64,000 nt of DNA. Source: Thelephora terrestris (taxonomy: Eukaryota; Basidiomycota; Agaricomycetes; Thelephorales; Thelephoraceae). The notes below the pieces were generated by a model that was not told the DNA's origin, searched no databases, and saw nothing but the letters and a program-made list of their open reading frames with translations. This document shows, piece by piece, positions 1 to 64,000 of the stretch. The DNA is taken from positions 930,001 to 994,000 of the forward strand of contig WIUZ02000011.1 of assembly GCA_015956445.1 (NCBI GenBank), written 5' to 3'. The position numbers and the translations under genes were made by a program. Positions within the stretch are counted from its first letter, which is position 1. Every line of letters starts with the position of its first letter.

Positions 1-2
1 CC

Positions 3-3000
3 TCCCCTCTCGCAACTCAGATATCAGCCAATACGGATCCCAAAATGAATGGTAGGGGTGGTTTTAAGTCCTGCAAGTGTTCAGCACTGACAGCAACCCC
101 ACAGGCCCAAGAAAACCCTGCCCGGGAAGTCAGACACCAACAATACGGCTGCGAACCCGAGGTACCAGTACGGGTCAACGTGCCATCCGAAGGAGAGTAC
201 CTTCGCATAGACGTCCCACCCCCGGAAGACCAAAACCCAGGAATGATGGTAGCCGCCCACCTAGTCCGCGTCAAGGAGGATATCTTGGCCCCAGACGAGC
301 ACTCATTCTTCGCGTTCGGCGCGACAATTGTCGTCGGCGAAGAAGGGTGCCAGCAACCATTCGTGCACCACGGACAGGCTTATGTCCACCTCTTCAACTC
401 AAGTTCGGACGACCTCAGTAATCACACTGGGGACAAGGGCACAAATACCCAGTGGGTACATGCTGAACACATTGAGATTACAGTCAACAAGTGATCACAA
501 TGTGCCCAGTGGGGAAAATTTGAATACATTCAAAATGTGCCAGGCCATGTGTATCCAATGTGCCCACTGGGTACATTTTGATTGTGATCACAATGTACTC
601 AGCAATGTGATCTCAATGTGCCCAGTGGGCACATTTTGATTGCAATCACAATGTACCCACCAATGTGATCTCAATGTGCCCAGTGGGCACATTTTAAATT
701 CTTTCACAAAGTGCTCAGCAATGTGTTCACAATGTACCCAGCTCATTACATGATGTTTTCTTTCACAATGTTGTCCACAATGTGTCCAGCATGTGCCTGA
801 GCCACTCATTCAAACTTCTTTTACAAAGTATCCAGTGATGTGTCCAGAATGTGTGCAGCCATATACATGATGACTTCTTTGAGAATACATGATGAAATTG
901 AACATTATTGTGATTACATTGTGATTACTTCAAAAAGTACCCCCTGGGGACATTATGGACACATCACTGGATACTTTGTGAAAAAAGTTTGAATGAGTGG
1001 CTCAGGCACATGCTGGACACATTGTGGACAACATTGTGAAAGAAAACATCATGTAATGAGCTGGGTACATTGTGAACACATTGATGGGAACATTGTGAAA
1101 GAAATTAAAATGTGCACAGTAGGCACATTGAGAACACATTGGTGTGTACATTGAGATCAAATTGATGGGTACATTGTGATCGCAATCAAAATGTGCCCAG
1201 TGGGCACATTGGATTCACATGGCCAGGTACATTTTGAATGTATTCAAAATTTCCCCACTGGGCACATTGTGATCACTTGTTGACTGTAATCTCAATGCGT
1301 TCAGCATGTACCCACTGGGTATTTGTGCCCTTGTCCCCAGTGTCAGCCCCCTCCGAATCACGAGCAACACGGCGCGACAGCGACCACCCCTGACGAACCT
1401 CGCTATGTCAACCCAAAGGTGCTTGTCAACGAGGACGTAGATTCCCCTCGTACTTCCCCATTCCCCGGACAATCAATTGCTGGAGTTGTGCCTCGCGTAC
1501 GTCGAATGTTTTCTGAGTCTAGGAGAGTTAGTGTTAACGACGACAACGGACAGCCGTTAGCTGTCGAAGTCGCCATCAAGCAACTCAGAGCGTTGATACC
1601 CGAAGAAGACCCGATGAAGAAGCCAGCAGAACGAGAAAATGCAAGAGATCGTGTGCCTGATGGAGTGGGTGAGTGCACCCCCAAAATAACCCGAAATTCG
1701 CCATATGAAGAATTTAACTTAGCTGTCGTAGGGCGGGAGCCGTCCACACCGATTCATAACCCCCAGACCACCCAGAATCGGGTTCCAAGTGACCTGTTGG
1801 CTGTCCCGAGACATAACGTGGACATCAGTGTTTTTCCCTGTACGATCCTTGAAGACAGTCAGACTAAAGTTTTCGAAGACATGGACAACGAACTTACCTT
1901 GAAGGGTCCCCCGATTGCGACGCTTGACCCAGAAGAAGATATGATGCCTGACTCCCCTCCAGCACTAGACTACCCTGACAACATCATGGTTGACGAGCTA
2001 GCCGAGGACGACAAGTTGATGCTTGACATTCCGGGTCTGCACAAAAGTACTGATGCCCCGCCAAGTGCGAAATCCCTTGATCCCACCAAGGATGAAGACG
2101 ACCCCACCACCGATGAGGACCTCCGCCTTATAACTCGAATTCAGGAGAACTTACTGTACCTGTCGCCCTACATCGACCGCATACAGGAGAACGGTGAGAA
2201 GCATGAGGTCTTCGAGTGCTTGGCGAAGCTCGGCCTCCTGCAGATTGTCTACGAGATGACGCTGGCGAAAGACCAAGGAGAAACGAGAGGAAAGCAGTAC
2301 TGGGGCCGACGCATCGCCCAGATCTTGGACGAAAGGAAGACGGAAGTGGAAGAATTTATAGAGGAAAAGCGACGCGAGGGAAAGATAGCCAAGAAGCCAC
2401 GTCCAGTCACAATAATCAAGATTGAAGACGAGGTCGAGGCACCCCCTTACTCACCAGTTGAATGGTTACCACAGGAATCTGATTACGTCCCCAAAAGCCC
2501 GGCAGCAGGCGTTGTCGAAGACCCCCGTTACGTCCCAAGAAGCCCGGAACCCGAAGCAACAGAAGCACCTGTCAAACTGTCAAAACCAGACGCCGATCCC
2601 CTGACCGACCTACAGCAGCAGGTCTTGGAGCTTGAAGAAAGGTTTGATGGGTCTATTGACGATCTAAAGACGCGACTGAGGGAACTTGAAACTCAAGTAT
2701 TCTCGGACGGATGTCTCCTGACGGAGTTGAACTGGAAGTCGAATGAGTTGAAGAAGTGGGAAAATAAGGGATGGTCGAATAACAAAAAGGCTCACCGAAG
2801 GTATAACACGAAAGGTAACCCTCCTTATCAGACCAGATCTGTTACCGCAGCGTCTGCAGAATCAGTGAAGGAGATGCGGAGGCAGTTGACGAAACTAGGC
2901 GATCGGATCAGGAAGGTTGAGGTTGACATACAGATCGCACAAGAGGAGATCAAGATCACCAACGATAAGATAAGGAAACTTTCGATGCTGGATTCACAGG

Positions 3001-3290
3001 TGAAGTTATCGGCCCAAAACCTGGATGACCTACGACGTTCCCAAGCCGACATGAACAGTGTTCTCATGTCGGAAATCACCTCCCTCAAGCTAGGACTTGG
3101 ACCCCGTCTTGAACAGCAACTCAAGGATCACGCATTCGAGATCAACACCCTCACCAGCCGGTTCCAGCAACTTTATCATGTTGTGGTCAACACCCTCTAC
3201 CCTGATTACCCGAAGACCTCGGACCCCAGGAACGCCAACCAGACGTCCCCGAAGATTACCTCAAACCCCAAAACGGCCGCTGTTTTCTAA
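3..3290 (+). CDS. acidic, coiled-coil protein of unknown function, split by a hairpin element
   Basis: An open frame runs from the left window edge (first ATG at 45) to the hairpin element at 425 and resumes in the same frame after it, ending at 3290. If the element and one TCA duplicate are set aside, the join falls inside one CAG codon, so the frame is kept; the parts are about 140 and 650 codons. The gene may begin before the window. The N-terminal part is unrecognised. The middle is rich in Asp, Glu and Pro and has an IKIEDE stretch that fits a SUMO-site consensus (hydrophobic-K-x-E). The last 230 residues (about 2600-3290) have heptad-like Leu/Ile spacing typical of coiled coils. No enzyme motif is visible. 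With the insertion present the left part reads into element DNA and stops at 494, so the allele is probably disrupted unless the insert is removed from the RNA. Confidence 0.6.
425..1342. mobile_element. M1a: CACTG-type hairpin MITE, 918 bp
   Basis: Starts CACTGGGGACAAGGGC and ends with the reverse complement. Flanking TCA at 422-424 and 1343-1345 is a 3-bp target duplication. The two halves are near-perfect inverted copies meeting around 880, so the whole element can fold into one hairpin. It has no coding capacity; short open frames inside it are artefacts of the inverted repeat. CACT(A/G) ends with a 3-bp duplication fit the CACTA/EnSpm superfamily, so it is probably moved in trans. ACATTGTGA/TCACAATGT is repeated many times inside and could serve as subterminal binding sites. 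Confidence 0.9.
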
Positions 3291-5080
3291 GGTAAAGCCC
3301 TTCTTTGTATTCACCCCGCACCCATCTTGACGTTTTCATTAACGCCCTCATCCCATCAAACGCCCGTACCATAAACCCTTAGTCAAGTTGGATCGGACTC
3401 TATAACGCCGGAGATCCGATCTCCGGTGTCTGATTCCACAACACTTTTCGTGAGTACTAAGTCCCTCGCTTCACCACCCTCCCTCACCACTGTTTTCGTA
3501 TTCCCCTCCCCCTTATCTCTTTTTCGTTCTCGCTTTCCGACAAATCGACTGGAACCCTCCTACCACACGGTGCAACACCTTTGGTTTCGCCTCAAACTCG
3601 CTCATTTTTTGCCCTGCTCTCGTTTCGCGTCAATGGCACCTCTACTTCAACACGCCCGACGACTCGACGCCCATACCCCGACAACATCTCTCTCCCTCCT
3701 CAAAACCTCTCTTTTACGACTCATCACCTATCCCCACATCATTACTACCCATTGTTCGTCCCCGCTGTCACCGACTTAATCGACGAATCCAGTAAATTTC
3801 TCCGCCTCATTTTCCTCTCTCTCCTACTCTCTTTTTCCCCAGATATTTTCCTTCTCTCTCTCTCTCCTTTCTACCGAAACACCGAAAAACATCTACCAAC
3901 TATGCCCGGCCATTCAAGACACCCGGTGCGGTCTCAAGCGGATCCAAAATCCCGCTGAGTTATCATCTTCTCTATCAGTTTTCCCTCCCCTTTTCATCAT
4001 GCCTACTCCCTTTCTCTCGCTATCGGCCGGTTTATTCATAAAATTAATATCCTTTACTTCGTCCTGGCCTAGCCTGGACAACAGGCAGCCCGTTTTTCTG
4101 CCTCTCCTGCCCCCTTCCGCAACGCCCAGACCCGTCACCCCTGCAAGACCCTCTTCCGTGTCCACCGCCTGAGTCCCTTGCGGACTTCCTCTCATTCCCG
4201 ACCAACTCTCGCCCCACCGCCTACCCGTCTCCCGTGCCCTGCACCTCGTTTTCGCCACCTCCCGTACCTCAGCCGGATCCGTCGTACACCCGTACCTGTC
4301 TCCCGCCACCTTTAGTTACCCTTCCCCCCCTTTTCCGATATGTCTACCCTGCTTCTGTTGATCGAAGCCACCCGTGTTCCAATTTCCCCGTCTTTACACT
4401 CACCCATCCCTTTCCATTGCGCGGTCATACTACTACTTACTTCTTAAGTATTTTAGTGGTACCTTATTTGCCTCTACCTACCCGCTTTGTGAAACCATTG
4501 GAGTTCCGCCCCTCGTACCTCGTGTGACGCAAGATCTACCCGCTATTCCAGCAGGTAAGTATTGTCCCTGCCTACAACGCAGCACACCTTGAAAAGTTCC
4601 CCGCGGTGGCTCCTCTCTCCCATCCTCTTCCCACACTCTCTGTTATCTTCTTGCGCGGCGCGACGAACTCTAAAAAATGTTCCCCGCGATCCCCGTTCCT
4701 AGTTCCCCATTTATTTTATTTTTCCTCCACACTCCCTCTCCGTCCTCACGATCGGCGCCTTCTCCTTATGTCGCTACCTCATTTAAACTTCCTTTCCTTC
4801 CGATCGCATTTTTCCTTCCTCTGACATATCTCCCTCTTCCATTTAAAATTTCCCACGACTGCTACCCATCATTTCACCCTTTTATTTCTCCTTTGTTTGT
4901 TCTTTCCCGCATTCCTTTCAACTGCTTGTTGCCTCCCTCCCTCCCTCTCTCGTCGTTTTCTTTCCTGGGATTTTCTTCTTCCCTTTCCGTCTTTTCTATT
5001 TTTATTTTTATTTTTTTATTTTTCCTTATGGTGGGTACCTGTGGTACAGGTGAAATATAATTTTTTATATCTTCCCTACC
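3291..5080. other. pyrimidine-rich intergenic stretch, no convincing gene
   Basis: The plus strand is strongly C/T rich, with runs such as CTCTCTCTCTCTCC near 3850 and T-rich tracts near 4985-5030. Several open frames of 70-130 codons exist, but they look like low-complexity Ser/Pro/Leu/Phe products of base bias. A donor-like GGTAAGTATT lies at 4554. The string AAAAGTTCCCCGCGG at about 4592 recurs at about 8288, at the other side of the tandem gene cluster, suggesting that the cluster and its flanks share a duplicated leader. It may hold promoters and 5' leaders of the genes that follow. Confidence 0.5.
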
Positions 5081-5218
5081 ATGGCCCACACATTCTCCTT
5101 TGTGGACAGTATTCAACGGTCACTCTAGTTACTCTCTGTTTTTCCTTTCACTGACACATCCAATTTCTTATTCCCCATTTTATTTTGTGCCCTGTCTATT
5201 CCCTCCGACACCTCATTC

Positions 5219-5402
5219 TGATGATCACCCTCTTCCAATTCACTGGATACATCAAATTCTATTTTTGTTTTATCACACCACATTCATTGTCCATCCCCTT
5301 CGCAATCCTCCACTCCGTCTCGAAAGCTACCATAGCGATGCTGAATTGGTAGAATTAATCTACAATAGATTAGAAATAGAATGTGGGACCTGCGTCAGCT
5401 AG
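5219..5402 (+). pseudogene. small-protein paralogue 1, C-terminal remnant
   Basis: The frame encodes a segment ending TTFIVHPLRNPPLRLESYHSD and a short tail, closely matching the C-terminal half of gene 4 at 7258-7677 (YIVHPLLNPPLRL, then SDDEFVDLINDRL). The DNA just before it (TGATGATCACCCTCTTCCAATTCAC) resembles 6990-7060, which lies upstream of gene 4. This copy therefore looks like an upstream region fused to the last half of the coding region, with the middle lost. A possible first exon starts at the ATG at 5082, but no good intron joins it. Function unknown. Confidence 0.5.
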
Positions 5403-5865
5403 CTTTACTTTTCCTATAACATGGTGCTCCGTAATCATGACATGATTAGTTGGATGACATCTCTTTTGTCCTATACCAACCCCTCCCCTCATTCCCACGC
5501 ATAGAATAATGTCACGTCTAAAGCCATTCAATTCAGGTTGTATATGGAAATGGCCGCCCGATCATCAAACCTTATCACAACGCGGAGCGCCCAGCAATGA
5601 CATAACCTGCAGACGGCGACCTCAGCTCTCCTTCAAGACCCAACCGCCTCCTCTCCTTTACCCTTTCACCATCTCTCATCAGCCTGCCAACCTTACTCCA
5701 ACACATTACTGTGCTATTCACTCTCCCTCATATTCACCAAGAAAAGCCCTGTTGGTACGTGTTAAATCCAACTCTGACGTTACCCTCCTTTCGACAACCT
5801 TCGTTTCAAGCAGAATAACCTTGCCACCAACCCTCCCTTCCTTCACTTCAAATCTTTTCCTCACC
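5403..5865. other. intergenic spacer between paralogues 1 and 2
   Basis: No recognisable gene. An open frame from 5509 runs in frame into paralogue 2, but its first 119 codons are low-complexity (Pro, Ser, Thr rich) and unlike the other paralogues, so I treat it as leader sequence. Confidence 0.4.
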
Positions 5866-6153
5866 ATGTTCCCCAAGACCCTCCGTCGTTCCCGATCAAT
5901 CCTTGCTTTTCCCACCAAAGCCGACTTCCAAACGGAAAAGGAACTCCTCAAACACTATTACGAAAATAAGGACGCCCGCCTCGCCCTACTCCAGGCTGTC
6001 CGACAAGAGCAAGGCAACACGGAGGCCATCGTTTATTTTAGACACCATCTCCTCCATTATCCTATCACAATCTACCCCAATACATCCGAAGACTATATAG
6101 AGGAACTATTCGAATACCAGCTGTCTATACTTGACCCGTGGTCATATATCTAG
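5866..6153 (+). CDS. small-protein paralogue 2, function unknown
   Basis: A 95-residue frame starting at the ATG at 5866 in TCACCATGTT. It keeps the layout of the cluster: a helix like ELLKHYYENKDARL matches VLEYLQQNQSARR of gene 4, followed about 20 residues on by IVYFRHHLLHYPITI in place of YIVHPLLNPPLRL, and an acidic EDYIEELF in place of DDEFVDLI. No signal peptide, transmembrane segment or catalytic motif is seen. An upstream in-frame extension to 5509 exists but lacks similarity. It is the most diverged member but reads as intact. Confidence 0.55.
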   Translation: MFPKTLRRSRSILAFPTKADFQTEKELLKHYYENKDARLALLQAVRQEQGNTEAIVYFRHHLLHYPITIYPNTSEDYIEELFEYQLSILDPWSYI

Positions 6154-6417
6154 ATGTATAGTCGGTAACCCTCCTCTGCCTAGATACACAACTGTTCCCC
6201 CATTAAAAATCTATGCGTATATCCTACCATGTTAAACGCCATCAAAAGAACGATCAAATTAAAATGGAGGAACGATGAGTTGTCATCATGATGACTCAAT
6301 ATATCGGCCAACCACGAACGCCACGTCACAACGAAACAACCTCTCACAACTTTCGTCTTTGTGGCCGCCTTTCATATTCCAACTCAGCGCACCCAGAAAA
6401 CCTACACATCGGAAATC

Positions 6418-6853
6418 ATGGGAGTAAAATTGGTTTACTACGTTCAAGATCCCAAAACACATCAATGGGAACTAGCGTAAGTTCTACGCTATGCACATCA
6501 TTTTGACACTCTGACCTCAAATCGGCCCCAGTATCAACCCTACCCCACCAAGCTCAGACGAGTACCACCGATACGACACCGTACCTCTCATCGATTACAT
6601 GGGACAGGGCTGGAAGACTGACGTCGAAGCCCTGGAATACTTAAAGACCAAGAAGAGCGCCCGAAAACTGATCTCACGTCAAGCTTGGACTTACATGTAT
6701 CAAGGAGCAGGAGTAATGTACATCGTCCACCCCCTTTTCGAGGTACCCCTAGTCCTTGGCCCCCATGACAGCGAGGAAAGTATATTACGCAAGGTTACTA
6801 TACGGCTGGATACTTTAAAGAGAGTAGCAGACAAGTACTCTGGGAACGTTTAA
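6418..6853 (+). CDS. small-protein paralogue 3, two exons, function unknown
   Basis: Exon 1 (6418-6476) starts at ATG in ATCATGGGAG and encodes YYVQDPKTHQWEL. The intron 6477-6531 is GTAAGT...CCCCAG, 55 nt, splitting a codon after its second base. Exon 2 (6532-6853) carries PLIDYMGQGW, EALEYLKTKKSARKL, VMYIVHPLFEVPLVL and a charged tail. The product is about 125 residues. Gene 4 has the same exon pattern, intron phase and motifs, which supports both models. The protein is soluble-looking, with no known domain recognised by eye. Confidence 0.65.
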
Positions 6854-7257
6854 TTACCTTATGTACGGTATTCCCTACCTTGCCACCCCTATGTTTACGA
6901 CGCCCCAATATTCCCTTCCCCTTTGTTTGTTCAACCAAGGAATAAACGGACTTTTCATCATTCATACATTTCATCATCTCATCATGGGACTTCCGATGAT
7001 GACACCCTTCTCCAGTTCACCAAGCCATCAAACTTTATTTTAGTATATCACAATGTTTCGATCGAGACCCTGGTGCCTCCTTCTTTTTGGCACCGGATCA
7101 TTACTTATTACGTATATGGCTTCCTTCTTCCCCACGTTTAATATTTGTCATTCGCATTGCTTCACCAGCATGTTCCTCTCGCTTTCCTTTCTCTTTCTCC
7201 CTGCCCCTGGTTCTTATTCCCCCCCCCCAGAACACTGCTTACTCTACGGTGTACCCC
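6854..7257. promoter_or_regulatory. spacer with the leader of paralogue 4
   Basis: Contains a stretch (about 6990-7060) similar to 5219-5282 upstream of the paralogue 1 remnant, so it is part of the duplicated unit and probably promoter or 5' leader. No convincing coding region or clear TATA box was picked out. Confidence 0.4.
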
Positions 7258-7677
7258 ATGGACACGCAACACTGCTTCATTTTAGACCCCTGCACCCACC
7301 AATGGAGAAGCACGTACGCTCTTTTTCTTACGTATTTTTTATCAAGATTTTGACGCGCGCTCAGCCTTTCCTGGGAAACGCCCTGGAAGGTACACCACCA
7401 CCCCTATTTCTATGAAGAAATCCTTGTAGTCGACTACATGGGATTAAACTGGGCAACCCCCGAAGACGTCCTTGAATACCTCCAGCAAAACCAGAGCGCC
7501 AGGCGCCTCCTCCGTAAAATATCCGAAGACATCCTGCTCACAGGATGGGACACTACCTACATTGTCCACCCCCTCCTTAACCCACCATTACGCCTTGATA
7601 TCTACCTCAGTGATGATGAGTTCGTAGATTTAATTAACGATAGGCTAGCCACCGAACAACGAGTCCGCGCTGGTTAG
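7258..7677 (+). CDS. small-protein paralogue 4, two exons, function unknown
   Basis: Exon 1 (7258-7313) starts at ATG in ACCCCATGGAC and encodes CFILDPCTHQWRS. Intron 7314-7364 (GTACGC...GCTCAG, 51 nt) has the same phase as in gene 3. Exon 2 (7365-7677) encodes ILVVDYMGLNW, EDVLEYLQQNQSARRLL, TTYIVHPLLNPPLRL and DDEFVDLINDRL. The product is about 122 residues. The conserved DP-x-THQW, DYMG-x-x-W, EYL and YIVHP-x-x-x-x-PL motifs define the family. In-frame sequence also extends upstream to 7087, so a longer start cannot be excluded. Confidence 0.65.
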
Positions 7678-7786
7678 GAATTATGCACATGTACTTCGCC
7701 TCACCTAACCCACCATGTTGATGACATCGTGAGAAAAAGCTCACCCAAATAAGGAAAGACGGACACACCAACTGTTATAACCCAAA

Positions 7787-8230
7787 TTGGCGTCTCAACA
7801 TGATTGGACCCACAGACACAAACAAATTGACGTGATGGCAACCGAGTCTGCCAGCACATCGCCTTCAACAGCAAAACCATCTCACTATCACATCCCACCT
7901 CTCTTCCACATGCAAATCATCCACTACCACGTAAATCCACAAGGACTAGATACGTATTGGACAACCGCCCTCGAGCTCTACTGCTATCTATATACCAACA
8001 AAAGCGAACGCACCCGTTTACGAACAATGGTCGACCAGTTAGGAAACCACAATAACCGAATATTCATCATTCATCATCGCTGCGCTCCCTGGACCATATG
8101 CCTTGTGATGGGACAAACCGACGAGTCATTTGTACAGCACATTGAATGTCTCCTCCAAGGCATAGGAATTTTAATCCCTCAAGACCATTCTATTCAAGGT
8201 ATTTCGGCCACTATATGTGCATTATCATAA
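7787..8230 (+). CDS. small-protein paralogue 5, function unknown
   Basis: An open frame of 147 residues with candidate starts at 7787 and 7835. It is a distant member of the cluster: MQIIHYHVNPQGLDTYW stands where exon 1 of genes 3 and 4 has DPxTHQW, LYCYLYTNKSERTRL aligns with EYLxxNxSARRLL, FIIHHRCAPWTICL with YIVHPLxxPLxL, and TDESFVQHIE with SDDEFVDLIN. The short intron is absent here. No membrane segment or known domain is seen. It is followed by AATAAA at about 8230, a possible polyadenylation signal. Confidence 0.6.
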   Translation: MASQHDWTHRHKQIDVMATESASTSPSTAKPSHYHIPPLFHMQIIHYHVNPQGLDTYWTTALELYCYLYTNKSERTRLRTMVDQLGNHNNRIFIIHHRCAPWTICLVMGQTDESFVQHIECLLQGIGILIPQDHSIQGISATICALS

Positions 8231-8302
8231 ATAAAGTCAGTATTGTTCTAGACTAGTTGGGATAATTGCGATCAGGGACGATCGTTCAAAAGTTCCCCGC
8301 GG

Positions 8303-8640
8303 ATGTCGGACATGAGAACAACCATGTCATTATTTATGATAATTCACCACAACAGGATTAGATTAGATAAGATAAGGACAAGAAACTCATGGAACGTTAC
8401 AGAATGTTTAGGAACACCCTGGAATGTGCCGGAACATCCTGGAACTTGCCGGAATGTTCTAGAAGGTGACAGAATGTCACACCCCATGTGACACTGGTCA
8501 CACCTTTTGTGACAGTTAGTCACACTTGTGACATGAGTCACACGTAGAAATAGTTTAGTTTACCATAGAACAAGATGGAAGCAGACGGAATGTTCTAGAA
8601 TAATCTTAGTTGTAAAAGTATATAAGAAGCTCAACCACAG
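8303..8640 (+). promoter_or_regulatory. promoter-like block with heat-shock elements, TGTCAC repeats and TATA box
   Basis: GAATGTTCTAGAA occurs twice (8452-8464 and 8588-8600), a perfect three-unit heat-shock element (GAAnnTTCnnGAA), with looser GGAAC/GGAATG units from 8390 on. Between them (8466-8550) GTGACA and TGTCAC alternate many times. TATATAAG at 8619-8626 lies about 20 bases after the second element, a normal promoter spacing. The block begins TGTCGGACATG and could be the U3 part of an LTR, but I found no matching end or target duplication. A heat- or stress-responsive promoter is the plain reading. Confidence 0.55.
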
Positions 8641-9754
8641 TTCTAAGCAAACAGGAACCTCCCCCCTCCCTTTCACCCCCCCAACCTTTGACCTCAGGAA
8701 TTCCCTTTCAAGGAATTTCACCCTACCATTTTACCCCTATCCTTTCACCTCTACCCCTTTACACCCCTTATCCTTAGAACTGATTGGAAGAGTGATTTTC
8801 AGTAATCATACTCCAGTTCAGCCCATACCTTTGTGTGAAGTATATCTAAGCTTGATTGACCTTAGTACACTTGACTCTGAGACGTTTGAGAGTATCCCGA
8901 TCTCTGTAATTGCTGAAGGCAGTGCCCTTCAGGCAGAGAGTACTCCAACTCAGACTAGTGTTTGACTAAGCTACATCCAAATTAGTGAAGTACCACATAG
9001 GCCCCGACATACCACATTTTCAGAAGTCCCCAGAAGTTTAACCCGTTTCAGATTAGCATTACGTTGCTCACCATACGTTTCATTTACCCGACAGATATCA
9101 GCAGTTATAGGACGTTCCCTAGGAGTTATTGAACATATCAGCACAACCATCCACGACATATCAGCATAGCCACAGGCGTAACTGCACAGCCGCAGCACAG
9201 CCTCCTTACACAGCCTGTTACATAGCCCATTTACACAGCCTCATTTCACAGCCTGTTACACAGCCCATTGCACAGCCCATTACACAGCCTTCTGCACAGC
9301 CCCAGAACACAGCTCAAAGACATATTTACAGTGCACAGCATTCTACACAGCCTTCTTCACAGCCTCATACACAGCCTCAATCATATCAGGTTCACACATC
9401 AATATCTTCATTCCCGATCATCAGCGTAGATCAGGAACTCCATTCTTATCACGATCAGCAACCCCCTTTACATTCCAAACAGGTGTTTGCCCAGTAGGAA
9501 CGATAGTACAACAAGGTTAAGGATAGTTGAACCCCTCTGAACAATACTGAAGGACAAAAGACAATCCTTCAGCGAACTCATCAGGACAAGGAGCTGGAAA
9601 GTGCGAAACCCCGCCCACCCTGTGGAGTTGTTAGTCGGGAACACTGACTTCTCAACCAGCCTACTTAGTTGTTAACACTTAGCTTCTAAGTAAACCAACG
9701 AGGACTAGTAAGAGTTCTTATAGACCTCTACACTACAACCCCAGCGAACTCGAC
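8641..9754. other. presumed transcribed stretch downstream of the heat-shock promoter
   Basis: Holds C-rich leader sequence (8650-8770), no clear gene to 9128, the Gln/Pro repeat frame listed separately, and unassigned sequence to 9754, where T copy A begins without its first 126 bases. It could be the remains of an element whose 3' side was lost when the T copy was truncated. Confidence 0.35.
9129..9497 (+). CDS. Gln/Pro-repeat open frame, possible exon, function unknown
   Basis: A 122-residue frame with repeated (A/T/S)QP units such as SQPVTQPIAQPITQPSAQP, encoded by an imperfect 12-15 base tandem repeat around ACACAGCC (about 9180-9390). The last third (ISSFPIISVDQELHSYHDQQ) is not repetitive. 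It lies 500 bases after the TATA box at 8619 and may be one exon of a gene driven by it, or the Gln/Pro tail of a mobile-element protein. No splice partners were found. Confidence 0.35.
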   Translation: MNISAQPSTTYQHSHRRNCTAAAQPPYTACYIAHLHSLISQPVTQPIAQPITQPSAQPQNTAQRHIYSAQHSTQPSSQPHTQPQSYQVHTSISSFPIISVDQELHSYHDQQPPLHSKQVFAQ

Positions 9755-10524
9755 AACGCGCGTACTATTCCCAGCGAATCCACAACAAGCTATATACGGT
9801 GCTATCCCAGTCCCATCAGAAATCGACTCTATCTACCGCAGGCCTAAAGGTCATCAATTGTCCATCCCGGAGATCGTAGTGATGGCCCCTCCTCGCAAGG
9901 ACCTCCCCGAACATGGCGTCACCGTCTTCGGCACTCAGCTGAACGACTAGTTCAAGCCGATAGGAAGAGATGCCTTCGAGCGGACCGATCAGCCTCCCCG
10001 ATGTCACCGAACTCTGGAACACTTGGTCCCACATCTCCATCACCGGGTGACTGCTCGACAGCACTATCGACGTAGTCGGCGAGCGACCCTCCATCTCCCT
10101 TGTCGGACCCCTGGGTGGGATTCTGTCTTGCGAGGCGAAGCTGGTGTTGGAGTTGGATCTCGGACTCGACCTGTCGGTAAGGACGGTGGACCCGATATCG
10201 GAATCCTCGCTCCTCACCTCGACCAGACTGGTCACCATCCGACTCAACTGGTCGAGGGTAAGGATTAGCCGATGCAGTCATACGATGGGCAGGACGGCGT
10301 CGAGAGCGTTTGCATCGTTGCCCCTTAGTCACCGGACGTACCTCGGCGACCCTCGGAGCATCTTCAGCTCGGTCAACCTCCATGACCTCATCCTCGATCT
10401 TCACCAACTGATGGATCGGCTGCAAGACGCAGCGCCCACAGTTCTCCTTGTCGGATGCGGCCAGAGTAGAAGCCGGAGCCGGAGTCAGAACGGGAACTGC
10501 GTTCTCGATCGGAGGCATCGCATA

Positions 10525-11477
10525 CACTGGGGGCAAGGGGTCAAATACCCAGTGGGTACATGCTGAATACATTGTGATCACAGTCAAAAAGTGATCACAA
10601 TGTGCCCAGTGGGGAAAATTTGAATACATTCAAAATGTACCTGGCCATGTGAACCCAATGTGCTCAGTGGGCACATTTTGATTGTGATCACAATGTACCC
10701 ATCAATGTGATCTCAATGTGCCCACTGGGGACATTTTGATTGCAATCACAATGTACACATCAATGTGATCTCAATGTGCCTGCTGTGCACATTTTAATTT
10801 CTTTCACAATGTTCCCATCAATGTGTTCCCAATGTACCCAGCTCATTACATAATAGTTTCTTTCACAATGTTGTCCACAATGTGTCCAGCATGTGGCTGA
10901 GCCACTCATTCAAAATTCTTTCACAAAGTACCCAGTGATGTGTCTAGAATGTGTACAGCCATACACATAGTGATTTCTTTGAAAGTTCATGATGAAATTG
11001 AACAATATTGTGATTACATTGTGATTACTTCAAAAAGAACCCCCTGGGGACATTATGGACACATCACTGGATAATCTTTGAAATAATTTTGAATGAGTGG
11101 CTCAGCCACATGCTGGACACATTGTGGACAACATTGTGAAAGAAACTATTATGTAATGAGCTGGGTACATTGGGAACACATTGATGGGAACATTGTGATT
11201 GCAATCAAAATGTGCACAGCAGGCACATTGAAATCACATTGATGTGTACATTGTGATTGCAATCAAAATGTCCCCAGTGGGCACATTGAGATCACATTGA
11301 TGGGTACATCGTGATCACAATCAAAATGTGCCCACTGGGCACATTGGGTTCACATGGCCAGGTACATTTTGAATGTATTCAAATTTTCCCCACTGGGCAC
11401 ATTGTGATCACTTTTTGACTGTGATCACAATGTATTCAGCATGTACCCACTGGGTATTTGACCCCTTGCCCCCAGTG
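10525..11477. mobile_element. M1b: CACTG-type hairpin MITE, 953 bp
   Basis: Same subfamily as M1a (internal CCAGTGGGTACATGCTGAA near each end). CACTGGGGGCAAGGGG termini and an ATA duplication at 10522-10524 and 11478-11480. It lies in the last exon of the T copy A gene. Confidence 0.92.
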
Positions 11478-12279
11478 ATAGGATGACGGGTTAGGCGAAG
11501 GGAGTACCACCTCATCGGCGTACTCCAACTCGAACGGAACGTCAACTGTCCCCTGACCAACCAATTTGGGACCCTCCTTGCAGTTGCAGGTCTTGTCCTG
11601 CAAGGACTCGACCTGCGCCGTCAACACGGCCACCACGTTCTCGAGTTCTTCCGTCTAGAAGAAGGTCTTTCAGTTATTGCACAAACTGCAAAGGCTGAAA
11701 GACGACCTTTTCATCCCTCCTGGCCAACGCCCCCTTAATGTTGTTGTCCCTAACCTTCAACCCGGCGATCAACTCCTGATGATTGGCGACCATTGCCTCC
11801 AATGCCTCGTTCGTTCCCTGCTGGAAAGCGGCTAAGGTCTCCTTCATCTGAAGACCTTCCGCTGATAGACGAAGAACGTCTGCCTTCGCCTCCTTCACCT
11901 CCCGCTCCAATCGTTCAACCTAGGCAGTTTGATTAGCCAAGAGTCATACTCGAATATTCAAACAGAGAACTTACCCGGCTCTCCCCTTCCCGAACGAGCG
12001 ACCACAAGAGACTAGTGGAAGCGGTGGCATGGCGGACGGCTTGAGGAACGGTGGCTCCATGCTCCAACAGGTCCTGATCGTAAATTCCCCTCTGCAGGGT
12101 ATACCAGAGCTCCTTCTTAATCGGATGCTCCAGCTCCCCGAACCTACCCCTCATCTGGAAGGCCACCTTCTCGGCGATGATCATACAGACCCAGAGTTCA
12201 TCGTCCCAGGTCAATCCCATCAAGTGAGGGATCGTCTCCCTAAGACGTTCGGCGTCCACTTCCGTGACGACCTCCAAGA

Positions 12280-13119
12280 CACTGGGGGCAAGGGGTCACT
12301 TCCCCAGCAGATACATTGTGATTACATTGTGATTTTTTAGACAATGTGTCCAGCCTGTGGCCAGGAGGTACATGCTGAGTGCTTTTACAAAGTACCCATC
12401 AATGCAACCACAATGTGGCCAGTGGGTCCATCTTGATCACTTTTACAAAGTGCCCATCAATTCAATCACAATGTGCCCTGTGGGTCCATGCAGGATACAT
12501 TGTAAAAGTATCCATCAAAGTGGCCACTGGGCACTTTGTGAAAGAAACCCCTGGGTTCTTTCACAATTTTGTTCACAATGTATCCTACTGAGTGCCTGAG
12601 CCACTCATTGAGAGTTCTTTCAAGAAGTACCCAACAATGCAACCACAATGTCCCCAGGGGGTTCTCCCCAATCTTTTCACAATGAACTCTCAATGTGGTT
12701 GGATTTCACAACAAACTCCCAAAGAAACCATTGAGTATCTGGTTGAATACTTTGTAGACACATTGCTGGATATTTTCTGAAAGAACTCTCAATGAGTGGC
12801 TCAGGTGTATGCTGGACACTTTGTGAAAAAAATTGTGAAAGAACTCAGGGGTTTCTTTCACAAAGTGCCCAGTGGCCACTTTGATGGATACTTTTACAAT
12901 GTATCCTGCATGGACCCACAGGGCACATTGTGATTGAATTGATGGGCACTTTGTAAAAGTGATCAAGATGGACCCACTGGCCACATTGTGGTTGCATTGA
13001 TGGGTACTTTGTAAAAGCACTCAGCATGTACCTCCTGGCCACAGGCTGGACACATTGTCTAAAAAATCACAATGTAATCACAATGTATCTGCTGGGTAAG
13101 TGACCCCTTGCCCCCAGTG
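12280..13119. mobile_element. M2: CACTG-type hairpin MITE, 840 bp
   Basis: CACTGGGGGCAAGGGG ends, inverted halves, AGA duplication at 12277-12279 and 13120-13122. The interior differs from M1 (TTTACAAAGTACCCATCAAT units), so it is a separate subfamily sharing only the termini. The target is the exon 2 acceptor region of the T copy A gene. Confidence 0.92.
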
Positions 13120-16026
13120 AGATCTAGAAGTTGTTAGTTTGACATCAACGCCGAAAGAACGTAACCTCTACCTAGAGGAAGGCGTTAGTGCAAACACATA
13201 AAGCTCTAGGTCTCCCCCATACCTGATCATCAGTGGTATAGGGAGTCCCTGCCGCACAGGCATAGGTCTTGCGAGCGGCGGCACAACGGTCAATACGGGA
13301 GATGGTGGAGATGCCGTTGGCAACCTTGTAGGTATGGTTGTTGGGGAAGGACATGTTTTGGTAAGATGATGGGGAAGTTGCTGGTGTTGCTGATGAAGGA
13401 TGGCTCCAAGAAGACGTCCTTCTTATAGCCTAGATCGGTGATCCTTCACGTGACCTACCTCGACGAACCTCATTGGTCCGGGTCACATCAACTTCCGCCC
13501 CTGTACCATCATCGTTGGCTTACTACATCAAGCTGACACCTCGGCCCGCGGGACGGCCTTGGAAGAACTTCGTTCCAGAACGTTTAGAACGCACGCGCAC
13601 TAAAAATAGGTCTCATGACCTTGATGACCCTTTACGACCCTGATGACTCATTTATGACATCATGATAACGACCAACCCTGGACCCTGGAACACACACGTG
13701 GGCACGGGGTATCAACATTTGGACACTGTGCTTCTAATCGGATAGTAACCCTATCTGATTTGGTTGTGCTTTGGAAGCAGAGTAGGCCCGAGCCGAGAAC
13801 GGCGGCCGAAGAATATAATCCCTGGTGCCACTTAGGAAGAACGATATTCCCGTGCTATGCCTAATCAAGACTGGGTCTGATCAAACGATTATGGTTGCAA
13901 CTCCCAGGTTACTGCCTGTCCGTTGGTATCATACCACCTACAGACAACAAGGGATGTGTAGAGTTCCTTCGATCTCTAGCCAATCGCAGAAGCTCAGAGA
14001 CGGTGCTCACCTGACCCTTGGGTGTGGTCTAGATTCAGGTACGAACTTTCATGACCCATGCCCTTATTTCTTTTAGGACTAGTGTTATCTTTACCCCTAT
14101 GTTTCATGCAGATATTTCTTATCTCTTATGCAATCCTTCACACGCTAGTAAGGCCCTTTGTCCTTTATTCTCCCACGCGTCACATTGTTCGCTTCCCTTA
14201 CTTAGCGTTCTCACACTCCTTATCTCCCTTTGTTCTGGACTTGATAAGGGTATATTAGGGTATTGACGTCATGGCCACTCCTTTAGTATAAGTAGCAACT
14301 GTGGCTGTATCGTAGTACCTTAGTTTTGTTACCTCAGGAAATCCTCTGCCCTTCTCAGCCCAGTTGCAGTTAAGGACAAGTCAGAGTTTCTTGTTTGATC
14401 CAAGACATCCCCATCTGCTCTCCCTCCCGCTCTGCGCGTCAACTGCGCCTCGTACCTATAGACTCCCAGCAGTCATATTAGAACACCTTGAGCGTCCAGT
14501 CGATCAACTGGTGGAGTCATCAATCCTGTTGTAGGGATAAACCCTTGCTTGTTAAACCGAACGAAGTACGGTTTAGGTTGGGTTTCTCTTTAGGATTTCG
14601 ACCTGACTTGTAGTGACCTCGGACAACCTACCGGAAGAATAGAGACGTGAACGTTCTCTCACAAGCTAGTTGGACTAGTGAGTACTCTGCGGAGTCGGCT
14701 CAGTGCACTGGTAGTTGTTGGGGTAGAGTGGCCCTGACATGTGGCACCTATGGCTGAAGTACCTGAGGAGTGTCAGGGCCACTCTACCCCAACAACTACC
14801 AGTTCACTGAGCCGACTCCGCAGAGTACTCACTAGTCCAACTAGCTTGTGAGAGAACGATCACGTCTCTATTCTTCCGGTAGGTTGTCCGAGGTCACTAC
14901 AAGTCAGGTCGAAATCCTAAAGAGAAACCCAACCTAAACCGTACTTCATTCGGTTTAACAAGCAAGGGTTGATCCCTACAGCAGGATTGATGACTCCACC
15001 AGTTGATCGACTGGATGCTCGAGGTATTCTAATATGACTGCTGAGAGTCTATAGTTACGAGGCGCAGTTGACGCGCAGAGCGGGAGGGAGAGCAGATGGG
15101 GATGTCTTGGATCAAACAAGAAACTCTGACTTGGCCTTAACTGCAACTGGGCTGAGAAGGGCAGAGGATTTCCTGAGGTAACAAAACTAAGGTACTACGA
15201 TACAGCCACAGTTGCTACTTATACTAAAGGAGTGGCCATGACGTCAATACCCTAATATACCCTTATTAAGTCCAGAACAAAGGGAGATAAGGAGTGTGAG
15301 AACGCTAAGTAAGGGAAGCGAACAAAGGTGACGTGTGGGAGAATAAAAGACAAAGGGCCTTACTAGCGTGTGAAGGATTGCATAAAAGATAAGGAATGTC
15401 CGCATGAAACATAGGGGTAAAGATAACACTAGTCCAAAATGGAAATAGGAGCATGGGGTCGTGAAAGTTCGTACCTGGGGATCTCACCCAAAGGCCAGGT
15501 GTCAATCTCCCTTTACATGGCCTCTGCCAGCTGGATTCGGGAGTAGAGACATTCAACATCCCTTGTTGTCTGTAGGCGGTAACAGCATCACGGACTAGTG
15601 GCAACCTCAACGTACGTCCGAACATGAGGAGGTCGGGCCTAAACTCATGGGACATGAGGGATTACAGATTCGCCGGCGTTTCACGCTAACGGCTACTCCA
15701 CATTCGCTTGGCTAACCAGAAGGAGTCTAAGGCACTCCTTCCGAATAATGGCGATTCCTTCCTCCGGTTAGGAGACTGTGATGTGACTGTCCACGTGTGT
15801 GATCAGGGTCCAGGGTTGATCGTAATCGTAAGGTCATGAGGGGTCGTAAAAAGGGGTTCCTGATGTCATAAAGGGGTCATCAGGGTCTTGAGACCTATTT
15901 TTAGTGCGCGCGCGTTCTAGGCGTTCCGGAACGAAGTTCTTCCAAGGCCGTCCCGCGGGCCGAGGTGTCAGCTTGATGTAGTAAGCCAACGATGATGGTA
16001 CAGGGGCGGAAGTTGATGTGACCCGG

Positions 16027-16082
16027 ACCAATGAGGTTCGTCGAGGTAGGTCACGTGAAGGATCACCGATCTAGGCTATAAG
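16027..16082 (+). promoter_or_regulatory. CCAAT and TATA boxes of the T-element gene
   Basis: ACCAATGAGG at about 16027 and CTATAAGAAGG (TATAAG 16077-16082) lie 123 and 68 bases before the ATG at 16150. The block recurs upstream of the gene in the other T copies, so the element brings its own promoter. Confidence 0.6.
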
Positions 16083-16149
16083 AAGGACGTCTTCTTGGAG
16101 CCATCCTTGATCAGCAACACCAACAACTTCCCCATCATCTTACCACAAC

Positions 16150-17752
16150 ATGTCCTTCCCAAACAACCATACCTACAAAGTTGCCAACGGCATCTCCACC
16201 ATCTCCCGTATCAACCGTCGTGCCGCTAACCGCAAGACCTACGCCTGTGCGGCGGGAACTCCCTATACCACGGATGACCAGGTATGGGGGAGACCTAGAG
16301 CTTTGTGTGCTAGCACTAACGCCTTCCTCTAGGTAGAGGTTACGTTCTTTCGGCGTTGATGTTAAACTAACGGCTTCTAGATCTTGGAGGTCGTCACGGA
16401 AGTGGACGCCGAACGTCTCAGGGAGACGATCCCTCACTTGATGGGGTTGACCTGGGATGACGAGCTCTGGGTCCGTACCATAATCGCCGAGAAGGTGGCC
16501 TTCCAAATGAGGGGTAGGTTCGGGGAGCTGGAGCATCCAATCAAGAAGGAGCTCTGGTACACCCTGCAGAGGGGGATCTACGATCAGGACCTGTTGGAAC
16601 ACGGAGCTACCGTTCCCAGGGCTGTCCGTCATGCTACCGCTTCCACTAGCCTTTTGTGGTCGCTCGTTCGGGAGGGAGAAAGCCGGGTAGGTTTTCTGTC
16701 TGAATATTCGAGTATGACTCTCGACTAATCAGACTGCCTAGGTTGAACGATTGGAGCGCGAAGTGAAAGAGGCGAAGGCAGACGTCCTTCGTCTGTCAGC
16801 GGAGGGTCTTCAGATGAAGGAGACCTTGGCAGCCTTCCAACAAGGAACGAACGAGGCGTTGGAGGCAATGGTCGCCAACCATCAGGAGTTGATCGCCGGG
16901 TTGAAGGTTAGGGACAACAACATCAAGGGGGCATTGGCCAGGAGGGATGAAAAGGTAATGCTGCTTTCATCATTGCTCAGAATGATGGAAGCTGACATTT
17001 CCTAGACCGAAGAACTCGAGAACGTGGTGGCTGTGTTGACGGCGCAGGTCGAGTCCTTACAGGACAAAACCTGCAACTGCAAGGAGGGTCCCAAATTGGT
17101 TGGTCAGGGGACCGCCGATGTTCCGTTCGAGTTGGAGTACGCCGACGAGGTGGTACTCCCATCTCCTAACCCGTCGTCCTATGCGACGCCTCCGATTGAG
17201 AACGCGGTTCCCGTTCCGACTCCGGCTCCGGCTTCCACTCTGGCCACCTCCGACAAGGAGAACTGTCCTCGCTGCCTTTTGCAGCCGATCAGTTGGCTGG
17301 TGAAGATCGAAGATGAAGTCATGGAGGTCGACTGGGCCGAAGATGTTCCGAGGGCCATTGAGGTACGTCCGGTGACAGCAGGGCAGCGATGTAAACGCTC
17401 TCGACGCCGTGTTGCTCATCGCATGGCTCCATCGGCTAACCCTTATCCGCGTCCAGTTGAGTCGGATGGTGACCAGTCTGGTCGAGGTGGGGGACGAGAG
17501 TTCCGCTATCGGGTCAACCGTCCCTACCGACAGGTCGAGTCGGAGATCCAGCTTCGCCACCAGCGTAGACTCGCAATACAGGATCCCACCCAGGGGTCCG
17601 ACGAGGGAGACGGAGGGTCGCTTGCTGACTACGTCGATAGTGCTGTCGAGCAGTCACCCGGTGATGGCGATGTGGGACCAAGTGTTCCAGAGTTCGGTGA
17701 CATCTGGGAGGCTGATCGGTCCGCTCGAAGGTATCTCTTCCTATCGGCTTGA
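16150..17752 (+). CDS. T-element gene, copy B: four-exon coiled-coil protein of unknown function
   Basis: Exons 16150-16281, 16382/16381-16686, 16742-16954 and 17006-17752, all phase 0, with GT-AG introns of 99, 55 and 51 nt; about 465 residues. Exon 1 starts MSFPNNHTYKV. Exon 2 holds the best-conserved block (LTWDDELWVRTIIAEK, KKELWYTLQRGIYDQD). Exon 3 and the start of exon 4 are a Glu/Lys/Leu coiled coil (LEREVKEAKADVLRL, VAVLTAQVESLQDK). Then come a CxC pair (TCNC), an acidic linker with VKIEDEV (SUMO-like) and a basic KRSRRR patch. No catalytic motif is recognised. A second frame is open over the 3' end (see findings). The same exon layout in five copies supports the model. Confidence 0.7.
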
Positions 17753-18074
17753 ACTTGTCGTTCAGCTGAGTGCCGAAGATGGTGACGCCATGTTCGGAGA
17801 GGTCCTTGCAAGGAGGGGCCAGCACTACGATCTCCGGGATGGACAGTTGATGACCTTCAGGCCTGCCGTAGATAGAGTCGACTTTTGAGGACGTTGTATA
17901 AGCATTAGTATAGCCATGTTGTTCCGTCTTGCCGTGAATGTATGCGCGTTTGTGTGTTTTGAATGATTGGTATGAAGGATAAGGAGTGTGAAGCATTCAA
18001 AACATAGGAAGTGATAAGAAGAGTTCGAAGAAAGAGCGTGTTATAAAAAGTTTAAAAATACCATGTTCCTGACA

Positions 18075-18475
18075 AGGAGAGATTCCTGGAAAGGTTTCCA
18101 ATGTTCCAAAGCAAAGTGAGAGAAGTCGTCATTAAGACTGTTGACAACCACATACATGACATCCATCCTCTTTTCCAACTTCAGGATCCTATCCTCCCTC
18201 TCCTGCTCCATCGCGTCTTGCATGGGAGTGACCCCAGGAGCCCACCTTCGAGTCTTACTGGGGTCGTTGTACCCAGCTTGCTCCCAGAACTCGGCGGGAG
18301 CATTGTGAGCCGTCAGAAAGTCCACGGCTACCTGGTTATTGTGGGCGATATTGGCAGGGGAGTCGTATAAGTGTTGCTCCACGGTGAAGGGGGCATCCGT
18401 CTCGAAGGACAGAGAGAAGTCGAAAGGGGTGGCCACAGCGTTGAGCAAGGCGTTGTTGGTAGCATAAGCAGACAT
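18075..18475 (-). pseudogene. S-element minus-strand coiled-coil gene, copy S3, interrupted
   Basis: Starts at the ATG at 18475 (MSAYATNNALLNAVATPF) and matches the S2 protein through FETDAP, QHLYDSPANIAH, NAPAEFWEQAGY and the coiled coil LKLEKRMDVMYVVVNSLNDDF. T copy B lies within the coding region. Function unknown; see S2. Confidence 0.6.
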
Positions 18476-19363
18476 TGAGCAAAAGGGTGGTTTGAGAGGG
18501 GAAGTTTTAGTGGTGTTGGTGGGAAAGGAAAAGAGACGATGGGAGGAAAGAACCAATAATCCCCCTAGATTATATACGGCCAAGTCAATAGGAAACCGAA
18601 AAGGGAGAACAACAAACCACCACTCATTACAATCCCGATTAGGGTAAACGAACCCTCAACCCCAATTGTGATCCCATCAAAACCCGGGAAATCCCCAACG
18701 ATCACGAGAAATCCCCACCACACTTCTATCGCTACCATCAGTCCAGAGAAATCCCCATCACGCTTCTATTACTACCATGAAACACAAGAAATCCCCTAAT
18801 ATTTCCATCAGCTCGCACCTCTATTGTCTCCACATTAGCAATTACCATCTGTCATTCTAAGTTCCCCCTTTCTGACTCATTCGACCTACCCTAAAGTACG
18901 CACAGACCATGTGGGTCCCTATTTGGTTCGTTGTAGAAATAGTGACTCCTGTAGAGGATTGGGTATATAAGGAAGAGCGTTCGCTCCTTTCTTTTCCCCA
19001 TTCTCAATCTCTTCTGTACTCTCCTACGCACAACCTCAATAAAAGTAAGCTGAGGAATTCTCCTCACGTCTTACACCTTCTGACTCATTCAAAGCAGGAA
19101 TTCTCCTGCTAGTGTATGTTCAGCGCCCCTAACCCATTCCCCTCTACTAGTCCTCTCCAACGCCCGGTCATACCAGATGCCCGAAGGTCTATCTGGGAGT
19201 ATAAACTCATCAGAAGTCTTCAAGTAAACTGAACCGCCGCTTTACTCACACATTTCCCTTATTATCGACCCTTTGCAGCCCTCGACTCCGGAGTCACCAC
19301 TCCACCCTTCCTCCTAGGAGCCGATCATCAGTTCCTTTGGAACTCAGACATTACTGAGAGCGT

Positions 19364-20399
19364 TGTCGTGACCGTATTTCGGACACTATCTGGAATCGCG
19401 ACCTTCTCTCAACTATTGACAACCGCTGCACGAGGTCTAGATGACTTCCCTCAGCATTCTTGACTGTCCCGACGAGGACTCACCTGTCCCTTTGCTTCGC
19501 TACACTTCCCTCTCTCCTTATCCCCCTTTGCGACATTCCGACGTCCCGACATTTTCCCCTTTCGACCTGCGACCTGCGACTTAGACCTGTGACCTGCGCC
19601 CCCTCAACCCGCGACCTGCGACCTGCGTTCCCTAGCATTTAGTATCCCTAGGACTTTGTTTCCTTCACATTCCCTCCCGATCACGTCCCGATCAGTCCCG
19701 ATTGTGTCCCGACTTTTCAGTACGTTTTATATCTTTAGTTTTCATCTCCCTATCTCCATTCCCTGCGTCCCGATCACGTCTCGATCGATCGCCCTGCTTG
19801 CGACTCCAGACCTCCCTCTGGTTCGTTTCTCAACCACATTCCTTTCCTTCATCATTCCCTTCGATCCCCCACCTTCCCTATGTCATAGACTCGTCATAAG
19901 GTCTTTTGACATCACTTTGGTTCGTTTCCTTTGGTCCCTTCGTTCTCAGAGTCCCCAGTATTGTATATAAAGGCCCCTGTATTTGATAGACCCAGAATCA
20001 ATCAGCAGCGTTCCCTCTCTCTCTCTTCCTCTCTCTCTCTCTCTCTTCTGAGGCCTAGCAGCATTGCTACAGTCCTCCCTTCGGTTCCCTCGTCGTCTCA
20101 CCCTCGTTCTTGTTGTCCCTCTGGTCTCTTGTGTCCCGCTGGTGTCCCGATTTCTGACTCTCTTGTCCCGACGTTTCCCAACGTCTCCCTTAGTTGACTA
20201 TTGGTAGTTTCGTGCCCTGGCTTTCCTGTTGCCTTCTGCCTCGTTCTCCTGTTCTCTTCCCGACTTTCTCTCTCACCTTTCGTTAGCTTCCCGCAGATTT
20301 CCTAGAGGCTCGCGCCTCTAAACCAAGGACCCGACCTTCTAACTGCCATCTCTGCCCTCTCAGACTCCGAAGGCTTTGTGGCTAGTTCAGCGTCCTAGC
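19364..20399 (+). mobile_element. solo LTR of the Ty3/Gypsy family, 1036 bp
   Basis: Begins TGTCGTGACCGTATTTCGG and ends GGCTTTGTGGCTAGTTCA, closely matching the 3' LTR at 50972-51978. GCGT at 19360-19363 and 20400-20403 is a 4-bp duplication. TATATAAAGG lies near 19965 and a CT microsatellite at about 20010-20048. It sits in the plus-strand gene of S3. No internal region remains, as expected after LTR-LTR recombination. Confidence 0.88.
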
Positions 20400-20877
20400 G
20401 ACCGTCTACTTCAGTATAAGTCCGGCCTTCTACTTCCCAAATCCTCGCATTCACCTTACCACTAACGTTCACACCCATTCCCCTGCGATTATTGTCTTGT
20501 GGTGGGAAATCCCAACTGAATTACCTTATTCAGTTATAGAATATCTCGTAAGCTTTGAACGCCTCAGCGACCAAGACTTCGATCCGTTCATTCAACAACT
20601 GAGTCAATTCTGCCAAGACTATCACTCACCTGTTCACCCTTACCAAACCAATTCACCACTCGCCCTTGATATTCCCCCCTCCCTCACCTCCACACCCGGA
20701 ACCCCCCTCAACGTTTGACCCGACACTCCTCACCCGTCCGCTGATCCTCTAGCGTCCCTTAAACAGTAAGCAGGCCCACAACCCTGACAACAACTTGGTT
20801 GGAGGTGTTTTGGTTTAATGTAGTTGGTCACTCACTTGTGAGATGGTGAACAGGGGTTTTTCTGGGGAACCCCTGTG

Positions 20878-21260
20878 TGTCAGGAACATGGTATTTTTCA
20901 ACTTTTTATAACAACATTCTTTCTTCAAATTTTTTGTTATCTTCCCTTATTGTTTGAACACTTCACACTCATTCCCCTCTATTCTTTTATTTACACAGAA
21001 AGGCAAAGCGCAAAAGGAGTTATCAATTCATATCGTAGCCAGATAACTCTGGTTATGGTACATGCGGAACAACAAGCCTATGTAATGTTCAACGTCCAAT
21101 CCTAGTTGACAGGCTCCACAACCTCTTCGCCAGTGGGCTGATCCTCAGCACAGTCAATCATCATCCCCATGATCATGATTGCATCCCCGTCCTCAAGCCC
21201 GACTTTCCCTGTGAGCTATAGGCGATAGCCCTGCCCACTTCCCAACAAACCAAGCTGACC
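20878..21260 (+). mobile_element. T-family remnant F (left end only, diverged)
   Basis: Begins TGTCAGGAACATGGTATTTTT and follows the left end of T copy C for about 110 bases with many differences. The rest to 21260 is only weakly T-like. G1 begins at 21261. An old fragment. The 88 bases before it (20790-20877) show nothing recognisable. Confidence 0.5.
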
Positions 21261-22183
21261 TGTCAGGGCCACTCTTCGCCCTTCAGGTACCAGTGCTGTT
21301 GGTGAGTCGCAACTCCAACCAACAAGAGTCAATGGGGCAAAGGGGGAACAACTTCCCTATATCCACCCAAAGTCTACGTGGTCCAAAACGCGATGGACGA
21401 GCGTTCTCCGGTAGGTTGTCCAAATTCACAGCAGGAGTGCCGAGCCTCTATCTAACAAATCCCTGTTGTCGTCTGAGGGTAGATGTAAGAGCCCGAGGAT
21501 GGCGCCTCAAACTGGTGCTTGATCAAGAGAGCGACGAGGAACTCCTTTTCGTAAGTGCGTTCGCCGATTCTTGATACAAGGCTGAGAGAGAGAGGAGAGC
21601 AAACATGTTCAAAGAGGTACTTGATAAGCTCTTCAGTGGCCTACAGCAAATACACCGATGCTGCAAGGAGAAGAGGACTTCCCGAGATATCAAAGATCGG
21701 GAATCCTCAGCTACTCTACTGGTACTTATATAGGAGAGTGGCCGGGACAGAGATAACCCTATCTAATAATAACTCGGAGCAAAGAAGGGCCGAGAGTAAG
21801 CCAGAGCAGTAAGCGGTCCGGAACATAGAATACAAATGATAAGAGAATGACTAATGGGTCAGGGTTCGTGAGAAAACAAGAAAGGGGTCATGACATCGTG
21901 TGGGAAAGGAATGACAAAGAACAATATCACATGTGAAGACAAACCAATAGGAGGACGACACGTCAGCTCATCTGATCAGGATAACAAACAACCGAGTGGG
22001 TTTTGAATGTCCAGGCGAATGTATGGGGAGTCTGGACCGGTGAAACGATGGACCGATCCAATGGCGAATATGGCGCGAGCACTACCGATGATCGGATAAA
22101 GTGTAGTGTTAACCGGCTGTTGGATCCATCAAACTCCCTTCTCCCCAAACCAACATTCCCACCAAACAACTACTCATCCTACC

Positions 22184-24574
22184 ATGCCCATGATCTCTGA
22201 TCGCATCTTCCGTGCTGAGAACAGCACTGCTACCATCGAGTCCGTGGATCCACGGTCTGTAGGAAACAAGGGATACTTCCTTCCTACTTCCAGCGTGGCG
22301 TACCCCAGTTATCGAGAGGCGTGTTGTCATGTGCATGCCGGTTGTTGGCGTCAACTGACATCGCATTCGTAGATCTTTGCAGTCGCCGACAAGGTGGATG
22401 CTCGTCAACTGGAGGCGACAATCGTTAATCCTCCCAAGTACTTGACCATGGACGACGAGTTGTGGTTTCACAACTTGATTGACCACAAGCTGCAAGAGTC
22501 GATGCGTGGGGTGACGTTCGATACTGAATTGCACATGCCGTGGGAGACTCCTGTGGCGTCTGTGTTGTGGGGTCTTCTGCGGCTGGGAATCTACGACCTA
22601 GGAAACAGCGAAGGAAGGTGGCCTGGAGCTACTCGTTCCCAACACTACACAGCAGCCGTTGGTCACCGCCTTTGGTTCCTTTTGCGGACGGAACAGAAAG
22701 CGGTGAGTTGATCTGTGCATCCCGCTTGTGGGATAACACTGATTGGCTTTCACTGGGGGCAAGGGGGTACTTACCCAGTGGGTACATTGTGAGTTCATTG
22801 TAGGTTTTGAAACCATTCGCCCAGTCATTACCCACCAGGTACTTTTTGGGTACTTTTTGAAAGATACCCATCAATTCACCCACATTTTACCCACTGGGTA
22901 CATGGTGGGTATTTTGTAAAAGTACCCACTCAGGAACCCAGTGGGTATTTTTTGAGCGAAACCCCTGGGTTCTTTCACAATTTACTTTCCAATGTGCCCA
23001 TCACAAACTTGAGCCACTCGTTGAGAGTTCTTTCACAAAATACTCACCGATCTGATCAAAATGTACCCAGTGGGTTTTTTTCAAAGAACTCACAAAGAAC
23101 TAACAGTGTGGCTCAGTTTTACCACAAACTCTCAAAGAACCCATTGAGTATCTGGTTGAGTACATTGTGATCAGATCAGTGGGTACTTTATGAAAGAACT
23201 CTCAATGAGTGGCTCAGATTTGTGATGGGCACATTGGAAAGTGAATTGTGAAAGAACCCAGGGGTTTCGCTCAAAAAATACCCACTGGGTTCCTGAGTGG
23301 GTACTTTTACAAAGTACCCACCATGTACCCAGTGGGTAAAATGTGGGCGAATTGATGGGTATCTTTCAAAAAGTACCCAAAAAGTACCTGGTGGGTAACG
23401 ACTGGGCGGATGGTTTCAAAACCCACAATGAACTCACAATGTACACACTGGGTAAGTACCCCCTTGCCCCCAGTGTTTGTAGAATGAACATTTGAAGCGT
23501 GAGGTGAAGGAAGCGAAGGACGACGCTCGTAGGATGTATTCGGAGATGCTGGACACTGAGAAGACTCTCCTCTTGATGAACGACACGCTTCGTGTGACGT
23601 TCAAGAGTGAGATGCTGGCGATGCGAGAGGAACACAACCGACTGGTCGAGTCATTGAAGGAACAAGACGACACCATACAGAAGGACTTGATCAAGGTCGA
23701 CCGGCGGCTCAACCGTCATAGAAGGGCTCTGAACGAGTTGGACACCAAGGTTGGCGTGATGTTCCCCCGTAGTTGCGGAGGAAACTCATTCCACTTCTTA
23801 GGTTGATACGTTGGATGACGCCTTACCCTTGCTGGGTGCTCAGGTCGAGTCCATGAGTGAACGGTTGTGCCATTGTTGAACCGGAGGTCTATGCCCGGCA
23901 ACAGGTCAACCGGCTCCACCGCTTCAAGCGAGAGCCGATGCCGGAGAGCGCTCAATAAGCGACCCAAAGGGACGGTATCACATCAGTGATCCGATCGATC
24001 GGTATGACGCGTGCGTGCCTTAAGCTGCCGCATGGACCCTGCATCAGTCACACTGTATAGTTGTGACTCCAATAGAGTAGAAAGATATATATACCCCACA
24101 TGTGTAGATAGATCAATCAATCGCTTCTCTCTCTCTCTCCCCCACTAGCAACTATAAAAGCCTCTCCCCTTCAGGTAAGACTTAGAGTACCCGTGTGGTA
24201 GTATAGTATTATACTCTACCTGCTCAACAGCCATTGCCGTACTCGTTCGGTGGCGGCCGTTCGTGACGAGTCCGATGACGAGTCAATTCCGGACAGGATG
24301 GCTTCGCCAGCCTCTGGCGGTTCGTACCACACGCTGGCGTGTACCGATGGCGGGGAGGAGGTTGTTTGTGAGACGTCTGAGGAAACGGCGGTCAACCCGG
24401 TTAGTAGCTTGCCCGAGTTGGAGTACGCGGGGGAGAACGAGGTGGCCATTCCGGTTCCGCCTCCTTCAATCTCTCCGGTGCGTGGACAATGTTCCATTCG
24501 TGCCCATCGATGGGTTCCTTATAACGGTGCTCATCGTCCAGCCCATCGAATGTGTCCCAGCAATCCCAACGCTG
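22184..24574 (+). pseudogene. G-element gene, homologue of the T-element coiled-coil gene
   Basis: Exon 1 from the ATG at 22184 or 22190 (MISDRIFRAENS), exon 2 22373-22702 (MDDELWFHNLIDHKLQE matches the LTWDDELWVRTIIAEK block of T), exon 3 23483-23749 (LKREVKEAKDDARRM, coiled coil), exon 4 from about 23802 (GAQVESM). A further block at 24250-24574 (LPELEYAGENEV, RPAHRMCPSNPN) matches the T 3' exon (FELEYADEVV, AHRMAPSANP). It lies in a broken element copy. Function unknown. Confidence 0.5.
22751..23475. mobile_element. M3: CACTG-type hairpin MITE, 725 bp, in an intron
   Basis: CACTGGGGGCAAGGGG ends, TTT duplication at 22748-22750 and 23476-23478. The interior is built of GTACCCA/TGGGTAC units. 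It lies in intron 2 of the G1 gene, ending 7 bases before the exon; the right-hand TTT duplicate is part of the acceptor TTTGTAG. Confidence 0.92.
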
Positions 24575-24842
24575 TGTCACGAACACGTGACATAGTGTCC
24601 AAAATCACACAGATAATTCAAGACATTGGTCTTATTCGTCGTAATAATACAAAGGCAGTTAAAACACACTACAAAACTAAACCAGAACAAAGGGGTCTAC
24701 ATCACAAGCACACTCCTGAGCCATCGGGCAACGATGAGCAAAGTGATGAAGGTTGTAAACGCTCTGGGGGCAATACGTATATGCCCGAGTTACCGGATCT
24801 TGCCAACACTCCCTACACCCCAACACATCATGATACAGACTA

Positions 24843-26110
24843 TCATGCATCTCCCGTTTCACGTCTGACAAGGCGGCGCTCACTAAGGCAAACCCATAGC
24901 GGTCTTGGAGACCCGCAACTTCTACCTTCAACTTCATCCGAACCTGACGTGACTTGTCGGAGGGACGACAGTGTTGACCAGAACGAGTCATCGGACTCTT
25001 CCGGTTCTTCTTCCTCTGGGACCTCTCCACCATCTGGCGAACTGGGGCAGGACTCCAGGGAGGGGATGGAGGGAGAGGAATGCCCTGATCCTGGCGGTGG
25101 CGAAGGGATGACTGGGGACTTGCAAGGGGGGTCGGTGCAATAAGCCCCATGGCACTGGTGTCCGAAATATCGGAAGAGAGACGCCTGGAAAGGTCCCCAA
25201 TGTTCCAAAGCAAAGTGAGAGAAGTCATCATTCAAACTATTCATGATGACGTACATGAGGTCCACACACTTCTCCAACTTCGCAATTCGATCCTCCCGTT
25301 CCCTCTCCATGGCGTCCAACAGAAGGACGGCTCCAGGGTGTCTAGCCTCAACCTGAGGCCTAGCAAGTCGGGGATCTTCATACCCGGCCTGTTCCCAGAA
25401 CTCGGCGGGGGCGTTGTCACTGGGGGCAAGGGCCTGAATACCCACCGGGCACATTGTGATTACATTGTGGTCACAGTCAAAAAGTGACTCCAATGTGCCC
25501 AGTGGGTACATTGTGAACACATTTTGAATGTACTCCATCATGTGAATCAAATTTTGCCATCACCAAACATGTAGATCACATTCAAAACTTGCCCTAAAAA
25601 GTTTTTCGAATGCGATCGACGATCACATTCACAATGTATTCAACATGTGGAGGAATTGGTGGGGTACATTGTGAACACATTTTGAATGTCGTCGATTTTA
25701 CAATGTGAATCGAATGTATTCAAAATATGCCTAGGACATGCGTTTTGGTGCATTATGGTCACATGACTGGGTACATTGTAAATGCGATCAGTATTTGCCC
25801 AGCGGTAATATTAAATTCACATTTTTGGGCACATTTTGAATGTACCTGATTTTTACCCACCGGGCACATTGGGATCACTTGTTGACTGTAACCACAATGT
25901 AATCACAATGTACCTGGTGGGTATTTGGGCCCTTGCCCCCAGTGTGTGGGCGGTGAGGAAGTTGATGGCAACCTGGTTGTCGTGGGCGATGTTGGCAGGA
26001 GAGTCATATAAATGTTGCTCCACGTCGAAGGGAGCGTCCGTCTCGAAGGACGGAGTGAAGGGGGTGGCGGCAGCGTTAAGTACGGCGTTGCTGGCAATGA
26101 AAGCAGACAT
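24843..26110 (-). pseudogene. S-element minus-strand gene, copy S1, interrupted by M4a
   Basis: ATG at 26110 (MSAFIASNAVLNAAATPF). The coding match to S2 breaks off at the hairpin element at 25418-25944 and continues after it to 24843 (FWEQAGYEDPRLARP, coiled coil, then acidic Ser-rich tail EEPEESDDSFWSTLSSLRQV). Function unknown. Confidence 0.65.
25418..25944. mobile_element. M4a: CACTG-type hairpin MITE, 527 bp
   Basis: TGT duplication at 25415-25417 and 25945-25947. Almost identical to M4b (44925-45451), the same 527 bases long, and both lie inside coding regions of other elements. The ends invert over about 130 bases but the middle (GCGATCGACGATCACATTCAC) is less symmetric than in M1. 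Confidence 0.92.
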
Positions 26111-26745
26111 GGTAGTGATGGATGTTTAGGAGAGGGTGGTGGTTGGTTTGGTGGGAGTGGAAAAGAGACGATGGGGGAAAACGATCATTAATCCCCCTGA
26201 CTTAAATACACCCTGATTCAAAGAAACCAAAAGGGGAGAAACAATAACCTATTATCCATTAACATCCCCATTAGGATAAACGAACCCTCAACCCCAATCG
26301 CGATCCCATCAATTCAGAGAAATCCCCATCCGTCTTCTACTGCTACCGTGAAACAAGAGAAGTCCCCATCGATCAGGAGAAATCCCCACCAGTCTTCTAT
26401 TACCACCATCGATCGTGAGAAATCCCCATTATGCTCCTAAATGACTCCTTCACTATTGTTCCCCTATTTCATTTCATCATTTGTTGTTCCAAAGTCCCAC
26501 TCCCCTGACTCGTCCAACCTACCCTAAACTACGCACAGACCATGTTGATTCCTGTTTGGCTCGTTGTAAAATAATGACTCCTGTAGAGGATTGGGTATAT
26601 AAGGAAGAGCGTTCGCTCCTTTCTTTCCCCATTCTCAATCTCTTCTGTACTCCTCTACCCACAACCTGAATAAAAGTAAGCTGAGGAATTCTCCTCACGT
26701 CTTACCTCTTCTAACTCCTTTCAGCAGGAATCCTCCTGCCAGTGT

Positions 26746-27369
26746 ATGTTCAGTGCCCCCAACCCTTTCCCCTCCACAAGTCCAGTCCAGCGACCAGTCG
26801 TCCCTGACGCCAGGAGATCTATCTGGGAGTATAAACTCATCAGAAGTCTCCAAGTAAACCGAACCGCCGGCTTACTCACCCATTTCCCTTATTACCGCCC
26901 CTTTGCAGCTCTCGACGCCGGAGTCACCACTCCCCCTTTTCTCCTGGGAGCAGATCACCAATTCCTTTGGAATTCGGATCTTACTGAGAGCGTCCTCGCG
27001 ACTGTCTACTTCAGTATTAGCCCAGCCTTTTACTTCCCCTCCCCACGTGTTCATCTCACCACTAATATCCACACCCATTCCCCTGCTATCATTGTTCTTT
27101 GGTGGGAGATCCCAACTGAATTACCTTATTCGGTTATAGAATACCTCGTCAACTTCAAACGCCTTAGCGATCAAGACTTCGAACCCTTTGTGCAGCAACT
27201 CAGCCAGTTCTGCCAAGACTACCACTCACCCGTTCACCCTTATCAGACAGAGTCGCCCCTCTCTCTTGATATTCCTCCTCCTCTCGTTTCCACACCCGGA
27301 ACCCCTTTCAAAACTAGACCCGACACCCCTCACCCTTCCGCTAATCCTCTAGCGCCCCACAAACAGTAA
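26746..27369 (+). CDS. S-element plus-strand gene, copy S1, 207 residues, function unknown
   Basis: Starts at the ATG at 26746 in CAGTGTATGTTCAG, 150 bases after TATATAA, with AATAAA at about 26670 between them. Reads MFSAPNPFPSTSP, then ARRSIWEYKLIRSLQVN, FPYYRPFAALDAG, AIIVLWWEIPTELPYSVIEYL, YHSPVHPYQTESPLSLDIP and a Pro/Thr-rich end. The ELPYSVIEYL...VHP...PLSLDI part resembles the tandem paralogues at 5219-8230. It ends 20 bases before the element end. It looks whole. Confidence 0.6.
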   Translation: MFSAPNPFPSTSPVQRPVVPDARRSIWEYKLIRSLQVNRTAGLLTHFPYYRPFAALDAGVTTPPFLLGADHQFLWNSDLTESVLATVYFSISPAFYFPSPRVHLTTNIHTHSPAIIVLWWEIPTELPYSVIEYLVNFKRLSDQDFEPFVQQLSQFCQDYHSPVHPYQTESPLSLDIPPPLVSTPGTPFKTRPDTPHPSANPLAPHKQ

Positions 27370-27431
27370 GCAGGCCCACAACCCTGACACACCGTCCGAC
27401 AGGGAGGAGACATCAAATCCACCGTCCTATT

Positions 27432-28286
27432 TGTCAGGAACATGGTATTTTTAAACTTTTTATAACACGCTCTTTCTTCGAACTCTTCTTACCATTCCTT
27501 ATGTTTGAATGCTTCACACCCCCTATCCTTCACACCAAACATTCAAAACACACACGCGCGTACTATTCCCAGCAAATCGTAACAACATGGCTATATACGG
27601 TGCTATCCAAGTCCCATCAGAAATCGACTCTATCTACGGCAGGCCTAAAGGTCATCAGCTGTCCATCCCGGAGATTGTAGTGCTGGCCCCTCCTCGCAAG
27701 GACCTCCCACTGGGGGCAGGGGCACCTGGAATCAGTGATTACATCTTGATTACATGGTGAATTCATGTGCACTTTTCAATAATTGTAATTGCCGGTTCCA
27801 GGTTGATTACATTTCAAATGTTACCTTGACATGTAATCCAACCGTTGCCACCAACTCCATTTGAAATTTCCTCAAGATGTTCCCAAGCAATGTTTCCCAA
27901 ATGTGTGCAGTGGGTACATTGTGAAAACATCTCATGTTTTTGAGTGCATTTAGATTACATCTCAGATGATTGAAGAACATGCTAATTACATTGCAGTATC
28001 ATTTTTGCTGACAGGTCAAAAGCATCCCAGAAACATTTCTTGAGAACATTTCAAATGGAATTGGTGGACATTGGTTGGATTACATGTCAAGGTAACATTT
28101 GAAATGTAATCAACCTGGAACCGGTGATTACAATTATTGAAAAGTGCACATGAATTCACCATGTAATTAAGATGTAATCACTGATTCCAGGTGCCCCTGC
28201 CCCCAGTGTCCCCGAACATGGCGTCACCATCTTCGGCACTCAGCTGAACGATGAGTTCAAGCCGATAAGAAGAGATGCCTTCGAGC
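27432..28286 (+). mobile_element. T copy E-left, truncated by element A, holds M5a
   Basis: Begins TGTCAGGAACATGGTATTTTTAA inside G sequence and carries the 3' end of the T gene (minus strand) up to GAGATGCCTTCGAGC, where element A starts. The matching right part of a T copy appears at 51979 beyond Gypsy, but the T segment between (about 1.75 kb in copy C) is absent. Confidence 0.8.
27708..28208. mobile_element. M5a: CACTG-type hairpin MITE, 501 bp
   Basis: TCC duplication at 27705-27707 and 28209-28211. Interior marked by CACCTGGAATCAGTGATTACA and ACATTTCAAATGT units. Same length, 501 bases, as M5b (net) and M5c. Confidence 0.92.
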
Positions 28287-29579
28287 CAGCTGTGGTGACA
28301 ACCATTTATGTAAAAAGTGTGGCAAGAGTGCCATTTTATGACAGTTAATCAGTGGGAAGGATTTGATAGTAAATGTGTGGGAAGCACAAAGGGGTGGTCA
28401 AGTAGCGTTTGGGGCCTAATCGGGACATATTTGGGCCTGATGGGATTACATAACAGGAGCATCAGTAGGAACAGAATTGTTCGTGTGAGGGGGTCATGTG
28501 ACCAGATGATGTTGGCAGACGGGGTTTTGATGTTAAATCTGTGGGAAGCACAAAGGGGTGGTCAAGTAGCGTTTGGGGCCTAATCGGGATATATTTGGAC
28601 CTAATGGGGGTATATGACAGGGGCATTGGTGGGTCTGTGATGGATTGTGTGAGAAGGTCATGTGACATGGCCAGGAAAGGGAATTCCAAAAGGGGAAGTT
28701 TTTATGGCTTATATAAGCAATGATGGAGAGGTGTTGTGAGGGAATATTCCAAATGAAGATATTTTGATGGCCAACACAAGCTGGTCATGTGATGTATGAG
28801 TGAGAGAGGATTATGTAAGCAAGTCATGTGACTGACCAAAAAAGGAAATTTTTGATGGCTTACATAAGCAACTCAAAAATGATTTTGGCATTGAATTTCT
28901 TTTTTGGGAAATTTTGATAGCTGACATAAGCAGATCATGTGACTGAAAAAGTGGGTGTTGCTTATGTAATCAGGTCATGCGACTGACCAAAAAAGGAAAG
29001 TTTTGATGGCTTACATAAGTGTCTCAAAAATGCTTTTAGAAGGTTCTTTCCCAAAAAAAAAATTTTTTAGGAAATTTTGATTGCTTACATAAGCAACTCA
29101 ATGAGATTTCCCAAACAGGAAATTTCCTTTTTAGGAAAGACATTCCAAAATAGACAATTTTGATGGCTTACATAAGCGACTCAAAAATGGTACTGGAAAC
29201 AATTACCAAAAAAAGGAAATTATATGTTAGAAAATTCGGAAAAATACCAGAAAAATCCTAAAAAATACTGAAAAAATTCCCACAGACCTAGAAAGTGCCA
29301 AAAAAATGCAAATAAATCCTACAAATATCCAAATAAATTGTTTTTCTGGCTGGAAAAATCAGGAAAAAATCCGAAATAATTTCCAAAAAAATACAGAATA
29401 TAGATAAATATTTTATAAAAATTATTTCGATTTTTTTCGTTCATTGAATAGCCTATAATTTTGATATTAATGTATTTTCTGCCCAAAAAATGCATAGAAA
29501 TCCTAAAAAGGTAATTGAAAATTAAAAATGACAATTATATCTAAAATATTCATTATATCATAAAGTTCAGATCTATTTG

Positions 29580-29990
29580 TAGTCATAAACTAACCCTAAA
29601 TCTAAACCTAGTGCTAGACATAACCTAACCTAACCCTAAACCTGTCCCTAACCCTAAACCTAAACCTGCCCTAAGCCTAAACCTACCCTAAACCTCAATC
29701 TAATGCTAAACCTAACCTGCCCTAAACCTAACCTGCCCTAAACCTAACCTGCCCTAAACCTAACCTGCCCTAAACTTAACTGCCCTAAACCTAACTTGCC
29801 CTAAACCTAAACCTAACCCTAAACCTAACCTAACCCCAACATAACCTAAACCTAAACCTAAACCCAACCTGTCCTAAAACTAACCCAAGTCTAACCTCAC
29901 CTAGTCCTACCCTGACCTGGCCTAGTTTGGCCTTATCTTATCTTATCTTATCTTATCTTATCCTATCTCACCCACCCTAAACCTAACCTA
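29580..29990. repeat. telomere-like CCTAAC/CCTAAA tract in left arm of A
   Basis: Degenerate CCTAAACCTAACCTGCCCTAAA units for about 400 bases, then a (TTATC)n run near 29935-29965. The reverse-complement copy is at about 31905-32310 in the right arm. Being inside an inverted, mobile-looking unit it is not a chromosome end. Confidence 0.8.
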
Positions 29991-30362
29991 ATCCAGCCTA
30001 GCCTAACCTGACATAGTCCACTTAACCCAGTCCACCACAGATCACTCAACCTAACCTAAAGTGGTCCACCTGACCTAGCCTGATGCAACTTGACCTGATC
30101 TTATCTAATCAGCTGTCATCTTATCTAACCTTAATCTAAATACCCTAGCTAACCAACATCTAACCCAACCTCACCTGGCTCACCAGCACATGACTGGGTT
30201 ACAGGAACACACTGTAAGCCATACCATCCCATATCCTGTATCCAACCGTCACTCAAGCACATCAACTGTGGTGGACCTACAAGTCAGTGGACCTATAAGC
30301 CCACAGACCCACACCCACAGACTGCTCACTCAGTAGTGACATCTGTTATCCAATTTCACCCA

Positions 30363-30547
30363 CATACCACCCTCACCCTGTGTGTTCTGTGCCAGACTGC
30401 AAGCCAGACTGATATAGGCTACAAGTTATGCATCCATGGATTTGTAGACCTGAGAATACATGGTTTCAGCCAGGTGGCTGAACTTAAGTTGTGGTGAAGT
30501 TGCAGTCTGGCGCAGAACACAGGGTGAGGGTGGTACGTTGAACAGGG
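30363..30547. repeat. secondary inverted repeat at the centre of A
   Basis: ACCACCCTCACCCTGTGT at about 30366 is mirrored by ACAGGGTGAGGGTGGT ending at about 30535, each arm roughly 45 bases, enclosing about 90 bases. It forms the loop end of the large palindrome, next to the solo LTR. Confidence 0.7.
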
Positions 30548-31531
30548 GCTATGTGGGCTAAGGTCAGATGGGGAGGAGATGGGGTGCCCTGTCAACGTCG
30601 ATGAAGGTGGTCCTTGGTCGTACGATGCCTCCTAGCTCCGTAGGGACATGTAGGGAACTGTAGGGAAATGTAGTGAAACGTCGGGAACGTCGGGAACGTC
30701 GGGACGTGTAGGGAGAAGTAGATATCAAGAGGGAATTAAAGATAACTAAAGATAACAGAAGGGAATCAATGAAACAGATAAAGGAACGACGAGGGAAAAC
30801 TTCGGGACGACGACGAGAACTTCGGGAGGTCAGGATCTTTGGGATGACAACAGGACGCTAGAGACGACGACGAGAACACAGGGACGCAGGTATGACAACG
30901 ACGAGAGGAGAACGATAGGGAGAGGAAAACATGGGAATCAGTCCCCTGGATTGGTCTCTGGTGAGTCTATCAAATACAGAGGCTTATATACTAATCTAGG
31001 AGGCTCTGAGAACGTAGGAAGCAAGAGGGAATGAACCAAATGATGTCAAAAGACCTAATGACGAGTCTATGACATAGGGAGGGTGAGGGATTGAAGGGAA
31101 CGACCAAGGAAAGAGATGTGGTTGAGAAATAAACCAAAAGGGAATGATCAAGCATAGGGATCGAGAGATCGAGGGGAATGGTGTAGGGAGATATCACGAA
31201 GGTATAGGGAAGTCGGGAGAAGATATAGGGAGGGGTCGCAAATGGTGTAGTGTTGGGAGGGATATAGGGAGGTCGGGGGGGTAGCGAGAGATAGAGAGGA
31301 TACCAAAACATCGGGAAGGTCGCGAAGCATCGGGACGAGTATGTTAGTATAGGGAAGGGAGTAGTGAGGTAAAGGGAGATATACAGGTATGTAGGGAAGT
31401 ATAGGGATGCATAGGGAGGGGTAGGGAGGTATAGAGAGCATAGAAACATCGCGAAACGTCGCGAAGCATCCCGAGGGAAAGGGACGTAGGGAATGTTGCC
31501 AACGAGTACTCCAGAGAATGGAGGCATGTCA
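30539..31531 (-). mobile_element. solo LTR related to the Gypsy LTR, 993 bp
   Basis: TGAACAGG...CATGTCA with a 4-bp ACGT duplication (30535-30538 and 31532-31535), the same duplication size as the solo LTR at 19364. On the minus strand it has the Gypsy LTR signature around GTCTTTTGACATCA (about 31050) and the TATATAAG region near 30985, but is otherwise well diverged: a different subfamily or older. Confidence 0.75.
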
Positions 31532-31904
31532 ACGTGGGTGGGGTTGAATAATAGATGTCTCTACTGAGTGAGCAGTCTTCAGTTATGGGTCTGTGGGCTT
31601 GTGGGTCCACTAACTTGTAGGTCCACCACAGTTGTTGTGCTTGGGTGACAGATGGATATAGGATTGGATGGTGCAGCTCACAGTGTGTTCCTGTAACCCA
31701 GTCATGTGCTGGTGAGCCAGGTGAGGTTGGGTTAGATGTTGGTTAGCTAGGGTATTTAGATTAAGGTTAGATAAGATGACAGCTGATTAGATAAGATCAG
31801 GTCAAGTTGCATCAGGCTAGGTCAGGTGGACCACTTTAGGTTAGGTTGAGTGATCTGTGGTGGACTGGGTTAAGTGGACTATGTCAGGTTAGGCTAGGCT
31901 GGAT

Positions 31905-32310
31905 TAGGTTAGGTTTAGGGTGGGTGAGATAGGATAAGATAAGATAAGATAAGATAAGATAAGGCCAAACTAGGCCAGGTCAGGGTAGGACTAGGTGAGG
32001 TTAGACTTGGGTTAGTTTTAGGACAGGTTGGGTTTAGGTTTAGGTTTAGGTTATGTTGGGGTTAGGTTAGGTTTAGGGTTAGGTTTAGGTTTAGGGCAAG
32101 TTAGGTTTAGGGCAGTTAAGTTTAGGGCAGGTTAGGTTTAGGGCAGGTTAGGTTTAGGGCAGGTTAGGTTTAGGGCAGGTTAGGTTTAGCATTAGATTGA
32201 GGTTTAGGGTAGGTTTAGGCTTAGGGCAGGTTTAGGTTTAGGGTTAGGGACAGGTTTAGGGTTAGGTTAGGTTATGTCTAGCACTAGGTTTAGATTTAGG
32301 GTTAGTTTAT
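31905..32310. repeat. telomere-like GTTAGG/TTTAGG tract in right arm of A
   Basis: Mirror of 29580-29990: GGTTAGGTTTAGGGCA units and a GATAA run near 31930-31965. Confidence 0.8.
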
Positions 32311-32887
32311 GACTACAAATAGATCTGAACTTTATGATATAATGAATATTTTAGATATAATTGTCATTTTTAATTTTCAATTACCTTTTTAGGATTTCTA
32401 TGCATTTTTTGGGCAGAAAATACATTAATATCAAAATTATAGGCTATTCAATGAACGAAAAAAATCGAAATAATTTTTATAAAATATTTATCTATATTCT
32501 GTATTTTTTTGGAAATTATTTCGGATTTTTTCCTGATTTTTCCAGCCAGAAAAACAATTTATTTGGATATTTGTAGGATTTATTTGCATTTTTTTGGCAC
32601 TTTCTAGGTCTGTGGGAATTTTTTCAGTATTTTTTAGGATTTTTCTGGTATTTTTCCGAATTTTCTAACATATAATTTCCTTTTTTTGGTAATTGTTTCC
32701 AGTACCATTTTTGAGTCGCTTATGTAAGCCATCAAAATTGTCTATTTTGGAATGTCTTTCCTAAAAAGGAAATTTCCTGTTTGGGAAATCTCATTGAGTT
32801 GCTTATGTAAGCAATCAAAATTTCCTAAAAAATTTTTTTTTTGGGAAAGAACCTTCTAAAAGCATTTTTGAGACACTTATGTAAGCC

Positions 32888-35800
32888 CAAGCGGCCGGCA
32901 GGCCGCAAGCGCCCGCGTATGGACCCGGGTGGTGGTGGTGTTCTTGCACGTGCGCGGAGACTGAAACAAGTCTACTTTGCGTTCGGCGAAAACTTAGGGT
33001 GTAGATATTCAGAATACAGGGAATTACACCTAAATACTTGATAGATGCCACCACTGGGCATTCGCACAAGCAGCCAGGGCATCGACATGCCAGGCCAGCA
33101 AAAAAGGAAAGAAGAAAACGGAGCCGGTACGTGAGAGACTCTAGGGGTCACGAGTTGACCCACCCCTATCACATCATCACGTTCCCGTCATCAAGCCCGC
33201 AGCAGGCCACGTATGCTTGCCTCGCCAACATCTCCCACGCATCGCGCCGAGCCACCACCCCAAACCATGCCCAACCCCCCCATCCTTGCACCTGAATCTC
33301 AGAGTGAAGGCAATGCATATTGCCAGCACGAAAACGGATCTTTTTCACGACAATGTTCAATTTGTGGCAAGTGGATTGGCCTCGGGCCAAAAGGAGGAGA
33401 GTGGTCATACCGGTTGCACGTCGGTTCATCTTCTTGCACGAAGGAACGAAAGAAAATCAAACTAGCTGCTACCCAGGCCCACCCACTATCAAAATCTACA
33501 AGCTACAATGACATCCTGACACTCCCTCCATCCCCCCTTATATCTTCTTCGGCTTCAACGCTCGTCAATATCCCTTCCGCGCCTCATCTTTCGGCCAACC
33601 TCTCACCTTCAACCATGGAATCACACCTACTACCATTCTTCGACCCTCCTTCCCTATCACTCAAAACTCCCTCGTGGTCTGCCCCGAGTTCGCCGCAGAT
33701 CTGCGCCACTCCTTCGTACATTTCCAGCCACATCGCCCTCCCTTCCCTCTCGCTTGAACCCAGCTGGCAATTGCATTGGCCTGTAGCAACCCCACTTGTG
33801 CAGAAAAGGTGTCTGGGCTCCCTCATCTTATGGGAGCCTGGTGACCCCGCCACTACCTACCCATTCAACCTTCACAGCTGTAGCGTGAAAGGTTCTGCTG
33901 CATTGCCATGGACGGTAGCGATCGGCGAACGTCCCGGGTCACTTCGACTACGTTCCAACAACTGCAGTGGTATTTGCAGCCCTTCAGAACCTTGCTGTCG
34001 CGACTGTGCTGAAATCACGTTATCTGCCAAATATCAGCAAGTCGAAGATCGCGCAACGAACGACCACAGACATCGGGCGTACGATAAACTCAATTGGGAA
34101 CAACTAGTAGGAAGAATGCGGGATAAAAGTGATCTCCTTGCGAAGGAGCGATCAAAGGTTTGGCTGTTCAGTATCTGAACGAACACTCCAGTGGTTGACG
34201 AGTCCCTCCAAGGTTGAATCATTAGGTCACAAAGCCCACACCCTCTCACGAAAGTCAAGCGACTGGGAACGGCTTGCACGACACATCTGTGTTTCCGATT
34301 ACAAGAATGCCGCTCATGTACTCTCCGTTGCAATGAAGAACGGGTCTTCCCCATCTGCCATGGTTATCCAACTGACTAACGCCGCTCACGGTCTCTACAC
34401 CCCACACCCTACCCCCAGTCAATTTGATATTGATCTTGCTTACCTCACCCAGTCAATTGGAGGACCAAGGCTGTTGTTCGCGATGAACAGGTCCTTTAAC
34501 CTGCCATCATACCGATCCCTCATGCGACGACAAACCGTTCCAGTACTAGCTCCAAGCATATCTGCCCCCTCTTTTCTGGAGGTCAACAAGAACATCGAGC
34601 ATTTCTTCTGCGAGCAACAACAACCAACCTCGGCTATCTGCGGCCATTCACTTCTCGTTGACGGTGTCGCACTTGAGGAAAAGTGTCGGTACTTACGGTC
34701 CACCGATAGCATTGTTGGTATGTGTAGGGAGCACGGATCCGCACTTGACCCTCGTGTTCGGTCACAAGAATCTTTGGCCGACATTGAGGAAGCACTTCAT
34801 GGTGAAAGACCACGGGCACATTACGCCAGTGAAGCAACAGTAGCGGCCATTACACCGTTCCGAAATTCGTCGTATTCTGCAATCCCGGTCGCGCTCTCTG
34901 GGAGTTGCAAAGCAGAGAGTGGTGAGGGGATGGCTCTGTGGATCAGGGGGCTTCTCAAGGCATGGAAGGAGAACGAGGATGGTGAGAAGAGACATGGCCC
35001 CATTTGGTCCATCGCTACTGATGGAGAGTCCACCATGCGCTCATGTCGGTTTCAAGTCTGCATGTCCCAGGAGCTTGCCGCTTCAAGTCCGCTTTATCCT
35101 ATACTTCATTATCTCGACGGCCTCAATCTCTCTACCGGTCCAAATGATGTGACCATGACATGTGACCCGAAGCACATTTTCAAGAGTACGTGAGAACAAT
35201 GGACCCCAAAATTAAATAGCTGACATGAATGTAGGGTTTGCAACCCTATTACGAAGTCGTGAAGGCCTGCTCATCCACACCACCGTTGTTAACAAGAACC
35301 ACCTCCGCTCTCATCTCATTCAGCTCACAGATGTCACTGAGAAGACAATTGAATCCTTGATTGACCCTGCCGACAAACAGAATGTGCCAAAAGCGGTCGC
35401 ATTAATCCAACGCCTCAGCCAGCTTCATGATCTCGCCACATCATCTTACACACCTTCCCAACTCGAGGAACACCGTGCGCTTACAACTCTGGGAGAAGTA
35501 TTCAACTCTTTCACACGTCCATTCATTGACGTCCAAATGTCGCTCACCGATCAACTCACCTCCCTCATCAAATATGCCCACCTCACGTTCTTCCTGTACC
35601 GAAAACACGGGACTCAGTTCATGACTTCTGCACTATATTCTGATAGTCAGGCCACAGTCAAGGATATCCTCTTCTGTGTTGCCAAACAGAAGTTGTTGGA
35701 CCCGTCAAAGCCATTCTATATTATTCAAGTTGGATCCGATCGCCTTGAGGCATGCTTCTGCAACGCGCGGACACAAACCCATCACAGGAACTTTGATATC

Positions 35801-38048
35801 CTCGAGCTCTCGTACAAGCTTGCCATGGCATCTATCATCACCTCCATCTACCTCCGACACCCCGATTTGGATGCTGGTTCTCGACGCCTTAACCTCACGA
35901 ACGCGATTGGGGTTGATCATGTGAACCCGAAGTCATGGGTTGGCGACGTCTCTGTGGACAATGTCTCGCTACAACTGTGTTGGCAGAAAGGGAAGGCTGA
36001 TGCAGGCACCTTTTTATCTTCTATCTTTCCCTCGAACGAACGCGACGACCCTTTCGGTACTTTCTCACACCCAGACTACGACCTCCTCCGCCCGTTTGGA
36101 AAATATGTTGGATTCTCTGGGGACACAGACCCCTCTGTCGAAAAATTCGATGATGAACCTGAGGACACTGACTCCGGGGAGGATGGGGAGGTGAAGGTGG
36201 TGGAACCTGAGGGAAGTTCAGTGGATGTCGAGGAGCTGGATACCACCGAGCTGGAGGAACTTCTGCCGGACATTATCGGGGATCCTATTATGGACGACAT
36301 TCCGAGGGACTGGCTGGAAGTTGATGGTACCTTGTACCGCAAGTCATCAGTTGTGGCGCAGCGTCTGAAAGCCAATCGATCCAAGAAAGTTGTAGAGCGG
36401 ACTCTGCGAGTTCAAGGCCTAACACTTGAGGATCTGCGCAAGCGCTCCTCTGTCGGTATCCAGACTAACACGACCGACTTGGATCGCTTCTGTGTTGGGG
36501 ACGTCACCGCCACCCTGGTTCGTTCGGGTTCCTCGATTTGCTTGGCGATCATCCAAACAATTGCAATACGAAAGGAAAAACTGTCACTCCATTCAATCGA
36601 AGCACACCTCTTGCAGGACCTGAAATCGGAGTTCTCAGTCCAGGCCCAAGCCATTCATCTCACCCAAGTTGGCTCTCATTGGGCTTGGCTCCCCAATCGG
36701 TTTCTCAAGGTCTCGAACCCAAAGAAACGTTCTTCAAAACCCACTATCCACAACTTCACAATCACATGCCCAGGCTGGCTTTGCTCTCCGGTAAACCCCA
36801 AAATCCAGGCAGTCCATGACTTATTCGAGGATAATGTGCCTACATCTATCCCGAGTTCCTCTCCAGACCGAACGTGGGTTTTCCCCGGGGAGGACCTTAG
36901 TGTGCTCACAGAAGATATCTGGGGGAAAATGAAGTCAGATGGTACCCGTGATATCAAGACTGTGGTAGAGACTTTACCTTCAATCGAGAATCCAGATGTT
37001 TTGCCATACAAGGATCAAAGTGGTGAGCCGTTTTGCTCTGTTGTGTCGCACACTTGCTAAACCTGCTTCTGGACCCACAGGTGTGGCCTGTTTCGTAGTC
37101 AACGGGGTCAGAGCGACAGCAGGTGCACCCACAATGGACAAGAATTCCCATGCCAACTGCCTTCTCTGTGGTGTTTCTGTCCTGTCAACACAGATGCGTG
37201 TGCATACCGGACGGCATATCATACACCGATTGTACGGGATGGATGAAAGCGGTCTGACACGAGAAGTATGTGATTAGTTGATCTAGCACCACCTCTATAT
37301 TAACGGCACTCTCAGGTTGGTGACCACGCCTGTGGGTTCTGTGGTGGGGACGAATGTACGACAACGATGGCTATCTCCAAAGGTGGCAGTCGAGTCATCG
37401 AATCAAACTGTCAATACCAACATTCCTTCCGCTACGGGGCCGCGGTTGGAAAGAAGTCACCATGTACCAATGTCCCGGTTCACTGTCCTCACTGTGACTC
37501 TGGGTCACACAAACTCACCATCTGGAAGTACAATGCCCTCGGCCACATCCGGACTGTCCACCCTGACATTATCTCTGGTGGTCTTGACAAGGCTCTTCGG
37601 TTGGACATCCAGATCACGCGTCAGGAAGAGAAAAAGATGGATTTAACACCGGAGTCAATCGAGGAGTTTCGCGCCGCCGAACGCTCCCTCCTTCTGAGCG
37701 ATGCAGAGATATCTTCACTCAAGTTGGAAGTTGAAGCAGAGGCGTCACTACTCAAGAAGTCAAACAAACGCAACCGGCGCACTTCAGACATCTCGCACAT
37801 CTCGGCTGCTCCCACGAAGAAGAAAAAAGGTTAACCGGGTAATACACACCTCGATTTCTCGTTGATTTCTCCCCCTGTGAAGAGAACGAAGGGTTTTTAG
37901 CTACTGATGGTACTTGCCTCGTAGTCAATGATTTTTTGTTTGTAAGCATGACATCATATATTGGAAATCAGTATCCGTATTCGGGTGGTCCCACACGCGC
38001 TAATTTAGTTGGGTCGATACGAGAAATTTGCGGCCTGCCGGCCGCTTG
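32888..38048 (+). mobile_element. B: DNA transposon with P-like transposase, 5161 bp
   Basis: CAAGCGGCCGGCAGGCCGC at the left end is mirrored by GCGGCCTGCCGGCCGCTTG at the right. TGTAAGCC at 32880-32887 and 38049-38056 is an 8-bp target duplication within the right arm of A. The single long plus-strand gene encodes a transposase with zinc-finger ends. An 8-bp duplication and short CA-starting inverted ends suit the P superfamily; hAT and Zisupton also make 8-bp duplications. Its base composition is much richer in GC than the surrounding A arm. Confidence 0.88.
33213..37834 (+). CDS. B transposase, P-element-like, multi-exon
   Basis: Start at 33213 (MLASPTSPTHR) is the first long-frame ATG. 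Residues about 48-75 form a C2HC finger (CSIC...H...C), probably DNA-binding. Coding blocks: 33213-34157; 34192-35185; 35235-37022; 37081-37265; 37316-37834. The last three introns (49, 58, 50 nt, GT-AG) restore the motifs across them, e.g. HIFK-R-FATLLRS. The first junction is doubtful: a 34-nt GT-AG stretch (34158-34191) is unusually short and may be a frameshift instead. Core motifs GGPRLLFAM, DGVALEEKCRY, DGES, TCDPKHIFK, DPADKQNVPKA and GSDRLEACFCNARTQ fit an RNase H-like transposase; the last recalls the LENFFG block of P transposases. The C-terminus has Cys-rich fingers (CLLC, CGFC, CPHC) and a basic tail KKKKG. About 1,480 residues; otherwise open, so it may be functional. Confidence 0.75.
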
Positions 38049-38777
38049 TGTAAGCCATCAAAACTTTCCTTTTTTGGTCAGTCGCATGACCTGATTACAT
38101 AAGCAACACCCACTTTTTCAGTCACATGATCTGCTTATGTCAGCTATCAAAATTTCCCAAAAAAGAAATTCAATGCCAAAATCATTTTTGAGTTGCTTAT
38201 GTAAGCCATCAAAAATTTCCTTTTTTGGTCAGTCACATGACTTGCTTACATAATCCTCTCTCACTCATACATCACATGACCAGCTTGTGTTGGCCATCAA
38301 AATATCTTCATTTGGAATATTCCCTCACAACACCTCTCCATCATTGCTTATATAAGCCATAAAAACTTCCCCTTTTGGAATTCCCTTTCCTGGCCATGTC
38401 ACATGACCTTCTCACACAATCCATCACAGACCCACCAATGCCCCTGTCATATACCCCCATTAGGTCCAAATATATCCCGATTAGGCCCCAAACGCTACTT
38501 GACCACCCCTTTGTGCTTCCCACAGATTTAACATCAAAACCCCGTCTGCCAACATCATCTGGTCACATGACCCCCTCACACGAACAATTCTGTTCCTACT
38601 GATGCTCCTGTTATGTAATCCCATCAGGCCCAAATATGTCCCGATTAGGCCCCAAACGCTACTTGACCACCCCTTTGTGCTTCCTACACATTTACTGTCA
38701 AATCCTTCCCACTGATTAACTGTCATAAAATGGCACTCTTGCCACACTTTTTACATAAATGGTTGTCACCACAGCTG

Positions 38778-38970
38778 ACTATTGGTAGTTTTGTGCCCTG
38801 GCTTTCCTGTTGCCTTCTGCCTCGTTCTCCTGTTCTCTTCCCGACTTTCTCTCTCACCTTTCGTTAGCTTCCCGCAGATTTCCTAGAGGCTCGCGCCTCT
38901 AAACCAAGGACCCGACCTTCTAACTGCCATCTCTGCCCTCTCAGACTCCGAAGGCTTTGTGGCTAGTTCA
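38778..38970 (+). repeat. 5' LTR remnant of Gypsy and primer-binding region
   Basis: ACTATTGGTAGTTTTGTGCCC to GTGGCTAGTTCA equals the last ~193 bases of the 3' LTR. It is followed by TCTGGAACCCACGCCGGGACC, whose TGG start two bases after the LTR is typical of a primer-binding site; the matching tRNA was not identified. Confidence 0.85.
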
Positions 38971-39169
38971 TCTGGAACCCACGCCGGGACCGGTTTTTCC
39001 GTTCCTTTGACTCATTAAGTCTTCCATCATTCCCTCTACTCACGCAGAGAAGCGTCTCTCTGACCTTCGGGATTATCTGTCTGAGACAGTCCCACCCTTC
39101 CCACCCACTTTTAGTGATCCTTTCATTGAAGGTTTCTCTCCCCCTTATCCCGCTGTTCCCGATAATTCT

Positions 39170-40834
39170 GTGGACGTTCCCAACAATTTTGATCTTTTAG
39201 ATTCAAGTTCCCTTACTTCCCTGATAGATTCATCGCGATCCCCATTTCATATTCCCTCTGCCACGGTCTCTTCTCTTTCGTCCATAGCTTCACTTTCTCC
39301 CAGCCCTCCACCTACACAGCAGACCATGGTGGCACCTCCCTTCTACATGCCTCTCTCGCACACTCGCGACGCTCCCAAGTTCCGAGAGGATGAGCGAGGC
39401 TTCAAGGCCTTCTTCAAGAACATCTCGGAGCTCGTGAAACGTGCGGGACTCACAGACGCTGATGCTATTGAGTGGGCGATCTCCTATGGCGGCGACGAGA
39501 GCGAAAACTGGGAGAATGTCGCTTGCATGGCTCCTGGTCGCATTCCCCCTCCTACCCTCGACAAATTTAGGGAGGAAGTACGTCTGCGGTACCCCCACCT
39601 ACTCAGCGATCATCGCTACAGCATCATGGACCTCCACAGACACATGGAGGCGACCCAGTGCTTCCGCACAATGTCTCAGGACGAAGTTGGCGCATACTAT
39701 CGGAAGTTCACCACGATCTCGGACTATCTTATCGCGCAGGATCGTCTCTCCACTCGCGAGCGGAACACCTTCTACCTAAAGGGTTTCCCGCAGTTTATCT
39801 GCACCTTGATGAAGCAGAGGCTCGTGATAAAGAAGCCTGATGTTTGTCCTGCAGATGGCTATAGCTTGGAGGACCTCCACAAGGCCGCTATCTTTGCTGT
39901 GGATTCCCGAGATCCCGACAGCGAGATAAAGGTCGAACCGGAGATCAAGGTTGAGAAGAATGGACAGATGGAGGAACTGCTGAAGATGGTGGGTACCCTT
40001 CTCACTCAGAATCAGCACAACTCAGCCCCTCCCGTCGCGACGCAGCAGTATCCCAGGACGGATGGTTACCCTACTCCGGGAGGAGTAGCACAAAACCCCC
40101 CCCAGTGGGAGCCCCAGCCTTGTTCTCAGAGCTACTGCATGTTCTGCAATGCTCCCAACCACTTCCTCTGTGTCTGTCCCATTGTTGGGCAGTACCTCCA
40201 GCAGGGAAAGATCATTAAGAACAGCGATAACAAGATTACTCTTCCCGATGGTCGATTCCTCCCTCGAACGGTTCCTGGCAATTGCATGCACGAACGTCTT
40301 GACAATTACGCCAACTGGAAACGTCGCAACCCCCAGAGGAACCAGTACGAGCCCGCCACGACCAACTTCTTCGAGAGCAATGACGAGTATGCCTTTGAGG
40401 TTGAGGTCTCCTCCTTCGAGCCTGACGATTCCGACGACGAGCTAAACATCGCGCACGCAAGATTCCAATCCCTCTACGAAGCTCGCAAGGCTCATCACGA
40501 ACAGTTCGATGGTGTTGAGGTCCCTCCCCGCAAGACTGGGTTCCCTTCCCGCCAGAAGGCCCCAGCTCCTCCTCCTGCTTCCTCTCCTGCTCCCGCTCTC
40601 CCTCAGCCGAATATCTACGGCCAGCGAGTTCCCCTAAAGCCATTCCCTCATCGGGATACCCTTCCTCACCTCGCTGGGAAGCCTGGAGCACCCGTAGATC
40701 CTCCCGCTCGTCCCCAAGGTCCTATGAAGCCTCTCAACATGCCCCCCAAGCCTTCTGCCAATGACTCGAAGCATCACTACCACTCTGCAATTGAGTCTTC
40801 TGTCAATGTCAACGACGTTGTCACGAACGCGTGA
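39170..40834 (+). CDS. Gypsy gag-type polyprotein part
   Basis: The frame has a Ser-rich start, a gag-like helical region (about residues 60-240: KFREDERGFKAFFKNISELVK, CFRTMSQDEVGAYYRKF) and a CCHC zinc knuckle CMFCNAPNHFLCVC (C-x2-C-x4-H-x4-C) near residue 325, followed by a Pro-rich tail. The knuckle binds RNA in this family. The end of the frame as read lies inside the S2 insertion, which begins at 40819. Fossil element. Confidence 0.8.
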   Translation: MDVPNNFDLLDSSSLTSLIDSSRSPFHIPSATVSSLSSIASLSPSPPPTQQTMVAPPFYMPLSHTRDAPKFREDERGFKAFFKNISELVKRAGLTDADAIEWAISYGGDESENWENVACMAPGRIPPPTLDKFREEVRLRYPHLLSDHRYSIMDLHRHMEATQCFRTMSQDEVGAYYRKFTTISDYLIAQDRLSTRERNTFYLKGFPQFICTLMKQRLVIKKPDVCPADGYSLEDLHKAAIFAVDSRDPDSEIKVEPEIKVEKNGQMEELLKMVGTLLTQNQHNSAPPVATQQYPRTDGYPTPGGVAQNPPQWEPQPCSQSYCMFCNAPNHFLCVCPIVGQYLQQGKIIKNSDNKITLPDGRFLPRTVPGNCMHERLDNYANWKRRNPQRNQYEPATTNFFESNDEYAFEVEVSSFEPDDSDDELNIAHARFQSLYEARKAHHEQFDGVEVPPRKTGFPSRQKAPAPPPASSPAPALPQPNIYGQRVPLKPFPHRDTLPHLAGKPGAPVDPPARPQGPMKPLNMPPKPSANDSKHHYHSAIESSVNVNDVVTNA

Positions 40835-41089
40835 CATAGTAACCAAGATCTCACAAATAATCAAAGACATTGGTCTTATTCAAACTAATAGAAGTACAAC
40901 GGGAACTCGTAACAGTCGCAAATCTAAACCAAAACAAAAGGATCTACGTCGCAAGCACAGTCCTGAGCAAACGGACAACGATGAGCGAAATGGTGCGGAT
41001 TATGCACGCTCTGAGGACAGTACGAATACGCTCGCGTTACCGGATCCACCCAACACTCCCGACATCCCAACACATCATGATACAGACTA

Positions 41090-41827
41090 TCATGCATCTC
41101 CCGCTTCACGTCCGACAAGGCTGCGCTCACTAATGCAAACCCATAACGGTCTTGGAGACCCGCCACCTCCACCTTCAACTTCATCCGAACCTGACGTGAC
41201 TTGTCGGAGGGACGACAACGTTGACCAGAACGAGTCATCGGACTCTTGCGGTTCTTCTTCTTCTGGGACCTCTCCACCATCTGGCGAACTGGGGCAGGAC
41301 TCCAGGGAGGGGATGGAGGGAGAGGAACGCCCTGATCCTGGTGGTGGCGAAGGGATGACTGGGGACTTGCAAGGGGGGTCGGTGCAATAAGCCCCGTGAC
41401 ATTGGTGTCCGAAATATCGGAAGAGAGATGCCTGGAAAGGTCCCCAATGTTCCAGAGCAAAGTGAGAGAAGTCATCATTCAAACTGTTCATGATGACGTA
41501 CATGCGATCCACGCGCTTCTCCAACTTCGCAATCCGATCCTCTCGTTCCCTCTCCATGGCGTCCAGCAAGAGGACGGCTCCAGGGTGTCTAGCCTCAACC
41601 TGAGGCCTAGCAAGCCGGGGATCTTCGTACCCAGCTTGTTCCCAGAATTCGGCAGGAGCATTGTGGGTGGTCAAGAAGTTCACGGCCACCTGATTGTCGT
41701 GAGCGATGTTGGCAGGGGTATCGTACAAGTGTTGCTCCACATCGTAGGGAGCATCCGTCTCAAAGGACGGAGTGAAGGGGACGGCGGCAGCGTTGAGAAC
41801 AACGTTGTAGGCGACGAAGGCAGACAT
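41090..41827 (-). CDS. S-element minus-strand gene, copy S2, coiled-coil protein of unknown function
   Basis: ATG at 41827 (MSAFVAYNVVLN), 245 residues, one exon. The N-terminal half has FETDAPYDVEQHLYD, PANIAHDNQVAVNFL and NAPAEFWEQAGY. The centre is a coiled coil (DAMEREREDRIAKLEKRVDRMYVIMNSL, given here only as position about 110-140). The C-terminal third has three Cys around CHGAYCTDPPC, then Pro/Ser and acidic residues. No known domain recognised. TATTTAAG on this strand at 41918-41925 lies about 95 bases upstream. The same gene is in S1 and S3. Running antisense to the element is shared with T. Confidence 0.65.
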   Translation of the reverse strand: MSAFVAYNVVLNAAAVPFTPSFETDAPYDVEQHLYDTPANIAHDNQVAVNFLTTHNAPAEFWEQAGYEDPRLARPQVEARHPGAVLLLDAMEREREDRIAKLEKRVDRMYVIMNSLNDDFSHFALEHWGPFQASLFRYFGHQCHGAYCTDPPCKSPVIPSPPPGSGRSSPSIPSLESCPSSPDGGEVPEEEEPQESDDSFWSTLSSLRQVTSGSDEVEGGGGGSPRPLWVCISERSLVGREAGDA

Positions 41828-41917
41828 AGTAGTAGCAGATGTTTTAGGAGGGAAGTAGTGGTTGATTGGTGGGAGTGGAAAAGAGGCGATGGAGGGAACA
41901 ATCATTAATCCCCCTGA

Positions 41918-42300
41918 CTTAAATACATCCTGACTCAAAGGAAAACCGGAAAGGGAAAACAATAACCCATTATCCATTAAAGTCCGAATTAGGATAAACA
42001 AACCCTTAACCCCGATCGCGATCCCATCAAACCCAGAGAAATCCCCATCAATCATGGGAAATCCCCACCACGCTTCTATTGCTACCATTGATCCAGAGAA
42101 ATCCCCATCGATCATGGGAAATCCCCATCACGCTTCTATTGACCCGTGCCCCTATTGTTCCCGTATGAGTAATTACTATCTGTCGTTCTAAGTCCCCTCA
42201 TTCTGACTCATCTATCCTACCCTAAACTACGCACAGACCATGTTGATCCCTGTTTGACTCATTGTAGAATAATGACTCCTGTAGAGGATTGGGTATATAA
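41918..42300. promoter_or_regulatory. divergent promoter region of S2
   Basis: TATTTAAG (minus strand, 41918-41925) faces the coiled-coil gene and TATATAA (plus strand, 42294-42300) faces the 207-residue gene. Between them is a repeated motif GAGAAATCCCCATC (about 42025-42130, at least four times), also present in S1 and S3, a candidate binding-site array. Confidence 0.55.
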
Positions 42301-42446
42301 GGAAGAGCGTTCGCTCCTTCTTTTCCCCATTCTCAATCTCTTCTGTACTCCTCTACCCATAACTTGAATAAACAAAGTAAGCTGAGAAATCCTTCTCACG
42401 TCTTGCTTCATCTGACTCATTCAAGCAGGAATTCTCCTGCTAGTGT

Positions 42447-43070
42447 ATGTTCAGTCCCCCAAACCCCTTTCCCTCTACCAGTCCAGTCCAACGACCAAGC
42501 GTTCCTGACGCCAGGAGATCTATCTGGGAGTATAAACTCATTAGAAGTCTCCAAGTAAACCGAACAGCCGGTTTACTCACCCACTTCCCTTACTACCGAC
42601 CCTTTGCAGCTCTCGACGCCAGAGTCACTACTCCTCCTTTTCTCTTAGGAGCAGATCATCAATTCCTCTGGAATTCAGATCTTACGGAGAGCGTCCTTGC
42701 GACCGTCTACTTCAGTATCAGTCCAGCCTTCTACTTTCCCTCCCCACGTATTCATCTTACTACTAACATCCACACCCACTCTCCTGCTATCATCATTCTC
42801 TGGTGGGAAGTCCCAACTGAATTACCTTATTCGGTCATAGAATATCTCGTCAACTTCGAACGCCTTAGCGACCAAGACTTCGAACCCTTTGTGCAGCAAC
42901 TCAATAAGTTCTGCCAAGACTACCACTCGCCCGTCCATCCATATCAGACAGAGTCACCTCTCTCTCTTGATATTCCTCCTCTCCTCGTCTCTACGCCCGG
43001 AACCCCCTTCAAAGTCAGACCCGACACCCCTCACCCATCTGCTAATCCTCTAGTGCCCCACAAACAGTAA
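42447..43070 (+). CDS. S-element plus-strand gene, copy S2, 207 residues, function unknown
   Basis: ATG at 42447 in TAGTGTATGTTCAG, about 150 bases after TATATAA. Nearly the same protein as in S1 (MFSPPNPFPSTSP..., AIIILWWEVPTELPYSVIEYL, VHPYQTESPLSLDIP). If S is an LTR this frame lies in U5. Its C-terminal half resembles the tandem genes at 5219-8230 (EYL block, then VHP...PL-x-LDI). Conservation of the open frame in S1 and S2 despite their separate nesting hints that it is used. Confidence 0.6.
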   Translation: MFSPPNPFPSTSPVQRPSVPDARRSIWEYKLIRSLQVNRTAGLLTHFPYYRPFAALDARVTTPPFLLGADHQFLWNSDLTESVLATVYFSISPAFYFPSPRIHLTTNIHTHSPAIIILWWEVPTELPYSVIEYLVNFERLSDQDFEPFVQQLNKFCQDYHSPVHPYQTESPLSLDIPPLLVSTPGTPFKVRPDTPHPSANPLVPHKQ

Positions 43071-43204
43071 GCAGGCCTACAACCCTGACAGACGTCATTG
43101 ACAGGGCTCTAGATGCTAAGGTCCAGATCTCAGCTCGCGAGATCCTGGCTGTCTCGACGGATGCGCACAAGCATGTCAAGGACTTGGTCTCGACGTGAAA
43201 GGTT

Positions 43205-43831
43205 GTGGCAAACCTTATCGCGAAGGATTCTACGGATTCCTACCTTACCTCCTTCTTGGAGCCCGATTCCCCCGCAGTTTATCTCGACGACCACAAATAC
43301 GACCCGACGACTTCCTCTGCTGCTCCCTCCCTCCTGCTACGAGTCATCTATCCTACCTTCACACCAGGAGTCGAACCTGAGTCCATTCTGGACAGTGGAG
43401 CGCAAATCGTCATGATGCGGAAGGATATCTGGGAGAAACTTCGGTCTCCTATCACTGCCAACAAGGCGATGGCTATGGAGTCTGCAAACAGTGGTACTAC
43501 TCTGACCCTCGGGATGGTCGAGCAGCAACCTGTCACTCTAGGACAGATCACTGTCTTCCTGCAGATCCAGGTCGTTGAGGATGCTCCTTTTGAGGTTCTC
43601 CTTGGTAGACCCTTCTTTGATGTTCTATCTTGCATGGATATCAGCCACGCTGGCGGTATTCACAAGATTCATGTCAGAGATCCCAAGACTGGAACCCCCT
43701 ATGTCTTCTCGACGAGCCCTCGTCCGCCCAAGCCTTCGCGAGGGCCTGCCGTAAATTTTCGTTTGTGGGCGATTCTACGAGCCCCTCCCGACCACGTTTC
43801 AGTCATAGCGAAGCGTCTGGTCCCCTCCTAG
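43205..43831 (+). CDS. Gypsy aspartic protease region
   Basis: Contains ESILDSGAQIVMM (D-S-G catalytic triad of retropepsins) and later FEVLLGRPFFDVL, the usual second hallmark (h-LGRPF). It continues the Gypsy coding order after S2. A fossil part of a broken element. Confidence 0.8.
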   Translation: MANLIAKDSTDSYLTSFLEPDSPAVYLDDHKYDPTTSSAAPSLLLRVIYPTFTPGVEPESILDSGAQIVMMRKDIWEKLRSPITANKAMAMESANSGTTLTLGMVEQQPVTLGQITVFLQIQVVEDAPFEVLLGRPFFDVLSCMDISHAGGIHKIHVRDPKTGTPYVFSTSPRPPKPSRGPAVNFRLWAILRAPPDHVSVIAKRLVPS

Positions 43832-44924
43832 AATCGTCGCAATCTTTCAGCTTCCTGCAGGCTCTCGATAGCAGAACTCCTCCCTCCTCTCAGCGATCAT
43901 ATAATCAGTTTTCATGTATGTCTCCCACGTTGCCTCTCTCCTCATATGCACCATCATCGGCATCGTTTTCTGGCTCTTGTCTCCCTTTCTTTCCCGACCC
44001 TGTTCCTTCGTTTTCTTCAGATGTCTTGCCTTTGCCTCCCGTTCCTTCTCCTACCTCCTGTTCCTTTTCGCGACTTGTTTCCGACCCTTTGGACTGTACT
44101 AATATTTCTTCGGACTCTTGTACTTCTTTGGACTTGGCACTTACTTTAGATTCTGACAATCAATCGTTTTCCTCTTATTCTGCGCATGACTTAAGTTCTC
44201 CCTCTTTGTTCTCCACAAGCCAGTTTGTTTCTCCCAACTTCTACTCCACTGCTTCTTGCTTTTCATTCTACGAACAGCCTTCTTTCGATATCTCCCCTCC
44301 CTCTTCCCCCGACGTTATTTCTACTTCCATTGGCTCATTCCCTATTGTATCTTCTCCCTCCCGCACTATTCCCCTTCCTTCTCGACAGGTTCCTGATTTT
44401 AGATCTAGATTCCCTTCTCCATCTTCTCTTTGTAGTACTGGTCCGATTGTCTCCTCCACATCTTCCACTTCAGTAGATTTCTATAGTTCTCTCACCTCCT
44501 TCTTCACCTCCTTCCCCTCCATGGATCGTCGCGACGCCTTCCTGTCTTTTGCCGCCCTCCGTAACGCCATCCCGCCATCCCCTACAAATCCCTACACACC
44601 TCTCCAGCTTGCTAGCGTCTGGCTTACTGAGCACTTCACTCAGAGCCCCTTCCTGGATCTAGGTTCTGATGGCGACTTTGAATCCCTTCTCTACAAGAAG
44701 GTGGCAAACAAGACTAGGCCGGTAGTGACGACCCTGCCAGAGAACTTCTGGATTGTCTGTCACGAGCATCCCGATCCCCTTGCAAATCTCCTCCCTCTCC
44801 CTTCTCATCCTCCCGACTTCATCCCGACGGGGAGATTCACTCGCGAGTGCCATGACAAGATGGACATCGGGAAGGATCTTCTCTGGCCTGAAGAGATCAA
44901 ACTAGCTGAGTGGATTGTTGCCCA
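43832..44924 (+). CDS. Gypsy Ser/Pro-rich linker between protease and reverse transcriptase
   Basis: A low-complexity, Ser/Pro/Phe-rich frame followed by a conserved-looking stretch (SPTNPYTPLQLASVWL, FIPTGRFTRECHDKMD) just before reverse transcriptase. M4b lies at its end. Part of a fossil element. Confidence 0.6.
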
Positions 44925-45451
44925 CACTGGGGGCAAGGGCCCAAATACCCACCAGGCACATTGTGATTACATTGTGGTCACAGTCAAAAAGTGACTCCAA
45001 TGTGCCCAGTGGGTACATTGTGAACACATTTTGAATGTACTCCATCATGTGAATCAAATTTTTCCATCACCAAACATGTAGATTGCATTCAAAACTTGCT
45101 CTAAAAAGTGTTTTGAATGCGATCGACGATCACATTCACAATGTATTCAACATGTGGAGGAATTGGTGGGGTACATTGTGAACACATTTTGAATGTCGTC
45201 GGTTTTACAATGTGAATCGAATGTATTCAAAATATGCCTAGGACATGCGTTTTGGTGCATTATGGTCACATGACTGGGTACATTGTAAATGCGATCAGTA
45301 TTTGCCCAGCGGTAATATTAAATTCACATTTTTGGGCACATTTTGAATGTACCTGATTTTTACCCACCGGGCACATTGGGATCACTTGTTGACTGTAACC
45401 ACAATGTAATCACAATGTACCTGGTGGGTATTTGGGCCCTTGCCCCCAGTG
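44925..45451. mobile_element. M4b: CACTG-type hairpin MITE, 527 bp
   Basis: CCA duplication at 44922-44924 and 45452-45454. Near-identical twin of M4a. It separates the Gypsy linker from reverse transcriptase. Confidence 0.92.
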
Positions 45452-45454
45452 CCA

Positions 45455-47150
45455 GCATCACGCAGCTTTCACCTGGACTGACAAGGAACGAGGTGCCTTT
45501 GATCCCCAGTACTTCACGCCCATCGAGATCCCTCATATCTTGCATGTTCCGTGGATTCTGAAGCAAGGCCCTATTCCTCGTGGCATCCTTCAGGAAGTCA
45601 TCAGGATCATCGAGGACAAGTGGCGGTCGGGTGTCTATGAACCCTCCTCTTCGTCCTACAATTCCTGATGGTTTTGTGTCTTCAAGAAGGATGGCAAGTC
45701 CCTCCACCTAGTCCACTCTCTGGAGCCGTTGAATGCAGTCACTGTTTGCAATGCCGCGATGCCTCCCTACACTGAGATCGTTGCAGAGGACTTTGCTGTG
45801 CGATCTATCTACACCACTCTCGACTTCTATGTTTCCTTCGATCAACGCCAGCTTCACGAGAGGTCTCGCGACATGACTACCTTCAACACTCCTCTGGGTT
45901 CCTTCAGGCTCACCGTTCTCCCGATGGGCTGGACAAACTCTCCCGCTGTTCTTCAGGGTGACGTCACTCACATCCTACGACCCGAGGTTCCTCACTGGAC
46001 TCAACCCTTCGCTGATGATGTCCCTATCAAAGGTCCTAAGTCTCGCTACGAGCTTCCCGACGGTTCCTACGAGACCGTTCCCGACAATCCCGATATTTGG
46101 CAATTTGTCTGGGAGCATCTCGAGGCTGTCCATTGTATCATCCAGTGAGTAGAGTCCTATGGAGCTACATTCAGCAGGAAGAAGGCCTTTATTGGTGTCC
46201 CTCGTGCTGATATCCTCGGACATGTTTGTACTTACGAAGGCCGAGTTGCAGATCCTTCGCACGTGCAGGCTATCCAGGACTGGCCCATCCTGAAGAGTGT
46301 CTCAGAGGTTCGCGCGTTTTTGGGCACTTGTGGAGTTCTCAGGATCTTCATCAAGGGCTACACACTCGTCGCAAGGCCTCTGATTCATCTCACTCAGAAG
46401 GGTATCACCTTTGAGATCGGCCCTCAGCAGCTAGAGTCTATGGTGAGACTCAAGGCTACCATCCTCTCCTCTCCCGCCTTGCGCCCCATCGAGTACGAGT
46501 CCGACAGACCAGTTATCCTCGCTGTCGACTCTTGCGCAAACGGTGTAGGGTACATTCTCTTCCAGATCGGAGAGAATGGGAAGCGCTATCCCAGCCGGTT
46601 CGGTTCCATCACCTTCAACGATCGCAAGTCCCGCTACTCCCAGGCTAAGCTCGAGCTCTATGGCCTCTTCCGTGCCCTCAAGCACACTCAGATCTTCACC
46701 ATCGGTGTGCAGAAGCTGGTTGTAGAGATGGACGCGAAGTTCGTCAAAGGCATGATCAACTCCCCCACCTTGCATCCTAACGACGCCGTGAACCGTTGGA
46801 TCTCAGCAATCCTCTTGTTTGACTTCGAGCTTGTCCCCGTTCCCGCAGAGAGGCACACAGGAGCTGATGGACTGTCCCGACATCCTCGCACTCCTGAGGA
46901 TCCTCCTCGCGACGATGGCGACGAGCTCGAGGACTGGATTGACTCGAACACTGGTTTCTATATTGACCTCCACACTCCCTCTTCTCATGACCCTCTTCTC
47001 TCCATAGTTCATTCCTATATTTCGGACTCACCCACTATTCCTTCATCTGTAGTTCCCGCTTTCCTGCTTCCCTCTTGTTCTCCTACTTTGCTTGTTTCTT
47101 CTTATTCTGCTTCACATGTTCCTTCGCCTTCTATTCGCTCTCCTTCCCCT
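45455..47150 (+). CDS. Gypsy reverse transcriptase and RNase H regions
   Basis: Reverse transcriptase motifs: IPHILHVPWILKQGPIPRG, FNTPLGSFRLTVLPMGWTNSPA and the FADDV active-site block near 46008. The connection and RNase H part reads WPILKSVSEVRAFLG, LAVDSCANGVGYIL, RYSQAKLELYGLFRALK and ERHTGADGLSRHP. The order and spacing are standard for Ty3/Gypsy. Fossil; a few breaks occur in this part. Confidence 0.82.
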
Positions 47151-47179
47151 CCATCTTCTCCCCCTCTCGAGATCCCTCG

Positions 47180-48148
47180 CTCGGTGAAGGCCCTTCGTCG
47201 CGATGACAGAGTTTCCCTTATTCGCCAGTTTTTGACCGATCTTTCCCGACCTCCCGACCTTTCTGACGAGCAGTACAGACTTTTCATCCGACAAGCCACT
47301 GACTACTTTCTCCACAAAGGTAGCCTCTTTCGGAAGCGTCAGTCGGGATCCCCTCAGCTTGTCCCGAAGCCTAGTGAACGCCTCGAGCTTGTTCGCTATG
47401 CTCACAATGTTCTAGGACACAAGGGTATCTTCACGACGACTCAGTCTCTCTCAGTCCAATTCTGGTGGCCCGAGCTTGCCAAGGACGTCCGCTGGTATAC
47501 TAGGACTTGCCACAAGTGTCAGGTGCGACAGACCAAGTACTTTCACATCCCGCCTGTCCCCTCGCTCTTTTGCAAGGCTCACATGGATCCCTTCCTCATG
47601 CCCCGTGTCGGGAACTATCGCTACGTGGTCCACGCCCGCTGCGCGATGAGTTCTTGGCCTGAGGGATGTGCTACCACTGTGGACTCTGCCAAGGTCATCT
47701 CGACGTTCATCTTCCAGGACATCCTCTGCCGTTGGGGCGGTCTCGACGAGATTGTCACTGACAACGCTGCTCCCTACATCGCCACTGTTGATATGCTTGG
47801 AGAACAGTATGGGATCCGACACATTAGGATCTCAGGCTACAACTCTCAGGCTAATGGGATCGTTGACTCGAAGCATTTTGACGTTCGCGAGGCTATCATG
47901 AAGACTTGTCAAGGCAACGAGGCCAAGTGGCGCGAGGTTCTCCCGCAGGTTTTCTGGGCTGAGCGCGTTACTATCCGCAAGGCGACTGGCTACTCCCCCT
48001 ACTTCCTGGCTCACGGTGTCCACCCACTCCTACCATTTGACATCACCGAAGCCACCTACCTAGCCCCTACCCAGGACTTTGGCATCACTACTGAGGAGTT
48101 AGTCGTGCTTCGTGCCCAGCAGCTCGCGAAACGTCCCAAAGATCTTGA
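47180..48148 (+). CDS. Gypsy integrase region
   Basis: An HHCC zinc-binding block (HNVLGHKGIFTTTQSLSVQFWWP then CHKCQVRQ) is followed by the integrase core (IVTDNAAPYI, GYNSQANGIVD). It ends at M6; the C-terminal portion continues after it. Fossil. Confidence 0.8.
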
Positions 48149-49518
48149 CACTGGGGGCAAGGGTTGGTTTACTGAGTCAGTAAACTGTGAGTAAATCACA
48201 AGCAAATGGAAAAAGAACCCAGCGAAATACTTGCCTGGCAAGCACAAAACAAATTCACAATTTACTGAGCCAATTCACCTGCAATTTACTGGGTTCAGTA
48301 TGTGCTCAGTATGTTTGCAGTTTACTGGGTCATGTGACTATGGTTTACCCATTAGGTAAACCTCAGAAAAATTCACAATTTACTGAATAAATTTACCAGC
48401 AATTTACTGGGCCACTTACCCAATCAGTATGTTTTTAATTTGCCGAGTGATTTAATCACGATTTACTGGACTCAGTAAACTGGAAAAAAACCAAACTGGT
48501 TTACTGACGACGTCCCTGATTGGTCAATTTGAAAAATATCCAAAAATTTACCTGGACGTGTCATTGTCAGTAAACTGCAAGTTTTCTTTCAGTAAATTGG
48601 AAATACACGTCAGGTAAACTGGGAAAACACGTGACAATTTGATTGTGGTTTACTGGGCTCAGTAAATCAGAAAAAAACCTAACCAGTTTACTGAGGAGGT
48701 ACCTGATTGGCTAATTTGAAGAAAAAACTCGAAAATTTACTAGGACGTGTCTTCATCAGTAAACTGCAAGTTTTCTTTCAGTAAATTGCAAATACACGTA
48801 AAGTAAACCAGAAAACACGTAAACTTTGAATTTACTTACAGTTTACACGTGTTTTCTGGTTTACTTTACGTGTATTTGCAATTTACTGAAAGAAAACTTG
48901 CAGTTTACTGATGAAGACACGTCCTAGTAAATTTTCGAGTTTTTTCTTCAAATTAGCCAATCAGGTACCTCCTCAGTAAACTGGTTAGGTTTTTTTCTGA
49001 TTTACTGAGCCCAGTAAACCACAATCAAATTGTCACATGTTTTCCCAGTTTACCTGACGTGTATTTCCAATTTACTGAAAGAAAACTTGCAGTTTACTGA
49101 CAATGACACGTCCAGGTAAATTTTTGGATATTTTTCAAATTGACCAATCAGGGACGTCGTCAGTAAACCAGTTTGGTTTTTTTCCAGTTTACTGAGTCCA
49201 GTAAATCGTGATTAAATCACTCGGCAAATTAAAAACATACTGATTGGGTAAGTGGCCCAGTAAATTGCTGGTAAATTTATTCAGTAAATTGTGAATTTTT
49301 CTGAGGTTTACCTAATGGGTAAACCATAGTCACATGACCCAGTAAACTGCAAACATACTGAGCACATACTGAACCCAGTAAATTGCAGGTGAATTGGCTC
49401 AGTAAATTGTGAATTTGTTTTGTGCTTGCCAGGCAAGTATTTCGCTGGGTTCTTTTTCCATTTGCTTGTGATTTACTCACAGTTTACTGACTCAGTAAAC
49501 CAACCCCTGTCCCCAGTG
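48149..49518. mobile_element. M6: CACTG-type hairpin MITE, 1370 bp, TTTACTG-repeat subfamily
   Basis: TGA duplication at 48146-48148 and 49519-49521. The two halves are close inverted copies centred near 48834 (AGTTTACTCAC... mirrored). The interior carries dozens of TTTACTG/CAGTAAA heptamers, unlike any other M subfamily here. The identical 67-codon frames at 48187 (+) and 49480 (-) are mirror artefacts. Confidence 0.93.
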
Positions 49519-49525
49519 TGAAGAC

Positions 49526-49945
49526 ATGCGTCAGAGGGTTGCGAAGTCTCGTCGGAAGAATCTGGAGCAGTTCGAACTGCGCCATGGTTCCCGCATTGTT
49601 GATTTTGACTTCGAGTCCGGAGCTTTGGTTCTGGTGCGCAACACTCGCGTTGAGGAGTCCTTGAACAGGAAGACCAAGCCTCACTACCTCAGTCCAATGG
49701 TTGTTGTGCGCAAGACAAAGGGGACATCATATATCGTGGCCGAACTCAATGGAGCACAGTCTCAGCTTCGCGTCGCAGGCTTCCGACTCATTCCCTACTT
49801 CCCACGCACAGCTACCGATATCCTGCTGGTCTCTGATCTGGACGATGATGAGGACTTCACTTGGGATGATCCCGAGGATGTCCGCTACCTTTCTTCCCTT
49901 CCCGACGACCATTCCTATGTTTCCCTATCCCCTCCTTCCCTTTAA
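49526..49945 (+). CDS. Gypsy integrase C-terminal part
   Basis: LRHGSRIVDFDFESGALVLVRN, PHYLSPMVVVRKTKGTSYIV and FRLIPYFPR fit the SH3-like/GPY-F module that follows the integrase core. An acidic tail follows. No chromodomain is evident. Fossil element. Confidence 0.72.
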   Translation: MRQRVAKSRRKNLEQFELRHGSRIVDFDFESGALVLVRNTRVEESLNRKTKPHYLSPMVVVRKTKGTSYIVAELNGAQSQLRVAGFRLIPYFPRTATDILLVSDLDDDEDFTWDDPEDVRYLSSLPDDHSYVSLSPPSL

Positions 49946-50001
49946 TTAGCACATCCCATCCCTATGTTACGCTACACTTTCTATATCCACAAAGCACCCC
50001 T

Positions 50002-50803
50002 CACTGGGGGCAAGGGGTCAAATACCCAGTGGGTACATGCTGAATACATTATGATCACAGTCAAAAAGTGATCACAATGTGCCCAGTGGGGAAAATTTGA
50101 ATACATTCAAAATGTACCTGGCCATGTGAACCCAATGTGCCCAGTGGGCACATTTTGATTGCGATCACAATGTACCCATCAATGTGATCCCAATGTGCCC
50201 ACTGGGGACATTTTGATTTTGATCACAATGTACACATCAATGTGATCTCAATGTGCCTGCTGTGCACATTTTAATTTCTTTCACAATGTCCCCATCAATG
50301 TGTTCTCAATGTACCCAGCTCATTACATGATAGTTTCTTTCACAATGTTGTCCACAATGTGTCCAGCATGTGGCTGAGCCACTCATTCAAAATTCTTTCA
50401 CAAAGTATCCAGTGATGTGTCTAGAATGTGTACAGCCATACAGATAGTGATTTCTTTGAAAGTTCATGATGAAATTGAACAATATTGTGATTACATTGTG
50501 ATTACTTCAAAAAGAACCCCCTGGGGACATTATGGACACATCACTGGATACTTTGTGAAAGAAGTTTGAATGAGTGGCTCAGCCACATGCTGGACACATT
50601 GTGGACAACATTGTGAAAGAAACTATTATGTAATGAGCTGGGTACATTGAGAACACATTGATGGGGACATTGTGAAATAAATTAAAATGTGCACAGCAGG
50701 CACATTGAGATCACATTGATGTGTACATTGTGATCACTTTTTGACTGTGATCACAATGTATTCAGCATGTACCCACTGGGTATTTGACCCCTTGCCCCCA
50801 GTG
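50002..50803. mobile_element. M1c: CACTG-type hairpin MITE, 802 bp
   Basis: CCT duplication at 49999-50001 and 50804-50806. Same subfamily as M1b but about 150 bases shorter in the right half, so the hairpin is asymmetric. It lies between the end of Gypsy pol and the 3' LTR. Confidence 0.92.
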
Positions 50804-50971
50804 CCTTCTAGTTAGATTTCCTCTTGTTCCACACTTTCTCTAGCCCGACTTTTCCCTATTTCTCGCTATCCCTTTCTCTTGGCCTCCCGAGTTTCTATCA
50901 GAAGTCCCAAGGAGACTCCTCTTGCACCTCAAGACAACCGAGGACGGTTGCTCTCTGAAGTCCCAAGGAGA

Positions 50972-51978
50972 TGTCGTGACCGTATTTCGGACACTATCCA
51001 GAATCGCGACCTTCTCTCGACTATCGACAACCGCTGCGCGAGGTCTAGATGACTTCCCTCAGCATTCTCAACTGTCCCAATGAGGATTCGCTGTCTCTTC
51101 ACTTTGCCACACTTCCCTCTCTCCCTATTCTCCCTTGCAACTTCCCGATGTTTTCCCTTTCAACCTGCGACTTAGACCAGCGACCTGCGACCTGCGCTCC
51201 CCAGTAGATAGTTTCCCTTAGACTCTCTTTCCCTCATGTCTTATCCCGATTATGTCCCGACCAGTCCCAATCGTGTCCCGACTCTCCACTGCGTCTTGTT
51301 TCTTTAGTTTACATTTCTCTATCTTCATTCCCTGCGTCCAGATCACGTCTCGATCGATCGCTTCGCTCTCGACTCTAGGCCTCCCTCTGGTTCATTTTCC
51401 AACCACATTCCTTTCCCTCGCCGTTCCCTTCGATCCCCCGCCTTCCCTCTGTCATAGATGTGTCATTAGGTCTTTTGACATCACTTTGGTTCATTTCCTT
51501 TGGTCCCTTCGTTCTCAGAGTCCCCAGTATTGTATATAAAGGCCCCTGTATTCGATAGACCCAGAATCAATCAGCAGTGTTCCCTCTCTCTCTCTTCCTC
51601 TCTCTCTCTCTCTCTTCCTCTCTCTCTCTCTCTCTTCTGAGGCCTAGCAGCATTGCTACGGTCCTCCCTTTGGTCCCCTTGTCGTCTCGCCCTTGTTCTT
51701 GTCGTCCCTCTGGTCTCTCGTGTCCTGCTGGTGTCCCGATTTCTGACTCTCTTGTCCCGACGTTTCCCAACGTCTCCCTTAGTTGACTATTGGTAGTTTT
51801 GTGCCCTGGCTTTCCTGTTGCCTTCTGCCTCGTTCTCCTGTTCTCTTCCCGACTTTCTCTCTCACCTTTCGTTAGCTTCCTGCAGATTTCCTAGAGGCTC
51901 GCGCCTCTAAACCGAGGACCTGACCTTCTAACTGCCATCTCTGCCCTCTCGGACTCTGAAGGCTTTGTGGCTAGTTCA
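50972..51978 (+). repeat. Gypsy 3' LTR, 1007 bp
   Basis: TGTCGTGACCGTATTTCGG to GTGGCTAGTTCA; TATATAAA at 51533-51540; a CT microsatellite at about 51585-51637, longer than in the solo LTR. The purine tract CCCAAGGAGA lies just before it. Confidence 0.9.
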
Positions 51979-52095
51979 CCGGACCCAGAGCTCATCGTCC
52001 CAGGTCAACCCCATCAAATGAGGAATCGTCTCCCTGAGACGTTCGGCATCCACCTGCTTGACGACCTCCAAGATCTAGAAGCCGTTAGCTTGACA

Positions 52096-52219
52096 CACTG
52101 GGGGCAAGGGGACCTGGAAACAAGTGATCACATGCTGAAAACATTGTGAGACCAGGTGCACTTCTCTCACAATGTTTTCAGCATGTGATCACTTGTTTCT
52201 AGGTCCCTCGCCCCCAGTG
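52096..52219. mobile_element. M7: minimal CACTG hairpin MITE, 124 bp
   Basis: ACA duplication at 52093-52095 and 52220-52222. Two arms of about 55 bases (CCTGGAAACAAGTGATCACA mirrored) with almost no loop: the smallest member here, little more than termini and stem. Confidence 0.93.
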
Positions 52220-53607
52220 ACATCTACGCCAAAAGAACGTAACCTCTACCTAGAGGGAAAAGTTAGCACAAGCACAAGAAGCACTAGATCTTCCCCATAC
52301 CTGGTCATCAGTGGTATAGGGAACCCCCGCCTCACTGGCGTAGGTCTTACGGTTGGCGGCACGACGGTCGATGCGAGAGATGGTGGAGATACCATTGGCA
52401 ACTTTATAGGTGTGGTTGTTTGGGAAAGACATGTTGGTAAGATGATGGGGAAATTGCTGGTGTTGCTGATCAAGGATGGCTCCAAGAAGACGTCCTTCTT
52501 ATAGCCTAGATCGGTGATCCTTCACGTGACCTACCTCGACGAACCTCATTGGTCCGGGTCACATCAACTTCCGCCCCTGTACCATCATTGTCGGCTTACT
52601 ACATCAAGCTGACACCTCGGCCCGCGGGACGGCCTTGGAAGAACTTCGTTCCGGAACGCCTAGAACATGCACGCACTAAAAATAGGTCTCAAGACCCTGA
52701 TGACCCCTTTATGACATCACGAACCCCCTTTTTACGACTCCTCATGACTTTACGATTACGATCAACCCTGGACCCTGATCACACACGTGGACAGTCACAT
52801 CACAGTCTCCTAACCGGAGGAAGGAATCGCCGTTATTCGAAAGGAGTGCCTTAGACTCCTTTTGTTTAGCCCAGCGAATGTGGAGTAGCCGTTAGCGTGA
52901 AACACTGGCGAATCTGTAATCCCTCATGTCCCATGAGTCTAGGCCTGCGCTCCTCATGTTCGGACGTACGTTGAGGTTGCCACTAGTCCGTGATGCTGTT
53001 ACCGCCTACAGACAACAAGGGATGCTGCATGGTCTCTTATCTCGGAGCCGCTCGAAAATTGCACGAAGCAATGAGAGGTTTCCACCTGACCCTTGGGTGT
53101 GATCCCCAGGTACGAACTTTCATGACCCCATGTCTCTTTTTCTTTTAGGACTAGTGTTATCTTTACCCCTATGTTTCATGCGGACATTCCTTATCTTTTA
53201 TGCAATCCTTCACACGCTAGTAAGGCCCTTTGTCTTTTATTCTCCCATGCGTCACCTTGTTCGCTTCCCTTACTTAGTGTTCCCACACTCCTTATCTCCC
53301 TTTGTTCTGGCTTGATAAGGGTATATTAGGGTATTGACGTCATGGCCACTCCTTTAGTATAAGTAGCAACTGTGGCTGTATCGTAGTACCTTAGTTTTGT
53401 TACCTCAGGAAATCCTCTGCCCTTCTCAGCCCAGTTGCAGTTAAGGACAAGTCAGAGTTTCTTGTTTGATCCAAGACATCCCCCATCTGCTCTCCCTCCT
53501 GCTCTGCGCGTCAACTGCGCCTCGTGACTATAGAACCCCAGCGTTCATATTAGAAAACCTCGAGTGTCCAGTCGATCAACTGGTGGAGTCATCAATCCTG
53601 TTGTAGG

Positions 53608-54015
53608 GATAAACCCTTGTGTGTTAAACCGAACGAAGTGTGGTTTAGGTTGGGTTTCTCTTTAGGATTTCGACCTGACTTGCAGTGACCTCGGACAACC
53701 TACCGGAAGAATAGAGACGTGACCGTTCTCTCACAAGCTAGTTGGACTAGTGAGTATTCTGCGGAGTTGGCTCAGTGCACTGGTAGTTGTTGGGGTAGAG
53801 TGGCCCTGACAGATAAACCCTTGTTTGTTAAACCGAACGAAGTACGGTTTAGGTTGGGTTTCTCTTTAGGATTTCGACCTGACTTGTAGTGACCTCAGAC
53901 AACCTACCAGAAGAATAGAGACGTGATTGTTCTCTCACAAGCTAGTTGGACTAGTGAGTACTCTGCGGAGTCGGCTCAGTGCACTGGTAGTTGTTGGGGT
54001 AGAGTGGCCCTGACA
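53608..54015. repeat. 204-bp direct tandem duplication of the T 3' end
   Basis: GATAAACCCTTG...GGCCCTGACA at 53608-53811 is followed at once by the same 204 bases at 53812-54015 with a handful of differences. Both units end with the T terminus. Confidence 0.85.
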
Positions 54016-54289
54016 GTTTCTTCTTGTCTCAGGTATCTTCTTGTTCTCTGGTCTCGCGCTGATAGCTTCTTTCTTAGCCACATATCCCGCCATGACCCTC
54101 TTCGTTGCGACACTCGTCTATTGAGACTCTACTCTATCGCTACCACTTCCTATTCCCTCCCTACTTCTCCCTACTCCTCTCTACCTCTACCTGCCTTACC
54201 CTACCGATGTCTGCACAACTGGTCACCCACACCCTTCAGCTCCCTCTCCTTGCTACGTGTTCCCATGACTTAGCGAGACTGGGTAGTTC
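54016..54289. other. short unassigned pyrimidine-rich stretch
   Basis: TC-rich sequence with CTACCTCTACCTGCC runs, faintly like the U3 of the solo LTR at 30539. No gene seen. Confidence 0.3.
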
Positions 54290-55718
54290 AATGCGTGGGA
54301 GTAAAGGACAAAGGGCCTTACTAGTGTGTGAAGGAAAGCATAAAAGAACAATAGTCCACATGAAACATAGGGGGAAAGATAACACTAGGCCTAAAAGAAA
54401 AAAGGGACATATGGTCATTAAAGTTCATACCTGGGAACACACCCAAGGGTCAGGTGAGCAATCTCCTTGACATGCCTTTGCCAGCTGGATTCGGTAGTAG
54501 AGCTCTACACAACCCTTGTTGTCGGTAGGTGGTGACAGCATCATGGATTAGTGGCAACCTCAACATATGTCCAAACATGAGGAGGTAGGCCTAGACTCAT
54601 GGAACATGAGGGACTACATGCTTTGCTGGCATTTCACACTAACGGCTACTTCCACATTTGCTTGGCTAACCAAAAGGGTCCTAGAGGCAATCCTTTTGAG
54701 TAACAGTGATTCTTTTCTTTGGTTAGGAAGACTTTGATGTGATGTTCCACATGTGTGATCAGGGTCCAGGGTTTATCATTATCGTGATGTCATAAATGAG
54801 TCATCAGGGTCGTAAAAGGGGGGCATCAAGGTCATGAGACCTATATTTAGTGCACGTGCATTTGAGGTGTTCTGGAACGAAGTTCTTCCAAGGCCGTCCA
54901 ATGGGCCGAGATGTCAGCTTGATGTAGTAAGCCAATGATGATGGTACAATGGCAGAAGTTGATGTGACCTGGACCAATGAGGTGCGTCGAGGTAGGTCAC
55001 GTGAAGGAACACCACTCTAGGCTATAAGAAGGACGTCTTCTTGGAGCCATCCTTGATCAGCAACACCAGCAACTTCCCATCATCATACCATGATGTCTCT
55101 TACCACAACCACACCTACCAAGTTCCTCAGGGGATCGCCACTATCTCCCGTACCGACTGTTGTGCCTTCAAGGCCAAGGAGTACGCTTGCAAAGAGGGTA
55201 GCCTCTACATTTTGGATGACAATGTAGACCATCTTTTGACAGTTTTGTTTGTGAAAAGACAGGTCTAATGCCTTCCTAGATCCTTGCAGCCATAAAGAAG
55301 GTGGATATTGAACGCTTTAGGGAAACTATCCCACATCTTCCATTCTTGACCTGGGATGATGAGCTCTGGTTCAGTATCATGGTCGCCGAGAAGGTGATGC
55401 ACCAGATGAGGGGTCTTTTTGGGGAACTGGGGCATCCTGTCAAGAAGGAGTTGTGGTACACCCTGATGCGAGGGATTCACAATCAAGATCAGTTGGAACA
55501 TGGGGCTACCGTTCCTCAGGCTATCCGCCATGCCACCACGTCCACCACCCTGCTCTGGTCTCTGGTTCGAGAAGGGGACAGCAAGGTGGGTTGCCTTGGT
55601 GTTTAGAGTATGACTCTCTTAAACCAAGACTCCTTTAGGTCAAACATTTGGAATGTGAGGTGAAGGAAGTGAAGACAGAGGCGCTTTGTATTTCCGAGGA
55701 GTGTGCTAAAATGAAGGA
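54290..55718 (-). mobile_element. T copy H: old, CpG-decayed, truncated
   Basis: Follows T copy B (15340-16900) from AATGCGTGGGAGTAAAG through the gene start to the coiled-coil exon, ending at M8. Gene traces: exon 1 around 55090-55220, exon 2 about 55290-55580 (LTWDDELWFSIMVAEKVMHQM, KKELWYTLMRG), then the start of exon 3. It differs from other copies largely by CG to TG or CA changes. Broken. Confidence 0.7.
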
Positions 55719-55993
55719 CACTGGGGGCAAGGGGTGGTGTTCCGGTCCAGAACATTGCAAGTTCATTGCAAGGAAATGGACGATGTACCTGGCAAAAACC
55801 CACCCAGTACATCACAAACTCATTCTGAATTTTCCAGGCTAATTTCTTGCAGTGTTCTGGAACAGAAGATGGTCAGTACATTCACAGTGTTCCAGTGATG
55901 TCCCCATTAGGTAATCCATCGGTACATTCAGAATTTTCCCAAAGAATGTAACCTCGATGTTGCTGATCAGCGCATTTACAATGTTCCTGGTCA
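55719..55993. mobile_element. M8: left part of a CACTG element, cut by M1d
   Basis: Starts CACTGGGGGCAAGGGGTGGTG after GGA. The interior (CCAGAACATTGCAAGTTCATTG, CAGTGTTCTGGAACAG) is a further subfamily. The right part is missing because M1d and then G2 follow. Confidence 0.7.
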
Positions 55994-56452
55994 CACTGGG
56001 GACAAGGGGTCAAATACCCAGTGGGTACATGCTGAAGACATTGTGATCACTTGTTGACTGTGATCACAATGTGCGCAGTGGGGGAAATTTGAATACACTC
56101 AAAATGTGCCTGGCCATGTGAATCCAATGTGCCCAGTGGGCACATTTTGATTGCAATCGCAATGTACACATCAATGTGATCTCAATGTGGCTGCTGTGCA
56201 CATTTTAATTTCTTTCACAATGTTCCCATCAATGTGTTCCAAATGTACCCAGCTCATTACATAATAGTTTCTTTCACAATGTTGTCCACAATGTGCCCAG
56301 CATGTGGCTGAGCCACTCATTCAAAATTCTTCCAAATATTATCCAGTGATGTGTCCATAATGTCCCCAGGGGGTTCTTTTTGAAGTAATCACAGTTGAAT
56401 CTCAATATCGTTCAATTTCATCATGAACATTCAAAGAAATCACTATGTGTAT
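55994..56452. mobile_element. M1d: M1-type hairpin element, left half only
   Basis: CACTGGGGACAAGGGGTCAAATACC start, TCA before it, following the M1a/M1b left arm to near its middle (CACTATGTGTAT), where G2 begins with TGTCAGGGCC. The right half is absent from the window. Confidence 0.8.
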
Positions 56453-56790
56453 TGTCAGGGCCACTCTTTGCCCTTCAGGTACCAGTGCTGTTGGTGAGTC
56501 GCAACTCCAACCAACAAGAAACAATGGGGCAAAGGGGGAACGACTTCCCTATATCCACCCAAAGTCTTCGTGGTCCAAAACGCGATGGACGAGCGTTCTC
56601 CGGTAGGTTGTCCGAATTCACAGCAGGAGTGCCGAGCCTCTATCCGATAAATCCCTATCTTCTTCTGAGGACAGATATAAGAGCCCGAGGATGGCGCCTC
56701 AAACTGTTGCTTGATCAAGAGAGCGGCGAGGAACTCCTTTTCGTAAGCGCGTTCGCCGATTCTTGACACAAGGCTGAGAGAGAGAGGAGA
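56453..56790 (-). mobile_element. G2: end fragment of a G element
   Basis: TGTCAGGGCCACTCTTTGCCC and the next 338 bases match G1 21261-21600 closely. It stops at M5b within GAGAGAGAGGAGA. The continuation after M5b (61126-61423) corresponds to G1 24354 onward, so about 2.75 kb of G is missing between. Confidence 0.75.
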
Positions 56791-57413
56791 CACTGGGGGC
56801 AAGGGCACCTGGAATCGGTGATTACATCTTGATTACATGGTGAGTTCATGTGCACTTTTCAATGATTGTAATCGCCGATTCCAGGTTGATTACATTTCAA
56901 ATGTTACCTTGACATGTAATCCAGCCAATGTCCACCAATTACATTTGCAATGTTCTCTACAAATGTTTCTGGGATGTTTTTTACCTGTTGGCAAAAATGG
57001 TACTGCAATGTAGTCAACATGGTCTTCAATCGTCCGAGATGTAATCTAAATGTGCTCAAAAACATGAGATGTTTTCACAATGTGCCCAGTGGGTGTCAGG
57101 AACATGGTATTTTTAAACTTTTTATAACACGCTCTTTCTTCGAACTCTTCTTATCACTTCTTATGTTTTGAATGCTTCACACTCCTTATCCTTCACACCA
57201 ATCATTCAAAAACACACACGCGCGTACTATTCCCAGCGAATCCACAACGAGCTATACAAAGTGCTATCATCGTCCCATCAGAAATCAACTCTATCTACGG
57301 CAGGCCTAAAGGTCATCAACTGTCCATCCCGGAGATCGTAGTGCTGGCCCCTCCTCGCTAGGACCTCCCCAAACTTGGCGTCACCGTCTTCGGCACTCAG
57401 CTGAACGACCAGT

Positions 57414-59520
57414 TCAAGCCGATAGGAAGAGATGCCTTCGAGCGGACCGATCAGCCTCCCAGATGTCACCGAACTGCTGAACACCTGGTCCCACATCTCC
57501 ATCACCGGGTGACTGCTCGACAGCACTATCAACGTAGTCGGCGAGCGACCCTCCGTCTCCCTCATTGGACCCCTGGGTGGGATCCTGCCTTGCGAGGCGA
57601 AGCTGGTGTCGGAGTTGGATCTCGGACTCGACCTGTCGGTAAGGACAGTGGACCCAATATCGGAACCCTCGCTCCTCACCTCGACCAGATTGGTCACCAT
57701 CCGACTCAACTGGTCGAGGGTAAGGATTAGCCGACGCGGTCATACAATGAGCAGGACGGCGTCGAGAGCGTTTGCATCGTTGCCCCTTAGTCACCGGACG
57801 TACCTCGGTGACCCTCGGAGCATCTTCGGCTCGGTCAACTTCCATGACCTCATCATCGATCTTCACCAACTGATGGATCGGCTGCAAGACGCAACGCCCA
57901 CAGTTTTCCTTGTCGGAAGCGGCCAAAGTCGAAACCGGACCTGGAGTTGGCACGGGAACCGCGTTCTCGATCGAAGGCGTCACGTAGGACGACGGGGTAG
58001 GCGATGGGAGTACCACCTCGTCGGCGTACTCCAACTCGAATGGAACATCGGCTGTCCCCTGACCAACCAATTTGGGACCCTCCTGACAGTTGCAGGTCTT
58101 GTCCTGCAAGGACTCAACCTGCGCCGTCAGCACCGCCACCACGTTCTCGAGTTCTTCCGTCTAGAAGAAGTCTTTCAGTTATTGCACAAACTGCAAAGGC
58201 TGAAAGACGACCTTTTCGTCTCTCCTGGCCAACGCCCCTTTAATGTTGTTGTCCCTAACCTTCAACCCGGCGATCAACTCCTGATGGTTGGCGACCATTG
58301 CCTCCAACGCCTCATTCGTCCCTTGTTGGAAGGCTGCTAAGGTCTCCTTCATCTGAAGACCCTCCGCTGACAAACGAAGGACGTCTGCCTTCGCTTCTTT
58401 CACTTCACGCTCCAATCGTTCAACCTAGGCAGTCTGATTAGTCGAGAGTCATACTCGAATATTCAGACAGAAAACACTGGGGGCAAGGGCACCTGGAATC
58501 AGTGATTACATCTTGATTACATGGTGAGTTCATGTGCACTTTTCAGTGGTTGTAATCGCCAATTCCAGGTTGATTACATTTCAAATGTTACCTTGACATG
58601 TAATCCAGCCAATGTCCACCAATTACATTTGAAATGTTCTCTACAAATGTTTCTGGGATGTTTTTTACCTGTTGGCAAAAATGATACTGCAATGTAGTCA
58701 GCATGTTCTTCAATTGTCCAAGATGTAATCTAAATGCGCTCAAAAACATGAGATGTTTTCACAATGTGCCCAGTGGGCACATTCAGGAAACATTGCTTGG
58801 CAACATTTTGAGGAAATTCCAGATGGAGTTGATGGGCACAGTTGAATTACATGTCAAGGTAACATTTGAAATGTAATCAACCTGGAATCGGCGATTACAA
58901 TCATTGAAAAGTGCACATGAACTCACCATGTAATCAAGATGTAATCACCGATTCCAGGTGCCCCTGCCCCCAGTGAAACCTACCCGGCTTTCTCCTTCCC
59001 GAACGAGCGACCACAATAGACTAGTGGAAGCGGTGGCATGGCGGACAGCCCGAGGAACGGTTGCTCCGTGCTCCAATAGGGTCCTGATCGTAGATTCCCC
59101 TCTGCAGGGTGTACCAGAGCTCCTTCTTGATCGGATGCTCCAGCTCTCCGAACCTACCCCTCATCTGGAAGGCCACCTTCTCCGCAATTATCGTACGGAC
59201 CCAGAGCTCGTCGTCCCAGGTTAACCCCATCAAATGAGGGATTGTCTCCCTGAAACGTTTGGTGTCCACTTCTGTGATGACCTCCAAGATCTAGAAGCCG
59301 TTAGTTTGACATCAACGCCAAAAGAACGTTCCTCTACCTAGAGGAAGGCGTTAGTGCAAACATACTAAGCTCTAGGTCTCCCCCATACCTGGTCATCCGT
59401 GGTATAGGGAGTCCCAGCCGCACAGGCGTAGGTCTTGCGAGCGGCGGCACGACGGTCGATGCGAGAGATGGTGGAGATGCCGTTGGCAACTTTGTAAGTG
59501 TGGTTGTTGGGGAAGGACAT
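57414..59520 (-). CDS. T-element coiled-coil gene, copy C
   Basis: ATG at 59520 in GGACATGTTGTGG; exon 1 to about 59389, exon 2 about 59290-58984, exon 3 about 58424-58212, exon 4 from about 58160 to the stop at 57414. M5c lies in intron 2, right beside the donor side of exon 2. The protein has the copy B layout: WDDELWVRTIIAEK block, coiled coil, TCNC, VKIDDEV, KRSRRR. A second open frame covers 57709-57278. Function unknown. Confidence 0.6.
58475..58975. mobile_element. M5c: CACTG-type hairpin MITE, 501 bp, in an intron
   Basis: AAA duplication at 58472-58474 and 58976-58978. It lies in intron 2 of the T copy C gene. Very close to M5a and M5b in sequence and length. Confidence 0.92.
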
Positions 59521-61125
59521 GTTGTGGTAAGATGATGGGGAAGTTGCTGGTGTTGCTGATCAAGGATGGCTCCAAGAAGACGTCCTTCTTATAGCCTAGA
59601 TTGGTGATCCTTCACGTGACCTACCTCGACGAACCTCATTGGTCCGGGTCACATCAACTTCCACCCCTGTACCATCATTGTCGGCTTACTACATCAAGCT
59701 GACACCTCGGCCCGCGGGACGGCCTTGGAAGAACTTCGTTCCGGAACGCCTAGAACACGCGCGCACTAAAAATAGGTCTCAAGACCCTGATGACCCCTTT
59801 ATGACATCACGAACCCCTTTTTACGACCCCTCATGACTTTACGATTACGAACAACCCTGAACCCTGGAACACACACGTGGGCACGGGGTATCAACATTTG
59901 GACACTGTGCTTCTAATCGGATAGTAACCCTATCTGATCTAGTTGTGCTTTGGAAGCAGAGTAGGCCCGAGCCGAGAACGGCGGCCGAAGAATATAATCC
60001 CTGGTGCCACTTAGGAAGAACAATATTCCCGGGTGCTATGCCTAATCAAGACTGGGTCTGATCAAGCGATTACGGTTGCAACTCCCAGGTTACTGCCTGT
60101 CCGTTGGTATCATACCACCTACCTACAACAAGGGATGTGTAGAGTTCCTTCGATCTCTAGCCAATCACAGAAGCTCAGAGACGGTGCTCACCTGACCCTT
60201 GGGTGTGGTCTAGATTCAGGTACGAACTTTCATGACCCATGCCCCTATTTCTTTTAGGACTAGTGTTATCTTTACCCCTATGTTTCATGCGGACATTCCT
60301 TATCTTTTATGTAATCCTTCACACGCTAGTAAGGCCCTTTGTCCTTTATCTTCCCACGCGTCACATTTGTTCGCTTCCCTTACTTGGCGTTCTCACACTC
60401 CTTATCTCCCTTTGTTCTGGACTTGATAAGGGTATATTAGGGTATTGACGTCATGGCCACTCATTTAGTATAAGTAGCAACTGTGGCTGTATCGTAGTAC
60501 CTTAGTTTTGTTACCTCAGGAAATCCTCTGCCCTTCTCAGCCCAGTTGCAGTTAAGGACAAGTCAGAGTTTCTTGTTTGATCCAAGACATCCCCCATCTG
60601 CTCTCCCTCCCGCTCTGCGCATCAACTGCGCCTCGTAACTATAGACTCCCAGCAGTCATATTAGAATACCTCGAGCGTCCAGTCGATCAACTGGTGGAGT
60701 CATCAATCCTGCTGTAGGGATCAACCCTTGCTTGTTAAACCGAACGAAGTACAGTTTAGGTTGGGTTTCTCTTTAGGATTTCGACCTGACTTGTAGTGAC
60801 CTCGGACAACCTACCGGAAGAATAGAGACGTGATCGTTCTCTCACAAGCTAGTTGGACTAGTGAGTACTCTGCGGAGTCGGCTCAGTGCACTGGTAGTTG
60901 TTAGGGTAGAGTGGCCCTGACAGTGGGCACATTCAGGAAACATTGCTTGGGAACATTTTGAGGAAATTTCAAATGGAGTTGGTGGGCACAGTTGAATTAC
61001 ATGTCAAGGTAACATTTGAAATGTAATCAACCTGGAATCGGCGATTACAATTATTGAAAAGTGCACATGAACTCACCATGTAATCAGGATGTAATCACCG
61101 ATTCCAGGTGCCCCTGCCCCCAGTG

Positions 61126-61423
61126 GGAGGAGGTTGTCCGCGAGACGTCTGAGGAGACAGCGGTTAACCCGGTTAGCAGTTCTCCCGAGTTGGAGTACGC
61201 CGGGGAGAACGAAGTGGCCGTTCCAGTTCCGCCTCCGTCGATCTCTCCGGTACGTAGACAGCGTTCCATTTGTGCCTGTCGATGGGTTCCTTACAACGGC
61301 GCACGTCGTCCAGCCCATCGTATGTGCCCCAGCAATCCCAACGTCGTCCGACAGGGTGGAGACATCGCGTCCACCGTCTTATTCCGACGCGACGATGTTA
61401 CAGTGTCGCCTGGATCGTGGCGA
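61126..61423 (-). mobile_element. G3: internal fragment of a G element
   Basis: Matches G1 from GGAGGAGGTTGT (24354) through the gene block LEYAGENEVAVPVPPPSISPVR and RMCPSNPNVV, and shows the unoccupied S1 target (CCCAACGTCGTCCGACAGGG). It continues to TCGTGGCGA, where M9 begins. Confidence 0.75.
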
Positions 61424-62048
61424 CACTGGGGGCAGACCCCTACTTACCCGGCAGGCAAATTGAGGGTTTTTTGAGAGTTTTTCAACATTTTACTCACATT
61501 TTACCCAGTGGGTTAATTGTGAACAAATTCAAAACTTACCCACCACTTTGCCCACACTTTGATCAGTGGGTAAGTTTTGAATTTGTTCTGAACAAGTTCA
61601 TCAGTTAGCCCATGAGGTACTTCTTTGACAAACCCCAAGGGTTCTTTCACAAATCACACCAAATGTGCCCACCACATGCTCTGAGCCACTCATCAAGAGT
61701 TCTTTCAAAACTTGCTCACAACATACTCAGTAACATATTCACCAGGTTTTCTTTGATGTAATCACAACAAACTCTTGATATGCTCAGTTTCTTGACAAAC
61801 CCTCAACAATCCCACTGTGTACATGATTGAACATGTTGTGGGCGAATTTCTGGGTAATTTGTGAAAGAACTCTTAGAGTTTTGTCAAAGAAGTACCTCAT
61901 GGGCAAACTGATGAGCTTGTTGAGAACAATTTCAAAACTTACCCACCAATCAAAGTGTGGGCAAAGTGGTGGGTAAGTTTTGAATTTATTCACAATTAAC
62001 CCACTGGGTAAAATCTGAGTAAATTGTTGAAAAACTCTCAAAAAACCC
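61424..62048. mobile_element. M9: CACTG hairpin element, cut by T copy D
   Basis: CACTGGGGGCAGACCCCTACTT start, CGA before it. The two arms (GGTTAATTGTGAACAAATTCAAAAC mirrored near 61975) make a hairpin centred near 61760. T copy D interrupts it a few tens of bases before its expected end, which lies beyond the window. Confidence 0.82.
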
Positions 62049-64000
62049 TGTCAGGAACATGGTATTTTTAAAACTTTTTATAACACGCTCTTTCTTTGAA
62101 CTCTTCTTACCATTTCTTATGTTTGAATGTTTCACATTCCTTATCCTTCATACCAATCATTCAAAACACACCAACGCGCATACATTCACGGCAATACGGA
62201 ACAACATGGCTATACTAATGCTTATACAACGTCCTCAAAAGTCGACGCTATCTACGGCAGGCCTAAAAGTCATCAACTGTCCATCCCGGAGATCGTAGTG
62301 TTGGCCCCTCCTCGCTAGGACCTCCCCGAACATGGCGTCACCGTCTTCGGCACTCAGCTGAACGACCAGTTCAAGCCGATAGGAAGAGATGCCTTCGAGC
62401 GGACCGATCAGCCTCCCAGATGTCACCGAACTGCTGAACACCTGATCCCACATCTCCATCACCGGGTGACTGCTCGACAGCACTATCAACGTAGTCGGCG
62501 AGCAACCCTCCATCTCCCTCATCGGACCCCTGGGTGGGATCCTGCCTTGCGAGGCGAAGCTGGTGTCGGAGTTGGATCTCAGACTCGACCTGTCGGTAAG
62601 GACGGTGGACCCGATATCGGAATCCTCGCTCCTCACCTCGACCAGAGAGGTCACCATCCGACTCAACTGGTCGAGGGTAAGGATTAGCCGACGCGGTCAT
62701 ACGATGAGCAGGATGGCGTCGAGAGTGTTTGCAACGTTGCCCCTTAGTCACCGGACGTACCTCAGCGACCCTCGGAGCATCTTCAGCTCGGTCAACCACC
62801 ATGACCTCATCCTCGATCTTCACCAACTGATGGACCAGCTGCAGGACGCAGCACCCACAGTTCTCTTTGTCGGATGCAGCCAACGTGGAAGCCAGACCTG
62901 GAGTTGGCACGGGAACCGTGTTCTCGATTGGAGGCGTCGCATAGGACGACGGGTTAGGCGAAGGAAGTACCACCTCGTCGGCGTACTCCAGCTTGAACGG
63001 AACATCGGCTGTCCCCTCACCAACCAATTTGGGACCCTCCTTACAGTTACAGGTCTTGTCCTGCAAGGACTCGACCTGTGCTGTTAATACGGCCACTATG
63101 TTCTCAAGCTCTTCCGTCTAGAAGAAGTGTCAGCTTCCCTCATTTCGTCTTCGAGATGAGGAAAGCTACCTTTTCATCCCTCCTGACCAATGCCCCCTTG
63201 ATGTTGTTATCCCGAACTTTCAACCCGGCAATCAACTCCTGATGGTTGGCGACCATTGCCTCCAACGCCTCGTTCGTTCCCTGTTGGAAGGCTGCCAAGG
63301 TCTCCTTCATCTGAAGACCCTCCGCTGACAAACGAAGGACGTCTGCCTTCGCCTCTTCCACCTCACGCTCCAATCGTTCAACCTAGGCAGTCGGATTAGT
63401 CGAGAGTCATACTCGAATATTCAGACAGAAAACCTACCCGGCTTTCTCCTTCCCGAACGAGTGACCACAAGAGACTAGTGGAAGCGGTGGCGTGGCGGAC
63501 GGCCTGAGGAACAGTAGCTCCGTGCTCCAATAGGTCCTGATCGTAGATTCCCCTCTGTAGAGTGTACCAGAGCTCCTTCTTGATCGGATGCTCTAACTCT
63601 CCGAACCTACCCCTCATCTGGAAGGCCACCTTCTCGGCGATTATCGTACGGACCCAGAGTTCATCGTCCCAGGTCAATCCCTTCAAGTGAGGAATCGTCT
63701 CCCTGAGACGTTCGGCGTCCACCTCCGTGATGACCTCCAAGATCTAGAAGCCGTTAGCTGGACATCAACGCCCAAAAGAACGTAACCTCTACCTAGAGGA
63801 AGGCGTTAGTGCTAGCACACAAAGCTCTAGGTCTCCCCCATACCTGATCATCCGTGGTATAGGGAGTCCCCGCCGCACAGGCGTAGGTCTTACGAGCAGC
63901 GGCACGACGGTCAATACGGGAGATGGTGGAGATGCCGTTGGCGACTTTGAAGGTATGGTTGTTGGGGAAGGACATGTTTTGGTAAGATGATGGGGAAGTT
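62049..64000 (+). mobile_element. T copy D, runs off the right window edge
   Basis: TGTCAGGAACATGGTATTTTTAA start inside M9, then the same layout as T copy C through the upstream leader of the gene. No M element in the part seen. The right end lies outside. Confidence 0.85.
62371..63975 (-). CDS. T-element coiled-coil gene, copy D
   Basis: ATG at 63975; exons 63975-63844, 63743-63438, about 63382-63170 and about 63118-62371, matching copy B exon for exon. MSFPNNHTFKVANG start, LTWDDELWVRTIIAEK block, coiled coil, TCNC, VKIEDEVMVVDRAED, then a KHSRRH patch slightly different from KRSRRR. The second frame is open at 62666-62235. Function unknown. It looks uninterrupted by other elements. Confidence 0.62.

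Follow-up and report, generated by a model that had tools for sequence, protein, structure and literature searches.

A giant solo LTR in Thelephora terrestris, very probably from a self-primed Ty3/Gypsy chromovirus, with a predicted spliced antisense gene in its U3

Results

A giant solo LTR and its parent element

The window, a 64,000-nucleotide stretch of Thelephora terrestris contig WIUZ02000011.1, contained at 14771-18074 a 3304-bp unit (T) that is very probably a solo LTR of a self-primed Ty3/Gypsy chromovirus, with what would be a complete spliced antisense gene under its own promoter in U3. T had the ends TGTCAGG...CCTGACA and stood as a single LTR, with no interior, inside its own AGGAG target duplication (14766-14770 and 18075-18079), as a solo LTR does. 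With respect to T, gag-pol between paired units runs along the minus strand, and the element sense was assigned accordingly. The sense TATAAG (15218-15223, minus strand) was located 452 nt from the CA end. The first-pass annotation had described T and a second unit, S, as LTR-shaped with TG...CA ends, exact 5-bp duplications, a TATA box 450-800 bases before the CA end and an antisense gene in each, but no reverse transcriptase or transposase; this description held throughout, including the last point, since no such domain was found in the ORFs of either unit. The window also contained broken T copies. One at 57094-60922 (plus strand) was interrupted at 58476-58975 and bordered by GTGGG (57089-57093 and 60923-60927). 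Another at 9816-14739 (plus strand), covering T positions 187-3304, was split at 10525-11477 and 12280-13119 by units of 58-bp period.

T is a giant LTR of a Ty3/Gypsy chromovirus. In the same assembly, the two members of one T pair (C1) were separated by 9318 bp on the same strand and enclosed by GATTA, and another pair (C4) was enclosed by ATCAC and had LTRs differing at 1 in 3307 alignment columns; the 5-bp outer duplication was thus present in both direct pairs checked. A triple array was spaced at 9310 bp. Gag and pol frames were open between pairs approximately 9.3 kb apart, and pieces of these frames matched RVT_1, RNase H, H2C2, rve, Tf2-type SH3, chromo, gag and CCHC domains. The polypurine tract AGGAAGAGGATAA preceded the TG of the 3' LTR in T; the corresponding tract upstream of the 3' LTR in U, a sister family (LTRs of 2.9-3.3 kb across T and U), was AGAAGGAGGATCC. 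Eight of the 92 pol matches in the assembly were T-type, equal to the number of T LTR-leader junctions (8), and 412 T 3' ends were found at ≤3 mismatches (reversed-pattern control, 0), so that the majority of T units must be solo LTRs or broken copies. The duplication was identical in 6 of 9 fetched solo copies, the window copy counted; two of the remaining three held each other's duplication halves and one had no duplication.

Two readings had been offered for T and S, giant solo LTRs with genes in U3 or a non-autonomous gene-carrying class, together with a proposal to search for pairs and count solo against paired units. For T, the paired units, gag-pol, leader with primer site and outer duplications established the former, and the presence in the assembly of an autonomous element, with T-type gag-pol in paired form, ruled out a LARD/TRIM-like non-autonomous class as an account of this family. 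For S, no paired unit was found in the tests described below, which presumed T/U-like signals or took in part of the copies.

Priming of reverse transcription

Priming in T is probably Tf1-like, judging from complementarity between the leader and a segment of the LTR 34-35 nt past the TATA box that covaries with U. The match was 12 nt in T and 11 nt in U at the same offset, the start of R being placed from the TATA box, which in the window copy lies 34 nt upstream of it. When leaders and LTRs of T and U were crossed, no match of ≥8 nt was found, and base-shuffled LTRs attained the leader match in 1/500 and 2/500 controls. The 12-nt segment was established on the C1 element and is identical in the window copy (15178-15189, minus strand). 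Against this site, the T leader had an additional 9-nt match close to the LTR end. A U-type LTR was also present in the window (21261-24575, minus strand), interrupted and retaining, on the plus strand, fragments of the antisense homologue.

The antisense gene in U3

The T gene occupied 16150-17888 on the plus strand, inside U3 and antisense to gag-pol, with five predicted exons (16150-16281, 16381-16686, 16742-16954, 17006-17730 and 17771-17888) encoding 497 codons. A TATAAG motif at 16077-16082 (plus strand), about 70 nt upstream of the antisense ATG, is a candidate promoter, and the gene would be transcribed and spliced in this orientation. Least secure is the fourth intron, for which 4 of 11 copies had no GT donor, leaving the C-terminus of the protein uncertain. 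The spliced frame (1494 nt) was open in all 11 copies without a gap across 498 codon columns, and was open in 2 further LTRs (13/13). Two elements each contributed two LTRs to these 13, and one pair was identical, leaving about 10 independent ones. The pN/pS ratio was 0.130 in the 11 copies (pS 0.21, pN 0.027), compared with 1.47 and 3.12 in the shifted plus-strand frames and 0.24 (a low value), 1.17 and 2.83 in the three minus-strand frames. The 11 copies comprised the 8 best matches, one being the window copy, and three others; sampling of T, U and S was non-random, and that of T consisted mostly of best matches to the window copy, which favours intact copies. The homologous U gene was open in 5/5 LTRs, taken from 45 matches listed, with a pN/pS of 0.092. 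T and U were 34% identical over the gene, and three phase-0 introns fell at corresponding columns in both, one of them shifted by a codon. The T antisense gene is under codon-level constraint and looks intact in the copies examined, including those that have lost the rest of the element. Because no Pfam match of the T or U antisense proteins reached the cut-off, function is inferred: the T product, a predicted coiled-coil protein with basic patches, may tentatively be regarded as serving the element in the nucleus, either as a regulator acting in trans or as an accessory factor.

It is very improbable that the T frame encodes no working protein and stays open merely through the youth of its copies. 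Identical duplications in two thirds of the solo copies do suggest recent insertions, but the copies were mostly 4-8% divergent, with the pS and pN given above and no frame-breaking gap; the U homologue persists with matching introns, and youth does not yield a pN/pS of 0.1. Still harder to sustain is a reading of T and S as DNA transposons with TG...CA termini. Such an element would account for the 5-bp duplications and for the short terminal inversions (TGTCA/TGACA), but no transposase domain occurs in the ORFs of either unit and the T termini enclose a gag-pol element with leader and polypurine tract, which refutes this identity for T.

The S unit

S, seen solo only, spanned 40819-43090 (plus strand) between GACGT duplications (40814-40818 and 43091-43095), with TATATAA at 42294-42300 and AATAAA at 42367-42372 on the same strand. 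Its antisense ORF (41090-41827, minus strand) had 245 codons. A sense ORF of 207 codons (42447-43070, plus strand), in the interval from the TATA box to the CA end, had been absent from the first-pass annotation. Two further plus-strand copies were present in the window, one at 24575-27389 with U-type sequence on its left and an interruption at 25418-25944, the other at 18077-20789 with an incomplete 5' end and an interruption at about 19376-20388. In the assembly, 320 S 3' ends were found at ≤3 mismatches (reversed-pattern control, 0). Forty loci were fetched and 35 (L016-L050) taken as nominally complete S, with L051-L054 (partial S) and L055 (a stretch between two) uncounted; L036, L046 and L048 were dropped for a missing end or broken unit, and the other 32 were used with the window copy. 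The duplication was identical in 30 of the 32 fetched copies with both ends located. The sense ORF was exactly 207 codons in 30/33 copies; by substitutions alone, 23% would stay open at half the typical divergence. With pN/pS ratios of 0.21 (antisense) and 0.092 (sense), both ORFs look to be under selection. Neither S protein had a Pfam match above the cut-off; the model of the sense product had a mean pLDDT of 41, and the antisense protein matched the T/U antisense protein with a probability of 0.4%. Searches against solved structures gave best E values of 0.88, 0.005 (over a stretch of 31 residues) and 0.0099, and no match was convincing.

Tests that presume signals like those of T/U, or that sampled the copies in part, found no paired S with primer site and polypurine tract. 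The predicted self-priming junction gave 0 matches at ≤3 mismatches in a strict search; a loose search for the primer site gave 8 matches with eight different spacers, none containing the predicted site. The T/U leader gave 10 matches, 8 T-type and 2 U-type with none from S (reversed control, 1), and a T/U-like polypurine junction gave 0 at ≤1 mismatch. Among 97 of the 320 S ends (60 short flanks, 34 from the earlier S loci and 3 in the window), no 3' flank recurred in register, and complementarity of a flank to the S promoter region never exceeded 8 nt. Three locus pairs shared sequence within 400 nt downstream, out of register in the first 40 nt. Two same-strand S neighbours 6.4 kb apart (C13) were rejected as a paired element, the complete member having its own AGCGG duplication.

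On balance we favour S as a solo LTR from a third, related family of Ty3 type that has few or no full-length copies left here and that needed both ORFs while it moved. Its TG...CA ends, 5-bp duplications, TATA box and AATAAA agree with this, as does the CCCTGACA end common to S, T and U. Most LTRs are likewise solo or broken in T (412 ends but 8 junctions), so the lack of a paired S in a modest sample is unsurprising. At the T rate, however, about 6 of the 320 S ends would be expected as junctions by our own arithmetic, and none was recovered by primer site, leader, polypurine tract or recurrent flank. The lack of a recurrent flank among the 97 ends, the identical duplications and the conserved sense frame would suit a stand-alone LTR-shaped element that lacks an interior, carries two genes and is mobilized in trans, with T/U machinery as one possible source. 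That alternative is unlikely: a solo LTR lacks a primer site and so has no known copying route, and the sense product has neither a Pfam match nor a confident model. The primer-site and polypurine tests were moreover built on T/U analogy and the flank survey covered 97 of 320 ends, so that a rare full-length S could be missed. Slightly more doubtful still is the specific form in which S, nothing more than an LTR-shaped block with two selected genes (sense and antisense), was spread in trans by self-primed Ty3 relatives with a spliced antisense gene in their own LTRs; such solo LTRs would then not be scars but parasites of the element that bear genes and are under selection.

Discussion

We propose an element with a 6.0-kb gag-pol interior and 3.3-kb LTRs that would replicate by self-primed reverse transcription, the window T being what remains of it. 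The U3 gene would be transcribed from its own promoter, opposite to gag-pol. Because the genomic RNA would be complementary to this gene, the introns would be unspliceable there and would survive retrotransposition; antisense placement may thus be a way for a retrotransposon to retain spliceosomal introns through reverse transcription. As U3 is copied to both ends, a full-length element has two gene copies and a solo LTR one, and solo LTRs may keep supplying the antisense protein once gag-pol is gone. Solo LTRs are usually regarded as inert scars. Here a large solo-LTR family derives from elements with a conserved, predicted spliced gene in the LTR, and a regulator or accessory gene could therefore stay behind when gag-pol is lost. 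Two sister families with covarying primer sites make the system easily testable.

Tf1/Tf2-type chromoviruses resemble T in gag, RT-RNase H, integrase, Tf2-type SH3 and chromodomain, and resemble T and U in a leader complementary to the mRNA 5' end, a relationship deduced from sequence in the latter; T and U differ in their 2.9-3.3 kb LTRs with a spliced antisense gene in U3. MMTV Sag is likewise a protein gene in the LTR, in sense rather than antisense orientation. HTLV-1 HBZ is spliced, and its coding sequence lies mostly outside the LTR, whereas the T gene lies inside. Self-priming of Tf1 is described in the available part of PMC2864245. The available parts of PMC7264820 and PMC11963269 describe HBZ as a nuclear antisense product with an antisense promoter in the 3' LTR, features that the T product would share; a bZIP domain matched one of three T/U proteins only (E 0.73). 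The same parts describe antisense additional ORFs (aORF-3R) in maize Grande (gene23), RIRE2, Retand, PvRetro13 and Botrytis Boty (brtn). Most copies of these elements have the conserved protein frame, which runs opposite to gag-pol and sits between pol and the 3' LTR, and some of the products are nuclear. TRP28 (PF04195, Retand type) had no match in the T/U antisense proteins up to E 1. Among the literature matches listed, mostly at the level of list entries, none was seen to describe an LTR that contains a spliced antisense gene. Antisense accessory ORFs themselves are already known; a spliced gene inside the LTR, retained in solo LTRs, would be a new form of them. The T/U gene is like aORF-3R, as described in those parts, in being antisense to gag-pol and conserved across copies, and the T gene differs in lying within the LTR U3, in occurring twice per element, in being kept in solo LTRs and in having introns.

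Structure and pairing of the T units

The T unit at 14771-18074 (element sense on the minus strand) starts with TGTCAGG, finishes with CCTGACA and has AGGAG on both sides. A second T copy (57094-60922) carries the duplication GTGGG, and the S unit (40819-43090) starts with TGTCACG, finishes with CCCTGACA and carries the duplication GACGT. The TG...CA ends and 5-bp target duplications described in the first-pass annotation were thus confirmed, as were its TATA boxes (452 nt before the CA end of T, 796 nt before that of S) and the AATAAA in S. The window also holds broken T copies.

Genome searches covered the 40.6-Mb assembly (60 contigs), which looks fungal judging from its elements and from intron lengths of 40-99 nt, and returned 412 T 3' ends with at most 3 mismatches (control, 0). 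Paired units in direct orientation, which that annotation had proposed to look for, were found for T. On contig C1, two T units on one strand were spaced 9318 bp apart with GATTA outside both; on C4, the two LTRs of a pair bounded on both outer sides by ATCAC differed at 1 of 3307 alignment columns; and C23 carried three T units at 9310-bp spacing. The C1 LTRs were 99.9% identical and enclosed gag and pol frames of 681 and 1322 codons that run opposite to T as written; parts of these frames matched models for zinc knuckle, Retrotrans_gag, RVT_1, RNase H, H2C2, integrase core, Tf2-type SH3 and chromo domains. When a 458-residue RT-RNase H stretch was used as query, 8 of the 92 matches (from 110 candidates) were T-type pol, with 99-100% identity and no stops in the matched stretch, and the T LTR-leader junction likewise occurred 8 times. 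Given the T pairs around gag-pol, and these counts against 412 3' ends, T is the LTR of a Ty3/Gypsy chromovirus, with solo or broken copies making up most of the T units.

Two arrangements on C23 were noted. Inverted T copies at 671349-674652 and 677291-680594, identical to three decimals, have one target-duplication half exchanged between them, which looks like an inversion via recombination between inverted LTRs. At 1029462-1051374 lies a tandem T-element array (LTR-interior-LTR-interior-LTR), with one U3 stretch not matching T.

A sister family, U, and putative self-priming

Three more pol loci had 71-72% identity to T across the RT-RNase H stretch. One of these U elements (contig C12) has 2934-bp LTRs with 99.93% identity and GTTTT at both outer sides, and a second U LTR pair flanks pol on C5. 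Nucleotide similarity between T and U LTRs was almost nil, with a single 23-nt match.

Two bases past the 5' LTR, 12 nt of the T leader can pair with a segment of the T LTR 34 nt after the TATA box; T has an additional 9-nt match elsewhere, near the LTR end. In U, the complementary stretch spans 11 nt, and its partner in the U LTR follows the U TATA box by 35 nt. No match of at least 8 nt was found when leader and LTR were crossed between T and U, and base-shuffled LTRs attained the observed complementarity lengths in 1/500 and 2/500 cases. This leader/LTR covariation fits Tf1-type self-priming. The priming site would place the R start some 420-445 nt inside the LTR end, giving T a predicted U3 of about 2.9 kb.

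A predicted spliced antisense gene within U3

The T antisense gene (16150-17888; five predicted exons, 497 codons, introns of 40-99 nt) lies opposite to gag-pol and entirely inside U3. The T LTRs compared were mostly those that best matched the copy in the window, a selection biased toward intact copies; the 13 included both LTRs of two elements and one pair identical to three decimals, leaving about 10 that are independent. In all of 11 copies the 1494-nt spliced frame had its sole stop at the end and introns 1-3 retained GT and AG; intron 4 had no GT in four. Two further LTRs, from one paired element, also had the frame open. Pooled pN/pS was 0.130 (11 copies), against 1.47 and 3.12 in shifted plus-strand frames and 1.17, 0.24 and 2.83 in minus-strand frames. 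In the same copies pS was 0.22, higher than the divergence of introns (0.056) and of R-U5 (0.020), synonymous sites being more divergent than non-coding ones.

The U homologue (five exons, 506 codons) was open in 5/5 LTRs, retained GT/AG at its four introns and had a pN/pS of 0.092. Three phase-0 introns fall at corresponding columns in T and U, one of them shifted by one codon. The two proteins share 34% identity, strongest across exons 2-4 (tblastn E 5e-19), against 72% for the RT-RNase H stretch, so the gene changes faster than this stretch yet is kept. Their N-terminal part is conserved, weak Pfam matches at about 131-245 mark a coiled coil, and a Cys pair and basic patches can be read off the alignment; no recognised domain was found. 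By eye, a U-type antisense gene in the window (24250-24575, compared with U locus L056) seems to be without the fourth intron of the U LTRs, and may have lost it precisely.

Properties of the S unit

The genome contained 320 S 3' ends and 209 5' ends with at most 3 mismatches (controls, 0). Of 35 nominally complete loci fetched, both ends were located in 32, and 30 of these had identical 5-bp duplications. A sense ORF downstream of the TATA box had exactly 207 codons in 30/33 copies and a pN/pS of 0.092 across 31 sequences, against 2.4 and 2.5 when the frame was shifted; its pS was 0.41, versus 0.034-0.15 in non-coding parts of the alignment. An antisense ORF of 241-246 codons was present in 29/33 copies, with a pN/pS of 0.206 across 30 sequences (0.86 and 2.2 when the frame was shifted) and no detectable relation of its protein to the T/U antisense protein. 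Neutral substitutions alone, set at half of the pairwise difference typical of the copies, would be expected to leave 23% of sense and 16% of antisense ORFs open. Because the duplications are near-perfect while copies differ by about 12%, the divergence seems mostly to predate the insertions and to have accumulated through rounds of movement under selection.

The search for paired units gave no S pair, either with the predicted primer site or with the T/U leader; none was found with a T/U-like polypurine tract, and no 3' flank recurred in register among 97 of the 320 S ends. Against the T rate (8/412), 0/97 is not significant; 0/320 would be, provided that the primer-site prediction holds. The conclusion is firm for T, a giant LTR whose antisense gene is under selection; S may be an ordinary LTR or a stand-alone LTR-shaped element.

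Within 39170-48194, the S copy of the window adjoins the end of a 554-codon ORF that has no Pfam match, and a pol match containing two stops lies downstream; S was apparently inserted here into a different, broken Ty3-type element.

Other repeats

Units that repeat every 58 bp (CACATTGTGA-like), several of which have inverted arms resembling hairpins, occur at 425-1343, 10525-11477, 12280-13119, 22751-23475, 25418-25944, 44925-45451, 50002-50803 and 55993-56452. Some sit within T, U and S copies, and two that are 19.5 kb apart share 98% identity. Inverted repeats were found at 29008-30363 and 31534-32887 (1.36-kb arms, 98% identity, 1.2-kb centre) and at 48143-48820 and 48847-49524 (678 bp, 99% complementary, arms only 26 bp apart).

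Possible role and comparison with known antisense ORFs

The introns of a sense-oriented gene are spliced from genomic RNA and then lost at the following reverse transcription. Antisense orientation would protect the T/U introns from such loss; location in U3 would let reverse transcription put a gene copy in both LTRs, and LTR-LTR recombination would leave the gene behind in a solo LTR. We tentatively suggest that the protein most likely acts in the nucleus, either regulating the element or serving it as an accessory factor, by analogy with HBZ and nuclear products of additional ORFs (aORFs). The locus might possibly act as an antisense RNA instead, with the protein secondary, but the constraint on its codons speaks for a protein that matters.

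Among the papers listed in our literature search, none was seen to report a gene that is both spliced and antisense inside an LTR. Antisense additional ORFs of plant and fungal LTR retrotransposons (PMC7264820; PMC11963269), among them Boty brtn (PMC7264820; PMC8365987), are placed between pol and the 3' LTR (aORF-3R), whereas the T/U gene lies inside the LTR. Because of this location, and since the T/U protein had no TRP28 match, the gene is not classed as an aORF-3R, although it may resemble one in function.
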